A program made the translations under genes and the position numbers. From Methylobacterium dankookense (GTDB lineage: Bacteria; Pseudomonadota; Alphaproteobacteria; Rhizobiales; Beijerinckiaceae), in the NCBI RefSeq assembly GCF_902141855.1, contig NZ_CABFVH010000024.1, positions 1 through 64,000 on the forward strand: a DNA stretch of 64,000 nt, written 5' to 3'. Positions 1 through 64,000 of the stretch are shown in pieces; the first letter of the stretch is position 1; the number at the start of each line of letters is the position of its first letter. The notes below the pieces were generated by a model. The model searched no databases. It saw nothing but the letters and a program-made list of their open reading frames with translations, and was not told the DNA's origin.

Positions 1-1
1 G

Positions 2-82
2 GCGACCCTCGCCTCGGCCCAAGCCTTCCTCTACGCCGCTGCCGTCATGATCCTCGTTCGACGGCTGGGACGCGCCTCATGA
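2..82 (+). CDS. C-terminal end of a membrane protein (partial)
   Basis: The first bases read in one frame as a 26-residue hydrophobic tail rich in Ala, Leu and Val, ending in basic residues and a TGA at 80-82. This looks like the last transmembrane helix of a membrane protein whose start lies outside the window. It is too short to name, and it converges on the minus-strand PAS gene that ends at 84. Confidence 0.35.
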   Translation, partial: ATLASAQAFLYAAAVMILVRRLGRAS

Positions 83-83
83 C

Positions 84-821
84 TTATCGGACGGACTCTG
101 AGATGAAGGCCTGCTCGCCCTCGTGTGCGATGTTGGTCAGGAGCTCCTCCGCCACGAGGTGTTCAAGGCTGATGCCTGCTCCCGGATCGCGGGCAATCAT
201 ACCCAGCACGCGCGTGAGGGCGTTCAAGCGTCCGTCGAGATGCGCGGCATAGTCCTCTGCGGTCAGGCTGGTGTCGCCGGTGCGGCGCGCCAGCGCGCGC
301 ACCGCCATAAGCGTGCTCATGACCCGATGCTGCAGCTCGCCGAGCAGCAGGGTCTGGTGCTCGGCGGCTTTACGGAGGCGCCCTTCCTTCTGACGCAGAT
401 CGGTGATGTCGCGCTGGATCGCGATCCAGTGGGTGATGTCCCCGGCCTCGTCGCGCATGGGGGTGATCAGCCAGTCGATGAGGTAGGTGCTGCCGTCCTT
501 GCGGTAGTTCACTGCCTCGCCGTGGAAGGATCTGCCGGCAGCAAGATCGGCGCGCAGGCGGTCGAGCGTGCCGCGCTCGGTCTTCGACCCCTGCAGGAAG
601 CGGGGCGAGCGTCCAACTGCTTCCTCGCGCGTGTAGCCGGTCAACCGGGTGAAGGCCGGATTGGCGTAGACGATGAGGGGTCCGGGCGGCTCCAGATCAG
701 GCGTGGTGATCAGAATGGCCTCGCCCGCAGCCTCAGTCGCAACCCGGAATAACCGTGGATCCAGGCCGCCCTCTTGTCGATCAAGGCAGTCCGCTGAGTT
801 GCCGTCGGATGACCCTGTCAC
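84..821 (-). CDS. PAS/LOV-like protein with HisKA_2-type helix, no ATPase domain
   Basis: The 245-residue protein has a PAS/PAC domain at about residues 25-145 and then a dimerisation helix with ELQHRV (about 165-170), as in HWE/HisKA_2 kinases. The PAS domain resembles LOV domains, but the flavin-adduct motif normally written GRNCRFLQG reads GRSPRFLQG, so the photoactive cysteine is absent. The protein stops about 75 residues after the histidine region and has no HATPase domain. It may be a truncated kinase or a dimerising regulator of another kinase. The start is a GTG at 819-821. Downstream on the other strand is only the tail of a membrane protein. Confidence 0.75.
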   Translation of the reverse strand: MTGSSDGNSADCLDRQEGGLDPRLFRVATEAAGEAILITTPDLEPPGPLIVYANPAFTRLTGYTREEAVGRSPRFLQGSKTERGTLDRLRADLAAGRSFHGEAVNYRKDGSTYLIDWLITPMRDEAGDITHWIAIQRDITDLRQKEGRLRKAAEHQTLLLGELQHRVMSTLMAVRALARRTGDTSLTAEDYAAHLDGRLNALTRVLGMIARDPGAGISLEHLVAEELLTNIAHEGEQAFISESVR

Positions 822-1013
822 ACGCTGGACCTCGTGAGTGTTCCTCCACGGAGAACCGAGGGTCGGAGGTCCTGTTCCGAACCCAGGGTTGCACCCGCAT
901 TGCCAACAGAGCGGAGGCAGCAGGCATCAAAGCCTACCGCGGCGAGCCGTTGTGAGGAGCCGCAGGCCTAGCGAACTGGTCGAAACCTGGCGATCGAGCC
1001 GAGCCTTGGATTG

Positions 1014-1250
1014 TCAGTCGAGGTCGGGCTCTGCTGTGACGTCCGCGAAGTACGCCGCCAGCCGGTGCATGGCACCGACATCGTCGCCCTCTATGTGGAT
1101 TTGCACAGGCCACACCCGATGCTGTTTCCTGAGCTGATGAAGAACCAGCTCGGCCGCATCCGCCGTCTCAGCCTCGGTGTCCCCAAAGACCCGGCACTCG
1201 TAATGCTTGCCAATGATGACGACGTTCAAGGGAGCGATCTTCATACACAT
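1014..1250 (-). CDS. Small hypothetical protein, paralogue of the one at 1516-1734
   Basis: About 78 residues, product unknown. The reading frame looks genuine because its C-terminal half (an amphipathic Ala/Glu helix, then a VQIHIEGDD strand and a final AAYFADVTAEPDLD) follows the same plan as the neighbouring small protein, which ends in ADYLADVAFELTH. The pattern suggests a small single-domain alpha/beta protein. There are ATG codons at 1250 and 1244, neither with a convincing ribosome-binding site. No family was recognised. Confidence 0.5.
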   Translation of the reverse strand: MCMKIAPLNVVIIGKHYECRVFGDTEAETADAAELVLHQLRKQHRVWPVQIHIEGDDVGAMHRLAAYFADVTAEPDLD

Positions 1251-1515
1251 CAACGTGGCCGCGGAGTGTAAGTTCGAGCTGCACCAGTAGGTTTGAGGCC
1301 GAGATCAGACATGCGTAGACCGGCCGCCACGACGGGCGAGCAATGCTCCCCCTCCCATCCTGGCAGCCGGTCCACTGGCTGGATAACTGCGCCCAACCAG
1401 GATGGGTTCAGTCACCAGCACCTGTGCCCTCGGATACCTTCCCATGGTTAGCAATCGGTAAATATCGCTAACCGTCCGATGCCGCACCGAAGCAGACACT
1501 GAAGTCGACCGCTGG

Positions 1516-1734
1516 CTAGTGGGTCAGTTCGAAGGCCACGTCCGCCAGGTAGTCCGCGATGCGTTCGCCGGCGGCCCGGTTCTCGCACTCGACCGCGTAG
1601 CCCAGTGATAGAACCTCCGACGAGTGTCGGCGGAGCACCGCCTCGGCCGCCAGTGCGGCTTCGCGCTCCGATGTCGCCGTGATGAGGCGCATGCGCCCTT
1701 CAACTTCAATGGCGATGCAGCAGTACATGAACAT
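1516..1734 (-). CDS. Small hypothetical protein, paralogue of the one at 1014-1250
   Basis: About 72 residues from the ATG at 1734; an upstream in-frame extension to 1890 looks non-coding. It begins with a strand-forming stretch, continues with an Ala-rich helix (SEREAALAAEAVLRRH) and ends in a short helix, ADYLADVAFELTH. Its arrangement and ending resemble the protein encoded at 1014-1250 on the same strand. Function unknown. Confidence 0.5.
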   Translation of the reverse strand: MFMYCCIAIEVEGRMRLITATSEREAALAAEAVLRRHSSEVLSLGYAVECENRAAGERIADYLADVAFELTH

Positions 1735-1903
1735 GGTTAAGCCTGACGCGCGAACTGTACACAGAGCTAGGCCGCACGATTGGGCTGGCAACTGCACATA
1801 CATCAGGGGTGGTGAGAGCAACGTTGGAGCGCCCGCTGCGTTGTCGCAGTAATCCAATCGCGACAGCAGGGACGTGCCCGCAAGGGGCACGGCACGATCT
1901 CCT

Positions 1904-2074
1904 ATGGCCGAAGTTCAAAGCAATCCCCGCGAACCAACCCACCTGAACATCTGGGACCGGGTTGAGCGCGAGGCGTTCGCGGCCCGCATGGGCGTCAGCG
2001 AGGACAAACTGCGCAAGGCCGTCCAGATGGTTGGCTCGCGCATCACGACGCTGTCCTCCTACCTCAAGATCTGA
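1904..2074 (+). CDS. DUF3606 domain small protein
   Basis: A 56-residue protein with the DUF3606 pattern: an N-terminal acidic/polar stretch, then a helix, GVSEDKLRKAVQMVGSR and a final SSYLKI helix. These very small proteins are common in Methylobacterium and rhizobia and have no established function; the shape suggests a short helical, possibly nucleic-acid-binding module. The ATG at 1904 is preferred over the in-frame GTG at 1874 because it gives the family's usual length. Confidence 0.75.
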   Translation: MAEVQSNPREPTHLNIWDRVEREAFAARMGVSEDKLRKAVQMVGSRITTLSSYLKI

Positions 2075-2099
2075 TCGCGCCTCCTGGCGTCAACATCAG

Positions 2100-2123
2100 A
2101 AAGGGCGCCGCAGGGCGCCCCTT
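2100..2123 (+). terminator. Hairpin downstream of the DUF3606 gene
   Basis: An imperfect inverted repeat (AAGGGCGCC, short loop, GGGCGCCCCTT) begins 26 bases after the DUF3606 stop codon. No U-run follows on the plus strand, so a terminator role is inferred from position and shape only. Confidence 0.35.
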
Positions 2124-2152
2124 CCATGTCCGCAGGCCCTGTAAGACGCTGC

Positions 2153-2262
2153 TCAGGCAGCCTTGCGCCCACCCTTGCTCTTGCCCGCATCCTCCTCGGC
2201 GTCGCCTCAGAGCCCTCGACGTTGATGCGCTCGGCGATCTCGGAGAGGAGCTGGCAACTTCA
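2153..2262 (-). pseudogene. Decayed C-terminal fragment, twin of the fragment at 38815-38985
   Basis: On the minus strand the sequence reads QLLSEIAERINVEGSE and then, after a frame change, AEEDAGKSKGGRKAA and a stop at 2153-2155. A very similar broken sequence occurs near 38.9 kb. Both look like the end of one small protein family with a Gly/Lys-rich tail, each interrupted by a frameshift. The parent family was not recognised. The fragment starts right at the end of the SulP gene. Confidence 0.35.
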
Positions 2263-3540
2263 GGCGCCTTCCTCCGGCACACCCCGGTGCATCATGGCAA
2301 GCAAGGTGGCGAGAACGCAGCCGGCGATGATGCCGGCAGTCAGATCTTCAACCAGGGTCAGGCCGAAGGTGGCGAGAAGTACCGCTGCTGTGCGCCAACT
2401 CTTCAGGAGCCCCGCGAACTCGCTCTTCTCCGCCATGTTCCAAGAGACGACTACCAGCACTCCCGCCAGAGCCGCCAGCGGCACGAAGCCGGCGAGCGGG
2501 GCTGCGACCAGCATGAAGAGAAGGAGGAAGGCCGAGTGCAGCATGCCGGAGACAGGGCTTGCCGCACCGGCACGGACGTTGGTCGCAGTGCGAGCTATCG
2601 TGCCGGTCACGCTGATGCCGCCGAACAGGGCCGAAGCGACGTTCGCGATGCCCTGGGCGATCAGTTCCATGTTCGACCGGTGAATGCGATCTGTCATGCT
2701 GTCGGCAACCTTGGCAGACAGGAGGCTCTCGATCCCGCCGAGAAGCGTGAAGACCAGGGCAGTCGGGAGGACGTCGCGCAGTAACTGAGGGGTCACCTGC
2801 GGTAGCTGCGGCATAGGCAGGCCGTGCGGTAGGCTGCCGAAGCTGCTCCCGATGGTGGCAACGTCGAGGCCGCCTAGCCAAGCTAGGGCGGAGGCGGCGG
2901 CAACGGACATGAGCATGCCAGGAAAGGAAGGCTTCCACCGCCGCAGCGCAAAGACCGCGGCAGCGACCCCACAGCCCAGGGCAAGGGCTGTCGGATTAAG
3001 GGTGGGCAAGGCGTGGGCGATGGCCACAAGCTTCGGGATGACTGGTCCGGGCTCAGCGCCGGCCAGTCTGAGACCGCCCAGTTCCTTCAACTGACTGGCC
3101 AGGATCGTACAGGCGATACCCGCCGTGAAGCCAACGGTGACCGCGTGCGGGATGTGCCGGATCAGCGAACCCAGCCGGAGCGCGCCGACGAGTGTCAGCA
3201 ACAGGCCGGAGAGCAGCACGGCGAGGAGGGTGCCGTCGACGCCGAAGCGGGCAACGGTGGTCGAGACGAGGACGATGAAAGCTCCTGCCGGGCCGCCGAT
3301 CTGGAAGCGGCTGCCGCCTAAGGCGGAGACGACGAAGCCGCCCACGATGGCGGCGTAGAGCCCCCGGTCCGGCGAGACCCCGGACGCGACAGCGATGGCC
3401 ATGGAGAGCGGCAAGGCAACGATGGCGACGGTCAGCCCAGCCATGACGTCGCGGCGGAGCGCGGACAATCGGTAGCCTTCCGCTAGGACGGTGACGAGCT
3501 TGGGCTTGAAGAGGTGCGCGGAAGCGGCGCCGTTGGGCAT
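2260..3540 (-). CDS. SulP-type anion transporter lacking a STAS domain
   Basis: A 426-residue integral membrane protein with the SulP/SLC26 fold: about ten hydrophobic segments, an early GLTVAIVALPLSMAIAVASG helix, a GPAGAFIVLV re-entrant region, and FGGISVTGTIARTATNVRAG late in the protein. The family takes up sulfate, bicarbonate or other anions; the substrate cannot be told here. Most bacterial members end in a roughly 100-residue cytoplasmic STAS domain. This one stops right after the last membrane helix (MHRGVPEEGA), so it is a short form or a truncation. The ATG at 3540 (MPNGAASAHLF) is preferred to the upstream in-frame start at 3603. Confidence 0.85.
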   Translation of the reverse strand: MPNGAASAHLFKPKLVTVLAEGYRLSALRRDVMAGLTVAIVALPLSMAIAVASGVSPDRGLYAAIVGGFVVSALGGSRFQIGGPAGAFIVLVSTTVARFGVDGTLLAVLLSGLLLTLVGALRLGSLIRHIPHAVTVGFTAGIACTILASQLKELGGLRLAGAEPGPVIPKLVAIAHALPTLNPTALALGCGVAAAVFALRRWKPSFPGMLMSVAAASALAWLGGLDVATIGSSFGSLPHGLPMPQLPQVTPQLLRDVLPTALVFTLLGGIESLLSAKVADSMTDRIHRSNMELIAQGIANVASALFGGISVTGTIARTATNVRAGAASPVSGMLHSAFLLLFMLVAAPLAGFVPLAALAGVLVVVSWNMAEKSEFAGLLKSWRTAAVLLATFGLTLVEDLTAGIIAGCVLATLLAMMHRGVPEEGA

Positions 3541-3786
3541 AACTTGGTCTTCGGGTTGTGCGCTCTGGCAGTGAGGAGTCCATTCATCAAAGCTTATGCG
3601 CACCGCAACCGCATTGATTCAGCGCAAGAGTTCCCGAGGGTCGCGTCCGCAGGCTGATGTAGACCGATAGGCACCGTGGCACCAGCGCGGCTTCGTCAGT
3701 TGGCCGGCGGCTCCTCGTCAGTTGAGCCGTTGAGCGCTTGCAGACTCGTGTCGAGTCGATGGCCTTTGGCGCGGACGGCGCATGCC

Positions 3787-3800
3787 ATGATCCAGGTCAA
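3787..3800. promoter_or_regulatory. FNR/FixK/DNR-type box
   Basis: ATGATCCAGGTCAA, one base off the half-site pattern TTGAT-N4-RTCAA. It is 57 bases before the small membrane protein start at 3858, which fits activator-dependent transcription beginning near 3835. Confidence 0.6.
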
Positions 3801-3857
3801 AGACGGTCCTAGGGTGTCCGTCGCTTGATGAACGGGAGACATCATCTGGATCTGGCC

Positions 3858-4031
3858 ATGTTCGACTACCTGCAGGCCGCGGTCGCCTCCATGAATCCGA
3901 AGAGCGGTCCCCCGGACGGGCGCCCGCCGGCTGGTCCGGAGGTCCGGCCCGAGGACGACTTGGACGTCAAGTTGGCGATCTGGATCCTAGTCATCGCGGC
4001 GATCCTCTACGTCGTGTCCACCGCAGCGTGA
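3858..4031 (+). CDS. Small single-pass membrane protein behind an FNR-type box
   Basis: About 57 residues: a short N-terminal helix, a Pro/Gly-rich linker, then one C-terminal transmembrane helix (AIWILVIAAILYVV). An in-frame ATG at 3828 would add ten residues, but if the box at 3787-3800 works as a class II activator site the transcript would begin near 3835, which favours 3858. No family was recognised. Tail-anchored proteins of this size are often accessory subunits of respiratory complexes; that is inference. Confidence 0.55.
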   Translation: MFDYLQAAVASMNPKSGPPDGRPPAGPEVRPEDDLDVKLAIWILVIAAILYVVSTAA

Positions 4032-4137
4032 GACGCGTGCCCGCCGGGTGCCGGGTGCGGCGCGGGCGGGCGTTCCTGAGCCGGTTCGGGGAAGGGCCCG
4101 TTCCGGCGGGGCATCAAGCAAACCAACGGAGATTGCC

Positions 4138-4536
4138 ATGTCCGCACTCGGCACACCCAACCCGTTCGACCCCTTCGGCGTCGTTGCCTCGATGAACGAG
4201 TGGTGCTGCCTGCTGAAGGCGGCGCGGGAGCTCGGGGATGCGGACGCGGAGATGATGGACACGCTGATGGAGGCTGACGCGTCGGGTCCCGCGCCCCTGT
4301 CCCCGGCGGCCCAAGCAAAGGTCCGTAACCTCTCCAGGCTGTTGCGCGGCCTGAACGTCGATGTCGATGCCTACCGGCGGCGCGCGCCCGAGGCCATGCG
4401 GGGGCTGGAGGCGGCCTGCCTCGCCTGCACGGAGCGCAGTCGTTGCACGCGTGAGCTCTGGACCGGAACGGCGGCGGCGAACTACCCGGGATTCTGCCCG
4501 AACGCGGCGGCCCTCGACAAGCTGCGCGCTGCGTGA
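4138..4536 (+). CDS. DUF6455 family cysteine-motif protein
   Basis: A 132-residue soluble protein. The C-terminal half carries CLACTERSRCTRELW followed by NYPGFCPNAAALDKL, the conserved Cys pattern of the DUF6455 family seen in alphaproteobacteria. The Cys spacing suggests metal or cofactor binding, but no activity has been assigned. It follows the FNR-box-preceded small membrane protein by about 105 bases on the same strand and may be co-expressed with it. The start is the ATG at 4138 rather than the longer in-frame opening. Confidence 0.75.
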   Translation: MSALGTPNPFDPFGVVASMNEWCCLLKAARELGDADAEMMDTLMEADASGPAPLSPAAQAKVRNLSRLLRGLNVDVDAYRRRAPEAMRGLEAACLACTERSRCTRELWTGTAAANYPGFCPNAAALDKLRAA

Positions 4537-5073
4537 GCCTCCGCGCCCATGCGTCGGACTCGGGCAGCCAAGGCGCACACGGGCCCCTCGACCGTCGTCC
4601 GCACTCTCCGTCATCGACGACCGCAGGGCCGCCCGCGGCCGCCTCTCGACGAGAGGGCGGGATGATGCGCGAGGCGGAGGCGGACACCTCCGATCCAGGG
4701 GATCGTACCTACGGTCGTCGGCCTCCCCGACCTCCGAGTGCGACCCAACCGTCGAACGTGCGGGCCTGCACTCACCTTGACATCCATCGACAAGGACGTT
4801 GACCACCGAGGCGAGGAAGAGCGGCTTCCGGGACCGAGGCGTCGCCGGCTGCACGGTTGATCCAGCTCAAGGCTCGCACGCCATGCACGGATAGTACGAG
4901 AGGCGCGGGGTCCGACAGCAACCAGCCCCGCGCTACCCTGACGACACGGTCGTCCGCTTCCCCGGGAGCGGCGCGGCCGCGCCGCCTCGGAAGTAACCGT
5001 CGCTCCGCCACGCGACGCCACGGGCCGCCGGTCAGGGACCGAGGCCCCCAACCGCGAACCCCTGTTTGCCGCC
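4537..5073. other. Non-coding stretch with an FNR-type box
   Basis: No convincing gene was found in these 537 bases on either strand; the open frames have Arg/Pro/Ser-rich shadow composition. The only recognisable element is the FNR-type box at 4857-4870. Confidence 0.5.
4857..4870. promoter_or_regulatory. FNR/FixK/DNR-type box upstream of ccmE
   Basis: TTGATCCAGCTCAA, a close match to TTGAT-N4-ATCAA. It lies 203 bases before the ccmE start, farther than the other boxes in this window, so either the leader is long or the ccmE start is mis-set. Confidence 0.6.
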
Positions 5074-5526
5074 GTGACCCAACGCAAACGCCAACGCCTG
5101 CTCATGATCGCATCCTGCGGTGCCGTGCTGACGCTGGCGGTCGGCCTCATCCTCACGGCCTTGAGCGGCTCGGTCGTGTTTTTCCGCTCGCCGAGCGAGA
5201 TCGCCCTGCAGGGGGTCGGGCCAGGCGTGCGCCTCCGCCTCGGCGGCCTCGTGCAGGAGGGCTCGATCCGGCGCGGGCCCGATCAGACGGTCGACTTCAC
5301 CGTGACCGACACCAGTGCCTCGGTCCCGGTCCACTACAAGGGCCTGCTGCCCGACCTGTTCCGGGAGGGCCAGGGCGTGGTGGCGGAAGGGCGGTTGGAG
5401 CCCGGCGGCCTGTTCCGGGCCGACACGGTGCTGGCCAAGCACGACGAGGCCTACATGCCCCGCGAGGTCGCCGAGGCCCTCAAGGGCCAGGGCCACTGGC
5501 AGGGCGGCCGCCCCACGGCCAACTGA
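5074..5526 (+). CDS. ccmE: CcmE heme chaperone (orphan copy)
   Basis: A 150-residue cytochrome c maturation protein. It has a basic N-terminus, a transmembrane anchor at about residues 10-31, a periplasmic OB-fold, and the HDEAYMP heme-attachment motif at about residues 124-130, whose His binds heme covalently in CcmE. CcmE carries heme from CcmABCD to the CcmFH lyase. It is normally next to ccmF and ccmH; here it stands alone, which suggests a second copy for low-oxygen cytochrome maturation. The start is a GTG at 5074. A hairpin follows the stop directly. Confidence 0.92.
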
Positions 5527-5531
5527 CCGGG

Positions 5532-5557
5532 CCCGCGATCCGAGGCGGGATCGCGGG
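5532..5557 (+). terminator. Perfect 10-bp-stem hairpin after ccmE
   Basis: CCCGCGATCC and GGATCGCGGG form a perfect 10-bp stem with a six-base loop, starting 6 bases after the ccmE stop. There is no U-run, so it may work as a Rho-assisted end or a transcript-stabilising hairpin. Confidence 0.5.
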
Positions 5558-6067
5558 ACGCCGATCGCGAGCAAGGTCGGGAGCACGGCCGGGACTCGCG
5601 TGGCGCCGTTGAGAAGGCGGCGCCGCCCCGCACCTGCCGTCAACGGTGTTGCCGAGGCCGCTGGCCTCCGGGCGGAGTTCGAACGATGCCGGGCCGGAGA
5701 TCCGCGGCCAGGCCCCGAGACGGTTCCACCTCCGCCGTGTGCCCGCGTTCCTTCCATGGACCGGGGCTTACGTCCAGACCTCGGGTTCACGTCCCGTCGC
5801 GACTTCCGGATCCATCTGGACGGCGAGCCTGAGGCGCGGCACCGTCCTGTCGTACAGAATCCCGAGGATCACGACCGCGGCCGGCCGTCCGGTCGATCCC
5901 TGGGCCCGAGCTGGACGACGTCGGAGGCTCCCTTCATCCGACCGCTCGCCACCGCGGTATCGAATGAGCGCGTCGTCGGTCCGGGTCCTCGCCTTCGAAG
6001 GCCATGCCTCCGTGCATCCCGCAAGCGTCCAGGGATCCGGGCGTCTGGGGAACGGGGTGTGGCCGTG
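5558..6067. other. Stretch without a supported gene
   Basis: About 510 bases between the ccmE hairpin and the convergent nnrS gene. Several frames are open because of the high G+C content, but none has a protein-like composition. No box or repeat was recognised. Confidence 0.4.
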
Positions 6068-7246
6068 TCAGGCGGCCCTCGGCCCCGTCAGCACCCGCCA
6101 ATACGCCGCCGCGAAGCCGAGGAACGCCATCGCCCATAGGGCGCCCGCCACAGGCAGGAGCGACCCGGTCCAGGCCGGATGCAGCGAGGCGCAGACCCGC
6201 GCCAGCACCGACGCGGTCGCCAGGACGTAGACCGTCCGCACGGCCGGCGAGGCGGCGAGTGGCCGCCCGGTGTGCCCAAGGCTCGCCCGCGACATGACGG
6301 CGAGCGTCATCACCCCGACGGCCCCTCCCGTCCAGGCATGGATGCCGGCCCCGACCGGGACGAGCCCGAGCGCGGAGGCCCCGACGAGGACGAAGCCGAG
6401 CGGCACGAAGGCATAGGCCACTTGCAGGACGAGCACGAGCGGGTCGGGCCAGGTGCGGTCGCCGGCCCAGCGTGCCAGGCGGGCCGCCTGGACCAGTCCG
6501 GTGACGACCAGGGCCGCGCCCGTCGCGCGGCTGCCCGGCGCGAGCGTCCAGCCGGCCAAGGCCGCGACGGCGAGGATCATCGAGGCCTTGTCGAAGGTCC
6601 CGAAGGAGGCGGGCATGCGGCCCGGGTTCTCGCGTGCCAGCCAGTTGCGGGTGAAGCTCGGGACGATGCGCCCTCCGATCAGCATCACCATTGCCAGCGC
6701 CGCGGCGATGCCCACCCGGATGCCGTACTCGGCCGTGCCGGACCGGTAGGCTTCGACGTGGAAGAGGGCGTTGCCGGCCAGCAAGGCCGACAGCGCGACG
6801 AGCACCTTGAGGTTCCGCCAGTTGCGGCCCGCTACGACCTCGCGGGCGATGGCGGCCGTGAGGAGCGTGAGGAACGAGAGGTCGAGCAGGGCCGCGGGAA
6901 GCCAGCCCAGGACGGCCGAGAAGGCCACGGCGAACCGGCCCGCCAGCCAGGCCGCCACGAGCAGGAGGAGGGGACCGCCTTGCAGGGGCAGCCGACCGGT
7001 CCAGTTCGGGACCGCCGTCAGCAGGAAGCCGGCCATGACCGCCCCCGCGAAGCCGTAGAGCATCTCGTGGACGTGCCAGTCGCGGGGCGCTAACGCCGTC
7101 GGTAGCGCGAGGTCGCCGACGAACATGGGCAGCCACGCCAGGACCGCGAGTCCGGCGTAGAGCGAGCCGAGCAGGAAGAACGGCCGGAAACCGTATGACA
7201 GGACCGCGGGTCCCTCGTAGGCCCGCAAGCGCGGTATCGGAGCCAT
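6068..7246 (-). CDS. nnrS: NnrS family membrane protein
   Basis: A 392-residue polytopic protein with about twelve hydrophobic segments. The NnrS hallmarks are present: SYGFRPFFLLGS near the N-terminus, WHVHEMLYGFAGAVMAGFLLTAVPNW, and later GGRIVPSFTRNW and VMSRASLGHTGR. NnrS proteins bind heme and copper and protect cells under nitric oxide stress, often by limiting damage to iron metabolism. The ATG at 7246 has a strong ribosome-binding site (AAGGAAGG). An FNR-type box lies 84 bases upstream in the divergent promoter shared with the DUF59 gene. Confidence 0.9.
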   Translation of the reverse strand: MAPIPRLRAYEGPAVLSYGFRPFFLLGSLYAGLAVLAWLPMFVGDLALPTALAPRDWHVHEMLYGFAGAVMAGFLLTAVPNWTGRLPLQGGPLLLLVAAWLAGRFAVAFSAVLGWLPAALLDLSFLTLLTAAIAREVVAGRNWRNLKVLVALSALLAGNALFHVEAYRSGTAEYGIRVGIAAALAMVMLIGGRIVPSFTRNWLARENPGRMPASFGTFDKASMILAVAALAGWTLAPGSRATGAALVVTGLVQAARLARWAGDRTWPDPLVLVLQVAYAFVPLGFVLVGASALGLVPVGAGIHAWTGGAVGVMTLAVMSRASLGHTGRPLAASPAVRTVYVLATASVLARVCASLHPAWTGSLLPVAGALWAMAFLGFAAAYWRVLTGPRAA

Positions 7247-7330
7247 CGTCCACCTTCCTTCGCGCGGCGCGCGTAACCAGCCGGGTCCGCCGCCCGGCCT
7301 CCCCGATACTGCGTCGGGTCGCGGCGAGGC

Positions 7331-7344
7331 ATGATTCAGATCAA
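7331..7344. promoter_or_regulatory. FNR/FixK/DNR-type box between nnrS and the DUF59 gene
   Basis: ATGATTCAGATCAA, a perfect palindrome match to TTGAT-N4-ATCAA except the first base. It can serve both the minus-strand nnrS and the plus-strand DUF59/NnrS-like/nnrU set. Confidence 0.7.
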
Positions 7345-7402
7345 TGCCGGTGCGGGAGGGGCGGGCATCTTGGCGCCGGGCAACGAACGGACGGGTGACG
7401 AA

Positions 7403-7795
7403 GTGCTTTCCTGGTTGAGAAGCCGCGCGACGCGGCACGCGCCGCAGGGTGATGCGGACCTTCCGCCCGGCCGCCGCGACCCGCTCGACACCGACGTGCT
7501 CGACTGCCTCCTCGACGTGCTCGACCCCGAAGTCGGCATCAGCGTGGTCCATCTCGGCCTCGTCTACCGGGCGGCGAGGACACCCGACCGCATCGAGGTC
7601 GACCTGACCCTGACGGCCCGGACCTGCCCGCTCGCCGGCCTGATCGTGGAGGATGCGCACGATTGCCTCCGGCGCCGCTTCAACGATTGCCGGGACATAG
7701 AGGTGAGGCTGGTCTGGACCCCGGGCTGGACTCCTGACCGCATCTCCGACCTTGGCTTGGCGCTGCTCGGGCGCCCGCCGCGGGGCCTCTCCTGA
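7403..7795 (+). CDS. MIP18/DUF59 (SufT-like) metal-sulfur cluster assembly protein
   Basis: About 130 residues with the DUF59 signature: DVLDCLLDVLDPEVGISVVHLGLVY followed by VDLTLTARTCPLAGLIVEDA. The Cys in TCPLAG is the conserved family cysteine. Relatives (SufT, PaaD, MIP18) help insert Fe-S clusters. An in-frame ATG at 7331 overlaps the FNR-type box and is unlikely to be used; the GTG at 7403 is the preferred, though uncertain, start. It sits between two NnrS-type genes, suggesting a role in repairing or loading Fe-S enzymes under NO stress; that role is inferred. Confidence 0.8.
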   Translation: MLSWLRSRATRHAPQGDADLPPGRRDPLDTDVLDCLLDVLDPEVGISVVHLGLVYRAARTPDRIEVDLTLTARTCPLAGLIVEDAHDCLRRRFNDCRDIEVRLVWTPGWTPDRISDLGLALLGRPPRGLS

Positions 7796-7803
7796 TCGCA
7801 GGC

Positions 7804-9045
7804 ATGCACGGCCAGGTTCACCCTCGGGCTACCGAGGCCCTAGGGTCAGCGAAGGACAGCGTCGTGCCCCACGTTCCCATCCCCGTCCCCGCCGCTCGGC
7901 AGCCGAAGGATCTCAAGCCGAGCGTACCGGCGCCGCCGGTCCAGCTGGTTCCCGTTCCGGACCGTACCGTCCATCCGCTGCGCCGCGCGGTCCTGGCCTG
8001 CGCGGTGGGAGCCTTGCTTGCGGGCCTCTGGGCGGGCTTGGCTCGCCTGGGATGGGAGTTGCCGCGTGCGGCGTCGCTCGCGAGCCTGCACGGCCCGCTG
8101 CTGGTCTCGGGTGTGTTCGGCACGCTCGTCGCCCTGGAACGCGCCGTCGCGCTGGAGGGGCGGTGGCCCTTTGCGGCTCCGGCGCTCTCGGGGACAGGAT
8201 CGATTCTGTTGGTGGCCGGCGCGCCGACCGCGGCCGGCGCCTGGGCCTACGTCTTGGCGGCGGCGGTCCTCACGGCCGCCTCGCTCCTCGCGGTGCGGCG
8301 ACAGCCGGCCGCCTTCACGGCCTCGCTCGCGCTGGGCGCCGCCGCGTGGCTGATCGGGTCGGGGCTATGGGCTCTCGACCATCCGGTGTCGGACCTCGCG
8401 GGCTGGTGGCTGGCCTTCCTGGTGCTCACCATCGTCGGCGAGCGCCTCGAACTCAGCCGCCTCATGCCGCGCAGCGGCTTAAGCCTGCCGCTCTACCTGC
8501 TTGCCACGGGGACCTTCCTAGCGGGGGCCGGAGAGGGGCTTTACACCGCCCGCGGGGCCGGCCTGGCGGGCCTCGGCCTCCTCGCGCTCACGGCCTGGCT
8601 GGCCCGGCACGACATCGCCCTGCGCACTGTGCGGCTCGGCGGCCAAGCCCGGTTCATGGCGATCTGCATGCTCGCCGGCTACGTGTGGCTGGCGGCGGCG
8701 GGCATCCTGCTCCTGGTCGCTCCGCCGGGGACGCACGCCTACGGGTACGACATGGCGCTCCATGCCATCCTTCTCGGGTTCGTGCTCTCGATGGTGTTCG
8801 GGCACGCCCTGATCATCCTCCCCGCCGTCGTCCGCATCCGCCCCCGCTTCCGCGCCGGCCTCTACCTGCCGCTCGCCGTCCTGCACGGATCGGTCGCCCT
8901 GCGCGTCGCGTCCGACCTGCTCGGCGCGGAGGCGGGCCGCCGGTGGAGCGGCCTCGTCACGGTTGCCGCCATCGCGGGCTTCGCGGCCTGCATCGCGCTC
9001 TCCACGCGGGGCGCCCGCTCCGACCACGCGCGGAGCGGCGCGTGA
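7804..9045 (+). CDS. NnrS-like polytopic membrane protein
   Basis: Up to 413 residues with about twelve hydrophobic segments and a hydrophilic Pro-rich N-terminus. Motifs HGPLLVSGVFGTLVALERAV and HAILLGFVLSMVFGHALI resemble the His-containing helices of NnrS-type proteins, but overall similarity to the nnrS next door is weak, so this is a divergent relative. It is probably translationally coupled to nnrU, whose GTG start overlaps its stop codon. A GTG at 7864 preceded by AAGGA is a good alternative start. Confidence 0.7.
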   Translation: MHGQVHPRATEALGSAKDSVVPHVPIPVPAARQPKDLKPSVPAPPVQLVPVPDRTVHPLRRAVLACAVGALLAGLWAGLARLGWELPRAASLASLHGPLLVSGVFGTLVALERAVALEGRWPFAAPALSGTGSILLVAGAPTAAGAWAYVLAAAVLTAASLLAVRRQPAAFTASLALGAAAWLIGSGLWALDHPVSDLAGWWLAFLVLTIVGERLELSRLMPRSGLSLPLYLLATGTFLAGAGEGLYTARGAGLAGLGLLALTAWLARHDIALRTVRLGGQARFMAICMLAGYVWLAAAGILLLVAPPGTHAYGYDMALHAILLGFVLSMVFGHALIILPAVVRIRPRFRAGLYLPLAVLHGSVALRVASDLLGAEAGRRWSGLVTVAAIAGFAACIALSTRGARSDHARSGA

Positions 9046-9734
9046 ACGAGTTCGCCGCCGCCCTCGGGATCTTCCTCGCCGCGCACGCGATCCCGGCCTC
9101 GCCACACGTGCGCACGCGCCTCGTCGGCCTGCTCGGTCGCGGTCCCTATCTCGCGGGGTACTCCGTCCTGTCCACCGGACTGCTCGCCTGGCTCGTCGTC
9201 GCGGTAAGGCGGGCCGACACGGTGGAGCTCTGGGCGGCGGCACCCTGGCAATGGCACGTGACGATCCTCGTGATGCCGCTCGCCTTGTTCCTCATCGTGG
9301 CCGGCGTGCTCGCCTCGAACCCGCTCTCCGTGTCGCTGCGGCCGGGCGACGAGCCCGGCCCGGTCTGTGCGGTCACCCGCCACCCCCTGCTCTGGGGCTT
9401 CCTCCTCTGGGCGGTCGCCCACATCCCTCCGAACGGCGACCTGACCTCCGCCATACTCTTCGGCGCGTTGGCCGCATTCGCCGCCATCGGCATGCCGCTC
9501 TTGGACGCCAAGGCGCGCCGGCGGCTGGGGCGTGGACGCTGGGAAGCCATGGCACGGCGGACTTCGGTCCTCCCGTTCGCGGCACTTCTAGGTGGACGCG
9601 CCCCCGTCCGGGGCGTGGGACGGCTGATCCCACCGGCAGCGGCGACCGGTTTGCTCTACGCCTGGTTCCTGCTGCAGGGCCACGCGTTGCTGATCGGCCC
9701 CGACCCTCTCGCCACGCTCCGGGCGCTCGGTTGA
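9042..9734 (+). CDS. nnrU: NnrU family protein
   Basis: A 230-residue membrane protein of the NnrU family, whose genes sit in denitrification clusters and are needed for normal nitric oxide metabolism in some alphaproteobacteria; the mechanism is unknown. About six hydrophobic segments are visible, with the family-typical VTRHPLLWGFLLWAVAHIPPNG (His in the fourth helix) and a FAAIGMPLLDAKARRRLG loop. The GTG start at 9042 overlaps the TGA of the preceding gene (GTGA), implying coupled translation. The next gene is hemN. Confidence 0.9.
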   Translation: MNEFAAALGIFLAAHAIPASPHVRTRLVGLLGRGPYLAGYSVLSTGLLAWLVVAVRRADTVELWAAAPWQWHVTILVMPLALFLIVAGVLASNPLSVSLRPGDEPGPVCAVTRHPLLWGFLLWAVAHIPPNGDLTSAILFGALAAFAAIGMPLLDAKARRRLGRGRWEAMARRTSVLPFAALLGGRAPVRGVGRLIPPAAATGLLYAWFLLQGHALLIGPDPLATLRALG

Positions 9735-9880
9735 TCCCGGTCACCGGGAGCGGAGGCCTGCCCCGACGCCCGCGTTCCCCCGGCGATGGACGCCGGATGC
9801 CGGCGGCACGGGTCAACGTCTCGCCACCAGCCATGCCGTGCCGGGAGGACGGGGCCCGGCCTGCGGTGTCACGCGGACGA

Positions 9881-9894
9881 TTGAGCCACATCAA
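9881..9894. promoter_or_regulatory. FNR/FixK/DNR-type box upstream of hemN
   Basis: TTGAGCCACATCAA, 85 bases before the hemN start. FNR or FixK control of hemN is well established in related bacteria. Confidence 0.7.
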
Positions 9895-9979
9895 GGCAGC
9901 GCGGCCGGAGAATATCTTATCGCTGGCCTCCGAGGCTCAGGTGCCCCCTTTGCCCCGAGTATGACAGGGAAGAACGCGC

Positions 9980-11332
9980 ATGCGCGAGGATCTGAGGACG
10001 CTCTACGGCGATGAGCGCCTACCCCGCTACACCAGCTATCCCGCGAGCCCGCATTTCGGTCCGCAGGTGGATGCCGGCATCTACGCGGACTGGCTGGGCG
10101 CGCTCCCGGCAGGCACGACGGCGTCGCTCTACCTGCACGTCCCCTTCTGCCGCTCGATGTGTTGGTACTGCGGCTGCCACACCAGCATCACTCGGCACGA
10201 CGCGCCCATCGCCGACTACCTGTCGACGCTGCGAGCCGAGATCGGCATCGTCGCCCGCCAGCTCGACCGTTCGCAGCGGGTCCGTCACGTGCATTTCGGC
10301 GGCGGCACCCCCACCATCGTCGCGCCGGACGCCTTCCGCGACCTCCTCGGCCTGCTGCGCGACACCTTCCGCCTCGATCCGGACGCCGAGGTCGCGGTCG
10401 AGATCGACCCCCGTACTCTCACGCCCGAGATGACCCTCGCCCTTGGCAAGGCCGGGGTAACGCGGGCGAGCCTCGGGGTCCAGAGCTTCGACCCGGCGGT
10501 GCAGCAGGCGATCCGGCGTCGCCAGGGCTACGACGTCACCGAAGCCTCGGTCGCCGGGTTGCGGGCGGCCGGGGTCCGCGGGATCAACCTCGACCTGATC
10601 TACGGCCTGCCGCACCAGACGGTGGCCTCCTGCGTCGAGACCGTGCGGCAATGCCTGGGCCTGCGCCCCGACCGCCTCGCGGTGTTCGGCTACGCGCACG
10701 TGCCGAGCTTCAAGAAGCACCAGCGCCACATCGACGAGGCGACCATGCCCGATGGCGCCGCCCGCCAGGCACAGGCCGAGGCCATTGCCGGGGCGCTCGC
10801 GGAGGCCGGCTATGTCCGGATCGGCCTCGACCACTACGCCCTGCCAGCCGATCCCATGGCGGTCGCCAACGCGGCAGGCACGTTGCGCCGGAACTTCCAG
10901 GGCTACACCACCGATCCCGCCGAGGTGCTGATCGGCTTCGGCGCTTCCTCCATCGGGCGGTTGCCCCAGGGCTACGTGCAGAACGAACCGGCCCTACGCG
11001 CCTATGCCGAGCGCGTCGCGAGGGGCGGACTCGCCACCGTGAAGGGCTACGCCCTGACGCCGGACGACCGCCTCCGAGCCGACCTGATCGAGCGGATCAT
11101 GTGCGATTTCGCCGTCGATGTCGGGGCGGTTTGCCGCGCTCATGGCCGCAACCCGGACGCGATCCTCGCCGCCACCCCGCGCCTGGCCATCCTCGCGGGG
11201 CACGGCCTCGTCCGACGCGACGGTCGCGTCCTGAGCATCCCGGACGGCGCCAGGGCCTTCGTGCGCAACGTCGCCGCCGCCTTCGACGCCCATCTCGGGA
11301 CGTCCGCCGCGGTGCACAGCCGCGCCGCCTAG
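9980..11332 (+). CDS. hemN: Oxygen-independent coproporphyrinogen III oxidase
   Basis: A 450-residue radical SAM enzyme that converts coproporphyrinogen III to protoporphyrinogen IX without O2, allowing heme synthesis under anoxia. The cluster motif CRSMCWYCGC (Cys57, 61, 64 and 66) is intact. HFGGGTPTIVAPDAF and the C-terminal winged region confirm HemN rather than the shorter HemW. The ATG at 9980 follows GGGAAG. Its promoter carries an FNR-type box, so induction at low oxygen is expected. It supplies heme for the cytochromes and the nor and cyo enzymes encoded nearby. Confidence 0.95.
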   Translation: MREDLRTLYGDERLPRYTSYPASPHFGPQVDAGIYADWLGALPAGTTASLYLHVPFCRSMCWYCGCHTSITRHDAPIADYLSTLRAEIGIVARQLDRSQRVRHVHFGGGTPTIVAPDAFRDLLGLLRDTFRLDPDAEVAVEIDPRTLTPEMTLALGKAGVTRASLGVQSFDPAVQQAIRRRQGYDVTEASVAGLRAAGVRGINLDLIYGLPHQTVASCVETVRQCLGLRPDRLAVFGYAHVPSFKKHQRHIDEATMPDGAARQAQAEAIAGALAEAGYVRIGLDHYALPADPMAVANAAGTLRRNFQGYTTDPAEVLIGFGASSIGRLPQGYVQNEPALRAYAERVARGGLATVKGYALTPDDRLRADLIERIMCDFAVDVGAVCRAHGRNPDAILAATPRLAILAGHGLVRRDGRVLSIPDGARAFVRNVAAAFDAHLGTSAAVHSRAA

Positions 11333-11644
11333 CTTTCAGGGTCGTGCCGGGAGCCGCCGGCCGAGTCGGACCGCCCAAGCCGACAGGTGCGCCGGCGTGA
11401 CGACGGTTGCCATCGTCGCAGCGCGTAGGCCTCTGGCAGGGGATGCGCCGGGACCGGCGACCGCCGGCCGTTGGCAGGCTCCCTTGTCGGCCGCGGCGGC
11501 CGGTCGGGATCTGGCTTGGGCTTGGACAGCGCGGACCCCGCTCGGCTAAGCCCGTCGCGGAGTGGTTCACGAACCTACTTAAAGGTGTAGAACCCGGCCT
11601 CAGGACCTCACCGACGAAGGGCTTGTTCGACCCGTGCGACCAGC
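11333..11644. other. hemN-fixL intergenic region
   Basis: 312 bases without a supported gene. No FNR-type box was seen in front of fixL. Confidence 0.4.
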
Positions 11645-13198
11645 ATGACGAAGCTTGAGGATCGACTCGGCTCGCAGCTCGGCGGTGACGATCCGTCCTC
11701 CGGCGAGGAGCTAAGGCTCACGCTCGAGGAGGCGGGCATCTGCAGCTGGGCGCTGGACATCCCGACCGGCCGCGCCACGGTCTCGCCCACCTGCGCCCAG
11801 CTCTTCGGCGTCCCGCCCGAGCGCCTGGCGAGCTTCGAGGCCACCCAGGCGCTCGTGCACGAGGACGACCGCGCGGCCCGGGCGGGAGCGATCCGGGGCG
11901 CTTTGGAGCGCGGCGGCAGCTACGAGGTCGATTACCGCGCGGTGCATCCCGACGGATCGCTCCGCTGGCTGCGCTCGCGCGGCCGGGTGCAGCTCGGCCC
12001 GGACGGCCGGCCGTGCCGGCACCGGGGCGTGATCTTCAGCATCCACGAGCAGCGGCAGGCCGACGAGGAGCTGCGCGCCCGCGAGGCGCATCTGCGCTCG
12101 ATCCTCGACACCGTACCCGACGCCATGGTGGTCATCGACGAGCAGGCCCGGATCAAGTCCTTCAGCGCCGCCGCCGTGCGCCAGTTCGGCTACGCGCCCG
12201 ACGAGGTGGAGGGCCGCAACGTCAGCCTGCTGATGCCCGAGCCCTACCGCACCCAGCACGACGCCTACATGGCCCGCTACCTCGCGACCGGGGAGCGGCG
12301 CATCATCGGCATCGGCCGCGTCGTGGTCGGCCAGCGCCGGGACGGCTCGACCTTCCCGATGGAGCTGTCGGTCGGCGAGATGCGCTCGGGCGGCGAGCGC
12401 TACTTCACGGGCTTCATCCGGGACCTGACCGAGCGCAACCAGACCGAGACGCGCCTGCAGGCGTTGCAGTCCGAGCTCGTGCACATGTCCCGCTTCACCG
12501 CGCTCGGCGAGATGGCCTCGACGCTCGCCCACGAGATCAACCAGCCGCTGACCGCGATCGCGAGCTACCTCAAGGGCTGTCGGCGCATCCTCGCGCGCAT
12601 GGAGGGCGCGGAGGTGGCGCGCCTCGCCGACGCAGTGAACCAGGCCGCCGAGCAGGCGCTGCGGGCGGGGCAGGTCATCCGGCACCTGCGCGAGTTCGTG
12701 GCGCGCGGCGAGAGCGAGCGGCACATCGAGGGTCTGCCCAAGCTGATCGAGGAGGCGAGCGCGCTCGCCCTCGTCGGCGCCAAGGAGAAGGGCGTGCGCG
12801 TGCGCTTCGACCTCGACCCGGACGCCCCCCTCGTGCTGGCGGACCGGATCCAGGTGCAGCAGGTGCTGCTCAACCTCATCCGCAACGCCATCGAGGCCAT
12901 GCAGGGCGCGCCGCGCCGCGAGCTCGTCGTCGGCACGCGCGCGCTGCCGGACGACGGGCTCGTGGAGGTCACCGTGGCCGATACCGGCAGCGGCATCGCG
13001 CCCGAGGTGGCCGCCCAGCTCTTCCAGCCCTTCGTGACCACGAAGGCGAACGGGATGGGGGTCGGCCTCTCGATCTGCCGCACCATCGTGGAGGCGCACG
13101 GCGGCAAGATCCTGGTCGAGCCCGGCCCCGCGGGCGGGACGACCTTTCGCTTCACCCTGCGCACCGTCGACCGAAAGGAGCTCGCACATGCCCAGTGA
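11645..13198 (+). CDS. fixL: Oxygen-sensing histidine kinase FixL
   Basis: A 517-residue soluble kinase: PAS-A (about 25-135), heme PAS-B (about 145-262), HisKA with AHEINQP (phospho-His about 296), and a HATPase domain to the end. In PAS-B, His205 in QHDAYMARY is the expected heme ligand; Arg211 and Arg225 (in [14 protein letters not shown]) fall at the same offsets (+6, +20) as Arg206 and Arg220 from His200 in Bradyrhizobium FixL. It should autophosphorylate when heme is deoxy and pass phosphate to FixJ. There are no transmembrane helices, as in the B. japonicum type. It overlaps fixJ by 11 bases. Confidence 0.95.
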
Positions 13199-13817
13199 CG
13201 CGCCCAGTGACGCGCCCGTGCACGTCGTCGACGACGACCTCGCGGTCCGCCAGGCGCTCGCCTTCCTGCTTGCCAGCGACGGGCTGACGGTCCGCGTGCA
13301 CGAATCCGCCAGCGCCTATCTGGCTGCCGTGGTCGATCCCGGCGGCTGCATCCTGACCGACGTGCGCATGCCCGAGCTCGATGGCATCGAGTTCCTGCGC
13401 CGTCTCCGCCAGCGGGGGCCGATGCCGCCCGTCATCGTCATGACGGGCCACGCGGACGTGCCGCTCGCCGTCGAGGCCATGCGGGCGGGCGCCGTCGACT
13501 TCATCGAGAAGCCGTTCGACGACGAGGTGCTGCTCGCCAGCGTCCGCTCGGCCCTGGCCCAGGCGGCGCGCAGCCTGAACCGCGCGGCCCACCAGAGCGC
13601 GGTGCGGGCGCGCCTTGCCACACTCTCCGAGCGTGAGCGCCAGGTGCTGGACGGGCTGGTCGCCGGCAAGGCCAACAAGGTCATCGGCCTCGACCTCGGC
13701 ATCAGCCCGCGGACCGTCGAGATCTACCGGGCCAACGTCATGGCGAAGCTGCAGGCGGGCAGCCTGTCCGAGCTGGTCAGGATGGCGCTCCTCGCAGGGG
13801 ATCCGCACGGCGGGTGA
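13188..13817 (+). CDS. fixJ: Response regulator FixJ
   Basis: A 209-residue regulator with a receiver domain (phospho-Asp58 in [11 protein letters not shown], Thr86 in VMTGHAD, Lys108 in EKPF) and a C-terminal LuxR-type HTH ([20 protein letters not shown]). Phosphorylated FixJ normally activates fixK. The start ATG lies inside the end of fixL. The first residues SDAPSDAP come from a 12-base tandem duplication that also contains the fixL stop codon. The likely target, fixK, is 12 kb away at 25982. Confidence 0.95.
13190..13216 (+). repeat. 12-bp tandem duplication at the fixL/fixJ junction
   Basis: The 12-base unit CCCAGTGACGCG occurs twice in direct tandem. It contains the fixL TGA in one frame and encodes SDAP in the fixJ frame, so the duplication lengthens FixJ by four residues without changing fixL after its stop. 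Confidence 0.7.
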
Positions 13818-14020
13818 TGCGTTGGCGATTCGGTCCGTCCCGACTTGAAGCGTGTTGCCGCTCCGGAGCACTAGCACGGTCTCGACCTTGTGTGCGGCAT
13901 GGCTCCGGCATGGTCTCGGCGCGGTTACGTACTGTTCCTTAGCGGTTGTCCCTGAGTTTCGTGCCGGCGTTCCACGCGATAGCCATGCGCCCACGTCACG
14001 CTTTCACGCCGAGGGGGGCC

Positions 14021-15982
14021 ATGCGGTTCGCACGCGCCATTGCGGGAAGGAAGGATCCTCCCTGCGCCGACCAACCCGAACCGCGGTCCGCGCGGCAGGG
14101 TACCGCGGCGCCCGACGAGGTTCGCGCTCGACCTGCCGCGACAGCCTCGCCCATGGCCGCGCCGGAAACGCGCGACATGGCCGGCCCCGACGACGCGCAG
14201 CCCCGGGCTTCCTTGGGCGCGCTGGGGCCGCTCGTCCCCTATGCCCTGCGCTACCGGGGGCGGATGGGCGCGGCCTTCGCGGCGCTGGCCGCCGCCGCCG
14301 GCGCGACCTTGCTGGTGCCGATGGCGATCCGGCGCGTGGTCGACCTCGGCTTCTCGCAGGCAGGCCCCACGATGATCGACGCCTACTTCGGCGCGCTGGT
14401 CGGCGTCGTGGCCGCGCTCGCCCTCGCGAGCGCGGCCCGCTACTACTTCGTGGCCACCTTGGGCGAGCGCGTGGTCGCGGACCTGCGCGCCGCCGTCTTC
14501 GCCCGGCTGACGAGCCTCGATCCCGCCTTCTTCGACCGCGCCCGCAGCGGTGAGCTGGTCTCGCGGCTCACGGCGGACGCTACGCAGGTCAAGTCGGTCT
14601 TCGGCACCTCGCTTTCGGTCCTGTTGCGGAACGCCTTCCTGTTCCTCGGCGCGGTCGCCATGATGGTTTGGACCAGCCCGAGGCTCTCCGTGCTGGTGCT
14701 CGCCGCGATCCCGCTGATCGTCTTCCCGCTGATCCTCTCGGGCCGCGGCGTGCGCCGGCGCTCGCGCGCCGCCCAGGACCGGCTCGCCGACGCCTCGGCC
14801 TACGCGGCGGAAGCCGTAGGGGCGGTGCGCACCATGCAGGCCTTCGGGATGGGGCCGGCGACGGCCGCGCGCTTCGCGGCGGCCTCGGATGAGGCCTTCC
14901 TCGCCGCCAGCCGGTCCGCCCGGGCCCGGGCGCTGCTCACGGGCGTGGCCATCTTCCTCGTCTCCGCGAGCGTCGTCGGCGTGCTGTGGTACGGCGCGCA
15001 AGGGGTGGCGACCGGCGAGATGTCGGCCGGGCAGCTGTCCCAGTTCGTGCTCTACGCGGTGTTCGGCGCGGGCGCGCTTGGGCAGCTCTCCGAGGTATAC
15101 GGCGAACTCACGCTGGCGGCGGGGGCCGCCGAGCGTCTGGCCGAGATCCTGCAAACGGAGCCCGCCATCGCGGCGCCGCCTGAGCCGCGCGCCCTGCCGG
15201 TCCCGCCGCGGGGCGAGGTCGTTTTCGAGCGGGTGTCCTTCGCCTATCCTGCCCGACCGGAGCGGCCGGCCCTGCACGACCTCTTCTTCACGGTGGCGCC
15301 AGGCGAGCGCGTCGCCCTCGTCGGCCCCTCGGGGGCCGGCAAGAGCACGGTGCTGCAGCTGCTCCTGCGCTTCTACGACGCGCAAGGCGGCCGCGTGCTC
15401 GTCGACGGCGTCGACGTGGCCCAGGCCGATCCCGAAGCCCTGCGCGCCCGCATGGCGCTCGTGCCGCAGGACCCGACCGTGTTCTCTGGCACCGTCCTGG
15501 AGAACATCCGCTACGGCCGCACCGAGGCCGGCGAGGCCGAGGTGGTGCGTGCCGCGAAGCAGGCCCATGCCGACGGCTTCATCCGCACCCTGCCGCAGGG
15601 CTACGCGACGCACCTCGGCGAACGGGGGGTCACGCTGTCAGGCGGCCAGCGCCAGCGCATCGCGATCGCCCGCGCCATCCTAAAGGACGCGCCGGTCCTG
15701 CTCCTCGACGAGGCGACCTCGGCCCTCGACGCCGAGAGCGAGCGCGCGGTGCAGGCCGCGTTCGACGAGTTGATGCGCGGGCGCACGACCCTCGTCGTCG
15801 CCCACCGCCTCGCGACGGTCCGCGCCGCCGACCGCATCCTCGTCCTCGACGAGGGGCGCGTCGTGGAGGAGGGCCGCCACGAGGCGCTGATCGCGCGTAA
15901 TGGGCTCTACGCGCAGCTTGCCGCCTTGCAATTCGAGGAGCCGTCGGCCGGGGCGCGGACCAACTTGCGTCCCGCCGCTTGA
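14021..15982 (+). CDS. ABC exporter, fused permease-ATPase (MsbA/LmrA type)
   Basis: About 650 residues: a low-complexity N-terminal tail, a six-helix ABC transmembrane domain (about residues 70-370) and a nucleotide-binding domain with Walker A GPSGAGKSTV, signature LSGGQRQRIAIARA, Walker B VLLLDEATSALD and the switch His in VVAHRL. Half-transporters of this type form homodimers and export lipids, peptides or drugs; the substrate is unknown. The ATG at 14021 has GAGG six bases upstream, but starts at 14153 or 14177 would fit the family length better. Its TGA overlaps the ATG of the Crp/Fnr gene, so the pair is co-translated. Confidence 0.88.
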   Translation: MRFARAIAGRKDPPCADQPEPRSARQGTAAPDEVRARPAATASPMAAPETRDMAGPDDAQPRASLGALGPLVPYALRYRGRMGAAFAALAAAAGATLLVPMAIRRVVDLGFSQAGPTMIDAYFGALVGVVAALALASAARYYFVATLGERVVADLRAAVFARLTSLDPAFFDRARSGELVSRLTADATQVKSVFGTSLSVLLRNAFLFLGAVAMMVWTSPRLSVLVLAAIPLIVFPLILSGRGVRRRSRAAQDRLADASAYAAEAVGAVRTMQAFGMGPATAARFAAASDEAFLAASRSARARALLTGVAIFLVSASVVGVLWYGAQGVATGEMSAGQLSQFVLYAVFGAGALGQLSEVYGELTLAAGAAERLAEILQTEPAIAAPPEPRALPVPPRGEVVFERVSFAYPARPERPALHDLFFTVAPGERVALVGPSGAGKSTVLQLLLRFYDAQGGRVLVDGVDVAQADPEALRARMALVPQDPTVFSGTVLENIRYGRTEAGEAEVVRAAKQAHADGFIRTLPQGYATHLGERGVTLSGGQRQRIAIARAILKDAPVLLLDEATSALDAESERAVQAAFDELMRGRTTLVVAHRLATVRAADRILVLDEGRVVEEGRHEALIARNGLYAQLAALQFEEPSAGARTNLRPAA

Positions 15983-16683
15983 TGGGCACACTCGACCCCT
16001 CCCTCGTCGACGGGATGCCCCCCTTCGCCGACCTCACGCCCGCGGACCTCGATTTCGTGCTGTCCCTGGCCAAGCCGGTCCGGTACCCCAAGGGCACGGC
16101 GGTCTTCGCGCAGGGCGGCACGGCGGATAGCTTCTTCGTGCTCCTGCACGGCCACCTGCAGGTCGTGAAGCTTACTCCCGAAGGCCGGCAAGTCGTGCTT
16201 CGGTACGTGTCGCCGGGGGAGATGTTCGGCATCGCCGTCCAGACGGGGCGCGCAGCCTACCCCGCCACGGCGGTCGCGGTGGCCGACAGCATCGCCCTGG
16301 CCTGGCCGTCCGATTGCTGGCCCGCCCTGCTGACGCGCTGCCCGGCCCTGGCGGCGGGCATCATGCGCACCGTCGGGTCGAGGCTCGACGAGGCACACCT
16401 GCGCGTCGTGGAGATGTCGACCCAGGAGGTCGAGCGCAGGGTCGCGCATGCGTTGGTGCGCCTCGTGCGGCAGGCGGGCCGCCCGGTGGGCGAAGGGATC
16501 CGCATCGACTTCCCGATCACCCGGGAGGACGTCGCCCAGATGACCGGGACGACGCTGCACACCGTGAGCCGAATCCTCAGCTCCTGGGAGCAGCAGGGCC
16601 TCGTCGAGAGCGGGCGGCAGAGGATCGTCGTCCGCGATCCTGACCGGCTGTTCGCCCTCGCCGAGCGCGACGGCGCGCGTTAA
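15982..16683 (+). CDS. Crp/Fnr family regulator, DNR/NnrR-like
   Basis: A 233-residue protein with an N-terminal cyclic-nucleotide-binding-like sensor domain and a C-terminal winged HTH (ITREDVAQMTGTTLHTVSRIL). It has no N-terminal Cys cluster, so it is not an FNR-type Fe-S sensor. Its setting between fixLJ and the nor cluster fits the NO-responsive DNR/NnrR class, which activates nor and nos through FNR-like boxes; this is inferred from context. The ATG at 15982 shares its A with the stop codon of the ABC exporter. Confidence 0.85.
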   Translation: MGTLDPSLVDGMPPFADLTPADLDFVLSLAKPVRYPKGTAVFAQGGTADSFFVLLHGHLQVVKLTPEGRQVVLRYVSPGEMFGIAVQTGRAAYPATAVAVADSIALAWPSDCWPALLTRCPALAAGIMRTVGSRLDEAHLRVVEMSTQEVERRVAHALVRLVRQAGRPVGEGIRIDFPITREDVAQMTGTTLHTVSRILSSWEQQGLVESGRQRIVVRDPDRLFALAERDGAR

Positions 16684-17032
16684 GCGCTCGCCCGCCTGGG
16701 AACGGGTGCCGCCGGCAACGGTCGAAGGCCGGGCGGAGGCCCACCGGACGGGTCCGTGTCCCTGCCGAGCCTCCGCCATGCCGTGGAACGTCCTGCGGGC
16801 TTGGTCCTGGGTCCGGGACGACGAGGCGGACCGCCTGTTATCGCCGCGTCACCCTGTCGCCCGGAGAAGGAGACCGGTCCGGGCGGCTCTCCGGGAGGGG
16901 TGACGTTCCGCCGTCGCGCCGGACCCCGGAGGACGTCCGCCGGCATTCCGAGGCGAGATCTCGTGAGCGCGCGGAAGGCCGGCCGCGGGTCCATCGGGGC
17001 GGTGTCGGCCTCGCGCCGCCGTCGCAGGCTGG
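16684..17032. other. Intergenic region between convergent regulator and norF
   Basis: 349 bases with no supported gene and no clear FNR-type box. Open frames here have shadow composition. Confidence 0.4.
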
Positions 17033-17299
17033 TCAGCCGGCGACGGCGGCGTAAGCCACGAAGATCGCCCCGCCGAGCACGGCGACGTAGCCGTATAGCG
17101 CGATCCGCCAGCTGGCCCGGGCGCGTCCAAGCTCCAGGAAATCGCGCAGGATCAACACCGCCTTGAAGCCGGACACCGCGACGAGCGCGGCGATTCCGAG
17201 CACGCCCAGGGGCGAGCTGCCGTTCGGTCCTCCGGTCCACATGGCCATGCCCGTGAGAGCAAGAAGGACGAGCCAGGCGCGGGCAGGAGGGCCCGTCAT
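17033..17299 (-). CDS. norF: NorF-like small membrane protein (COX4-type)
   Basis: An 88-residue protein with three hydrophobic helices and the prokaryotic cytochrome oxidase subunit IV-like pattern (GFKAVLILRDFLELGRA). NorF proteins accompany NorE and improve nitric oxide reductase activity. The ATG at 17299 overlaps the norE stop (ATGA), so norE and norF are co-translated. Confidence 0.85.
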   Translation of the reverse strand: MTGPPARAWLVLLALTGMAMWTGGPNGSSPLGVLGIAALVAVSGFKAVLILRDFLELGRARASWRIALYGYVAVLGGAIFVAYAAVAG

Positions 17300-17886
17300 G
17301 ATCGAAGCAAGTAGACGAGAGGATAGAGGAGAACCCAGATCAAGTCGACCATGTGCCAGAATGCGGTACCGGTCTCGATGTTTTCGAGGCTATCGTTAAA
17401 GTATATAATTCCGATTATGACCACTCCAAGCACCACATGCATTGCGTGAAATCCGGTCATAAGAAAATAGAGAGTCCAGAACGTATTGGTGTCGATGTCG
17501 ATCCCGTGCGCGAACTTATCGGCATAGTCGACGGCCTTGGTCCCGAGGAAGGCGAGGCCCAGCACCATGGAACCGATCAGGGCCGGCCCCGGGTCGAGAC
17601 CGGCGCGCTTTCGCTGAAGCGCGACCGCCGCCGACCAGCCGCTCGTGACCAGGACGACGGTGGCGATACCGCCCAGCACGCGGCCGACCCGCGCCTGCGA
17701 GGCTTCGAAGCCCGTAGGGTCGAGGGCGTGCGCGACGGCGAAGCCGACGAAGAATGCGCCGAATACGCCGAGCTCTCCCAGGATCAGGATCCACATCATG
17801 GGATTTCCGGGGAGCCCGGACAGCGGCCCCCAATCGTCCCCGGCGGTCGGGGAGGGAGCGGGCGTGTGGTGCGGGGGAACGGTCAT
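17296..17886 (-). CDS. norE: NorE, cytochrome oxidase subunit III family
   Basis: A 196-residue, five-helix membrane protein of the heme-copper oxidase subunit III family (PMMWILILGELGVFGAFF; FHAMHVVLGVVIIGI; FWHMVDLIWVLLYPLVYL). NorE supports nitric oxide reductase assembly or stability and is not catalytic. The start at 17886 (MTVPPHH) is preferred over the upstream extension to 18090. Bases 17376-17500 are markedly richer in A and T than anything around them, with A/T-ending codons (for NDSLENIE and the preceding helix), although the protein sequence stays conserved. Confidence 0.9.
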   Translation of the reverse strand: MTVPPHHTPAPSPTAGDDWGPLSGLPGNPMMWILILGELGVFGAFFVGFAVAHALDPTGFEASQARVGRVLGGIATVVLVTSGWSAAVALQRKRAGLDPGPALIGSMVLGLAFLGTKAVDYADKFAHGIDIDTNTFWTLYFLMTGFHAMHVVLGVVIIGIIYFNDSLENIETGTAFWHMVDLIWVLLYPLVYLLRS

Positions 17887-17930
17887 GGCCTTGTCGCGGA
17901 AGTCCCTAACGCGGGATGGAGCCCCCGTGT

Positions 17931-17944
17931 TTGTTCCAGCGCAA
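17931..17944. promoter_or_regulatory. Degenerate FNR/DNR-type box between norE and norC
   Basis: TTGTTCCAGCGCAA keeps the outer TTG and CAA and the CCAG spacer seen in other boxes but differs inside both half-sites. It is 44 bases from norE and 108 from norC, a suitable place to drive the divergent nor genes. Confidence 0.5.
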
Positions 17945-18052
17945 AGTCCGGAGGCGGTGGCGCAAGTAAGAGGGAGGCCCGGCCACTCAGGCGAGGCGGG
18001 GGCAGGATCCGAGGAGGGTGCCGTTGGCCGATTCGAGCGGAGTTGATCCGTA

Positions 18053-18505
18053 ATGAGCGAACGATTCACCAAGGCCGCGGCCCGGAACATCTTCTACGGC
18101 GGTTCGGCGTTCTTCTTCGTGGCTTTCATCGCGCTGACCGCGCACAGCCACTACTACATCGTTCGCGCGAGCACGGACGCGGCCGGCCTGACCGACAGCG
18201 TGGCGCGGGGCAAGCACGTCTGGGAGCGCAACTCCTGCATCAATTGCCACTCCCTCCACGGCGAGGGCGCCTACTTCGCTCCGGAGCTGGGCAATGTCTG
18301 GGTCCGGTACGGCGGCCCCAAGGACCCCGAGGGCGCGCGCGCCGCGCTGATCGCCTGGATGCAGTCGCAGCCGAGCGGCGTCCCGGGACGCCGGCAGATG
18401 CCGAATTTCCACCTGAACGATCAGGACCTCAATGCCTTGGTCGACTTCCTGGAGTGGGCCAGCCGAACCAATAAGCAGGGCTGGCCGCCCAACGACGCCG
18501 GTTGA
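18053..18505 (+). CDS. norC: Nitric oxide reductase subunit C
   Basis: A 150-residue membrane-anchored monoheme cytochrome c. One N-terminal helix (about residues 14-34), the heme motif CINCH (about 62-66), and a distal methionine candidate in RRQMPNFHL. It passes electrons from periplasmic donors to NorB. The gene is followed by norB after 11 bases. The ribosome-binding site is weak (GGAG before TTGATCCGTA). Confidence 0.96.
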   Translation: MSERFTKAAARNIFYGGSAFFFVAFIALTAHSHYYIVRASTDAAGLTDSVARGKHVWERNSCINCHSLHGEGAYFAPELGNVWVRYGGPKDPEGARAALIAWMQSQPSGVPGRRQMPNFHLNDQDLNALVDFLEWASRTNKQGWPPNDAG

Positions 18506-18516
18506 GGAGACCCAAG

Positions 18517-19878
18517 ATGAAATACGCGACGCAGAAGGTCGCCTACTACTACTTCGCCGGCGCGATGATCCTGTTCGCGGTCCAGGTCACGATGGGGCTC
18601 CTCGCCGGCACGGTCTACGTGCTGCCGAACTTCCTGGCCGAGATACTGCCCTTCAACATCCTGCGCATGATGCACACGAACGCGCTCATCGTCTGGTTGC
18701 TGATGGGTTTCTTCGGGTGCGCCTACTACCTCGTTCCCGAGGAGGCCGAGAGGGACATCGAGAGCCCGTTGCTGGCCTACGTGCAGCTCGGCCTCCTCAT
18801 GTTCGCGGCGCTGGCGGCGGTGATCGGCTACGCCTTCGGCGTGCACGAGGGCCGCGAGTTCCTCGAACAACCCCTCTGGATCAAGATCGGCATCGTCGTC
18901 GTGGCGCTGATCTTCCTCTACAACGTCTCGATGACCGTCGCCAAAGGGCGCAAGACCGCGGTGACGAACGTGCTTCTGCTCGGGCTATGGGGCATCGCCG
19001 TCTTCTGGCTGTTCGCCTTCTACAACCCCGCGAATCTCTCACTCGACAAGATGTATTGGTGGTACGTCGTCCATCTCTGGGTGGAGGGCGTCTGGGAGCT
19101 GGTGATGGCCTCCGTCCTCGCCTTCCTGATGATCAAGATGACGGGCGTGGACCGAGAGGTCATCGAGAAGTGGCTCTATGCCATCGTCGGACTGGCGCTG
19201 TTCTCGGGTCTTCTCGGCACCGGCCACCATTATTACTGGATCGGCGCGCCAGGATATTGGCAGTGGATCGGGAGCATCTTCTCCACGTTCGAGATCGCGC
19301 CGTTCTTCGCCATGGTGATCTTCGCCTTCACGATGGTCTGGAAGGGGCGCCGCGACCACCCGAACAGGGCCGCCATGCTGTGGTCGCTCGGCTGCACCGT
19401 CGGCGCATTCTTCGGTGCCGGAGTCTGGGGCTTCATGCACACGCTGTCGTTCATCAACTATTACAGCCACGGCACGCAGGTCACGGCCGCGCACGGACAT
19501 CTCGCGTTCTTCGGCGCCTACGTGATGCTGAACCTGGCGATGATCACCTACGCCATGCCGTACCTGCGCAACCGTCTCCCGTACAACCAGGTGCTCAACA
19601 TGTGGAGCTTCTGGATCATGACCTCGGCCATGGCGTTCATGACCTTCGTGCTGACCTTCGCCGGCGTGGTGCAGGTCCACCTGCAGCGAGTTATGGGCAT
19701 GAGCTACATGGAGGTGCAGGAGCAGCTGAACCTGTTCTACTGGATGCGCCTCGGGACCGGGGTTTTCGTCGGGATCTCCGCGCTGCTGTACCTCTACTCG
19801 ATCTTCGGCCCGGCGCGCGAGGACAAGCCGGAACGACTCGTGGCGCCCCTGCGGCCGCTGCCGCGACCCGCCGAATAG
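18517..19878 (+). CDS. norB: Nitric oxide reductase subunit B
   Basis: A 453-residue, twelve-helix catalytic subunit that reduces 2 NO to N2O with heme b3-FeB. The length matches the cytochrome c-dependent cNor type, not the longer quinol qNor. The His-containing helices are visible: MMHTNALIVWLLMGFFGCAY, WWYVVHLWVEGVWEL, GTGHHYYWIG and AAHGHLAFFGAYVMLNL. The start at 18517 follows GAGGAG. With NorC it forms the functional reductase; NorQ and NorD assist its assembly. Confidence 0.97.
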   Translation: MKYATQKVAYYYFAGAMILFAVQVTMGLLAGTVYVLPNFLAEILPFNILRMMHTNALIVWLLMGFFGCAYYLVPEEAERDIESPLLAYVQLGLLMFAALAAVIGYAFGVHEGREFLEQPLWIKIGIVVVALIFLYNVSMTVAKGRKTAVTNVLLLGLWGIAVFWLFAFYNPANLSLDKMYWWYVVHLWVEGVWELVMASVLAFLMIKMTGVDREVIEKWLYAIVGLALFSGLLGTGHHYYWIGAPGYWQWIGSIFSTFEIAPFFAMVIFAFTMVWKGRRDHPNRAAMLWSLGCTVGAFFGAGVWGFMHTLSFINYYSHGTQVTAAHGHLAFFGAYVMLNLAMITYAMPYLRNRLPYNQVLNMWSFWIMTSAMAFMTFVLTFAGVVQVHLQRVMGMSYMEVQEQLNLFYWMRLGTGVFVGISALLYLYSIFGPAREDKPERLVAPLRPLPRPAE

Positions 19879-19920
19879 GCCAGACGGGAGCCGGCGCAGC
19901 CGCTCCCCGGAGAACAGACG

Positions 19921-20733
19921 ATGGCGCGACCTTCGATCCTGCCGGCGCCCGGCGCCGACGACCCGCCATTCTACCGGGAGACGGCCGGGGAATGCGAGCT
20001 GTTCGAACGGGCTTTCCGCAACCGGATGCCCCTGCTCATCAAGGGACCGACCGGCTGCGGGAAGACCCGTTTCGTCGCGCACATGGCGGCCCGGTTGGGG
20101 CGTCCGCTCTACACGGTGGCGTGTCACGACGACCTGACCGCCGCCGACCTCACCGGTCGCTACCTGCTCAAGGGGGGCGACACGGTTTGGGCCGACGGGC
20201 CCCTCACCCGCGCGGTGCGCGACGGTGCGATCTGCTACCTGGACGAGGTGGTGGAGGCGCGCAAGGACGTGACGGTGGTGCTGCATCCGGTCACCGACGA
20301 CCGGAGGACGCTGCCTCTGGAACGGACGGGCGAGATCCTGCACGCCCCGCCCGAGTTCATGCTCGTCGTGTCGTACAACCCTGGCTACCAGAACGTTCTC
20401 AAGAGCCTCAAGCCGTCGACGCGGCAGCGCTTCCTCGCGCTCGAATTCTCGTTCCCCCAGCCGGAGGTGGAGGCCGCCATCGTCGCCCGGGAGAGCGGCC
20501 TCGCGCAGGAGCGGTGCGCCGCGCTGGTACGGCTCGCGAACGCGCTCCGCGAACTCAAGGGGAAGGACCTCGACGAGGGGGCTTCCACCCGCCTCGTCAT
20601 CTACTGCGCCAGCCTCATCAAGGCCGGCATGAGGCCGGCCGATGCGGTCGTCGCCGCGCTGATCGAGCCGCTGACCGACGACCCGGACGTGAGGCAGGGC
20701 CTCCTGCGCGTGGCTGACATCGCGTTGGGCTGA
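19921..20733 (+). CDS. norQ: NorQ/CbbQ-type MoxR AAA+ ATPase
   Basis: A 270-residue MoxR-family ATPase. Walker A is GPTGCGKTR (about residues 41-49) and the Walker B region reads AICYLDEVVEARKDV; sensor motifs follow in VVSYNPGYQ and STRQRF. NorQ acts with the VWA protein NorD to activate nitric oxide reductase, probably by inserting the non-heme iron. It sits in the standard norCBQD order. Confidence 0.94.
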   Translation: MARPSILPAPGADDPPFYRETAGECELFERAFRNRMPLLIKGPTGCGKTRFVAHMAARLGRPLYTVACHDDLTAADLTGRYLLKGGDTVWADGPLTRAVRDGAICYLDEVVEARKDVTVVLHPVTDDRRTLPLERTGEILHAPPEFMLVVSYNPGYQNVLKSLKPSTRQRFLALEFSFPQPEVEAAIVARESGLAQERCAALVRLANALRELKGKDLDEGASTRLVIYCASLIKAGMRPADAVVAALIEPLTDDPDVRQGLLRVADIALG

Positions 20734-20736
20734 CCC

Positions 20737-22647
20737 ATGTCGCCGTTCGAGCCGGAGGAGAGCGTCGGGAAGCTGTGGCACCGGCTCGTCGGCGGCGCGT
20801 CAACCTACCCCCGCCACCCCGGGGCCACGGCGCGGCTGGACGACGTCCGGGGACGGCTCGGGGTCATGTTTCGCGCGCTCGGCGGGGACGGCGCGATCCG
20901 GATCGCGTCCGGCGCGTCCCTCGAATCGGGACACCGCCTGAGCCTCAGGCAGCGGGTGGGGCTCGGCCGCGAGAGGATCGACAGGGGGGCGCTCGACGAG
21001 AGCACGTTGCGTCTCCCGGCCGCCCTGGACGTCTTTCCCGAGCGCATCGACAACGAGGCCGCGTACGAGTGGCTGGCGGCTTGGTTCGCGCACGCGCGAA
21101 CGCCGGCCGGCGCCGACGACCCGCTGCAGAACGACGTCCTCCGGCTCCGCGCGGCCCTGGCGACGACGCGCGTCACGCTCGACCGCTGGCCGGGCCTGGG
21201 ACCGCTGCACGCGCGGTTGAGCGCGGCGTCCCTGAGGGTGCGACCGAGCAGAACGCTCCCACCATGCGAGGCCATCCTGGAGGCCGTCATCCGGTCGCTC
21301 CTCGGAGGCCCCGCCGCTCCGCCGACCGGCGACCTGCTGTCGGAGGCGATTCGCGGCGAGGGACCGGTTGCCGGGCTCGTCGCGCCGCGGGGCTACCAGA
21401 CCTATCTGCCGGTCCCGATCTGGGGCGACGTGCTCGGCGGGGGAGGGGGCCCGCACCGCGCGGACGCACCCGAGGAAGGCGGCGGCTCCGTTCCCGCCGA
21501 TCCAAGGCGCCGGCAAGCGGCACGGCGGTCCTCCGACCAGAGCGAGCGCGGCGACCCGCTGCTTCTCCACCGCTTCGAGACGATCTTCAGCATCTCGGAG
21601 ATGGTCAACGTCAACCGCGGCGTGGACGACGACGACGAGGCGGGCGCGCGCCAGGCGCTTGAGGACCTACCCGAGCTGACGCTGGGCTCCAACAAGAGGC
21701 GGGCGGCCACGCGGCTCAAGCTAGACCTCGACCTCACCCCCTCCGCGGCCGAGGCTGAGCCCGTCGTTGCCGAGCTGACCTACCCCGAGTGGGACTGGAA
21801 GCGGCAGGCGTACCGGAAGGACTACTGCCGCGTGCTGGCGAGCCCGGCCCCCGAGGAGGGGGAGGATTGGTCGCCCGATGCGGAGATGCAGCAACGCATC
21901 CGGCAGGTGCGCCGCCAGTTCGAGGCCTTGCGGCCGCGGAGGCAGACCTTTCACGGGGAGCCCGACGGAGACGATCTCGACCTGTCCGCCCTGGTGCGCG
22001 ACCGGGCCGACCGTCGCGCCGGGGGCGCCGGAACGGAGCGCGTGTTCGAAAGCTCCCGAGCTGCCGCCCGCGACCTGTCGCTGGCCGTGCTGATGGACGT
22101 CTCGCTCTCGACCGACGCCTGGATACAGGACCGCCGGGTCCTCGACGTCGAGAAGAGCGCGCTGCTCGCGCTCAGCCATGGGCTGACGGCGTGCGGCGAC
22201 GAGCACGCCGTGTTCACCTTCACCTCGCGACGGCGCGACTGGGTCAGCGTGGCAGCCGTGAAGGAATTCGAGGAAGAGCTGAGCGCCCGGGTCGTCCGAC
22301 GCATCCAGGCGCTGAAGCCGGGCCAATACACCCGGATCGGCGCCGCCGTCCGGCACGTGGCGGCGAGGCTCGACGCGCGCCCGCACCGCAAACGCCTCCT
22401 CCTCATCCTGACAGACGGCAAGCCGAACGACATCGACCACTACGAAGGGCGCTACGGCATCGAGGACACGCGCATGGCCATCCGGGAGGCGCGCGAGGCC
22501 GGCATCCGGGTTTTCGGCGTGACCGTCGACGAGCAGGCCCACGACTACTTCCCCTACATCTTCGGGCGAGGCGCCTACGCGATCTTCCCGAACATCTCCC
22601 GGATGCCCGTCGCCCTGCCGGCCATCTACCGCCAGATCACAAGCTAA
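20737..22647 (+). CDS. norD: NorD, VWA-domain activator of NO reductase
   Basis: A 636-residue protein with a variable N-terminal half and a C-terminal von Willebrand A domain. The metal-ion site motif is DVSLSTD, followed by KRLLLILTDGKPNDIDHYEGRYG and FGVTVDEQA. It pairs with NorQ as a chelatase-like activation machine for NorB. It starts three bases after norQ, so the two are co-translated. The middle region is acidic and Arg-rich with low-complexity segments. Confidence 0.94.
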   Translation: MSPFEPEESVGKLWHRLVGGASTYPRHPGATARLDDVRGRLGVMFRALGGDGAIRIASGASLESGHRLSLRQRVGLGRERIDRGALDESTLRLPAALDVFPERIDNEAAYEWLAAWFAHARTPAGADDPLQNDVLRLRAALATTRVTLDRWPGLGPLHARLSAASLRVRPSRTLPPCEAILEAVIRSLLGGPAAPPTGDLLSEAIRGEGPVAGLVAPRGYQTYLPVPIWGDVLGGGGGPHRADAPEEGGGSVPADPRRRQAARRSSDQSERGDPLLLHRFETIFSISEMVNVNRGVDDDDEAGARQALEDLPELTLGSNKRRAATRLKLDLDLTPSAAEAEPVVAELTYPEWDWKRQAYRKDYCRVLASPAPEEGEDWSPDAEMQQRIRQVRRQFEALRPRRQTFHGEPDGDDLDLSALVRDRADRRAGGAGTERVFESSRAAARDLSLAVLMDVSLSTDAWIQDRRVLDVEKSALLALSHGLTACGDEHAVFTFTSRRRDWVSVAAVKEFEEELSARVVRRIQALKPGQYTRIGAAVRHVAARLDARPHRKRLLLILTDGKPNDIDHYEGRYGIEDTRMAIREAREAGIRVFGVTVDEQAHDYFPYIFGRGAYAIFPNISRMPVALPAIYRQITS

Positions 22648-22667
22648 CCCCCACCCAGGAGCGGATC

Positions 22668-23252
22668 ATGCGCAAATGGCTACCTGCCCCGATCCTCGTC
22701 GCGTTGCTCGTGAGCCCCGCAGTTGCCCAGACGAACATCCGCCCGGACACGAACCCGCGGGTGCCGCCGCAGGCCGGGCAGGGACTGCCGGCCGAGGATC
22801 GCGAGTTCCTCAACCGGGCGGCGAACCTGAGCGACGCCGAGGTCGAAGCCGGGCAGCCGGCCGACAGGTCCTCCACCCCCGCGGTGAGGGAGTTCGGCCG
22901 AGCAATCGCGGCGGAGCACGCGAAGCTGCGCGCGGCCGTCGGTCGCCTGGCGCAACAGCATGGAGTGGCGGTCTCCCATCCCTCGCGGGAGTGGTGGACG
23001 GCCGAGCTGCAACGGATTGCCGGACTCTCGGGCGAGGAGTTCGACCGCAACTATCTCGACTGGCAGCTCAAGGCCCACCTCGCGTTGGTGAACCTCTACC
23101 AGCAACAAGCCTCCAACGCGGCCGGGACGGACCTGTCGAAGTTCGCCATCACCACGATGAACCAGCTGCAGCGCGCCTTCGGGGAGGCGAAGCGGCTCGG
23201 CGCGGCGCACGGCGTCGCCATCGAAACCATCAAGCAGCCGCCGCAGTATTGA
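22668..23252 (+). CDS. DUF4142 exported protein
   Basis: A 194-residue protein with a clear signal peptide (MRKWLPAPILVALLVSPAVAQ) and a DUF4142 helical domain (EDREFLNRAANLSDAEVEAG; AVREFGRAIAAEHAKL; FDRNYLDWQLKAHLALVNLY). DUF4142 proteins have a ferritin-like four-helix shape but no proven function. It follows norD by 20 bases with an AGGAG site, so it is probably the fifth gene of the nor operon. Confidence 0.88.
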   Translation: MRKWLPAPILVALLVSPAVAQTNIRPDTNPRVPPQAGQGLPAEDREFLNRAANLSDAEVEAGQPADRSSTPAVREFGRAIAAEHAKLRAAVGRLAQQHGVAVSHPSREWWTAELQRIAGLSGEEFDRNYLDWQLKAHLALVNLYQQQASNAAGTDLSKFAITTMNQLQRAFGEAKRLGAAHGVAIETIKQPPQY

Positions 23253-23297
23253 CGCGCGGCCGCTTCCCGCGGCTTCCGGCCCGCCAGGAACCATCCG

Positions 23298-23453
23298 ATG
23301 AACGATGCGCAGGTCGGGCTGCTGGTCGCGGTCCCCATGATCGCCGCGATGGCGGTGACGCTCCACCGCGCCGGGGCTCTCGGGGGGGCAGGGGCGGTGT
23401 CAGCCGTCGCCATGGCCGTGGGCTTCGGGGCCGTCCTGTTCTTCTCGCAGTGA
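23298..23453 (+). CDS. 51-residue two-helix membrane protein
   Basis: Begins at an ATG 45 bases after the DUF4142 gene, preceded by CAGGAACC, and encodes 51 residues with two hydrophobic segments (VGLLVAVPMIAAMAVTL and VSAVAMAVGFGAVLFF). No family was recognised. Its position at the end of the nor operon and its clean hydrophobic pattern support a real small membrane protein. Confidence 0.55.
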   Translation: MNDAQVGLLVAVPMIAAMAVTLHRAGALGGAGAVSAVAMAVGFGAVLFFSQ

Positions 23454-23966
23454 GCTGCGTGATCGGCGGGGCCACATCGTCGGCCGCGCGTATGCAGGGG
23501 ACCCGGTCTCACCGGTCCTTACCGTCGGTCACGGCCGGCGCCGGGGCCGGGTCCTCTCGGGACAGGGACGCGATCATCCGCCTCCCCGATCCGCCCGCGC
23601 GTCCGATAGCTGCCTCCTCGAATCCGGCCGGGTCACCACCGCGGCGGGGCTCCCGAACGCGCCCGATTTCACGGGCGCGGCGCATGTCCTGATCCGCGCC
23701 AATCCGACGGGCGGCCTGCAAGGCGCGAACCTGCGCCCCGGCCCGAGCGGCGCTCGTCGTCGCCATCCGGAGCGTGAAGCGTCGATGCCCTGGCGCGTCG
23801 CGGGTCATCGGCCCCGGTCCGGCGCCGGCCCGCGGGCGGCCGGCATCCGCCGGGTCGACACCGTCGCCCGGACTGCCGGCCGCCTGCTCGAAGCCATCGC
23901 ACGGCCGTGGCTGCAAACCGGCGCATCGTTCGGTCACCGAGGCTTCGGGCAGCGCGGACCGGCCCC
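23454..23966. other. Stretch without a supported gene, nor operon to pqqC
   Basis: 513 bases. Open frames on both strands are Arg/Ala/Pro-rich and lack family features or ribosome-binding sites. No repeat or box was recognised. Confidence 0.4.
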
Positions 23967-24743
23967 TCAGGCAAGGCCCTCGCCGGGCTGCCAGGCGTCG
24001 GGCGGCACGAGGCCCGGCGCCACGTAGGCGAAGTACAGGGCGTCGAGCTGCGTCCAGAGCACGTTGCACTTGAAGGTCAGCGCATCCATGGCGGCGCGCT
24101 GCAGCTCCGGCGTGGTGGCGTGATGCTTGACGTAGTCGAGGGCGAAGTCCGCGTCGCGCGGCGCCTGGGTGAGGCGCTTGTCGAAATAGGCGAGCGTCTC
24201 CTTGGTGATGAAGTCGTAGTTCTTCAGCATCCCGGCGACGCGCTCGGAGATGATGGTCGGCGAGAACATCTCGGTGAGCGAGGAGGCGATCGCCTCCAGC
24301 AGGCTCCGCTCCGAGACGAAATGCACGTAGGCGTCCACCGAGAAGCGGGTCGCCGAGAGGATGCCCTTCGTCGAGAGCACGTAGTCGCGCGCGAAGCCGA
24401 CGCCCTCGGCGAGCTTCAGCCAGCGCTCGATGCCGCCGTCGCCCTCGTGGTCGCCGTCGTGATCGACGATGCGCTGGCGCCAGATCCGGCGCAAGCTCGC
24501 GTCCGGCAGGCGGGCGAGCACCGCCGCGTCCTTCACGGGGATCATCGCCTGGTAGTAGTAGCGGTTGAGCGCCCAGGCCCGGACCTGATCCTTGCTCAGC
24601 TTGCCGTCGTGCAGCAGGCGGTGGAACGGGTGCAGGTTGTGATAGCGCCGCGCGCCGATGTCGCGCAGCGCCGCCTCCAGCTCCTCGTGGCTGAGGAGGC
24701 GCTGGGTCGCGTCGGCGCCGGGAGTGGGGAAGGAGGCGTTCAT
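23967..24743 (-). CDS. pqqC: Pyrroloquinoline-quinone synthase PqqC (orphan)
   Basis: A 258-residue all-helical oxidase that catalyses the last step of PQQ synthesis, ring closure and oxidation of AHQQ using molecular oxygen. Family features: HPFHRLLHDGKLSKDQVRAW, NRYYYQAMIPVKDAAVLAR, RIVDHDGDHEGDGGIERWL and ISERVAGMLKNYDFITKETL. It is free-standing, whereas Methylobacterium extorquens carries a PqqC/D fusion, and none of pqqA, B, D or E is nearby. The promoter holds a near-perfect FNR-type box 57 bases upstream, odd for an O2-consuming enzyme. Confidence 0.94.
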   Translation of the reverse strand: MNASFPTPGADATQRLLSHEELEAALRDIGARRYHNLHPFHRLLHDGKLSKDQVRAWALNRYYYQAMIPVKDAAVLARLPDASLRRIWRQRIVDHDGDHEGDGGIERWLKLAEGVGFARDYVLSTKGILSATRFSVDAYVHFVSERSLLEAIASSLTEMFSPTIISERVAGMLKNYDFITKETLAYFDKRLTQAPRDADFALDYVKHHATTPELQRAAMDALTFKCNVLWTQLDALYFAYVAPGLVPPDAWQPGEGLA

Positions 24744-24800
24744 GGCGTTTCCGTGCGTCGTTCGGGCGCCGGAGTGGAGGGGAGCTGCGGCCGCCCTTCC

Positions 24801-24814
24801 TTGATTCAGGTCAA
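24801..24814. promoter_or_regulatory. FNR/FixK/DNR-type box upstream of pqqC
   Basis: TTGATTCAGGTCAA, extended outward by CC and GG to an 18-base near-palindrome. It lies 57 bases before pqqC and 123 bases before the divergent CBS gene. Confidence 0.72.
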
Positions 24815-24937
24815 GGGGAACGGGGCTCGGCGCCGTACCTGCCGGGTACGCCGCGGATCAGGCGATCCGTGGCGGACCACCGTAGGGCGACCTGCCCCGG
24901 CGCCGGCCCGCCGGCGGCCCACGACCGGGAGGCCCGC

Positions 24938-25309
24938 ATGACATGCCCAACCGTCGAGGATCGCTTGGCCGGCCGCCCGCTTGTCGGCGTGACCGGCTGC
25001 TTCACGGTCGCGGCCGCCTGCCATCGGATGCGCGAACACGACGTGGGAGCGCTCGCAGTCCTCGATGACCGGCGTCTCGTCGGCATCCTGAGCGATCGCG
25101 ACCCCGCGGTTCGCGTGATCGCCGGCCACTGCGACCCGCTTCTGACCCCCGTCCGAGAGGTGATGACGCGCGAGCCGACAACCCTTCCAGCGCACGCCGC
25201 CATCCCCGGTGCGCTCCGGGCCATGTCGGCCGGCGGCTTCCGCCACTCGCCGGTCACGCGGGGCGAAGGCGGTCATCGGGATGCTGTCCCTGCGCGACAT
25301 CCCGCATGA
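24938..25309 (+). pseudogene. CBS-domain protein with a frameshift
   Basis: The reading frame begins as a CBS-pair protein (GVTGCFTVAAACHRMREHDVG; AVLDDRRLVGILSDRD; VREVMTREPTTLPAHAAI). Near 25258 the sense moves to another frame, which reads AKAVIGMLSLRDIPHEG, the normal end of a second CBS motif. As written, the protein ends with 15 unrelated residues. So the gene is either frameshifted or carries a sequence error. In the shifted frame there is no stop before the next gene. CBS pairs usually bind adenine nucleotides. Confidence 0.6.
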
Positions 25310-25416
25310 GGGCGATCAGCCGAGCGGGCGCACCCGGGAGGTGCCGGTCCTTGCCCTGGGTCGAGCGTCGCCTCCAGTGGCGACGAGCGGCCGCCCGCCT
25401 CGAAGCCTGCCCTCGG

Positions 25417-25430
25417 TTGAGGCAGATCAA
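25417..25430. promoter_or_regulatory. FNR/FixK/DNR-type box upstream of a lone receiver
   Basis: TTGAGGCAGATCAA, 54 bases before the response regulator start at 25485. It lies in the decayed tail of the CBS gene. Confidence 0.62.
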
Positions 25431-25484
25431 GGCGCCGCTCCGGCACCGGGCCTAGGCCGAGGTGAGAAGGGATCGGGCGCCGCC

Positions 25485-25862
25485 ATGCCGAAACACACGG
25501 GACCGGTGCTCGTCGTCGACGACGACGAGGCCGTCCGCCACTCACTGAAATTCGTCCTGGAGCTCGAAGGCCTCGACGTACGCCTGTACCGGGACGGCGC
25601 CGCCTTGCTCCGCGACGCCGCCCTGCCGCGCACGGGCTGCCTCGTGGTGGACTATTGGATGCCCGGCATGGACGGCTTCGAGCTCGTCGGACGCCTGCGC
25701 GACCGAAACGTTGACCTCCCGGCCATCCTGATCACCGGCCGACCTTCCGGTGACCTGCAGCGCCGCGCCGCCCATGCGGGCTTCCGCCTTGTCGTCGAGA
25801 AACCGTTCGAGGACGGATCCCTGCTGGACGGCATCCACGACGCCCTCGCGGCGGCCAGCTGA
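25485..25862 (+). CDS. Single-domain response regulator (FixJ-like receiver)
   Basis: A 125-residue stand-alone receiver: acidic pair DDDEA near the N-terminus, phospho-Asp in VVDYWMPGMDG, Thr in LITGRPSGD, and Lys in VEKPFEDG. It has no output domain, so it should act by protein contact or as a phosphate sink. Its sequence is closest in style to FixJ receivers, and it lies just upstream of fixK and behind an FNR-type box. A feedback role on FixL, like that of FixT-type inhibitors, is possible but is inference. Confidence 0.85.
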   Translation: MPKHTGPVLVVDDDEAVRHSLKFVLELEGLDVRLYRDGAALLRDAALPRTGCLVVDYWMPGMDGFELVGRLRDRNVDLPAILITGRPSGDLQRRAAHAGFRLVVEKPFEDGSLLDGIHDALAAAS

Positions 25863-25880
25863 GGGACGGGCGGCACCTCC

Positions 25881-25894
25881 GTAGAATTCCCTAG
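25881..25894 (+). promoter_or_regulatory. Possible FixJ-binding element upstream of fixK
   Basis: GTAGAATTCCCTAG, about 88 bases before the fixK start, resembles the GTAGTTTCCC-type elements bound by FixJ in rhizobial fixK promoters. The match is partial and recalled, not computed. Confidence 0.3.
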
Positions 25895-25981
25895 GGGGCG
25901 CCCCTTAAGAGAAGTCCCGGAATTTCGCCCCATCCGTGCGGGGCGTAGCCATGGAGCCACGTTCCGCACCCGGAGGCTTCC

Positions 25982-26671
25982 ATGCAGACCGCCCTCGCCA
26001 CCGCCGGCCTCGTCCCCGTCTTCGCGACGGCCCTGCCGAACCGCGCCGTCGCGCAGGCCGCGATCCCGCGGGCCGAGGCACGCGGCGAGGTGCGCCGGAC
26101 CTACGTGGCCGACGCGGAGATCTTCGCCGAGGGCGACCGGGCGACCACCTTCTACAAGGTCGTCTCGGGCGTCGTCCGCACCTACAAGCTCCTCTCCGAC
26201 GGACGCCGGCAGATCGATGCCTTCCACCTGCCGGGCGACATCTTCGGCGTGGAGGCCGGCGAGGAGCATCGCTTCAACGCGGAGGCCGTGACCGCGACAC
26301 GGCTGGCTGTCCATCGCCGCGAGCCCCGGGCCCTTGCGGGAGACGACGGCCTGCTGGCCAGGGACGTCGTGGCCGCGATGATGCGAAGCCTGGAGCGGGC
26401 GCAGGACCACATGCTGCTGCTCGGCCGCAAGTCGGCCAAGGAGCGCATCGCGAGCTTCCTGCTCGGCCTGTCGCAGCGGATGGCGTGCCGCGGCACGGCG
26501 ATGGAGTTGCCGATGTCGCGCACCGACATCGCCGATCATCTCGGCCTGACGGTCGAGAGCGTCTCGCGGGCGGTGACCCAGTTGGAGCGGGACGGCCTGA
26601 TCGAGCTGCCGCCGAACCGCCGCGCCGTGATCCTGCGGGACGTGGCGGCCCTGGACGACCTCGCCGAGTGA
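25982..26671 (+). CDS. fixK: FixK-type Crp/Fnr regulator
   Basis: A 229-residue regulator with the FixK-typical sensor stretch FYKVVSGVVRTYKLLSDGRRQ and DAFHLPGDIFGVE, a dimer helix, and the HTH MSRTDIADHLGLTVESVSRAV. It lacks an N-terminal Cys cluster, as FixK proteins do. FixK is normally switched on by FixJ-phosphate and binds TTGAT-N4-ATCAA boxes, which recur through this window. It probably links FixLJ to hemN, pqqC, pdxH and others. Confidence 0.9.
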   Translation: MQTALATAGLVPVFATALPNRAVAQAAIPRAEARGEVRRTYVADAEIFAEGDRATTFYKVVSGVVRTYKLLSDGRRQIDAFHLPGDIFGVEAGEEHRFNAEAVTATRLAVHRREPRALAGDDGLLARDVVAAMMRSLERAQDHMLLLGRKSAKERIASFLLGLSQRMACRGTAMELPMSRTDIADHLGLTVESVSRAVTQLERDGLIELPPNRRAVILRDVAALDDLAE

Positions 26672-26688
26672 ACCGTGCGGCGCGAGCC

Positions 26689-26964
26689 TTAGTCCGGCGC
26701 CTTCGGGAGGATGCCGGCCCCGATGCAGGCGGCCTGGCCGCGTAGAAGCAGGGCCTTGATCCTGTGCTCGCGCACCATCCAGCGCAGGGGGCGCAGGGCC
26801 GGCAGCGACCCAGTGGGATCGAGCCGCGATGCCTTGCCGGCGAGGTTCCCGGCCAGCGCGTCGTGGGTCCGCGCACGGGCCACCAGATCCTCCATTCGTG
26901 CCGCGTCGGGTGCTTCCATCCGGCGGCGCGGCCTCATCGGCGACGCGAAGTGCGGGGTGCCCAT
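26689..26964 (-). CDS. 91-residue hypothetical protein downstream of pdxH
   Basis: The ATG at 26964 follows the pdxH stop by seven bases on the same strand, so the two are likely co-transcribed. The product is basic and soluble, with a central helix (MEDLVARARTHDALAGNL) and a C-terminal half ending in RIKALLLRGQAACIGAGILP. No family was recognised. It converges on fixK, leaving 17 bases between the stop codons. Confidence 0.55.
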   Translation of the reverse strand: MGTPHFASPMRPRRRMEAPDAARMEDLVARARTHDALAGNLAGKASRLDPTGSLPALRPLRWMVREHRIKALLLRGQAACIGAGILPKAPD

Positions 26965-26971
26965 CGTATCC

Positions 26972-27634
26972 TCAGGGGTACAGGCGCGTGCGGGTCCAGA
27001 GGGCGCCGTCGCTCGCGAAACGGACGCGGTCGTGCAGGCGGTAGGCCCGGTCCTGCCAGAACTCGAACGCGACCGGGATGATGCGGAAGCCCCGCCAATG
27101 GGCCGGCCGCGGCACCGGCTTCCCGTCCGAGCGGCTAGCCACCGCGTCGACCTCGCGAAGCAGGGTCGCCCGGTCGGCCAGGGGCTGCGACTGCCGGCTG
27201 GCGACCGCCCCGACGCGGCTCTCGCGGGGACGGCTGGCGAAGTAGGCGTCGGATTCCTCCGGGGAGACCGGCGCGACCGCGCCCCTGGCGCGGACCTGAC
27301 GACGCAGGCTCTTCCAATGCAGGACGATGGCGGCCTGGGCGTTCTGCCCGAGTTCCGCTCCCTTGGCGGAGCGGTCGTTCGTGAAGAACACGAAGCCGCG
27401 TTCGTCGTAGGATTTAAGCAGCATGATCCGCACGTCCGGCATGCCGTCGGCCCCCGTCGTGGCGAGCGCCATGGCATGCGGGTCGTTCGGCTCGGTGCGC
27501 TTGGCTTCGCTCATCCACTCCCGGAACAGTTCCCAGGGATCCGCTCGACACGTGAAGTCGTCCGCGCCGTCCCGAGCGCTCCCGTGGCCTTCGCCGTCTG
27601 CGACCGTAGCTGCGAGTATCTCCGTCATCACCAT
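26972..27634 (-). CDS. pdxH: Pyridoxamine 5'-phosphate oxidase
   Basis: A 220-residue FMN enzyme that oxidises pyridoxine or pyridoxamine 5'-phosphate to pyridoxal 5'-phosphate using O2. Landmarks: MALATTGADGMPDVRIMLLKSYDERGFVFFTN, the FMN-binding KGAELGQNAQAAIVLHWKSL, ESDAYFASRPRESRVGAVAS, and the C-terminal FEFWQDRAYRLHDRVRF. ATG codons at 27634 and 27628 are both possible starts. An FNR-type box lies 64 bases upstream. Like pqqC, it is an O2-requiring cofactor enzyme that appears set for low-oxygen induction. Confidence 0.94.
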   Translation of the reverse strand: MVMTEILAATVADGEGHGSARDGADDFTCRADPWELFREWMSEAKRTEPNDPHAMALATTGADGMPDVRIMLLKSYDERGFVFFTNDRSAKGAELGQNAQAAIVLHWKSLRRQVRARGAVAPVSPEESDAYFASRPRESRVGAVASRQSQPLADRATLLREVDAVASRSDGKPVPRPAHWRGFRIIPVAFEFWQDRAYRLHDRVRFASDGALWTRTRLYP

Positions 27635-27698
27635 TCCCCGTGGCGGGACGTCCCGCCTCTGGTTCGGGTGCTGATGGACCGCCTCGACGGCACCGGCC

Positions 27699-27712
27699 TT
27701 GATGCAGGTCAT
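27699..27712. promoter_or_regulatory. FNR/FixK/DNR-type box upstream of pdxH
   Basis: TTGATGCAGGTCAT, one mismatch at the last base of the inverted repeat. It lies 64 bases before the pdxH start. Confidence 0.62.
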
Positions 27713-27954
27713 GGACGGATCGCACCTCCACCGCTTGGCTCGGTCCGGACCGGCACCCGGATGTCCGGGGACCGGGAAGCGGCGAAAACGCCCTCGGCCA
27801 TCTCCGAAGTTGCGATTCAGGATGCGCCCGCGCCGAGGCGCCGCGCGGTTCGCGCGGGCGAAGGCCGGCGTAGAGCCGGTCGCGGTCCCGTCGCGAGCAA
27901 CGAGGACACCGCGTACGACAAGAAGGACGTCGTGGCACGATAGGGAGACGACGG

Positions 27955-28947
27955 ATGACGACCCTGCACCTCACGCACATGGCGGCCCTTGCCCACCTTG
28001 CGCCGCCCTGGCACCCCGAACGGCCCGACCGCATCCAGGTAATCGAGCGCTGCCTGGAGCAGGAGCGCTTCGCCGCCCTCGTGCGCGAGCAGGCGCCCGT
28101 CGCCTCCGAGGCCGCCTTGGCACGCGCGCACGACGTGGCTTACGTCGAGGCCACGCTCGCAGGGCTCCGGGACGGCGCCCTCCCGGGGGTGGACCACGAC
28201 ACGCATGTCTCCCCGGGCACGCTGGAGGCGGCCCTGCGCAGCGCCGGCGCCGCCGTCCAGGCCGTCGACGAGGTGATGACCGGGCAGGTCCGCAACGCAT
28301 TCTCAGCCATGCGCCCGCCCGGGCACCATGCCGGCCGGGCACGGACGGCCGGCTTCTGCTTCTTCAACAACGTCGCCGTCGCGGCCCGCCACGCCCAGGC
28401 GGTGCACGGGGTTGGGCGCGTCGCGATCCTGGACTGGGACGCGCATCACGGCGACGGGACACAGGAGATCTTCTGGAACGATCCCGACGTCCTCTTCTGC
28501 TCGCTGCACCAATGGCCCTTCTACCCCGATACCGGCGCCGTGTCCGAGCGCGGGCCGCACGATACCGTCGTGAACGTGCCGCTGCCCGCAGGCGCCGACG
28601 GCGGGCCGTTCCGCGAGGGGCTGGCCGCGGTCGTGCTGCCCCGCATCCTGGACTTCCGACCAGACCTGATCCTGATCTCGGCGGGGTTCGACGCGCATTG
28701 GCGCGACCCCCTGGCCGACCTCCGACTCACGGAAGCGGATTTCCGCTGGGCGACCGAGCAGGTCATGGCGGTCGCCGACGCCACGTGCACCGGTCGCATC
28801 GTCTCGCTGCTGGAGGGAGGCTACGACCTCGTCGGGCTGGCGCGGTCGGTTGAGGCCCATGTCGCGGCCCTCATCGAGCCGGCGACCGGCCGGACCTGGG
28901 AGGCCGGCGAGGCCGCGCCGGCGGCGCTCGCGGATGCCGGAAGCTGA
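27955..28947 (+). CDS. Histone deacetylase-like (AcuC/HdaH) amidohydrolase
   Basis: A 330-residue zinc amidohydrolase of the class II HDAC-like family. Active-site motifs are intact: RPPGHHAG, DWDAHHGDGTQ (zinc Asp/His) and SAGFDAH, with GGYDLVGLA near the end. Bacterial members deacetylate acetylpolyamines, acetoin-pathway proteins or small amides; the substrate is not clear here. It is divergent from pdxH and might share its promoter region with the FNR-type box, though the 242-base distance makes direct control doubtful. Confidence 0.9.
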   Translation: MTTLHLTHMAALAHLAPPWHPERPDRIQVIERCLEQERFAALVREQAPVASEAALARAHDVAYVEATLAGLRDGALPGVDHDTHVSPGTLEAALRSAGAAVQAVDEVMTGQVRNAFSAMRPPGHHAGRARTAGFCFFNNVAVAARHAQAVHGVGRVAILDWDAHHGDGTQEIFWNDPDVLFCSLHQWPFYPDTGAVSERGPHDTVVNVPLPAGADGGPFREGLAAVVLPRILDFRPDLILISAGFDAHWRDPLADLRLTEADFRWATEQVMAVADATCTGRIVSLLEGGYDLVGLARSVEAHVAALIEPATGRTWEAGEAAPAALADAGS

Positions 28948-29222
28948 CGAATGGCCTCCCTGAGGAACGCACCGAGATCGCTCATCCGTTCGGCGCCGGT
29001 TCGGGCGGCATCCGCGTGCGGGCAGATGGGCCCGTCCGCCGTTCCGCTCGGAGACCGGGCCAGCGGCGGCGCTCGCCTTCGCGCCATGCCGCGTATCGCC
29101 CTCGGACACCCGCCAGGGCCATGAGCGTCAGCGTATCAGGACGATCGGCCGCTGCGCCCGCCGCAGGGCCGGGCCCCACCGCGCCGCCTCCCTTATGTCC
29201 CGGCGCCTCGGAACGCGCCGGC

Positions 29223-30320
29223 TCAGGCCTCGCGGAGCGCAGGCCTGCCTTCGGCATCCAGGACGAACGCCACGCCCGACTGTTCGAGGGCACGACGCAC
29301 GGCCGTGACCGTTTCCGGGCGGGGCCGGACGGCGCTATTCCCGTCCTCCAACCGGACGACGGTCGAGATCGAGACGTTCGCGCGCTTGGCGAGTTCCTCC
29401 TTCGACAGGCAGGCCATGCCGCGGGCGGCCCGGACCTGCGCGGCCGTGGGGTTGGGTAAGTCCGGCCCGACACGACCGGCAGCGGATGCCGGTTCGGGGC
29501 GAGAGGGCACGTATCGGTTCCGGCCGGGAACGGAAAGGCAGACGCCGACCCACTCGCGCACCGAGCCGTCGCGGTTCATCATCGGCGCGCCGCGCGCGTT
29601 GAACCAGCGGTACACCCCGTCCGCGCACAGCAGCCGGTAATCGGTGTTGTAAGGCGCGGCATGCGCGACCGCCGTCATCCAGGCGGCCGCCGTACGCGCA
29701 CGGTCGTCCGGATGGACGGCGTCGAGCCATCCCTCCCCGGCCATGTCCGCATGGCTCTGGCCGGTCAGGGCTTGCCACTGCGGCATCTCGCGAGGTTCGC
29801 CGTCCGGCCCGTTGATCCAGAACACGGCGGCGGTCGCGGCGACGAGGGCGTTGAGGCGGTCGTGCCGTTGGCGGACCGCGCGCATGGCGTCGTAACAGTC
29901 CGTCACGTCGAACATCACGCCCATGGCCTGCGCTGGCTTGCCGTCAGGCCCGAGGAGCACCTCGGCACGGTGCCGCACCCAGCGTTGCGTCCTATCCGGG
30001 CGGACGACCCGGAACTCGCGCGTGACCGGCTGACCGGAGCGAAGCAGCGCGAACTGGTCACCGTGGGCGGATTGGTCCTCGGGATGGATCATGTCGAGCA
30101 GCGCATCGATGGCGATCTCGGCCGCGGGGTCGAGCCCGAGGATGCGGATGAGGCCCACGGACGCCTCAAGGCGGTCGCCGCGCGGCCCGGCCGACCAGAA
30201 GCCGACCTCGCCGGTGTCCTCGACCAGCTTCAGGAAATGACGCGACGACAATCCGCGCGGTGCCAGGGAGGGGGCATCCTCGGAAAGCGGTCGCACGCGC
30301 ATCAGCGAACGGGTGGGCAT
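29223..30320 (-). CDS. PAS-PAS-HTH(XRE) regulator
   Basis: A 365-residue protein with two PAS/PAC domains (about residues 30-145 and 150-270) and, unusually, a C-terminal XRE-type helix-turn-helix (AARGMACLSKEELAKRANVS; STVVRLEDGNSAV). There is no kinase domain, so this is a one-component regulator whose DNA binding is probably controlled by a PAS ligand. The ATG at 30320 (MPTRSLMRV) follows GGAG and is preferred over the start at 30368. It stands alone, so its target may be its own promoter. Confidence 0.85.
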   Translation of the reverse strand: MPTRSLMRVRPLSEDAPSLAPRGLSSRHFLKLVEDTGEVGFWSAGPRGDRLEASVGLIRILGLDPAAEIAIDALLDMIHPEDQSAHGDQFALLRSGQPVTREFRVVRPDRTQRWVRHRAEVLLGPDGKPAQAMGVMFDVTDCYDAMRAVRQRHDRLNALVAATAAVFWINGPDGEPREMPQWQALTGQSHADMAGEGWLDAVHPDDRARTAAAWMTAVAHAAPYNTDYRLLCADGVYRWFNARGAPMMNRDGSVREWVGVCLSVPGRNRYVPSRPEPASAAGRVGPDLPNPTAAQVRAARGMACLSKEELAKRANVSISTVVRLEDGNSAVRPRPETVTAVRRALEQSGVAFVLDAEGRPALREA

Positions 30321-30633
30321 CGGGATCTCCGCCGAGACGAGCAGGCCGCGTGAGCGATTTTCCTCCACCGGAAGGTAACCAGCGGCTTAATGCGACCGCT
30401 TCCGCCTCAACGAGGCCGAACGATCCCGGTCGATCATGCCGGTTTTCCCGGATCGCAACAATCGAACCGCTCGAACCCTAAGCTAACGTCGCCGCCGTCG
30501 ACGAGGTCGGGCCGGCCTTGCGACCATCGCCTTACGTCGCGGGGCAGCCTCATGGACGTGGGCAACAAAGCGTGTCCATTTCCGTTGTGATGATGCCCCA
30601 GGGCCGAGCCTGAGCCCTGCGCCTCGGTGAGCC

Positions 30634-31809
30634 ATGTCGGACCAGCCTATCCCGCCGCCGCCTCCCGCCCAGCCAGGGCAGGCCTCCTCGGCCCTGTGGA
30701 CCGTGTTCCTGGGCGCGGCCCTCGTCGGCTTGGTCGCCCTGCCGAGGCGCTCCAGAGCAGGCTGCTTGTCCGCGGCTAGCGGTGCCCGGAAGGACGACCG
30801 GAAGCTCGGGACCGAGGACGGGCCCGCCTCGCACGAGGGCGCCGCGGCCGAGCGCGTGGCCGAGCGTGAGCCGGGACGGGGGCGCAAGGCGGATGCGCCT
30901 TCCGAGATCCCCGCCAAGGGTTGGAAGGACATCGCGCTGCGCCTCTACCGGGAGTTCTCCAACGACCGCATCCTGCTGGTCGCTGCCGGCGTCACCTTCT
31001 ACGCCATCCTAGCCCTGTTCCCGGCCATCGCCGCCCTCGTTTCCATCTACGGCGCGGTCGCGGATGCCAGCACCATCAACACGCACCTGAACGAGATGCG
31101 CGGCCTCTTCCCGGACGGCGCCATCGACATCATCGGTGGCCAAGTGAAGCGGCTGACTGCCAAGGGCGACGGCACGCTCGGGCTCACCGCCGTGATCAGC
31201 ATCCTGATCTCGCTCTGGAGCGCGAACGGAGGGATGAAGGCGATCTTCGACGCGCTGAACATCGCCTACGAGGAGGAGGAGAAGCGCTCGATCGTGATTC
31301 TGAACCTGCAGTCGCTCGCCTTCACGGCAGGCGCGCTGCTGTTCGTCGTGCTGGCGCTGACCGGCATCGTGGTGGTGCCCGCCGCGCTTCAGGTGCTCGG
31401 ACTCGACCAGAAGGCCTGGTACATCGCGCTCCTGCGCTTTCCAGCCCTGCTGCTCCTCGTCATTGGGACCTTGGCCGTGCTGTACCGCTACGGACCCAGC
31501 CGCAGGAAGCCGAAGTGGCGCTGGGTGACCTGGGGCAGCGCGCTGGCCGGCGTGCTCTGGCTGATCGTATCGGGGCTGTTCTCCTGGTACGTGGCCAACT
31601 TCGGCAGCTACAACGAGACCTACGGCTCGCTGGGAGCGGCCATCGGCTTCATGACCTGGATCTGGCTGTCCACGACGGTGGTGCTGCTCGGGGCCGAGCT
31701 CAACGCCGAGATGGAGCATCAGACCGCGCGCGACACCACGGTCGGCGGCGAGAAGCCGCTCGGAGCCCGGCAGGCCCGCATGGCAGACACCGTCGCAGCA
31801 TCCGCTTGA
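30634..31809 (+). CDS. YihY/BrkB family membrane protein
   Basis: A 391-residue inner-membrane protein with the YihY pattern: LLVAAGVTFYAILALFPAIAALVSIYG, then SILISLWSANGGMKAIFDALNIAYEEEEKRS, and a final TYGSLGAAIGFMTWIWLSTTVVLLGAELNAE. About six helices follow a charged, low-complexity N-terminal tail with an extra hydrophobic segment at about residues 20-37. The family's role is unsettled. No link to the respiratory genes is evident. Confidence 0.9.
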   Translation: MSDQPIPPPPPAQPGQASSALWTVFLGAALVGLVALPRRSRAGCLSAASGARKDDRKLGTEDGPASHEGAAAERVAEREPGRGRKADAPSEIPAKGWKDIALRLYREFSNDRILLVAAGVTFYAILALFPAIAALVSIYGAVADASTINTHLNEMRGLFPDGAIDIIGGQVKRLTAKGDGTLGLTAVISILISLWSANGGMKAIFDALNIAYEEEEKRSIVILNLQSLAFTAGALLFVVLALTGIVVVPAALQVLGLDQKAWYIALLRFPALLLLVIGTLAVLYRYGPSRRKPKWRWVTWGSALAGVLWLIVSGLFSWYVANFGSYNETYGSLGAAIGFMTWIWLSTTVVLLGAELNAEMEHQTARDTTVGGEKPLGARQARMADTVAASA

Positions 31810-31966
31810 CCGCGCGCGACGTTGTCGCCCGCCTGGGGCGCGGTCCGGCAGTCGGCGATTGCGTAGCCTCACTGGTCGGCCTACGCCTCGCTGCATATGA
31901 CAAGCAAGCGGCTCCCATCTCCGTCGGGCGTCCGCAGTCATCCAGAACCCGACGCGAAACCCTGTC

Positions 31967-35938
<3,972 letters not shown>

Positions 35939-36143
35939 CGCCCCTGCCGGGGCTCGGGCGGCGGATCCCCCGCCGTCTCGGCGTCCCGCGCCAGCGAAGG
36001 CTGCACCAGGCGCCGCTTCCGCGCTGTCGGTACGGTGTGCATGCGTTGCCTCTCGGGTGCTAATAGGCAAGGGATGGCCCGAACCCGACCATGTCACCCC
36101 GCGCCCGTCGAGACCGCGCGGGGCCCCTCGTGCCGGCCCCCCG

Positions 36144-38642
36144 ATGAACGTACCTGAAGCGACCTTGGACAACGTCGTCGACCCGGCCCGGCTCGCAGCC
36201 CTGGCCGCCTACGACATCCTCGACACCGCGCCGGAGCAAGGGTTCGACGACATCGTCCTGCTCGCCCGCAACATCTGCGAGACCCCGGTCGCTTTAGTCA
36301 GCCTCGTCGCCGGCGACCGGCAGTGGTTCAAGGCCCGCCTCGGCTTTCCCGAGTGTGGAACGGACCTGAACGCATCCGTCTGCGCCCATGCCCTGGTCGA
36401 GCCCGATCTGCTCGTCATCCCCGACCTGAGCCTCGACCCGCGCACGCGCTCCAATCCCCTCGTCACCGGAGGGCCGCGCATCCGGTTCTACGCCGGCGCT
36501 CCCCTGCGGACGCCGGACGGCATGGTGCTGGGCAGCCTCTGCGTCATCGACGTCGAGGCCCGCCCGGCGGGCCTGACGCAGCGTCAGGCCGAGTCCCTGC
36601 GCGCGCTCGCCGGGCAGGTCATGGCGCAGCTGGAGCTACGCCGGGCGCTGGCCGATCATCGCCGCCTGCTCGGCCAGAGCGAGGAGCTGATCCGCGCCCA
36701 GGCCGCCATGTCCGGGGCAAAGGGCGACATCGAGGCCATTCTCGACGCTCTTGTGACCGGCGCGATGCAGGCCCTGCCCCATGCCGAAGGAGCCGTCATC
36801 GAGGCGCGCGAGGGCGAGGAACTCGTCTACCGCGCGACCAAGGGCGTGCTCGTCCCGCACGCCGGCCTCCGGCTACCGCTCGACGGCAGCCTCGCGGGCG
36901 CATGCCTGCTCGCCGGCGAGCCCATCCTGGTGCCGGACGTGCTGAAGGATCCGCGCGTCAAGCGGGACCTCGTGGAGTCCCTCCGCCTGCGCTCCTGCAT
37001 CCTCGTCCCGGTCAGGCAGGCCGGCAGGGCGGTCGGGGTACTCAAGCTGCAATCGAGCCGGCGCGGCGCCTTCACCGCGATGGACCTGAAGCTCGCCGAG
37101 GTCCTCGCCGGCACCGTGTCGGCCGGGCTCGCAGAGGTGGCCGAGGCCGAGGCCCGGCGCGAGGCCGAGATCCGGTTGCGACGCGCTCAAGAGGCCGGCG
37201 GCGTGGGCGTGTTCTCCATAGGACTCGACGGCATCCTGCACGCCACGCCCGAGTTCTGCCGCCTCTACGGCCTGGCCCCGCGCGACAGCTACCCGTCCAC
37301 GGCGTTCGAGGAGCTCATCATCCCCGAGGACGCGCATCTGATCTCGACGGCGGCATCGCGACGGAGCGGGAAGGCACCGCGCGACGTGGAGTACCGCGTC
37401 CGCCGGCCGGACACCGGCGAACTGCGCTGGATCGCCCGCAAGGGCGAGCTCGAATACGATCAGGCCGGCAAGCCGGTACGCTTCGTCGGCGTGGCCCGCG
37501 ACATCACCGAGCAGCGGGCCGACCGTGACGCGCTCGCCGAGAGCGAGCGGTTCAAGGCCGTGCTGCTGGGGCTCGGCGACCGGCTGCGCGATCTTACGGA
37601 GGTTGCCGAGGTGACGCGGGTAGCGGCCGAGGTCGCCGGCATGGCCCTACGTGCCAGCCGGGCCGGCTTCGGCCGGATCGACGCCGTGGGCGAGCACCTG
37701 AGCATCGAGCCGGACTGGACTGCACCGGGTCAGGCAAGCGTCGCCGGCCAGCACCGCTTCGCCGACTACGGCGACTTCCACCAAGGGCTCATGCGTGGCG
37801 AGCCCCTCGTGGTCAACGACGCCGCCGTGGACCCGCGCACGGCTGCGTCCATGCCGGCGCTGCGGACCATGGATGTGGCAGCGTTCGTCGACACCCCGTT
37901 GCGCGAGCGCGGCAGGACCGTGGCGCTGTTCTTCGTGCATGACCGAGTGCCCCGGACCTGGACCGCGCAGGAGCTTGAATTCCTGCGCGCGATCGCCGAC
38001 CGGGTCGAGGTCGGCGTCGCCCGGCTGCGGGCCGAGGAGCGGCAGCGCCTGCTCAACCACGAGCTCTCGCACCGCATGAAGAACCTTATTTCGATGGTGC
38101 AGGCGGTCGTGGCGCAGACCCTCCGAGGGGCCAACGACGTCGAGACGGTGCGCGGGGTCTTGGCCCGACGCCTCGTCGCATTGGGCAAGGCGCACGACAT
38201 CCTGCTCGGAGGCGTTGCCGAACGCGCCCCGCTCGCAGCGGTCGTGCGGGAAGGCATCGGGGCCCTCGAAGGTGCGTCCGACCGCGTGCATGTCGCCGGA
38301 CCCGAGTTGGAGGTCGGCGCGAAGGCGGCCCTCTCGCTCGCGCTGATGCTGCACGAGATGACCACCAATGCCGTGAAGTATGGCGCGCTCTCGGTCGCGA
38401 ACGGTCGGGTGGAGCTGTACTGGTCCATCTCCGAGGGCGACGGCGGCCCCGTGCTGAGGCTATCGTGGCGCGAGCGCGGTGGCCCCCCAGTCGAGCCGCC
38501 GGCCCGCAAGGGCTTCGGGACGCGGTTGATCGAGCGCGGTTTGACCGGTCAGGTCGGCGGCGTCCTCGCGCTGGACTACCTTCCCGACGGCGTGACCTGC
38601 GTCGTCGAGGCGCCCCTGCGCAACTTCCAGGACGAAGGTTGA
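36144..38642 (+). CDS. GAF-GAF-PAS-GAF HWE/HisKA_2 histidine kinase
   Basis: An 832-residue soluble kinase: GAF (about 20-165), GAF (190-330), PAS (340-460), GAF (475-640), then an HWE/HisKA_2 core with HELSHRMKNLISMVQAVVAQ and a HATPase domain. The third GAF is a near-copy of the GAF in the kinase just upstream, suggesting domain duplication. It has no receiver; partners may be lone receivers such as the one at 39484. The ATG at 36144 (MNVPEATLDN) is preferred over the opening at 36057. Confidence 0.88.
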   Translation: MNVPEATLDNVVDPARLAALAAYDILDTAPEQGFDDIVLLARNICETPVALVSLVAGDRQWFKARLGFPECGTDLNASVCAHALVEPDLLVIPDLSLDPRTRSNPLVTGGPRIRFYAGAPLRTPDGMVLGSLCVIDVEARPAGLTQRQAESLRALAGQVMAQLELRRALADHRRLLGQSEELIRAQAAMSGAKGDIEAILDALVTGAMQALPHAEGAVIEAREGEELVYRATKGVLVPHAGLRLPLDGSLAGACLLAGEPILVPDVLKDPRVKRDLVESLRLRSCILVPVRQAGRAVGVLKLQSSRRGAFTAMDLKLAEVLAGTVSAGLAEVAEAEARREAEIRLRRAQEAGGVGVFSIGLDGILHATPEFCRLYGLAPRDSYPSTAFEELIIPEDAHLISTAASRRSGKAPRDVEYRVRRPDTGELRWIARKGELEYDQAGKPVRFVGVARDITEQRADRDALAESERFKAVLLGLGDRLRDLTEVAEVTRVAAEVAGMALRASRAGFGRIDAVGEHLSIEPDWTAPGQASVAGQHRFADYGDFHQGLMRGEPLVVNDAAVDPRTAASMPALRTMDVAAFVDTPLRERGRTVALFFVHDRVPRTWTAQELEFLRAIADRVEVGVARLRAEERQRLLNHELSHRMKNLISMVQAVVAQTLRGANDVETVRGVLARRLVALGKAHDILLGGVAERAPLAAVVREGIGALEGASDRVHVAGPELEVGAKAALSLALMLHEMTTNAVKYGALSVANGRVELYWSISEGDGGPVLRLSWRERGGPPVEPPARKGFGTRLIERGLTGQVGGVLALDYLPDGVTCVVEAPLRNFQDEG

Positions 38643-38814
38643 AGCCGATATGCGGCCGGCGGGACGGCGAGCCTTGCCGCCAAGCTGAAACTTGGCGCCT
38701 TATCCGGTCGTTGCACCGCGCCGTCCCTCAACCCTGGTCGCCCCGACTGCGCCCGGCTGAGCGCCTGTAGCCGCTCCTCGAACGCATCCACGGAGCCACT
38801 CTGTCGCGGTGTGC

Positions 38815-38985
38815 GGCCCGCCACCGCGGTGACCACGACGAGCAGGTTGCGGGCGAGGAGAAGAAGACCGACGAGCTGCTGACCCAGATCGCGGAGCGAA
38901 CAACGTCGAGGGCGCGCAGGGCGATGCTGAGGAGGGCGCTTCTGGCGGTCAAAAGGGTTCAGGCAGGAAGAGCGGCAACAAGTAG
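38815..38985 (+). pseudogene. Decayed C-terminal fragment, twin of that at 2153-2262
   Basis: One frame reads RGDHDEQVAGEEKKTDELL and TQIAER, then a one-base deletion shifts to NNVEGAQGDAEEGASGGQKG ending SGRKSGNK and a TAG at 38983-38985. The core ELLTQIAER-NNVEG matches QLLSEIAERINVEG at 2.2 kb, and both end in Gly/Lys/Arg-rich tails. The parent family is not recognised. Confidence 0.4.
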
Positions 38986-39085
38986 GCACCCCGTCAGGCC
39001 AAGCTTAGGTGATATCGGCACAGCGGGGTAAGCTCTGCTGCGCCGTCGCATGTTGACTTGGCTTAGCTAGCGGCGAAGGCCTGAC

Positions 39086-39113
39086 CAAAAAATGCTGCCT
39101 CGGAGGACAGCAT
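39086..39113 (-). terminator. Rho-independent terminator on the minus strand
   Basis: Read on the minus strand, ATGCTGTCCTC pairs with GAGGCAGCAT around a small loop and is followed directly by six T. It would end minus-strand transcripts from the response regulator at 39484-39864. Confidence 0.65.
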
Positions 39114-39266
39114 AGAAGTATTAGGAGGAAAAGCCCATGAGGGATCGGCTGCCTCGTTCCTTCAGAAGGTTCAGAGGAAACGCTGCGCCGCAACAACGCT
39201 AGTTGCGACGCAGCGTTCCAAGGCGCATGCAGTTTGCATGCGACAGCTTTTGACCTGAGCAGCCTC

Positions 39267-39515
39267 ATGCTCAATCCGCCTCGACGCGTCCATGCCGTTC
39301 TGCTGTGCTGGCTCGCGCGCCGCGACGTGGCCGCTGCCGATCGCGCCCACGCATCCGGGGATCTCATCACCTCGCGGCGGCTCCTGGAGCAGGCTGATCA
39401 GCGTCTGAAAACGGCTTGCGGCTGCCAGTGGCCATCCGCGGCTCAGGAAGCCGCCGTAGGCCAGAGTAGAGATAACGACGATCTCAGAAGGGCCTGGCTC
39501 TTTCGAACGCGCTGA
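39267..39515 (+). CDS. Possible small hypothetical protein
   Basis: An 82-residue frame from an ATG at 39267 with a helical, charged centre (AAADRAHASGDLITSRRLLE). It has protein-like composition but no recognised family, no clear ribosome-binding site, and its end overlaps the convergent response regulator gene by about 30 bases. Confidence 0.3.
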   Translation: MLNPPRRVHAVLLCWLARRDVAAADRAHASGDLITSRRLLEQADQRLKTACGCQWPSAAQEAAVGQSRDNDDLRRAWLFRTR

Positions 39516-39864
39516 GCACATGCTCGGCCATATAGGGCTTGGGCACGAACATGCCGTGATCGGGCACATCGCGCGAGGCCAGTTGGCAGCGCCCCGAGGT
39601 CAACACCAAGCGGATGTGAGGCCAGCGCTCGGCTACTTGGTTAGCCAGTGCGAAGCCGTTCATCGATCCAGGCATTTCGATATCGGTGAAAAGCGCACCG
39701 ATGTCGCCACGGCTTTCCAGGATCGCCCAGGCCTCGTCTGCCGTGGCTGCCTCGAAGACCGTCAGGCCCGCAGCCTCCAGCATGTCGACCGCCACCATAC
39801 GCACGAGCGCTTCGTCCTCGACGACCAAGACGACGGAGATGGAGGGCGGAAGGGCAGGTGACAT
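39484..39864 (-). CDS. Single-domain response regulator
   Basis: A 126-residue receiver: VEDEALVR, phospho-Asp61 in LFTDIEMPGSMNG, Ser/Thr in LVLTSGR, and Lys in FVPKPYMAEH. The MPGSMNG form is typical of receivers paired with HWE/HisKA_2 kinases in Rhizobiales. The GAF-rich HWE kinase at 36144 or the truncated PAS kinase at 84 could be partners; that is inference. There is no output domain. Confidence 0.88.
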   Translation of the reverse strand: MSPALPPSISVVLVVEDEALVRMVAVDMLEAAGLTVFEAATADEAWAILESRGDIGALFTDIEMPGSMNGFALANQVAERWPHIRLVLTSGRCQLASRDVPDHGMFVPKPYMAEHVLSAFERARPF

Positions 39865-39932
39865 AGAATGATCAACCGCGGCGGAGGTATATGGTTCACG
39901 TATGTTAGGAGTAGGCGAAAGCCGGTAGGAGC

Positions 39933-40169
39933 CTACTCACTGTCCTCGGCAGGCTCTCCCTCTGACAGCTCAGAGGCACCCAGATTGCCGCGCAGCTCCA
40001 TGCCTTTGACGCGCTGCTGCCGGCCCATCTGCCTGAACAGCTCCGCGGTCGCATGATGCCCATGCTGTGCAAGTTCGTGGGCGCGCGTAGCCAGCTCGCG
40101 GGCCATACCTTCTCGCTCGATGATCTCTGCGATTGTCGCGTCCATACGGCGCCTGCGCTCGTCGGGCAT
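39933..40169 (-). CDS. Small charged helical hypothetical protein
   Basis: A 78-residue soluble protein from the ATG at 40169. Nearly all of it predicts as helix (MDATIAEIIEREGMARELAT; HGHHATAELFRQMGRQQRVK) with an acidic tail. No family was recognised. It lies just upstream of the lone response regulator on the same strand. Confidence 0.5.
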   Translation of the reverse strand: MPDERRRRMDATIAEIIEREGMARELATRAHELAQHGHHATAELFRQMGRQQRVKGMELRGNLGASELSEGEPAEDSE

Positions 40170-40443
40170 CGTCGTTTGTCAGTTTGTGAGGGTGCGGCGG
40201 AGATGGCGATCCGCGACATCCACGCAAGCGAGGGCGCTCTGCGTCTTGAGCCAGCCCGATTTGCTGGAAGTGCAAGGCTCAGCAGTGGGTTAGAGGCTTT
40301 GTGTTTGCGGCTTCGGAACAGCCTGTGATGCTCATGCTAAGCCAGGACCCCATAATGGGTGCTGCTGACCGGGCCCGGAGCGGCCTCCGCACTCCACTCA
40401 ATAGGGTGGGGGACCACGCGGGGGACGCTACCGCCTGAGAAGC

Positions 40444-40466
40444 AAAAAAGCCCTGCATATGCAGGG
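40444..40466 (-). terminator. Orphan Rho-independent terminator, perfect 16-base palindrome
   Basis: CCCTGCATATGCAGGG is a perfect palindrome; on the minus strand it is followed by C and six T. No minus-strand gene lies upstream of it for more than 1.6 kb. Confidence 0.65.
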
Positions 40467-40870
40467 TCTTGAGCGAGCAAGTGGCGGAGGGAACGTCCGG
40501 GAACGTGCGGCGCCGGATCGAGGCAACCGCCGATGTTGTGGCGGCACGCCTTTCGGCAAGTCCGGCCTCGGGCCCGGACGCGGGGCTCACGCTGCGGCGT
40601 CCAGTTTGGTTCTGCCTACCCGCCGCCCGGGTGGGCGAGTTCGACCGCCGGGGCGGCGACATGGATGGCCGGCATAGGTCGGCCCCGGGGTGCCAACGGT
40701 CCGGGCCCAGACCGGCCGTGCCGCCGGCGCGCGGATGGCGCGTTTCCCATCGCCCGTGCGGGTGGGCGGCCTGTCGCTTGGCGACGGGGATCATGCGCCG
40801 GACCCGCGCGACGCGTTCCACCCCGGTTGTTTCGCGTGAGCCGCGGTCGCGCACCGGTGGCGAGCGCTGC

Positions 40871-40884
40871 TTGAGCTGGATCAA
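40871..40884. promoter_or_regulatory. FNR/FixK/DNR-type box upstream of the stress protein
   Basis: TTGAGCTGGATCAA, 64 bases before the universal stress protein start at 40949. Confidence 0.68.
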
Positions 40885-40948
40885 GGTCGTGGATGCGCCG
40901 GCCGGGCCAAGGTGCGCCCGCAACGTTCGGAACGCCTCGGAGGCGCAC

Positions 40949-41761
40949 ATGTCAATCGCCAGCATCATGGTTTCCCTCGATCGGGGCGAAGCGGCGTCCG
41001 CCCGCGTCCGCCTCGCCGCCGATCTCGCCAGGCGATTCGAGGCCACGCTGACGGGCGTGGCCGCCCGCAAGCTCCCCCATCCCGGCCCGGCCGCCGACAT
41101 CGCGTCGGCGCAATCCTCCTACGACGAGGAGCGGGCCAAGCTGGCCGAGGAGCTCGCACGGGCCAGGGACATCTTCGAGGACGAGGCCGGCGGCGACATC
41201 CGTACCGGCTGGCGGGAGGCCGAAGATGAGGCCGAGGCGTTCCTCGTGCGTCAGGCGCGCGGCGCGGACCTCGTCGTCGTCGGCCGTGAGGCGGGTCGGC
41301 CAGGGGCGGAGGACATGGCTGTCGACCCCGGTCTCGTATTGATGGAAGCGGGCCGCCCTGTCCTGGTCGTCCCACCGGGCGTCGAGCGGCTCCAGGCCGC
41401 CCGCATCGTCGTCGCCTGGAAGGATGCGCCGGAGGCGCGCCGCGCCGTTTCGGCCGCCTTGCCCTTCATCCGGCGGGCCGACCAGGTCCACGTCGCCGCG
41501 GCCGGCAGCGAGGCGCGGTTCGAGGGGGCCGAGGAGGTCTCCGAGCTGCTCGCCCGGCACGGTGCCCACGTCACCACTCACCTCTGGAACGCGCCCGTTC
41601 GCGAGACCGCCGACGAGATCCTGCGCTTCGCGAAGCGCCAGGACGCGGACCTGGTCGTGATGGGAGGCTACGGCCATTCCCGGATGCGGGAGTGGCTGTT
41701 CGGGGGCGTGACCCGGACCATGCTGCGCACGTCGCCCCTCTGCTGCCTGATGAGCCACTGA
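40949..41761 (+). CDS. Tandem universal stress protein
   Basis: A 270-residue protein with two UspA-like folds. The second half is typical: ARIVVAWKDAPEARRAVSAA at the start and DLVVMGGYGHSRMREWLFGGVTRTML (the nucleotide-binding G-x9-G pattern) at the end. The first half keeps VVVGREAGRPG but looks degraded. The ATG at 40949 follows GGAGG. FNR-type control of Usp proteins at low oxygen is known from other bacteria. It overlaps the cytochrome c gene by one base (TGATG), so the pair is co-translated. Confidence 0.9.
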   Translation: MSIASIMVSLDRGEAASARVRLAADLARRFEATLTGVAARKLPHPGPAADIASAQSSYDEERAKLAEELARARDIFEDEAGGDIRTGWREAEDEAEAFLVRQARGADLVVVGREAGRPGAEDMAVDPGLVLMEAGRPVLVVPPGVERLQAARIVVAWKDAPEARRAVSAALPFIRRADQVHVAAAGSEARFEGAEEVSELLARHGAHVTTHLWNAPVRETADEILRFAKRQDADLVVMGGYGHSRMREWLFGGVTRTMLRTSPLCCLMSH

Positions 41762-42093
41762 TGCGCGCGGTTCGCACCCTGGCAGCGGGGGCGCTGGCGC
41801 TCCTGCCCGTCCTCCTCACACAACCCGCCAGCGCCTGGGACAGGCAGGCCGAACGCGGCCGAGCCCTGGCGCGTCGGGACTGCGCCGGATGCCATGCCGT
41901 CGGGCGGACGGGGGCGAGCCCGCTGCGGCAGGCCCCACCCTTCCGGTCGCTCCACGAGCGCTACCCGGTCGAGGATCTGGCCGAGGCCCTGGCCGAGGGC
42001 ATCCGCACCGGCCATCCGACGATGCCGGAATTCCGGTTCGACCCGGACGAGGCCGAGGCGCTCATCGCCTACCTGAAAACGCTGGAGCGCTGA
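41761..42093 (+). CDS. Exported monoheme cytochrome c
   Basis: A 110-residue class I cytochrome c. A signal peptide ends at ASAW (about residue 25), the heme motif is CAGCH (about 41-45), and a distal Met is offered by HPTMPEFRF. It is an electron shuttle; NorC or NosZ are plausible acceptors given the setting, but that is inference. It is translated from the same message as the stress protein, and converges on fnrN. Confidence 0.92.
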   Translation: MRAVRTLAAGALALLPVLLTQPASAWDRQAERGRALARRDCAGCHAVGRTGASPLRQAPPFRSLHERYPVEDLAEALAEGIRTGHPTMPEFRFDPDEAEALIAYLKTLER

Positions 42094-42101
42094 CGAAGGC
42101 C

Positions 42102-42842
42102 TCAGCTCGCGGCCAAGCGCTCAAGCTTGGCCGGGTCGAGCAGTCGCGCGCCGCCGGGCACGAGCAGGATAGCGTGCGCCCGGTCGAGCCGCGTCAGCAT
42201 GCGGCTGACCGTTTCCATGGTCAGGCCGAGGTAATCCGCCATGTCCTGGCGCCCCATCGGCAGCTCGACCGTGATGGAGCTGTGACCGGCCCGGGCGAAG
42301 CGGTCGCGCAGCGAGAGCAGGAAGGCGGCGACCTTCTCCTCGGCCGTGCGGCGCCCGAGCAGCAGCATCTGGTCCTGGGCCAGGCTCAGTTCGTAGCCGG
42401 CCCGCTCGTGGAGGCTCCTGAGCAGGTGCGGCTTGGCCTCGACCATCGCCGCGAAGTCGTGGCGCGCGAAGCGGCAGGTCTTCACCGGCCCGAGCGCCTC
42501 GGCCGAGACCGAGTAACGCTCCTGCAGGGCGAGCCCGAGGAAATCCCCCGGCAGGGCGAAGCCCATGACCTGGCGCCGGCCGTCGGGCAGCAGGCGGGTC
42601 AGGCGCAGCGCCCCTTCGATGACGTTGAAGACGGAGCTCGCTGTCTCGCCCTGCCCGAACAGGGCCTGCCCCTTGTCTAGGGAGAGGTGCTGGCTCAGCG
42701 CCTCAAGCTGCTCCAGCTCGGGCAGGGCCAGCACGGAGCAGACGCTGATCAGCCTGACCTTGCAGTCGACGCAGCCGTTCTCCGAGCGCCTGTGGTGGCA
42801 GACGTGCGCAGCCCTGTCGCACAAGCCCGTATCGACCAGCAT
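42102..42842 (-). CDS. fnrN: FnrN-type Fe-S Crp/Fnr regulator
   Basis: A 246-residue anaerobic regulator. Cys24, Cys27 and Cys35 (CVDCKVRLISVC, the C-x2-C-x7-C spacing of FnrN) plus Cys123 in VKTCRFARHDF can bind an O2-labile [4Fe-4S] cluster. The HTH is MGRQDMADYLGLTMETVSRML, matching recognition of TTGAT half-sites. An FNR-type box 86 bases upstream indicates autoregulation, as known for rhizobial fnrN. It lies just downstream of nosX on the same strand. Confidence 0.93.
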   Translation of the reverse strand: MLVDTGLCDRAAHVCHHRRSENGCVDCKVRLISVCSVLALPELEQLEALSQHLSLDKGQALFGQGETASSVFNVIEGALRLTRLLPDGRRQVMGFALPGDFLGLALQERYSVSAEALGPVKTCRFARHDFAAMVEAKPHLLRSLHERAGYELSLAQDQMLLLGRRTAEEKVAAFLLSLRDRFARAGHSSITVELPMGRQDMADYLGLTMETVSRMLTRLDRAHAILLVPGGARLLDPAKLERLAAS

Positions 42843-43229
42843 GCCTCCTCCTTCGGGAGCGGGACGTACCGGGTCGGCCCCGGGTACCCCGTCCCGCGGC
42901 CAAGATGCAGTCTACGGCCTGCGCTGCATTGATCCACCGCAAGGGAGGCAAGCCGGCCGTGAGCACCGTGGCGACGTTCCGCCAGCTGACTTTCCCCGCG
43001 GGGATCCGCCGTGCCCGTTCGAAGGTCGATCCTGCGGTGGGAAGGGCCCCGCGCGAGAGTCCGGCGCCCCCGTGCGGAGGTTCCACCGACGGGGGCCGAC
43101 CGCGGCGTCAGCACGCCCCGAAACCCGCTCCGGTCCCTCCGCGGCCGCCAAGGCAATGACGATCCTTGACAGGTCTATGCCTGGAGACCACGGCTGGCAC
43201 ACGCTCGGAACGGCCCGTCGGGCGTCGTG
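42843..43229. other. fnrN promoter region and nosX downstream region
   Basis: 387 bases without a gene. It contains the FNR-type box at 42929-42942. No terminator was recognised after nosX. Confidence 0.45.
42929..42942. promoter_or_regulatory. FNR-type box upstream of fnrN
   Basis: TTGATCCACCGCAA; one half-site is perfect and the other reads GCAA instead of TCAA. It lies 86 bases before fnrN. Confidence 0.58.
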
Positions 43230-44297
43230 TCACGCGCAGCCGAGCCGAGCGGCCGCCCGTATCATCCCGCCTCCTGCCTCCGCGCGGTCCTCGCGCCCGC
43301 GCGGAGACAGGACAATGCGTTCGCCCCCGGCCGTCACGAGCCGGACCTCGCCGTCGCCGAGCCTGTGCAGGACGGACGAGATTTCCTCCTTCGGAAGCAG
43401 GCTGAAGGCGGTCGAGAGGGCATCCGCCCCGGTCGCATCGGGAAGCAGGACCGTCACGCTTCGGTACAAGGCGGCCGAGCGGCCGCTTTTCGGGTCCAGG
43501 AGGTGGTTGAAGCGGCCCTCCGCGTCGAACCGGAAGCCGTAGCCGCCCGACGTGGCGACGGCACGGTCCGCGACCTCGACGGTCTCGGCGATGGCGCCAA
43601 GCCCGTCCGGGTCTGCGATGCCGATCCGCCAGGGATGACCGTCGGGGGCCGGGCCCAAGGCCCGCGGCTCGCCCAAATCCACCAGACTGCTGACGATTCC
43701 CCCGGCCCGGAGGATCCCCACCACCCGGTCGGTCGCGTAGCCTTGCGCGATCCCGTTGAGGGTCAGACCCATGCCCCTCCGGCGGAAGGCGATCCGGTTC
43801 CGGTCGAAGGCCACCCCATCGAGGCCGACCAGGGCGAGGGCCGCGTCGCGCGACTGGGAGGAGGGGCCGGAAGGGGCAGCCCCGGGTGTCGAGAAATGGT
43901 CGCGGTAGAGGGTCCAGAGCGGCTGGACGCTCGGGTCGAAGCTCCCGTGGGTCGCCTGCCAGTAGTGCCGCGCCTGCGCGAGCACCTCGACGAGATCGGG
44001 AGGCGGGGCCGCGAGCATGCCATGCCGGTTCAGCGCGACGAGGGCGGAGTCGTCGCGGTACAGGCTGAAGACGCGTTCGAGACGGCGCACCTCGGCGACC
44101 GCCCGCCGGATCAACGCCTCGGCGGCTCCGCGGTCGGAATGATGGATGCGCAAGCTGGCGACCGCGCCCATGGCCTCGCCGTGCCAGTCGACGACGCTCG
44201 CCTCGGCGCGACCGCGCCCGCCGACCGGCAGAAGGCCGAGCCCCGCGGCGGCCGCCGTCACGCCGATGAACCGCCTTCGCGTCAAGCCTGGATGCAC
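43230..44297 (-). CDS. nosX: NosX, ApbE-type FAD:protein FMN transferase
   Basis: A 355-residue exported flavinyl transferase. A Tat signal with RRRFIGVT starts the protein. ApbE motifs follow: MGAVASLRIHH, YRDDSALVALNRHG, GMGLTLNGIAQGYATDRVV (metal/FAD region), and the C-terminal NHLLDPKSGRSA. NosX attaches FMN to the NosR periplasmic domain. It is the last gene of nosRZDFYLX, 12 bases after nosL. Confidence 0.93.
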   Translation of the reverse strand: MHPGLTRRRFIGVTAAAAGLGLLPVGGRGRAEASVVDWHGEAMGAVASLRIHHSDRGAAEALIRRAVAEVRRLERVFSLYRDDSALVALNRHGMLAAPPPDLVEVLAQARHYWQATHGSFDPSVQPLWTLYRDHFSTPGAAPSGPSSQSRDAALALVGLDGVAFDRNRIAFRRRGMGLTLNGIAQGYATDRVVGILRAGGIVSSLVDLGEPRALGPAPDGHPWRIGIADPDGLGAIAETVEVADRAVATSGGYGFRFDAEGRFNHLLDPKSGRSAALYRSVTVLLPDATGADALSTAFSLLPKEEISSVLHRLGDGEVRLVTAGGERIVLSPRGREDRAEAGGGMIRAAARLGCA

Positions 44298-44309
44298 GAC
44301 ACCCCTCCC

Positions 44310-44894
44310 TCAGCGCGCGTGGCCTGCCGAGGCGGTACCTGGCGGGACGCGGTCGTCCCGGCCGGCCGGGTCCCCGGTGGGGGCCGGCGTCTCGGAGCCC
44401 GGGCCGAGCACGTCACCGTCGGCCATCTCCGCGAACGCGACGACCCGGCCGCCGTTCTCCCGGGCAAAAGCCTCGGCACCCTCCCGCTCGCCGAAGGGCA
44501 CCGCTTCGCCCGCGCCCATGCCCCCCTTCAGCCGGCTGCCGACGACGAACGTTGCCTTTCGGGCGTCGATCCAGTTCGTCGCGCCGGGCTGCTCCCAGGA
44601 CGGGGCCTTCGCCATGTCCGACACGTAGATGGCGCGGATGTCCTTGGCCTCGTCCGGGAGCCGTGTGAAGGAGATCGTGTCGCGCGCCGAGGAGAACCAA
44701 ACCGGCTCGATGCGGCTCGCGAGGATGATCTGCCCCTTCGGGCCGGGGTGCTCCAGCACGTTCATGCCGCAGTAGCGGCCGATGGCGGCATCCGTCAGCT
44801 CGAAGGGCGGCGGCGCCTCCGCGGGCTTGCGGTCGTTGCAGGCGGCGGGCAGGAGGGCGCCCGCGGCTAGGGCGAGGAGCAGGGCCCGGTTCAT
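44310..44894 (-). CDS. nosL: NosL copper-binding lipoprotein
   Basis: A 194-residue outer-facing lipoprotein with lipobox LLPAAC (Cys19) and the NosL Cys-Gly-Met motif in RYCGMNVLEHPGPKGQI. NosL delivers Cu(I) to apo-NosZ together with NosDFY. Its ATG overlaps the nosY stop (ATGA). A Pro/Gly-rich tail follows the domain. Confidence 0.93.
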   Translation of the reverse strand: MNRALLLALAAGALLPAACNDRKPAEAPPPFELTDAAIGRYCGMNVLEHPGPKGQIILASRIEPVWFSSARDTISFTRLPDEAKDIRAIYVSDMAKAPSWEQPGATNWIDARKATFVVGSRLKGGMGAGEAVPFGEREGAEAFARENGGRVVAFAEMADGDVLGPGSETPAPTGDPAGRDDRVPPGTASAGHAR

Positions 44895-45721
44895 AATTCC
44901 CTCCGGTCGAAGACGAGCGCCGCCAGGCCGAGCGGGAGAAGGGTCCAGGCGGCCAGCGCCGCGAGGAGGGCCGGGGGGCTCAGGGCTGCGGTCCTCGTCA
45001 AGCCGGACATCCCCGAGAAGGCCCCGACGTCGCCCGTCCCGCCGAGATTGAACAGGCGGTAGGCATCAGTCGGATTGAGCAGGAGGAGCGCGTCGAGCAG
45101 TCCTCCGGCTAGGGTCTGTCCCTGGTCCACCGCCAGCACCCCCAGCAGGGCCATGTCGTAGATCAGGACGAAGACCAGCCAGATGCCGACGGCCGTGCCC
45201 GCCGCGGTGCCCCGCTCGCGCGCGAGCGCGCTCAGAAGGTAGCCGATCGCGACGAAGGAGGCGCCGAGGAGGATCGAGGAGCCGATCATCGATGCGAACG
45301 CCGTCCAGCTGCCCGCCTCGACGGGCGTGCCGGAAAGGGCGAGCGCGACGGCGGCCGCGCCGTAGCCGACGAGCGTCGCGAACCCCAGGATGGCGAGATG
45401 CCCGAGGAACTTGCCCAGGAGCACCTGCCGGCGTCCGACCGGGTAGCTCAGGAGCAGCAGCATCGTTCCGCGCTCCATCTCGCCGACGATGGCGTCGTGC
45501 GAGATGAGGAGGGCGATCAGCGGCAGGAGGAAGATCGTCAGGCTCGACAAGCTCACGACGACCACGTCGAGGGCGCGGACGCCGACGTTCCCGGTCGGCG
45601 CGCTGCCGAGGAAGGCGAGCGTGAGGGCGAGCGCAGCCAAGAGGAGCGTCGTCGCGAGCACCCAGCAATTCCGCAGCCCCTCCTGGACCTCCTTGCGCGC
45701 CACAGTCAGGACGTTACTCAC
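44891..45721 (-). CDS. nosY: NosY, ABC permease of the NosDFY complex
   Basis: A 276-residue, six-helix ABC-2 type permease (MSNVLTVARKEVQEGLRN; LISHDAIVGEMERGTMLLLL; LARERGTAAGTAVGIWLV). It forms the membrane part of NosDFY, which is needed to build the CuZ site of NosZ. The start is a GTG overlapping the nosF stop; an upstream in-frame extension is a shadow of nosF. Confidence 0.93.
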   Translation of the reverse strand: MSNVLTVARKEVQEGLRNCWVLATTLLLAALALTLAFLGSAPTGNVGVRALDVVVVSLSSLTIFLLPLIALLISHDAIVGEMERGTMLLLLSYPVGRRQVLLGKFLGHLAILGFATLVGYGAAAVALALSGTPVEAGSWTAFASMIGSSILLGASFVAIGYLLSALARERGTAAGTAVGIWLVFVLIYDMALLGVLAVDQGQTLAGGLLDALLLLNPTDAYRLFNLGGTGDVGAFSGMSGLTRTAALSPPALLAALAAWTLLPLGLAALVFDRREL

Positions 45722-46635
45722 GGCGCGGTCCCCTGCGAGCGGAGGAAGTGGGCGTAGAGCTGGTCCAGGGTCGGCGGCACCACCTCGATGTCCTCGACCG
45801 CCGTCCCGGCCGCCATCACGCCGCGCAGGATGTCCATCTTCCGCCCCGGCGCGGCCTCGATCTCGACGACGCGCCCGTCGACCCGTCGACACGGGCAGTC
45901 GGTCCAGAGGCGGTCGGCTAGATCGTGCACCCCCGTCTCCGCCGTGAGGCGGATGCGGGTGGGCAGCCGCGCGATGCGGCGGAGGGCGTCGAGCGTGCCG
46001 TCGGCCGCCATGACGCCCCGGTTCATGATGACGACGCGGCCGGCACGCTCCTCCAGCTCGGTCAGGGCGTGCGACGAGAGCAGCACGGTCGTGCCGCGTC
46101 CGCGAAGCTCCTCAACGATCTCGTAGAAGACCTGCCGGAGGGCTGGGTCGAGCCCCGTCGTGGGCTCGTCGAGGAGCAGGATGCGTGGCTCCCCGAGCAG
46201 CGCCTGCGCGAGGCCCAGGCGCTGGCGCATGCCCTTCGAGTAGGTGCCGACCCGCCGGTCCGCCGCGGGGCCGAGCCCGACGCGGTCGAGCAGCGGGGCG
46301 ACCGCGGTCCGGCCCTCCCGCTTCAGGCGGGCGTAGAAGGCCAGGGTCTCCCGGCCCGTGAGGGCGGCGTTGAACGCCACGTTCTCCGGGAGGTATCCGA
46401 GGCGGCGCCGCGCCGCGAACTCGCCGGCGGCCGGATCCTCCCCCAGCACCCAGACGCTTCCGGCGGTCGGGCGAATCAATCCGAGCATGAGCTTCATGAG
46501 CGTGGATTTGCCGGCGCCGTTGTGCCCGACCAGGGCGACGGTCTCGCCCTCGGCCAGGACGAACGACACGCGGCGGACGGCCTCGACCTTGCCGAAGCGC
46601 TTCACGACGTCGCGGATCTCGATGGTCGCAGTCAT
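45718..46635 (-). CDS. nosF: NosF, ABC ATPase of the NosDFY complex
   Basis: A 305-residue ATPase: Walker A GHNGAGKSTL, signature TYSKGMRQRLGLAQ, Walker B ILLLDEPTTGLDP and switch His in LLSSHAL. It powers NosDFY for copper-centre maturation of NosZ. The ATG at 46635 overlaps the nosD stop codon; the longer in-frame opening to 47079 overlaps nosD and is rejected. Confidence 0.94.
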   Translation of the reverse strand: MTATIEIRDVVKRFGKVEAVRRVSFVLAEGETVALVGHNGAGKSTLMKLMLGLIRPTAGSVWVLGEDPAAGEFAARRRLGYLPENVAFNAALTGRETLAFYARLKREGRTAVAPLLDRVGLGPAADRRVGTYSKGMRQRLGLAQALLGEPRILLLDEPTTGLDPALRQVFYEIVEELRGRGTTVLLSSHALTELEERAGRVVIMNRGVMAADGTLDALRRIARLPTRIRLTAETGVHDLADRLWTDCPCRRVDGRVVEIEAAPGRKMDILRGVMAAGTAVEDIEVVPPTLDQLYAHFLRSQGTAP

Positions 46636-48020
46636 CGGCGGCTTCCTCCGCACGCCTTGGGCCGGGGCGGCGGACTCATGAGCGGATGGCTGTCGACGAC
46701 CCCGCCGGGCAGCAGGGCGGGGAACTGCGCCTGCGCCCAGCGGATCACCTGCACGGCGGGCGAGTTCGCGAGCACCTTGGCTTGGGGAGCGGTCCACAGG
46801 ACCTTGTCCATCAGGTCGTTCGGCCGGTATGCCCCGTCGCCCAAGCCGTCCCCGTCCAGGTCGAAGGCCGGGTTGTCGCTCCAATAGTTCCCGCGTCCGT
46901 CCTTGGACCAGTCGACGTAGCGGGTGCTGACGTACTTCACCTGGTTCCGGTTGCGCACGAAGGCGTTGCCGGACACCTCGTTGCGCTCCGAGCCGGCGGT
47001 GAAGTGAATGCCGATCTCGCAGCCCTCGAACCAGTTGCCGCGGAAGCGGTTCTGGTTGGCGTTGTAGATGAACACGCACTTGGTGGGACCCGGCCGGAGG
47101 CCGGCGGTCGAGGCCGGCGCGGCGTCGCCCGGCACGGCGTGGTCACGCTCACCCCCGCCGCGCGTGCCGGCCCCGGCCCAGCGCCCCGCCGGCTGCAGCC
47201 GGCCCAGCACCGCGTTTCCGGCGACCTCGGAGGCGTTGGCGTAATTGAACAGGAAGCCGTGGTCGCGGTCGCCGTCGGACACGTTGCCGACGACCTTCAG
47301 CCGGTGCGAGAACATGAGGGCGTAGCCGACGGCGTTGCCCACCGAAACGTTGTCCCGGACCTCGCTGTCGTCGGTGTACATGTAGTGCACCGCGAAGCGC
47401 AGGTCGCGGAAGCGGTTGCCGCTGAACACGTTGCGCCGGCTAGAGATCACGAAGATGCCGTCGCGGCCGTAGGAAACGTCGTTGTCGAGGACTTTGGCCC
47501 CGGTCGCGTTCCAGACCGAGACGCCGTTCCCTGCCTCGTTGATGCGGCCCTCCCGGACGCCGACGATGATGTTGCGGCGGGCCACGGCCCGCTCGGCGCC
47601 GTGCAGGTAGATGCCGTAGAGGTTCCCCTCGATCCGGTTGTCCTCGACGACGGCACCCCGCGCGGTCCTCTCCACGAAGATCCCGGAATCCATGCGCTCA
47701 AGGTCGGAGCCTGAGCCGCGGACCGTCAGGCGGCGGACGACCGCGTCCGCCGCCGTGACCGTGACGACGCTGCCGTGGCCGGGGCCGACCACGACCGCAC
47801 CCGGCTCGCCCTCGACGACGAGCCGCCGCCCGACGCGGATCGCCCCGCGGTGCTCCCCGCCACGCAGGACGACGGTGTCCCCGTCGGAGGCCCCGTCGAT
47901 GGCCGCCTGGAGAGCGGCCCCGGGCGCGACGTCGATGCGCGCGGCCCGGGCGGGGCCGCCGAGGCTGGCGGCGACGACCGCCGCCGACCAGGCGAGCAGG
48001 AGGGGGCGGCCGGCGCGCAT
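46632..48020 (-). CDS. nosD: NosD, periplasmic copper-maturation protein
   Basis: A 462-residue exported right-handed beta-helix protein. The signal peptide ends near ARA (about residue 26), followed by repeated carbohydrate-binding-like strands such as GIFVERTARGAVVEDNRIEG and YVDWSKDGRGNYWSDNPAFD. NosD bridges NosFY and NosL/NosZ during CuZ assembly. An insertion of about 40 residues rich in Gly, Ala, Pro and Arg (after GNAVLGRLQPAGR, about 270-312) interrupts the repeats. The stop overlaps nosF. Confidence 0.93.
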   Translation of the reverse strand: MRAGRPLLLAWSAAVVAASLGGPARAARIDVAPGAALQAAIDGASDGDTVVLRGGEHRGAIRVGRRLVVEGEPGAVVVGPGHGSVVTVTAADAVVRRLTVRGSGSDLERMDSGIFVERTARGAVVEDNRIEGNLYGIYLHGAERAVARRNIIVGVREGRINEAGNGVSVWNATGAKVLDNDVSYGRDGIFVISSRRNVFSGNRFRDLRFAVHYMYTDDSEVRDNVSVGNAVGYALMFSHRLKVVGNVSDGDRDHGFLFNYANASEVAGNAVLGRLQPAGRWAGAGTRGGGERDHAVPGDAAPASTAGLRPGPTKCVFIYNANQNRFRGNWFEGCEIGIHFTAGSERNEVSGNAFVRNRNQVKYVSTRYVDWSKDGRGNYWSDNPAFDLDGDGLGDGAYRPNDLMDKVLWTAPQAKVLANSPAVQVIRWAQAQFPALLPGGVVDSHPLMSPPPRPKACGGSRR

Positions 48021-48022
48021 GC

Positions 48023-49963
48023 TCAGGTCGCCCGCGGCTCGACGAACATCCGCCCCTTCATCTCCATGTGCATCGCATGGCAGAACCAGGTGCAGAAGTA
48101 CCAGTACACCCCCGGCTTGTTCGCCTTGAACGTGACGGACGCCGTGGCCTGGGGAGCCACCTCCATGTTCAGGCCGTAGTTGACGATGCAGAAGCCGTGG
48201 GTCAGGTCCTCGACGTCGTCCACGTTCGTCACGTAGACCGTGACCTCGTCACCCTGCCGGACCTGGAAGGACTCCAGTCCGAAGGCCGGCGCGGCGGAGG
48301 TCATGTAGACGCGCACCTTGTCGCCGTCCCGGACGACCTTCGAGTCCGCCATGAGGTCGACGCCGTCGACCTTCGCCTGCCGGACGGCATCGGCGAAGTA
48401 GGGGTCGTCGCGCTTCCAGACGTGGACGGGGTTGACCTTGGAGCGGTGGACGAGGGTGGCGTCGTGCGGCTCCGCGAAGCTCGGGCTGTCGTGCACCAGC
48501 ACCATCCGGTCGCCGGAGATGTCGATGAGCTGGTCGTTCTCGGGCTTCAGGGGGCCGACGTTGAGGTAGCGGTCCTTCGAGAACTTGTTGAGCGAGATGA
48601 GCCACTTGCCGTCGGCCTCCTTGGTCTGGCCCATCGAGGTGTGGTTGTGGCCGGGCTGGTAATGGACGTCGAGCTTCTGGATGACGGGATTGACCTTCTC
48701 GCCCGCGAAGGCCCGCTTGGCGAGATCGATGTTCCACTTGCAGACCTGGCTGTCGAGGAAGAGCGTCGTGTAGGCGTTGCCCCTGCCGTCGTAGGCGGTG
48801 TGCAGCGGCCCGAGGCCGAGCTCCGGCTCCGCGACGACGACGTCGCGCGGCTTGATCCGGTCGTCGAACAGGTCGTCGAACCTGCGCACGTCGAAGACCG
48901 TGACCGTCGGTGAGAGCTTGCCGTTGGCCACCACGTGGATGCCGTCGGGCGCCGTATTGATGCCGTGCGGGCTGTTCGAGACCGGGATATAGCGGGTCAG
49001 CTTGGACCCGTGCCGGCCGTCGAGGACGGGAACGCCGCCGAGGGTCTGGTAAGCGCCGCTCCTCACCGCATCCTCGATGCGCTTGAGGTTGAACACGACC
49101 ACCCAGTCCTGTTCCTTCGCCGTCATCTCGGCGAGGGTGACGCCCTCCTCGGAATTGTAGCAGGTCGCGAAGGCGTACTTGCCCTGGTAGTCGGCGTCGA
49201 CGTTGTCGAGGTTTCCGTCGACGCGGATCTGCCACGCGACCTTCATGGTCTCCCCGTCGACGGCCGTGAAGATGGACGAGTACTGCTTCGGGTCGTCGAG
49301 CACCTTGCCGTCGTTGGGAATCGGCACCCGGTCCTCGCCGTTGCAGAACACGTAGCCGGTCTTCGGATACTTCTGGACGCGGAGGCCGTGCACCGAGTGC
49401 TGGTTCGGTAGCTGGATGATCCTGTCGCACTTCATGACGTCGAGGCGGATCCGGCAGACGCGGGTATTCGCCTTGTCGTTCGCGAAGAGGTAGCGTCCGT
49501 CGTAGGTGCCGTCGGTAAAGGACGGGTGCGGGTGATGCAGGTCGCCGTTCAGGTACGTGCCGCCCCGCTCCTTCAGGAACTCGCGATACTCGGGCAGGAG
49601 TCCCTCCGTCAGGACCTTCAGGCTCTCGTTCGTCTGGCCCCAGCCGGTGGCGCTGTCCCGGTTGAAAACGGGGATGCGCATGAGCTCGCGCATCGACGGG
49701 CAACCGATGATCCGGACCTCGCCCGACTGACCGCTGGAGAAGAACACGTAGTACTCGTCAAGCTCCCCGGGCTTGACCTCCGACTTGTGTGCGCTCGCCT
49801 GCGCGGCGGCCGGCCTGGTCTGCGCCTCGGCCGGCGCCACCAACCCGCCGCCTCTCAGGTGCGGCCCGGCCACGGCCCCCGCGGCCCCCGCCGCGGCGAC
49901 CGCCGCGGTCGTTCCGAGCATTCCCCGGCGGCTGACCCCCGCGCGCTTGTCTTCCTGAGACAT
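48023..49963 (-). CDS. nosZ: Nitrous oxide reductase NosZ
   Basis: A 646-residue periplasmic copper enzyme that reduces N2O to N2. A Tat signal with SRRGMLG begins the protein (clade I type). CuZ-ligand regions include DLHHPH (about 141-146) and [14 protein letters not shown]; the C-terminal cupredoxin has the CuA motif [12 protein letters not shown] (about 624-635). The ATG at 49963 follows AGGAG. It lies 22 bases after nosR. Confidence 0.97.
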
Positions 49964-49985
49964 GCAGATCTCCTGTTCTTGCTCG

Positions 49986-52310
49986 TCACGCCGTCGGGGC
50001 ATCCGAGGCGCTCGACTCCCGGATTGGATCCCCGCGATGGGTGAAGACCGGTCTAGCAGGCGCCGCGCCCGGCTCTTTGCCCCCGCGCATGGAAGATGAC
50101 GAAAGGGCCTCGCGCTTCTCCCGCTTCAGCCGCACCTGGATCATGTGCGGGCAGCGCCGGTCGTCGTGGTAGAGCTCCTGGCAGTGCATGCAGTAGATGC
50201 ACTCGTTGACGTTGATCTGTCCTTCGGGATGGATCGACTGGACCGGGCACTCCTTCGCGCAGCGCTGGCAGGGCGAGCCGCAATCGGGCCAACGCTTCAG
50301 CCACTCGAACATGCGGATCCGCCCCGGGATCGCGAGCGCCGCGCCGAGCGGACAGAGATAGCGGCAGAAGAAGCGCTCGACGAAGAGCCCCGCCGCCAGG
50401 AGGGTCAGGGCATAGACCGCGAAGGGCCAGTCGCGGGCAAACTTCAGGATGATGGCCGTCTTGAAGGGCTCGACCTCGGCGAAGATCTCCGCCAAGGCGA
50501 CCGAGTAGAGGGACAACCCGAACAGGCCGAGGAAGATGATGTACTTGATCGGCCAAAGGCGCTCGTGGAGACCCCAGGGCACCTTGACCTGCGGCACCTT
50601 GAGCCACCGGGCGAGGTTGTTCGACAGTTCCTGGAGCGCGCCGAACGGGCAGAGCCAGCCGCAGAACGGGCCGCGCCCCCAGAACAGCAGCGCTGCGGCG
50701 ACCGCGGCCCACAGGATGAAGATCAGCGGCGCGGCCAGGAAGAACTCCCAACTGAACTTGGTCACGAGCGAATTCGTGAAGGTCAGGACATTGACGACCG
50801 AGAGCTGGGCATTGGCGTACCAGCCGAGCCAGACCAGCGTGAAGGCGAGGTAGCCGCGCCGCACCCAGACGTGCACCTTGGGACGCCGCACGAGCGCGTC
50901 CTGGAAGAAGAAGATCGCGGTCAGGACGACGAGGGCCGCGCCGGTGATGCCGATCCGAGTCGCGTCGGCCTTCCAGATTCGCAACCAGAGCGGCTCTTCC
51001 AGATCGCCCGCCGCCGACGTCTCCGACCCGTTCGCCTGCGCGGACGGCGGGCCGGCCGCGCCGCGGCCCGCGGGGGCGCTTGCCGCCGCTCCCGCAGCCT
51101 GCGGCCCGGTTCCGGAACCCTGAACCGGCTCAATGCGCAGGTAGCGGTCCGGCAGCGCGTAGGGGAGGTCGTAGGTCAGGAACGCCTTGTCGCGCGCGCC
51201 CACGCCGCGCTGGACGAGGAGCTGCAACTGCCACGGCTCGGCGAGGTCGAGCCGGAACTCCTCCGGCACCACGAAGAGCGCGATCTCGCGCAACTCCGGC
51301 GCGCCCGCCGCCGCGAGGTCGCCGAGCCGGGTGTGATGCCGGTCGCGGAACCGGACGCCCTGTCCGTCCTGGATCAGCTCGATTCGGTCGAAGATGCCGC
51401 CGCGGACGTAACCCGATCCCTTGAACGAGTAGGCGCCGTCGCCGGCCACCACGATGGCCTGCTGCCCGGGCTTCAGGCGAGCGCGGAGCTGCTCGTACCC
51501 TGCCTCGCCGAGAAGGCTGCGCCCGATGGTCGGTACGCTGACCGGGGCGACATAGAGGTCGATGAACGCGTCGTTCGGGTCGCCCGTCTCGGGATTGTCC
51601 GCGGCGGCCCTGTTGCCGGCCCGCCGGAAGGCCTCGTTGGCGTGCCCCACGGTTAGCGAGAGGCGGCGGACCGACCCGTCGCCCAAAAGCGCCTGCCAGT
51701 CGCGCACCTCGCTCCGGTCGGGATCGACCGAGCGGCGGGGGGACGCCGCGGCGGATGCCGCGGACGGGGCGCCGGACGCGCCCAGGCGCCCGCTCCGGAT
51801 CAGGCGGACGGCGGAGCGGACGACGCTGTCGCCCATCACCAGGACCGTCACGGTGGCACCGCTGACGATGTCGACCTGCGGCGGACGCTCGGCTCCCGAC
51901 GCGACCGGCCTGAGGTCCTTGCCGACCAGGACGTTCATCGCCTCGACGATGCGCCGCTCCGGGATGCCGACGAGGACGATGGGCTCCTTGTGGTCGACGA
52001 GGCGGACGCCGCGGATCACGCCCGCGGGGTCGATGGACACGAGCATGTTGACCGGCTTCCCGGAATACCCGGTGGCGTTCGCGAAGTCGGCGTTGAGGTA
52101 GACGTAACCGGCGAGGCTCCCGCCCCGGAAGACGGGGGTGAGGGGAGGCTCCCCTTCGGCCGGACCGAAGCGATCGGCCCCGGGGAAGAGCTCCGAGGGC
52201 TGAACCCTCGGCAGGAATTCCTGCACGCGCCCGCCCGCTCCCGCCGGGCCGCCCCACGAGCCGATCAGGACCGCGAGCAGGACGAACGCAATGCGTATGA
52301 GCGGCGGCAT
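49986..52310 (-). CDS. nosR: NosR, flavo/Fe-S electron donor and regulator for NosZ
   Basis: A 774-residue polytopic protein. In order: signal/first helix (about 1-25), periplasmic FMN-binding domain with VSGATVT as the flavinylation site, a Gly/Ala/Pro-rich linker (about 420-455), several membrane helices, two CxxxCP motifs ([18 protein letters not shown]), and two 4Fe-4S clusters ([13 protein letters not shown] and [11 protein letters not shown]). NosR feeds electrons toward NosZ and is needed for nos expression in some species. The ATG at 52310 (MPPLIRIAF) is chosen; the frame stays open to 53633 but overlaps another gene. Confidence 0.95.
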
Positions 52311-52476
52311 CGGATACGGCAGCGGCCGGGGGCATACCCGTTGAAGCCGATATGCCGACGGCTCACGACCTCGCCACCAGCTTGTTTCTCGACGGGGGTT
52401 CATCGACGGCCAGGGTTGAACCGGCACGCGCGGGTGCTGCCGGCGCGATGTCTGGACGCCCGACGAGGGTCGGTCC

Positions 52477-52490
52477 TTGATCTGGCTCAA
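52477..52490. promoter_or_regulatory. FNR/FixK/DNR-type box between nosR and the ferritin-like gene
   Basis: TTGATCTGGCTCAA, extended by CC and GG to an 18-base near-palindrome. It is 166 bases from nosR and 87 bases from the divergent ferritin-like gene. Confidence 0.7.
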
Positions 52491-52577
52491 GGCAGGGCTT
52501 GACCCCGGACAATTTGACGGGCCCGGCATCGCCCTGCCAACCTTCCCGCCGACCCCGGAAAAAGCTTGGGAAGGCCG

Positions 52578-53456
52578 ATGCCCCTCTTGAAGACCGAACC
52601 CCCGGCCCCGGTGCGGACGTTGGACGAGCTCCTCGCCATCGCGCATGCGATGGAGGCTGAGGCGGCGACGCGATACGGGGCGATGGCCGAGCGTATGCGC
52701 GGCGACGGTAACGACGCTCTGGCGGGGGTGTTCGAGCGCCTGTCGGCCGACGAGCAGGGGCACATCGAGGGCGTGAGGCGCTGGTCGGAGGCGGAGCGGG
52801 GGAAGACACCCGATCCCTCGCAGATCCGCTGGAAGCTGCCGGAGACCTTCGACGACGAGGGCTTGGCGACGACCGACCCGCGGCTGCTGCGCGCCTACCG
52901 GGCCCTCGCCGCCGCCGTCCGCAACGAGGAGCGGGCCTTTGCCTTCTGGACCTATGTCGCCGCCCAGGCCGACCGGCCCGAGGTCCGGCAAGCCGCCGAG
53001 GCTATGGCGCACGAGGAACTCGGCCACGTCGCCATCCTGCGCCGCGAACGCCGTCGCGCCTTCCACGCCGAGAGGGCGAAGGGACACCTCGCGGAGCGGG
53101 GCGACAGGTGGGAGGCGGCCGATCTCGAACGGCGTCTCGGCGCCTTGCTGGGAACGGTCGCGCGCGACGTCGCCGTGCCGGAGCGCGCCCGCCTGGAGGC
53201 GCTCGCCAGGGACACCGAACGTCACGAACAGGACCTGCGCGGCGCGGGCTTGGCCCTCCCCGTGACGGCCGGAGGCGACATCCCGGACGACCCGGTCGCG
53301 CTGGCGGAGCTTCTGGCGGACCGGTATCTCGAAGCCGCGGACGATCCGCAGGACGAGGCGGCGCTCGCCTGCCTGCAGACCCTCGCGGGCCATGCCGTGG
53401 CACGGCTGGCTTGGCTCAGGTCGGACCTGCCGGAGCTCCAGGCCGGGGATCGGTAG
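52578..53456 (+). CDS. Ferritin-like (rubrerythrin-type) diiron protein
   Basis: A 292-residue helical protein with two duplicated carboxylate/His motifs: EAEAATRYGAMAERM with DEQGHIEGVRRW, and RNEERAFAFWTYVAA with HEELGHVAIL. These supply the E and ExxH ligands of a diiron site. Rubrerythrin-like proteins act in peroxide or NO defence or iron handling. The last 110 residues have no clear match. The ATG at 52578 follows GGAAGG. It is divergent from nosR and probably shares its FNR-type box. Confidence 0.82.
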   Translation: MPLLKTEPPAPVRTLDELLAIAHAMEAEAATRYGAMAERMRGDGNDALAGVFERLSADEQGHIEGVRRWSEAERGKTPDPSQIRWKLPETFDDEGLATTDPRLLRAYRALAAAVRNEERAFAFWTYVAAQADRPEVRQAAEAMAHEELGHVAILRRERRRAFHAERAKGHLAERGDRWEAADLERRLGALLGTVARDVAVPERARLEALARDTERHEQDLRGAGLALPVTAGGDIPDDPVALAELLADRYLEAADDPQDEAALACLQTLAGHAVARLAWLRSDLPELQAGDR

Positions 53457-53672
53457 GCCCACGTTCGAGGCCCGACCCCACCGCCCCGCCCGGCGACGAG
53501 TGCGCTGCCTTGCCGCTTCCCCGGGCGGCGCGCCCGGGTGGTTTCGGGTCGGGCAGCGTAACGGCGTCCGGTCCCGCCCCGCTGGGAGCGAAGAGGCGAC
53601 GCGGCGGCGGCGCCCGAGGCCGGGGCTGCACAACTCGGGGCGGGTGCGGACCCGGGTGCCGTCCGGCAGCCT

Positions 53673-53957
53673 TCAAGGGGCCGGCACGACGCGGTCCGGA
53701 AAGGCTTCCGCGAGGTTGGCTAGGCGCCCGGACTCCGCGACGTAATCGGGAAGGAGCTCCTCGACGCCGTCCGCATGCGCCGCGGCCACCAGCAACGCCT
53801 CGACCGCGGACCGAAACGCGCCGGCCAATTCCCGGAAGGTGCCGGCGGCGGCAAGGATATGCTGGATCCGCGAGCCGAGCTCCTCGCCGCGTTCGAGGGC
53901 ACGACCGGCGAGCATGGTCCGCATTCCAGAACGGGGGTTCGGAAGCTTCAGGCTCAA
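53673..53957 (-). CDS. Small hypothetical helical protein downstream of cyoD
   Basis: A 94-residue soluble protein (from the first ATG; an inner Met at residue 12 is possible). Ala/Glu-rich helices include RALERGEELGSRIQHIL and SAVEALLVAAAHADGVEEL. No family was recognised. It follows cyoD by 57 bases on the same strand and may be a late member of the cyo operon. Confidence 0.45.
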   Translation of the reverse strand: MSLKLPNPRSGMRTMLAGRALERGEELGSRIQHILAAAGTFRELAGAFRSAVEALLVAAAHADGVEELLPDYVAESGRLANLAEAFPDRVVPAP

Positions 53958-54014
53958 TCCGTAGCGTCACGCCCGTGGACAACGACCAGGTGTCCGCAAC
54001 CTTTCATGCGGCCG

Positions 54015-54425
54015 TCAGGGCTTGTGCAGCGCCTCGTGAGGCGACATCGGCATCATATTCTGGTCGAGGTGGTACATGACCCAAATCGATCCGACGAGGG
54101 CGATGACGACGAGGGTCAGCGTGAACATCAGGGACAGGAAGGTCCAGCCGCCCTCCGACCTCGTGTTCATGTGCAGGAAATAGACCATGTGAACTACGAT
54201 CTGCACCGCCGCGAAGGCCATGACCGCGATGTCCGTCGTCAGCTTGTCGCCCAGCACGTCCCCCATCACGAGCCAGAAGGGAATCGCGGTGAGGATGACG
54301 GACAGGACGAAGCCGGTGACGTAGCCCTCGAAGGTGCCGTGCGCTCCGTGGGGATGAGGCCCTTCGTGCGCTCCCCCGTCGCCTTGCGGCCTGTAGGCGA
54401 TCCCGCCTCCCGGCAGCGCGCTCAT
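54015..54425 (-). CDS. cyoD: Cytochrome o ubiquinol oxidase subunit IV
   Basis: A 136-residue protein with three membrane helices in the CyoD pattern ([56 protein letters not shown]). It supports CuB insertion in CyoB. A His/Gly-rich N-terminal tail precedes the first helix. The ATG at 54425 overlaps the cyoC stop. Confidence 0.93.
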
Positions 54426-55048
54426 CGTGAGACTCCCATTAGGTAGACGAAGGTGAAGACGCCGATCCAGACCACGTCGAGGAAGTGCCAGAACATGGAC
54501 AGGCACAGCAGCCGCCGCCTGTTCTCGGCGATGAGCCCGAAGCGGCGCACCTGGGTCATGAGCGTGACGAGCCAGATGACGCCGAACGTGACGTGCAGCC
54601 CGTGCGTCCCGACCAATGCGAAGAAGGCGGATAGGAAGGCGCTGCGTTGCGGCGTCGCCCCCTCGTGGACGAGATGCGCGAACTCGTACAACTCGATGCC
54701 GAGGAAGCCGGCCCCGAACAGCCCGGTCACCGCCAGCCAGCGGAGCGTGGCGCCGATGCGCTCCCTATCCATCTCCAGCATGGCGAAGCCGTAGGTGATG
54801 GAGGAGAGCAGCAGGAGGCTCGTGTTCAGCGCCACGAGCCTGAGGTCGAACAGGTGGGCTCCCGAGGGACCGGCCGCATAATTGGCGCCGAGCACGCCGT
54901 ACGTCGCGAACAGGGCCGCGAAGACGAGGCAGTCGCTCATCAGGTAGAGCCAGAACCCGAGGAGCGTGCCGCCGTCGCCGTGGGCGTGATCCTCCCGCTC
55001 GTAGAAGACCGGCCGCGCGGCGCCGGGCGGGGCTGTCGTCTCGTGCAT
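54422..55048 (-). CDS. cyoC: Cytochrome o ubiquinol oxidase subunit III
   Basis: A 208-residue, five-helix heme-copper oxidase subunit III ([78 protein letters not shown]). It is structural rather than catalytic, stabilising CyoB. Four bases separate it from cyoB. Confidence 0.95.
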
Positions 55049-55052
55049 CGGC

Positions 55053-57056
55053 TCAGGCCCTCGCTGCGAGTTGCGCTGTTCTATGGCTCTCGAACCGGAC
55101 GACGTCCTCGACCGGGATGAAGTAGTCGCGGTTGTAGTTGTAGGTGTGGGCGAGGGCGACCGCGATCAGGCCGACGAACGACAGCGCGGCCAGCCACCAG
55201 ATGTACCAGACCAAGGCGAAGCCCAGCACGGTGCTGATCCCGGCGAGCACGATGCCCGTGCTCGTGTTCCGCGGCATGTGGATCGGCCGGTAACCCTCCA
55301 CGGGCCGCTCGTGGCCGCGCCTCTTCATGTCCCACCACGCGTCGAGGTCGTGGACGACCGGCGTGAACGCGAAGTTGTAGGGCGGCGGCGGCGAGGAGGT
55401 CGACCATTCGAGGGTTCGCCCGCCCCATGGGTCGCCCGTTACGTCGCGCAACCGCTCCCGCCGCAGGATGCTGACGAGGATCTGCACCACGAAGGCCAGG
55501 ATGCCGGCCATGATGATGAAGGCTCCGAGCGCGGCGACCGTCAGCCAGGGCTGCAGCGTCGGGTCGTCGAAGTGCTGCGTGCGGCGCGTCACCCCCATCA
55601 GGCCGACGACGTAGAGCGGCGTGAACACGACCCAGAAGCCGGTCAGCCAGCACCAGAACGACACCTTCCCCCAGAACGGGTCGAGCTTGAAGCCGAAGGC
55701 CTTGGGGAACCAGTAGTTCACCCCGGCGAGCAGCCCGAACACCACGCCGCCGATGATGACGTTGTGGAAGTGCGCCACCAGGAACAGCGAGTTGTGCAGG
55801 ACGAAGTCGGCCGGGGGCACCGCGAGCAGCACTCCGGTCAGCCCGCCGATCACGAAGGTCGGGATGAAGCCCATGACCCACAGCATCGGCACCTCGAAGC
55901 GGATCCTCCCGCGGTACATGGTGAAGAGCCAGTTGAAGACCTTCGCCCCCGTCGGGATCGAGATGATCATCGTTGTGATGCCGAAGAAGGCGTTGACGTT
56001 GGCGCCGGCCCCCATCGTGAAGAAGTGGTGGAGCCAAGTCAGCCACGACACGAGCGCGATGACGGCGGTGGCGTAGACCATCGAGGCGTAGCCGAACAGC
56101 CGCTTGCTGCAGAAGGTCGACACGACTTCCGAGTAGATCCCGAAGGCGGGCAGTACGAGGACGTAAACCTCCGGATGCCCCCAGATCCAGATGAGGTTCA
56201 TGTACATCATCGAATTTCCGCCGTAATCGTTCGTGAAGAAATGCGTTCCCACGTAACGGTCGAGCGACAACAGCGCGAGGGCGACGGTCAGGACCGGGAA
56301 GATCGTGACGATGATCGCGTTGCTGGCGAGCGTCGTCCAGCAGAAGACCGGCAGCTTCATCATCGTCATGCCGGGGGCGCGCATCTTGACGATGGTCGCG
56401 ATCAGGTTGATGCCCGACAGGGTGCTGCCCACGCCGGCGATCTGAAGTCCCCAGATATAGTAGTCGACGCCGACCCCGGGACTGTACGCCGCTCCCGACA
56501 GGGGTGGGTAGGCGAGCCAGGTCGCCCGCGAGAACTCGCCCACGAACAAGGAGAGCATGGTGAGCACCGCGCCGCCCGCGGTCATCCAGAAGCTGAAGTT
56601 GTTCAGGAAGGGGAAGGCCACGTCGCGCGCGCCGATCTGCAGCGGCATGACGTAGTTCATGACGCCGGTCACGAAGGGCATGGCCATGAAGAAGATCATG
56701 ATCGTGCCGTGGGCGGTGAAGACTTGGTCGTAGTGGTGCGGGGGCAGGTACCCTTCCGAAGCCCCGACCGAGAGCGCCTTCTGGGTCACCATCATGATCG
56801 CGTCGGCGAAGCCGCGCAGCAGCATCACGATGGCGAGCACGACGTACATGATGCCGATCTTCTTGTGGTCGACGCTCGTGAACCACTCCCTCCACAGGTA
56901 GCCCCACTTGCCGTACCAGGTGACGAGGCCGAGGAGCGCCACGCCGCCCGCCGCCACCGCGACGAAGGTCCAGAGCAGGATCGGTTCGTGGTAGGGAACG
57001 GCTTCGAGGGACAGCCGGCCGAAGACGAGCTGCCTGAGATCGAGGTTCGAGAACAT
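55053..57056 (-). CDS. cyoB: Cytochrome o ubiquinol oxidase subunit I
   Basis: A 667-residue catalytic subunit with about fifteen helices. It holds the expected His helices: [16 protein letters not shown] (low-spin heme), [17 protein letters not shown] (CuB His with the His-Tyr cross-link), and [12 protein letters not shown] (heme pair). It oxidises ubiquinol, reduces O2 to water and pumps protons. Presence of a bo3-type enzyme beside the NO/N2O reductases suggests switching between aerobic and anoxic respiration. Confidence 0.96.
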
Positions 57057-57073
57057 GCGGACGCTCGCTCGGA

Positions 57074-58318
57074 TCAGTGCTGGTGGCGTTCGGAGGGGCG
57101 GTTGTTCAGCTGGGCCGGCGCGGGGCCCCGGTCGGCGCCAGGAAGGGCGTTGCCCTGCCCCTGGTCGGGCTCGGTCTTCGGCTCGTTGACGCCTTCGCGG
57201 CTCAGGTGCTGGTCGCGCGGCATCATCCCCTCCGGCTGGACGGAGCCCATCGGCGGTCGGCCCGAGGCCGGGAAGGTGGCACCGGACGGCTCGTCACCGC
57301 TTCTCAGGCGGCGGTTGTCGTAGTCGAGCCGCTCGCGGCTCGCCGCGCCCTCCGGACCCGCGCCGCCCTGCCTGTCGATGTGGTGGATCTCGCTCGCGCA
57401 CATCAGGTTCGGCGCGACGCACATGCCGAGGATGGCCGCGTACAGGCCGTCCTCGACGGACCCATAGTAGCGAATCGGCTCGGCCTCGCTCGGCTTTTCG
57501 AGCTTGAGGAAGGCTTCCCGGTTCAGAGGGGTCTGGGCCTCCTTGGCCTTGGCCACCCACGCGTCGAAGCCCTGCTCGCTGAGGCTGCGGAAGCCGAAAT
57601 TCATGCGGGAGAAGCCCGACCCGCTGTAATGCGCCGACAGCCCCCGGAACTCCCCTTCCTTGTTCATGACCGCATGGAGCTTCGTCTCCATGCCGGGCAT
57701 GGCGTAGATCATGCCGGCGAGCGCGGGGACGTAGAACGTGTTCCACACCGAGGTGGAGGTCAGCTTGAACGCGATGGGCCTGTTCGCCGGGGCGGCCATC
57801 TCGTTGACGCTGGCGATGCCGTAGTCCGGGTAGAGGAACAGCCACTTCCAATCGAGCGCGACGACCTCGACCGTCAGCGGCGTGACGTCGGCGGGCACCG
57901 GCTTCCGGGGGGCCAGCCGGCTGAGTGTCCGGTAGGGATCGAGCGTGTGGGTGCTGATCCACGTCATCGCGCCCAACGCGATGATGATGAGCAGCGGCAC
58001 CGTCCAGATGACCACTTCGAGTTGGGTCGAATGGTGCCAGTCCGGGTCGTAGGTCGCGTCCGGGTTCGAGGCGCGGTAGCGCCAGCCGAACACGAAGGCG
58101 AGCGCGATCACGGGAACGATGACCAGCAGCATCAGCGCGGTCGATGCCAGGATGAGGTTGCGCTGCTGGACGGCGACGTCCCCGGCGGGATCCATGACGA
58201 TCAGGTTGCAGCCGCCGAGTAGCGCCGAGGTCGCGACCAGCGCCAGGCACCTCAAGGATCCCCTCACCAGGGTCCCGCTTCGGCGCGGGACGGGGGAGGG
58301 GTGAGAGAAATCGGCCAC
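57074..58318 (-). CDS. cyoA: Cytochrome o ubiquinol oxidase subunit II
   Basis: About 414 residues: a lipoprotein signal with LLGGC, two membrane helices, then a cupredoxin domain lacking the CuA cysteine pair, as in quinol oxidases ([39 protein letters not shown]). A hydrophilic C-terminal extension of about 100 residues, rich in Pro, Gly and Arg, follows [18 protein letters not shown] at 58318 follows GGAG; GTG 58327 and TTG 58372 are alternatives. Confidence 0.92.
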
Positions 58319-58397
58319 GGGGTTCACTCCATGGTCCCCCGCCGCGACAGGCGGCGAGATGCGTTCGGACAAGGCGGAGGCATCGCGTCCACCCGGC

Positions 58398-59735
58398 TCA
58401 GACCTGCCGGACCTCGGATCGGGAGAGGACGAGTGCCAGCAGGGTGGTGAGGGCCCCCGACAGCAGGTACAGGCCGACGCAGGCGAGGCCGTACCGGGCC
58501 GACAGGAACAGGACGATCAGCGGGGCGAATCCGGCCCCGAGCAGCCAGGCCAGGTCGTTGGTGAGGGCGGCCCCCGTGTAGCGGTAGCGTTGGTCGAGGC
58601 GTGCCGTGACCGCGCCGGACGATTGCCCGTAGGAGAGGCCGAGCAGCGCGAAGCCGGCATTGACGTAGATCGTCTGCCCAATCGCGTTCTCCTCGAAGAG
58701 CAGGGGCGCGACGATGCTGCACACGGCGAAGAGGGCGATTAGGCCGGCCGAGACCAGCAGGAGCCTGCGCCGGCCGATCAGGTCGGCGAGCAAGCCCGAG
58801 GCCACGATCGCCCCGGCGCAGATGAAGGCGCCCGAACTCTGCACCATCAGGAACTCGCCGGCGGATCGATCCGTGAACAGGGTGATCCAGCTGACGGGGA
58901 ACACGGTCACGAGGTGGAACAGGGCGAAGCTCGCTAGGGGGATCAGGGCTCCGACAAGGAGTTCCCGGCCATGGCTGCGGATCAGCGGCAGGATGGGGGA
59001 GGGCTCCAGCCGGCGTCGTTCGAGGAGACGCGAGAACTCGTCGGTCGCGACGAGCCGCAGGCGAGCGAACAGGGCCACGACGTTGATGGCGAAGGCGCAG
59101 AAGAACGGGTAGCGCCAGCCCCACTCCAGGAAATCGGCCTCCGACAGGTTGAGCAGGAAGAACGAGAACAGGACGCTGGCCAGGATGAAGCCGAAGGGCG
59201 CGCCGAGCTGCGGGAGGGCGGCGTAGAAGCCGCGACGCTCGACGGGCGCATTGAGCGCGAGCAGGGAGGCGAGCCCGTCCCAGGCGCCGCCCAGGGCAAG
59301 CCCTTGCCCGACCCGCAGGACGCCGAGGAGATAAAGGGCCGAAGCCCCGATCTGCGCATAGCCCGGCAAGAAGGACACCGCCATGGTCGAGAAGCCGAGC
59401 AGGAACAAGGCGGCGGTCAGCTTCACCCCGCGTCCGTGCCGGCGGTCCACGGCCGTGAAGATGACCGAACCGACTGGCCTGGCGACGAAGGCCAGCGAGA
59501 ACATGGCGAAGGAATAGAGCGTCGCCTCCAGGGGCGGCGCGAAGGGGAAGAACACCTTCGGGAACACCACCACGGCGGCGATGGCGAAGACGAAGAAGTC
59601 GAAGTACTCCGCGGCCCGGCCGATGATGACGCCGATGGCGATCTCGTTCGGCGAGACCTTGTGATCGGTGGAGGCCAACCGGGCGTCCCGCTCAAGCGGG
59701 GCGGAGGAGCGGCCTTGGACCTGGTCTAGTGCCAT
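58398..59735 (-). CDS. MHS-type MFS transporter
   Basis: A 445-residue, twelve-helix symporter of the metabolite:H+ symporter (MHS) branch of the major facilitator family. Seen: IIGRAAEYFDFFVFAI in helix 1, the loop DRRHGRGVK, GVLRVGQGLALGGAWDG and LADLIGRRRLLL. Typical substrates are dicarboxylates, betaine, proline or shikimate; this one is not determined. It lies just upstream of cyoA on the same strand, a pairing that may be operonic. Confidence 0.9.
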   Translation of the reverse strand: MALDQVQGRSSAPLERDARLASTDHKVSPNEIAIGVIIGRAAEYFDFFVFAIAAVVVFPKVFFPFAPPLEATLYSFAMFSLAFVARPVGSVIFTAVDRRHGRGVKLTAALFLLGFSTMAVSFLPGYAQIGASALYLLGVLRVGQGLALGGAWDGLASLLALNAPVERRGFYAALPQLGAPFGFILASVLFSFFLLNLSEADFLEWGWRYPFFCAFAINVVALFARLRLVATDEFSRLLERRRLEPSPILPLIRSHGRELLVGALIPLASFALFHLVTVFPVSWITLFTDRSAGEFLMVQSSGAFICAGAIVASGLLADLIGRRRLLLVSAGLIALFAVCSIVAPLLFEENAIGQTIYVNAGFALLGLSYGQSSGAVTARLDQRYRYTGAALTNDLAWLLGAGFAPLIVLFLSARYGLACVGLYLLSGALTTLLALVLSRSEVRQV

Positions 59736-60368
59736 TCGGGTGATCGCCCTCGGGGTGACTGGCTCTGGCGGGTGACGGCGCGGCGTACGACCTCACCTGG
59801 CACCGACCGCCGGGTTCGTAACGATGTACTTCCGGACGGCATGACCATGCCGACCTGGATCAGGCGCTATTTCGATCCCGACGTTGCGAGAGCGGCGACC
59901 GCCTTGCCGCCCTGCCGAGTACCGCCCTTCCCCGTCCGGGGCGGATTTCCCTTGCCGAGCGGATGACCGGAACCCAACCGCGCGCACTTCCCGGGAGCGC
60001 TCCGTCCGTCGTCATCCCGGGTCCCCATGCCGGCCCCGCACCGCGTGTCGCGGCTGCGACCGGCGGCCCTGCTCGCACGCGGCGCTCAAGCACCATCGGC
60101 ACCCGCGATCGTATCGGATGCGCGAGCCCCCACGGCGACGGGGGGCCCCGCCGGCTCGCACGGGGCGTCGGGCGGCCGGCTTCGGGCGAGCCCGGACGTA
60201 AAGATGTCGGTGAATCGAGCGCTGGCAGGGAAATCGACGTCCAAATCCATACTCGTCAGTCGCTATCGGACGAAGGTGAGCACAGGCCGACCGTCGCGTC
60301 TTTGACCAGGATCAAAGAGCGGCCGCCCGGAACCCAGCACAAGGCGCCCTGCATCCCAGGAGCGATCA
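59736..60368. other. Divergent promoter stretch with FNR-type box
   Basis: About 630 bases between the MHS transporter and the Crp/Fnr gene. No gene is supported. The box at 60302-60315 is the one clear element. Confidence 0.4.
60302..60315. promoter_or_regulatory. FNR/FixK/DNR-type box upstream of a Crp/Fnr gene
   Basis: TTGACCAGGATCAA, extended to the palindrome TTTGACCAGGATCAAA. It lies 53 bases before the regulator start at 60369. Confidence 0.66.
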
Positions 60369-61103
60369 ATGGTCAAGGACGGGGAGGGCGCCGCATGCGG
60401 ACGGCTGCGTCACCATGAGTTGTTCGACGAACTCGACGAGCGGATTGTCCAGGCCATCCTGGGCCGGGCCAGGGCCTCGCGTCCGGGGGCGAAGACGCTC
60501 CTGGTCAGGCAAGGCGACCCGCCCAAGGATCTAATCCTGCTCGCCGCGGGGCGAGCGAAGCTCTCGCATGTGACCGACGACGGGCGGCAGACGACGGTTC
60601 GCCTTCTGGGAGCGGGGGATTTGGTCGGCTGCGCCGCGGTCTTCCGCGGGCGGCCGTATGCCGCGAGCGCCCACACTCTGGACGCTTGCGAGGTTTATGC
60701 CTGGCCGCGCGAGCACCTGCTCGGCCTCATGATGAGCTACCCGCGGCTCACTATGAACGCGCTCGCTATCGTGAGCGGACAGCTCATGGATGGGGCGCAG
60801 CCCGGGAGCATGCGGGGCAACGAGCCGGCTCGGCGGCGCCTCGCGGCGCTGATCCTGACCCTTACGCCGCCGGCGGATGACGGCGGGAGCCAGGAGAGCA
60901 TGCTCAGGATGACCCGTCAGGAGCTGGGCGAGCTGTGCGGCGCCACGTTCTTCACCGTCAGCCGGATCCTGTCGCGTTGGGCACGTGCCGGCATCGTCGC
61001 CCCGGGACGCGGCCGGGTCCACGTCATCGATCGTGCCCGTCTCGCACGGGTCGCCACCGGCGGGGCGTCACCCGGCCGCGACCATGCGCAGCGATGCGCC
61101 TGA
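60369..61103 (+). CDS. Crp/Fnr family regulator
   Basis: A 244-residue protein with a Crp-like sensor fold (LLVRQGDPPKDLILLAAGRAK; GAGDLVGCAAVFRGRPYAASA) and HTH MTRQELGELCGATFFTVSRIL. No FNR-type Cys cluster is present near the N-terminus. It may be an NO sensor of the DNR/NarR kind or respond to another signal. The ATG follows AGGAG. An FNR-type box in its promoter places it under, or in feedback with, the low-oxygen regulators. Confidence 0.87.
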   Translation: MVKDGEGAACGRLRHHELFDELDERIVQAILGRARASRPGAKTLLVRQGDPPKDLILLAAGRAKLSHVTDDGRQTTVRLLGAGDLVGCAAVFRGRPYAASAHTLDACEVYAWPREHLLGLMMSYPRLTMNALAIVSGQLMDGAQPGSMRGNEPARRRLAALILTLTPPADDGGSQESMLRMTRQELGELCGATFFTVSRILSRWARAGIVAPGRGRVHVIDRARLARVATGGASPGRDHAQRCA

Positions 61104-61342
61104 CGATGCTTCCGGATCCGGGGATATCCACTCGATGCCAGGTTTCCGGACCGAGATCGGATCCTCGGCCCCCGGCGCAAATGAGCCGCGCGGTCGCCGG
61201 GATTGCCGCTCGGCCAGGTGATGCCTTCGGATGGGCGATATGGGACCGGAGGCCGAACCGCGCGGCTGCGGCGCCCCGCGTGCCCGATGCCTGGGCGGCG
61301 CCGAGCCTGGATGCCGGCGGCCAGGCTCGCTACGCCGTGTTC

Positions 61343-61651
61343 TCAGGCCCGCCCCGGATCCTCCGCATCGCACCCCTTGCCGACGCCGAGCATCTGCGCG
61401 AACAAGGATCCGAGAAGCGCGTCGGCCCACTCGTTCGGCAGGCGCATGTACAGGCTCGGCCTTCGTACCAGTCCGCAGCGTAACCGGCCGCCCTCGAATT
61501 CCAGGGCAGGGCACGGTCCCGGGATGTCGGCAGAGATGTACTCGCGGGCCAAGGCGCAAGCTTCCATGGCGCAGCAGTAACCGCAGCCGTTGCAGGGATC
61601 TCCCAGGATCGGCTTCGCCGGCCCTCGCCCCACGTCCATGATGCCCGACAT
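61343..61651 (-). CDS. YkgJ-type cysteine-cluster protein
   Basis: A 102-residue protein with the YkgJ pattern: PCNGCGYCCAMEAC near the N-terminus, then PGPCPALEFEGGRLRCGLV. Eight or so clustered cysteines suggest a metal or Fe-S site. Members of this family are found across bacteria and have no fixed function; some partner with flagellin or metal enzymes. The ATG at 61651 gives MSGIMDVGRG. It converges on the Crp/Fnr gene. Confidence 0.8.
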   Translation of the reverse strand: MSGIMDVGRGPAKPILGDPCNGCGYCCAMEACALAREYISADIPGPCPALEFEGGRLRCGLVRRPSLYMRLPNEWADALLGSLFAQMLGVGKGCDAEDPGRA

Positions 61652-61734
61652 CACGCCCCCTCGCTTCCGGAAACCGACCGCCGGCTTTAGCGTGCCGAGC
61701 GCCTGACCGACGGACGCATGGCGTTGCCGATTCG

Positions 61735-62385
61735 GTCGTCCAAGCCAAATCGGCGCCGTCCTGCTCGAAGTGACGATGCCGCGCATGGATGGCCGGGACG
61801 TGCTGCGGGCGCTGCCGTCTGACCTGGAGCTAGGGCCGACCCCGGTGATCGTGTTGACCGTCCCGACGAGCAGAACCTGGCCTACTCGCTCGGTGCGACC
61901 GACCACCTGCAGGAGCCGGTCGAATGGGGGCAGCCGAAGGAAGCGATGGAGCGCTTCCGCCCGGCCGTTCACGAGGGACCCGTCCAGGTCGTCGATGATG
62001 ACCTGGACATGCGCAAGAGCATGACGAATCCGCGCACCCGCGAGGGTTGGCGGTTCGCTGCGGCCGAGAGGGGCAGGGCGGCCCTGGAGGCCGTCGGTGT
62101 CCGCAAGGCGGGCTTGATCCCGCTCGACCTGATGACGCTGGAGATGGACGGATATGCCTGCCTGCGCGCACTGCGGGCGAGGCTCGGATCGCGCGACATC
62201 CCCGTCGTCATGCCGACGGCCAAGGATGTCACGGCCGACGACTGCCGGCGGCTTGCGGGCCGGGCCGACCGCATCGTGCAGAAGGGGGCCTCAGCATGGC
62301 GGATCTCGCCGCCGCCTTGCGCTCGCTCATGAAACCCGCCCCTCACGACCCGGGCGGCGCCAACGCGGAGACCACGGCGCCGTAG
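61735..62385 (+). pseudogene. Decayed remains of a two-receiver signalling protein
   Basis: Pieces of two receiver domains follow one another in three frames. First AVLLEVTMPRMDG and LGPTPVIVLTV; after a shift near 61863, SLGATDHLQEPVEWG, VVDDDLDMRKS, DLMTLEMDG and PTAKDVTADD; after another near 62290, SMADLAAALRSLMKPA and a stop at 62383-62385. Such tandem receivers form the end of large hybrid kinases. No kinase part is left. Confidence 0.7.
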
Positions 62386-62803
62386 GGAACCTGAACCGAG
62401 CGGCGGTGCGCCGGACCATGCGGTGCAGCCGCAGGGACTTGCCGGTCGTGCGCGAGACGGCCCGGATCATGCGGCGCCACCCAGGATGCATCGCCGGGTC
62501 GGCGACTTGCCGTCGCTTGCGCGCGTTACTGCTCGGGGCGCTCGACCCGGGAAGCTCGGATCGAAGGCTGGAGGCGACCGCCGCCCCGCGGGGTCCCGCA
62601 TTCGAATGGTGTCCGGCCTGCTCGATCAGCACGCCTCGACCCTGGCGCCCGGTTCACCTGGACGGCCGTCATGCCGCTCGTGTCGGCGACGCTGGCCTGG
62701 ATGATCGGAAGCCCTAGACATCTGCTGCGGCTGGCCCCTCGCCTGAGGAACCCGGCGCCGACGATCGGGTTATGCGGACGCACCTCACCTCGGGTGGTCG
62801 AGC
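62386..62803. other. Stretch without a supported gene
   Basis: 418 bases after the receiver pseudogene. Nothing protein-like or repeated was recognised. Confidence 0.4.
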
Positions 62804-63058
62804 ATGCCCACCGTCGCCCCCCTGGTCGCGGCTTCCGTTTTCACGGGCGGATGCGCGCTCATCCACCTCATGCGCGCCCGCGCGGACCAAGTCACCAAGG
62901 TTTTGGTCGCGATCCTCCTGCTCGTCACTACGCTCGGGCTCGTCGCGGTCACGCGGCCGGATGCGCGGAACGCTTGGCACCTCGTTCGCGTCCGGCTGCC
63001 CGAGCGTGCGCAGATGGTGCCGGCGACGCTGATGCGTCCCGGTGATCTATCCGAGTGA
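62804..63058 (+). CDS. Small membrane protein
   Basis: An 84-residue protein with two hydrophobic segments (APLVAASVFTGGCALIHLM and TKVLVAILLLVTTLGLVAV) and a polar tail. No family was recognised and the ribosome-binding site is weak. It sits between a pseudogene and an empty stretch, so it could be a relic. Confidence 0.45.
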   Translation: MPTVAPLVAASVFTGGCALIHLMRARADQVTKVLVAILLLVTTLGLVAVTRPDARNAWHLVRVRLPERAQMVPATLMRPGDLSE

Positions 63059-63502
63059 GCGGCTCCGGACCGCTCGGGTCGCCGGCACGCCGGCGAAGCG
63101 CCTCCCGGCCTCGGTGTAAATCCCCAATCGAATGGGCGGCCGGTTCTGAGCGCCCATGGGCCCCGTGGGACCTTCCATGCGGTGCATCGCAGGCGACGCC
63201 GGCGGCACGGCCGCGAGGTTTCGAGACCGACTTCACCGCGCGGCATTCCCGGCGCCTTGACCCTTGTGGCGGTGCGTCCCAGCATACGACGCTGGTGTCG
63301 ATCAGTCGTCGCCCGGAACACGGGCATGAGGGGTGATCGACCAAGCCCGGTGCCGCAGCCGCGGCGGATGCCGGGAGAGCGGTGCTGGCCTACCGCGGAG
63401 AGGCCGATAGGGATGATGTCGGGTAGGTCGCGCCCGCGTGCAAGACGGCGGGGGCGGCCGGATCGGCCTCCTGCCGAGGCAGGGTCATCGCAGCGCTAGG
63501 GT
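63059..63502. other. Stretch without a supported gene
   Basis: 444 bases with no supported gene, box or repeat on either strand. Confidence 0.4.
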
Positions 63503-64000
63503 ATGCCGATGCAAGCATTCGACGCCCTCGCGCCGCCCTTCGACCGGCTTTCCCATGACGAAGCCGAGCGGCTGCGGCAGCACGCCGACGTCGGATATTT
63601 CCGTCCCGGGGAACGGGTGGTCACCCAGGGGAGGACATCCGGGTTCCTGCACGTGCTCCTCAAAGGAACGGTCGAGGTCCGGAACGGCGATGGGTTGCTC
63701 GCTGTCCTGCGGGCCGGAGATACCTTCGATGCCCGTGCGGTGGTTCATGGCGAGGCGGGGGAGGATTTCATTGCCGCCGAGGAGACCTTGTGCGTCCTGC
63801 TGCCTCGCGACGACATCATCGCGCTGGTCCACAGCAACGCCGCCTTCGGCGCGTTCTTCTATGCCGAGGTTTCCCAGAAGCTCGATGCCCTTTCCGCCCG
63901 TCCCGGCGGCGACATCGCCGACTCGGTCCTGAGCGCCCGAGTTCGCGACTGCCGGCACGCCCCAGCCGTGTTCGTAGACGGTTCAGCCACGATGGGGGCG
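63503..64000 (+). CDS. cNMP-binding/CBS protein, probably DUF294 nucleotidyltransferase-like (partial)
   Basis: The frame is open from the ATG at 63503 to the window end, 166 codons. It starts with a cyclic-nucleotide-binding-like domain (DVGYFRPGERVVTQGRTSGF; LLKGTVEVRNGDGLLAVLRA), a helix pair, and the beginning of a CBS domain (SARVRDCRHAPAVFVDGS). This arrangement is that of signal-transduction proteins that continue with CBS and DUF294 nucleotidyltransferase domains. The rest is beyond the window. Confidence 0.75.
   Translation, partial: MPMQAFDALAPPFDRLSHDEAERLRQHADVGYFRPGERVVTQGRTSGFLHVLLKGTVEVRNGDGLLAVLRAGDTFDARAVVHGEAGEDFIAAEETLCVLLPRDDIIALVHSNAAFGAFFYAEVSQKLDALSARPGGDIADSVLSARVRDCRHAPAVFVDGSATMGA

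Follow-up and report, generated by a model that had tools for sequence, protein, structure and literature searches.

The window, a 64-kb stretch of the Methylobacterium dankookense genome, contained a gene for a stand-alone PQQ synthase without a fused PqqD domain (pqqC2, 23967..24743, minus strand). Its protein matched TIGR02111 with 428.9 bits (cut-off 240) over positions 1-238 of the 239 in the profile, its residues 1-257 of 258 aligned with the bifunctional PqqC/D protein of structure 5VRC, and PqqC2 is predicted to be a PQQ synthase that converts AHQQ and O2 to PQQ. Divergent from it, across a common intergenic region, was a CBS-domain gene (24938..25309, plus strand; PF00571, 49.5 bits), followed by a stand-alone receiver-domain gene (25485..25862, plus strand; PF00072, 77.4 bits) that adjoins a regulator gene (25982..26671, plus strand). 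Because the best match of this regulator, NF050806, gave 211.1 bits against a cut-off of 300, it was assigned to the FixK/FNR family only. The gene pdxH2, encoding a second pyridoxamine 5'-phosphate oxidase, was located at 26972..27634 on the minus strand (TIGR00558, 242.5 bits; cut-off 180).

The first-pass annotation placed PqqC and PdxH inside a respiration region, apart from their usual neighbour genes, and this agrees with the fixLJ, fixK, hemN, nor and nos genes found around them. The plus strand carried hemN for O2-independent coproporphyrinogen III oxidase (9980..11332; TIGR00538, 398.1 bits, cut-off 325), the O2-sensing two-component pair fixL-fixJ (11645..13817; FixJ model NF006900, 315.7 bits, cut-off 255; FixL model NF041777, 661.9 bits, below its cut-off of 850) and, between fixJ and pqqC2, a nitric oxide reductase cluster with COX1 domain, AAA and VWA proteins (18053..22647), which we take to be of norCBQD type. 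On the minus strand were an FnrL/FNR-type regulator gene with a Crp-type helix-turn-helix (42102..42842; NF045989, 158.4 bits, below the cut-off of 300) and the N2O reductase genes nosD and nosZ (46632..50002; TIGR04247, 463 bits and TIGR04244, 1127 bits, both above cut-off).

In alphaproteobacteria the FixLJ-FixK and FNR regulons use TTGA-N6-TCAA boxes upstream of hemN and of genes for terminal oxidases and denitrification. The same type of box was present here, but with pqqC as a different target. The box TTGATTCAGGTCAA upstream of pqqC2 (24801-24814) had the exact core, 57 bases from the ATG with its centre about 64 bases before it, and its other end was 123 bases from the start of the CBS gene in the divergent intergenic region. 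The box TTGATGCAGGTCAT upstream of pdxH2 (27699-27712) was degenerate, with one core mismatch; the longest pdxH2 ORF begins at 27712 within the box, while the likelier start at 27634 puts the box 64 bases upstream. Exact boxes also stood 54 bases before the receiver-domain gene (25417..25430), 85 bases before hemN (9881-9894) and 203 bases before the longest start of a CcmE ORF (5074-5526), itself a second copy. These positions bear out the earlier statements that PqqC and PdxH each have an FNR-type box 57-64 bases upstream and that HemN and CcmE are under similar boxes. In total the window had seven exact core boxes against a mean of 0.12 and a maximum of 1 in 60 Markov-1 simulations, and a looser pattern with up to two mismatches gave 20 matches against 3.9 expected. 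The FixK/FNR-family gene at 25982..26671 is the likely activator at the boxes, and the FnrL/FNR-type gene is a second candidate regulator.

Conservation of the pqqC2 box in the genus and boxed pqqC copies in the order

Within the genus pqqC2 was present in 6 of 111 genomes, each time in a fix region and adjoining fixJ or the receiver-fixK genes (6/6), and a FixK/FNR-family gene was found in the loci whose fixK side was readable. Only five of the 22 genus genomes with a fixK match carried pqqC2, plus G110. In all five readable promoters the box started 69-72 bases before the pqqC2 ATG, and it was 95.7% identical over these genomes whereas the flanks had drifted to 31-36%. Among canonical pqqC loci of the genus, an exact box was no more than 300 bases away in 7 of 29, and all seven of these boxes were inside pqqB. 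The pqqC2 copy also broke three short-read or draft assemblies.

Across the order, an exact box preceded one or more of the copies or operons in 30 of the 33 genomes with dispersed pqqC genes, compared with 0 of 15 single-copy control genomes, in a test with a distance limit of 300 bases (chance of an exact box about 0.4% per 300 bases) that left out boxes inside matched genes. By this rule the exact boxes near canonical pqqC at 6 of 60 loci were also lost. Of the 30 boxed genomes 27 belong to a single family (f2), and after correction for kinship 11 independent pairs gave 6 for, 0 against and 5 without difference (median p 0.03). No boxed copy was seen in the multi-copy genomes G223, G517 and G375, the last with a copy following hemN, nor with the tandem pqqC copies inside one operon in four genomes. 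In eight pqqB-containing operons a box was no more than 300 bases from pqqB, and one operon was boxed in 7 of the 9 genomes with two such operons; in two primary operons a box was 531 and 534 bases before pqqB, beyond the limit. Outside the order, in a phylum-wide sample of 70 of the 398 pqqC genomes, the sole two-copy genome (G714) had neither pqqC boxed.

The neighbours of the extra copies were varied. The extra pqqC of G200 was transcribed divergently from ccoNO and ccoG, and hemN and a FixK/FNR-type gene were close by. Three loci (L221, L222 and L257) had two boxes beside pqqC and an oxidase-type gene across the intergenic region. Of 27 stand-alone extra copies, only 7 had a match to hemN, FNR, fixK or cyo within the fetched stretch, and the genes scanned around the copies of L279 and L227 had no link to respiration. 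The layout of L221, L222 and L257, together with the divergent CBS gene 123 bases from the box in the window, would be expected if the box served the neighbour, a CBS or terminal oxidase gene, and pqqC2 stood beside it by accident with only incidental regulation. We consider this unlikely, since the 69-72 base spacing is tied to pqqC2 in five genomes with unlike flanks, extra copies are boxed in four families, and the box is kept at the same spacing in G100 (-69), where the CBS match starts about 1.3 kb off, and in G038 (-71), whose examined stretch gave no CBS match.

Comparison of the PqqC copies

The first-pass annotation proposed a search for further pqqC(D) and pdxH copies, and both were found elsewhere in the genome, so that those of the window are not the only ones. 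The canonical fused pqqC/D was located at G000:C41:36829-37599, between ORFs that are presumably pqqB and pqqE, and PqqC2 was 95% identical to its protein. The same genome had four PQQ-dependent dehydrogenase genes above cut-off.

The PqqC copies of Methylobacterium were 93-100% identical as proteins, and dN/dS was 0.06-0.12 in three pqqC pairs. Across 38 PqqC rows of the genus, three of which are repeats of an already included gene, 202 positions were invariant. No residue divided four Methylobacterium orphans from canonical PqqC, and the idea of PqqC2 as a different catalyst was set aside on this ground; in G097 both proteins, pieced from contigs, read identical. Since the two Methylobacterium proteins are so alike, the gain is probably enzyme dose and not another isoform, and a difference in O2 affinity between the copies is unlikely. 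If PqqC2 were instead a specialised isoenzyme that makes PQQ at trace or zero O2, through a higher affinity for O2 or a different oxidant, one would predict the same control and the same neighbourhood, and the copies do differ more from each other outside Methylobacterium; set against the invariant positions and the lack of orphan-specific residues, this reading seems to us very improbable.

Extra pqqC genes grouped with the pqqC of their own family in four families, therefore a repeated origin is suggested, and the same arrangement seems to have arisen repeatedly in related bacteria. From the trees, descent of the orphan copies from one ancestral gene was not the simplest reading, and a single orphan clade in Methylobacterium was rejected (AU p 8e-10); gene conversion may mask older duplications in these trees, and the pqqC tree has long branches (L233, L292, L232 and others). 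The G097 copies were 99.6% alike while the nearest other gene was at 95.3%. Those of G012 were 94.7% alike, yet 93.6-94.6% like the gene of a neighbour species, and the orphans of the window genome and G100 were closer to genes of other species. Homogenisation is clear in G097 only. A plain backup or transient duplicate with no role at low O2 would fit the patchy distribution in the genus and the orphans of the window genome and G100 that do not follow their own canonical copy, but it has little chance of being right when the box is conserved while the flanks are not, no single-copy control is boxed and the boxes at canonical genus loci all lie inside pqqB.

Proposed supply of PQQ at low oxygen

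In many methylotrophs a central role falls to PQQ-dependent methanol dehydrogenase. The reading that we favour, with good though not full confidence, is that pqqC2 is a dispersed second copy by which an FNR/FixK-type activator raises the PqqC dose at low O2 and sustains PQQ. When O2 falls, FixLJ-FixK or FnrL would bind the pqqC2 box, which stands at a class II activator position, and more PqqC would be made. The extra enzyme might compensate for the slower, O2-limited turnover, and PQQ would still be supplied to methanol and alcohol dehydrogenases during respiration with high-affinity oxidases, NO or N2O. The benefit would thus be dose and timing and not another catalyst; the Methylobacterium protein stays near the housekeeping copy and its gene follows the one of its lineage, perhaps via gene conversion, with the promoters remaining separate. 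We lean somewhat toward a wider form, in which Hyphomicrobiales repeatedly put FNR/FixK boxes before extra pqqC, whether alone, with pqqE or as a complete second operon. Dehydrogenases that use PQQ could then feed both denitrification and the high-affinity oxidases when O2 is low, and gene conversion in some Methylobacterium would leave only expression different.

PqqC requires O2 and H2O2 (PMC12423496), and a 2024 study of N2O-respiring methanotrophs stated that the O2 need of PQQ synthesis limits PQQ enzymes in strict anoxia (PMC11102522). The closest known system is in cyanobacteria, which induce the O2-using isoforms ChlAII, HO2 and DesF together with HemN at low O2 (PMC4500134). As with pqqC2, the extra genes in the ChlR-controlled chlAII-ho2-hemN(-desF) cluster encode O2-using biosynthetic enzymes; they keep cofactors supplied, the role proposed for pqqC2. 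Induction of the cluster at low O2 is reported, and for pqqC2 it is predicted from the copy and the box; the activator is ChlR and not of FNR/FixK type, and the products differ too. The similarity between DesF and DesC is about 48%, and the ChlA and HO pairs are reportedly alike in this (PMC4500134), compared with 93-100% identity for PqqC in Methylobacterium. Whether the cyanobacterial isoforms work by amount or by affinity is left undecided in the relevant part of that review, and the Methylobacterium pair points to amount over affinity; if true, this would answer the question for PqqC. In Hyphomicrobium denitrificans, also an alphaproteobacterial methylotroph, a second pqqA, pqqD and pqqE are in the denitrification cluster, and an O2-free last step by PuuD-, SerC- and PyrD-like proteins was speculated; the relevant passages name no second pqqC (PMC12423496), whereas in the window it is pqqC, the gene for the O2-using step, that is duplicated.

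The first-pass annotation had not seen such a response described. As a general idea, duplicated O2-using enzymes for low O2 are not new, as cyanobacteria have them; the pqqC case was not found described. Our literature search found no pqqC described as a second copy and nothing joining pqqC with FixK as its regulator; in a paper with both pqqC and FNR, the terms stood once each and apart. Among the matches listed in this non-exhaustive search, there was no description of a low-O2 isoform for pqqC, and none of those listed for paralog or hypoxia contained the PQQ term. Low-O2 control of the second PqqC finds good support in the comparison, its box being conserved in the genus and recurrent in other families. 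The pattern suggests how denitrifying or microaerobic methylotrophs maintain PQQ when O2 is short, and models that count only pqqABCDE operons may overlook a low-O2 pqqC copy. The pattern points to one gene and one box in many genomes, and it is a natural case where a presumed low-O2 protein barely differs from its aerobic counterpart.

The second pdxH gene

The other pdxH of the genome (G000:C18:22913-23503) was about 65% identical to pdxH2, and pdxH2 formed a clade apart from pdxH1 (99/94). The PhzG model gave 171.1 bits for pdxH2, below its cut-off of 270. Only 5 of 111 genus genomes, all of one clade, carried pdxH2; its box was exact in G100, G097 and G041, and the window and the decayed copy of G075 each showed a single mismatch. 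Methylobacterium sp. UNC378MF has pqqC2 as well as pdxH2. For PdxH, low-O2 control is thus supported only within this small Methylobacterium clade, with the window's own box degenerate. When 79 of 80 named pdxH loci were scanned, two had exact boxes within 400 bases, both of them Methylobacterium-group pdxH2, and the matches listed beside extra pqqC copies in 88 loci included no pdxH; therefore the pairing of pqqC and pdxH is local. Probably pdxH2 is a second, narrower gene of the same low-O2 response.

Gonococcal pdxH was induced 4.3- and 5.5-fold without O2 in two replicates; it is listed under MtrR, and the relevant passages describe no second copy (PMC3032703). A histone-deacetylase-like gene was also induced in the gonococcus, and such a gene adjoins pdxH2 in the window.

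Second copies of pqqC and pdxH

The first-pass annotation had proposed that two O2-using enzymes, PqqC and PdxH, both under low-oxygen boxes, maintain cofactor supply at low O2. The two genes (pqqC2, 23967-24743, minus strand; pdxH2, 26972-27634, minus strand) belonged to these families with scores above the curated cut-offs, and their FNR/FixK-type boxes (TTGA-N6-TCAA) were located at the positions claimed. For PdxH the start at 27634 was preferred over 27712, because the longer ORF starts within the box. An alignment of 257 residues joined the window PqqC to PDB 5VRC, a bifunctional PqqC/D protein from Methylorubrum extorquens. Exact boxes numbered seven in the window, against 0.12 expected.

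Checking for further copies, we identified both genes elsewhere in the 6.15 Mb genome (G000). The other pqqC is a fused pqqC/D gene on contig C41, 95% identical to pqqC2, which stops where the fused copy continues into PqqD; the flanking ORFs are presumably PqqB-like and PqqE-like. In the 20 kb stretch around this gene, the sole exact box was more than 6 kb away from the pqqC/D, PqqB-like and PqqE-like genes. The other pdxH, on contig C18, is about 65% identical to pdxH2. Four genes encoding PQQ-dependent dehydrogenases scored above the TIGR03075 cut-off.

pqqC2 and pdxH2 in Methylobacterium

All 111 genus genomes searched had pqqC, and six had a second stand-alone pqqC: whole in G000, G012 and G100, and fragmentary in G097, G038 and G110, where the pieces terminate at contig ends (G078, with two overlapping pieces, was left out of the count). 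These last three assemblies break within pqqC (L042, L043, L044, L046, L209, L210), presumably owing to the close similarity of the two copies, and draft genomes may underreport second copies. pqqC2 was beside fixJ, receiver-fixK genes, or both in 6/6 genomes. There were 26 loci with fixK matches (E up to 1e-60) in 22 of the 111 genomes; five of the 22 had pqqC2, which is therefore absent from most fixK loci. In the sixth pqqC2 genome, G110, fixLJ adjoins pqqC2 and no fixK match was found at this threshold. The promoter box was TTGAYCTGAATCAA in the five readable promoters (that of G110 is cut off), starting 69-72 bases ahead of the ATG. Identity between promoters was 95.7% for the box, and 32%, 36% and 31% for three surrounding 20- to 21-base blocks.

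DNA identity between the pqqC copies within one genome was 99.6% (G097), 98.4% (G038), 95.9% (G110), 94.7% (G012), 91.1% (G000) and 90.4% (G100), with split genomes compared over the available parts (at most 167 codons in G110 and G038). Against the wider set of canonical genes, those with the pqq operon, only the G097 pair stands out; the next best is 95.3%. The stand-alone (orphan) gene of G012 shares 93.6% identity with G046's canonical gene. Both group with the G012 canonical gene in the DNA tree (35 rows, leaving out G038, G110, G078 and three loci as repeats), as a threesome (99/95) whose inner order is not settled. The G000 and G100 orphans were closest to canonical genes of other species or to one another, and a single orphan clade was rejected (AU p 8e-10). 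Judged from sequence, the orphans follow the pqqC of their own lineage despite the common locus and box, which would make gene conversion the simplest reading, a strong one in G097 and tentative elsewhere. Between the copies dN/dS was 0.06-0.12 (three genomes), and no residue marked the orphans in the four tested.

The pdxH half of the observation is real but local. An exact pdxH2 box begins 78-92 bases ahead of the assigned start in G100, G097 and G041, and a one-mismatch box was found in the window and G075. The pdxH2 genes form a single clade (99/94; 5 of 40 tree rows); an extra pdxH near fixK in G004 falls outside it. G075 (L208) has an in-frame stop in pdxH2 and in fixK, and its fixL, fixJ and hemN match over their full length; this branch looks as if it were decaying.

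Boxed extra pqqC copies across the order

pqqC was present in 139/397 genomes of the order (E up to 1e-40) and in 76/103 genomes of family f2. We sampled all 37 multi-copy genomes outside Methylobacterium from the order and f2 searches. Controls were 15 of the 48 f2 genomes with a single copy, and the whole set came to 92 copies at 88 loci. Exact boxes, whose chance rate is about 0.4% per 300 bases, were detected in the 300 bases preceding the pqqC match for 24/32 copies without adjacent pqqB and 6/60 with it (Fisher p 4e-10, kinship not corrected for); in these six the boxes fall inside matched genes. Stand-alone copies were boxed in 24 of 27 cases, tandem f28 genes and the C-D-E cluster copy L233 being left out. 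No box was found in the 15 controls nor, with the scan covering the region before pqqC, in any of the 14 f35 single-copy genomes. Eight operons that include pqqB had a box no more than 300 bases from that gene, and among nine genomes with two pqqB-containing copies one copy was boxed in seven (none in G517; second copy unreadable in G512).

At least one boxed copy occurred in 30 of 33 dispersed-copy genomes (f2 27, f16 1, f35 2), and none in G223, G375 and G517; in G375 the extra pqqC follows hemN, which has two exact boxes right upstream. In four f28 genomes a single operon contains two adjacent pqqC genes, and no copy is boxed. At L242, L243, L244 and L245 (G180, G216, G317, G336) the operon order is pqqB-C-C-D-E; these tandem pqqC genes are clearly different, placed in separate parts of the PqqC tree, and have no exact box within 300 bases. 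An extra pqqE stands beside the boxed extra pqqC at L225, L229, L231, L252, L271, L273 and L277, which may mean duplication of the radical-SAM step as well.

The protein tree (105 rows) places boxed orphans from families f1, f2, f16 and f35 alongside the canonical copies of the respective family, which suggests that extra copies arose more than once. Its starred branches require at least 11 label changes, with rough labels (boxed second operons scored canonical) and a long-branch warning. A tree-aware test on 11 independent pairs gave a median of 6 with the box on the orphan, 0 the reverse and 5 without difference (p ~0.03). A hemN, FNR, fixK or cyo match was near 7/27 stand-alone copies within the stretch fetched. 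Near the extra pqqC of G200 are ccoNO and ccoG (both above cut-off) along with hemN and a gene of FixK/FNR type, and near that of G322 are hemN, fixK and cyo matches; in G267 the neighbour is a PQQ-dehydrogenase-like gene (TIGR03075 371.7 bits, under the cut-off of 480). The neighbours scanned at L279 and L227 had no tie to respiration.

Predicted role and neighbouring genes

For pqqC the comparative evidence is solid, and the physiological step is a prediction. The pqqC2 box is centred about 64 bases ahead of its ATG, where, going by FNR promoters in general, a class II activator would start transcription near -22, and a drop in O2 would raise PqqC through FixLJ-FixK or FnrL. PqqC uses O2 and H2O2 over four oxidative steps (PMC12423496). 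Since it uses O2, a lower rate per molecule is expected at low O2 and extra enzyme would help; because the two PqqC proteins are alike, the gain would be in amount and timing. Comparable low-O2 isoforms serve chlorophyll and bilin synthesis in cyanobacteria, and a review describing them raises the question of whether their benefit lies in amount or in affinity (PMC4500134). Hyphomicrobium denitrificans differs in that its denitrification cluster carries second pqqA, pqqD and pqqE genes, with an O2-free last step speculated (PMC12423496); the same source, citing others, reports pqq transcription without PQQ production in anaerobically growing Klebsiella and Pseudomonas aeruginosa. A second pqqC under FNR or FixK was not found among the literature matches listed, in a search mostly outside subscription journals.

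The window also has fixLJ, fixK-like and FnrL-like genes, hemN, and nor-type, nos and cyo genes; pqqC2 is parted from fixJ by the nor-type cluster and other genes. A second fixLJ-receiver-fixK locus (L205, G000:C1:376001-396000), with FixK about 62-65% identical to that of the window, had no pqqC2 or pdxH2 match. A histone-deacetylase-like gene (27955-28947) adjoins pdxH2, likewise in G100 and G041; the gonococcal anaerobic stimulon includes both pdxH and a histone-deacetylase-like gene (PMC3032703). CcmE occurs twice in the genome (window 5074-5526; G000:C8:71134-71421), and an exact box precedes the longest possible start of the window copy by 203 bases. A stand-alone receiver-domain protein with an exact box before it (25417-25862) is beside fixK, and a CBS-domain protein (24938-25309) is near it. 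Such genes adjoin fixK in many fixK loci of the genus, and their products perhaps exert feedback on FixL.
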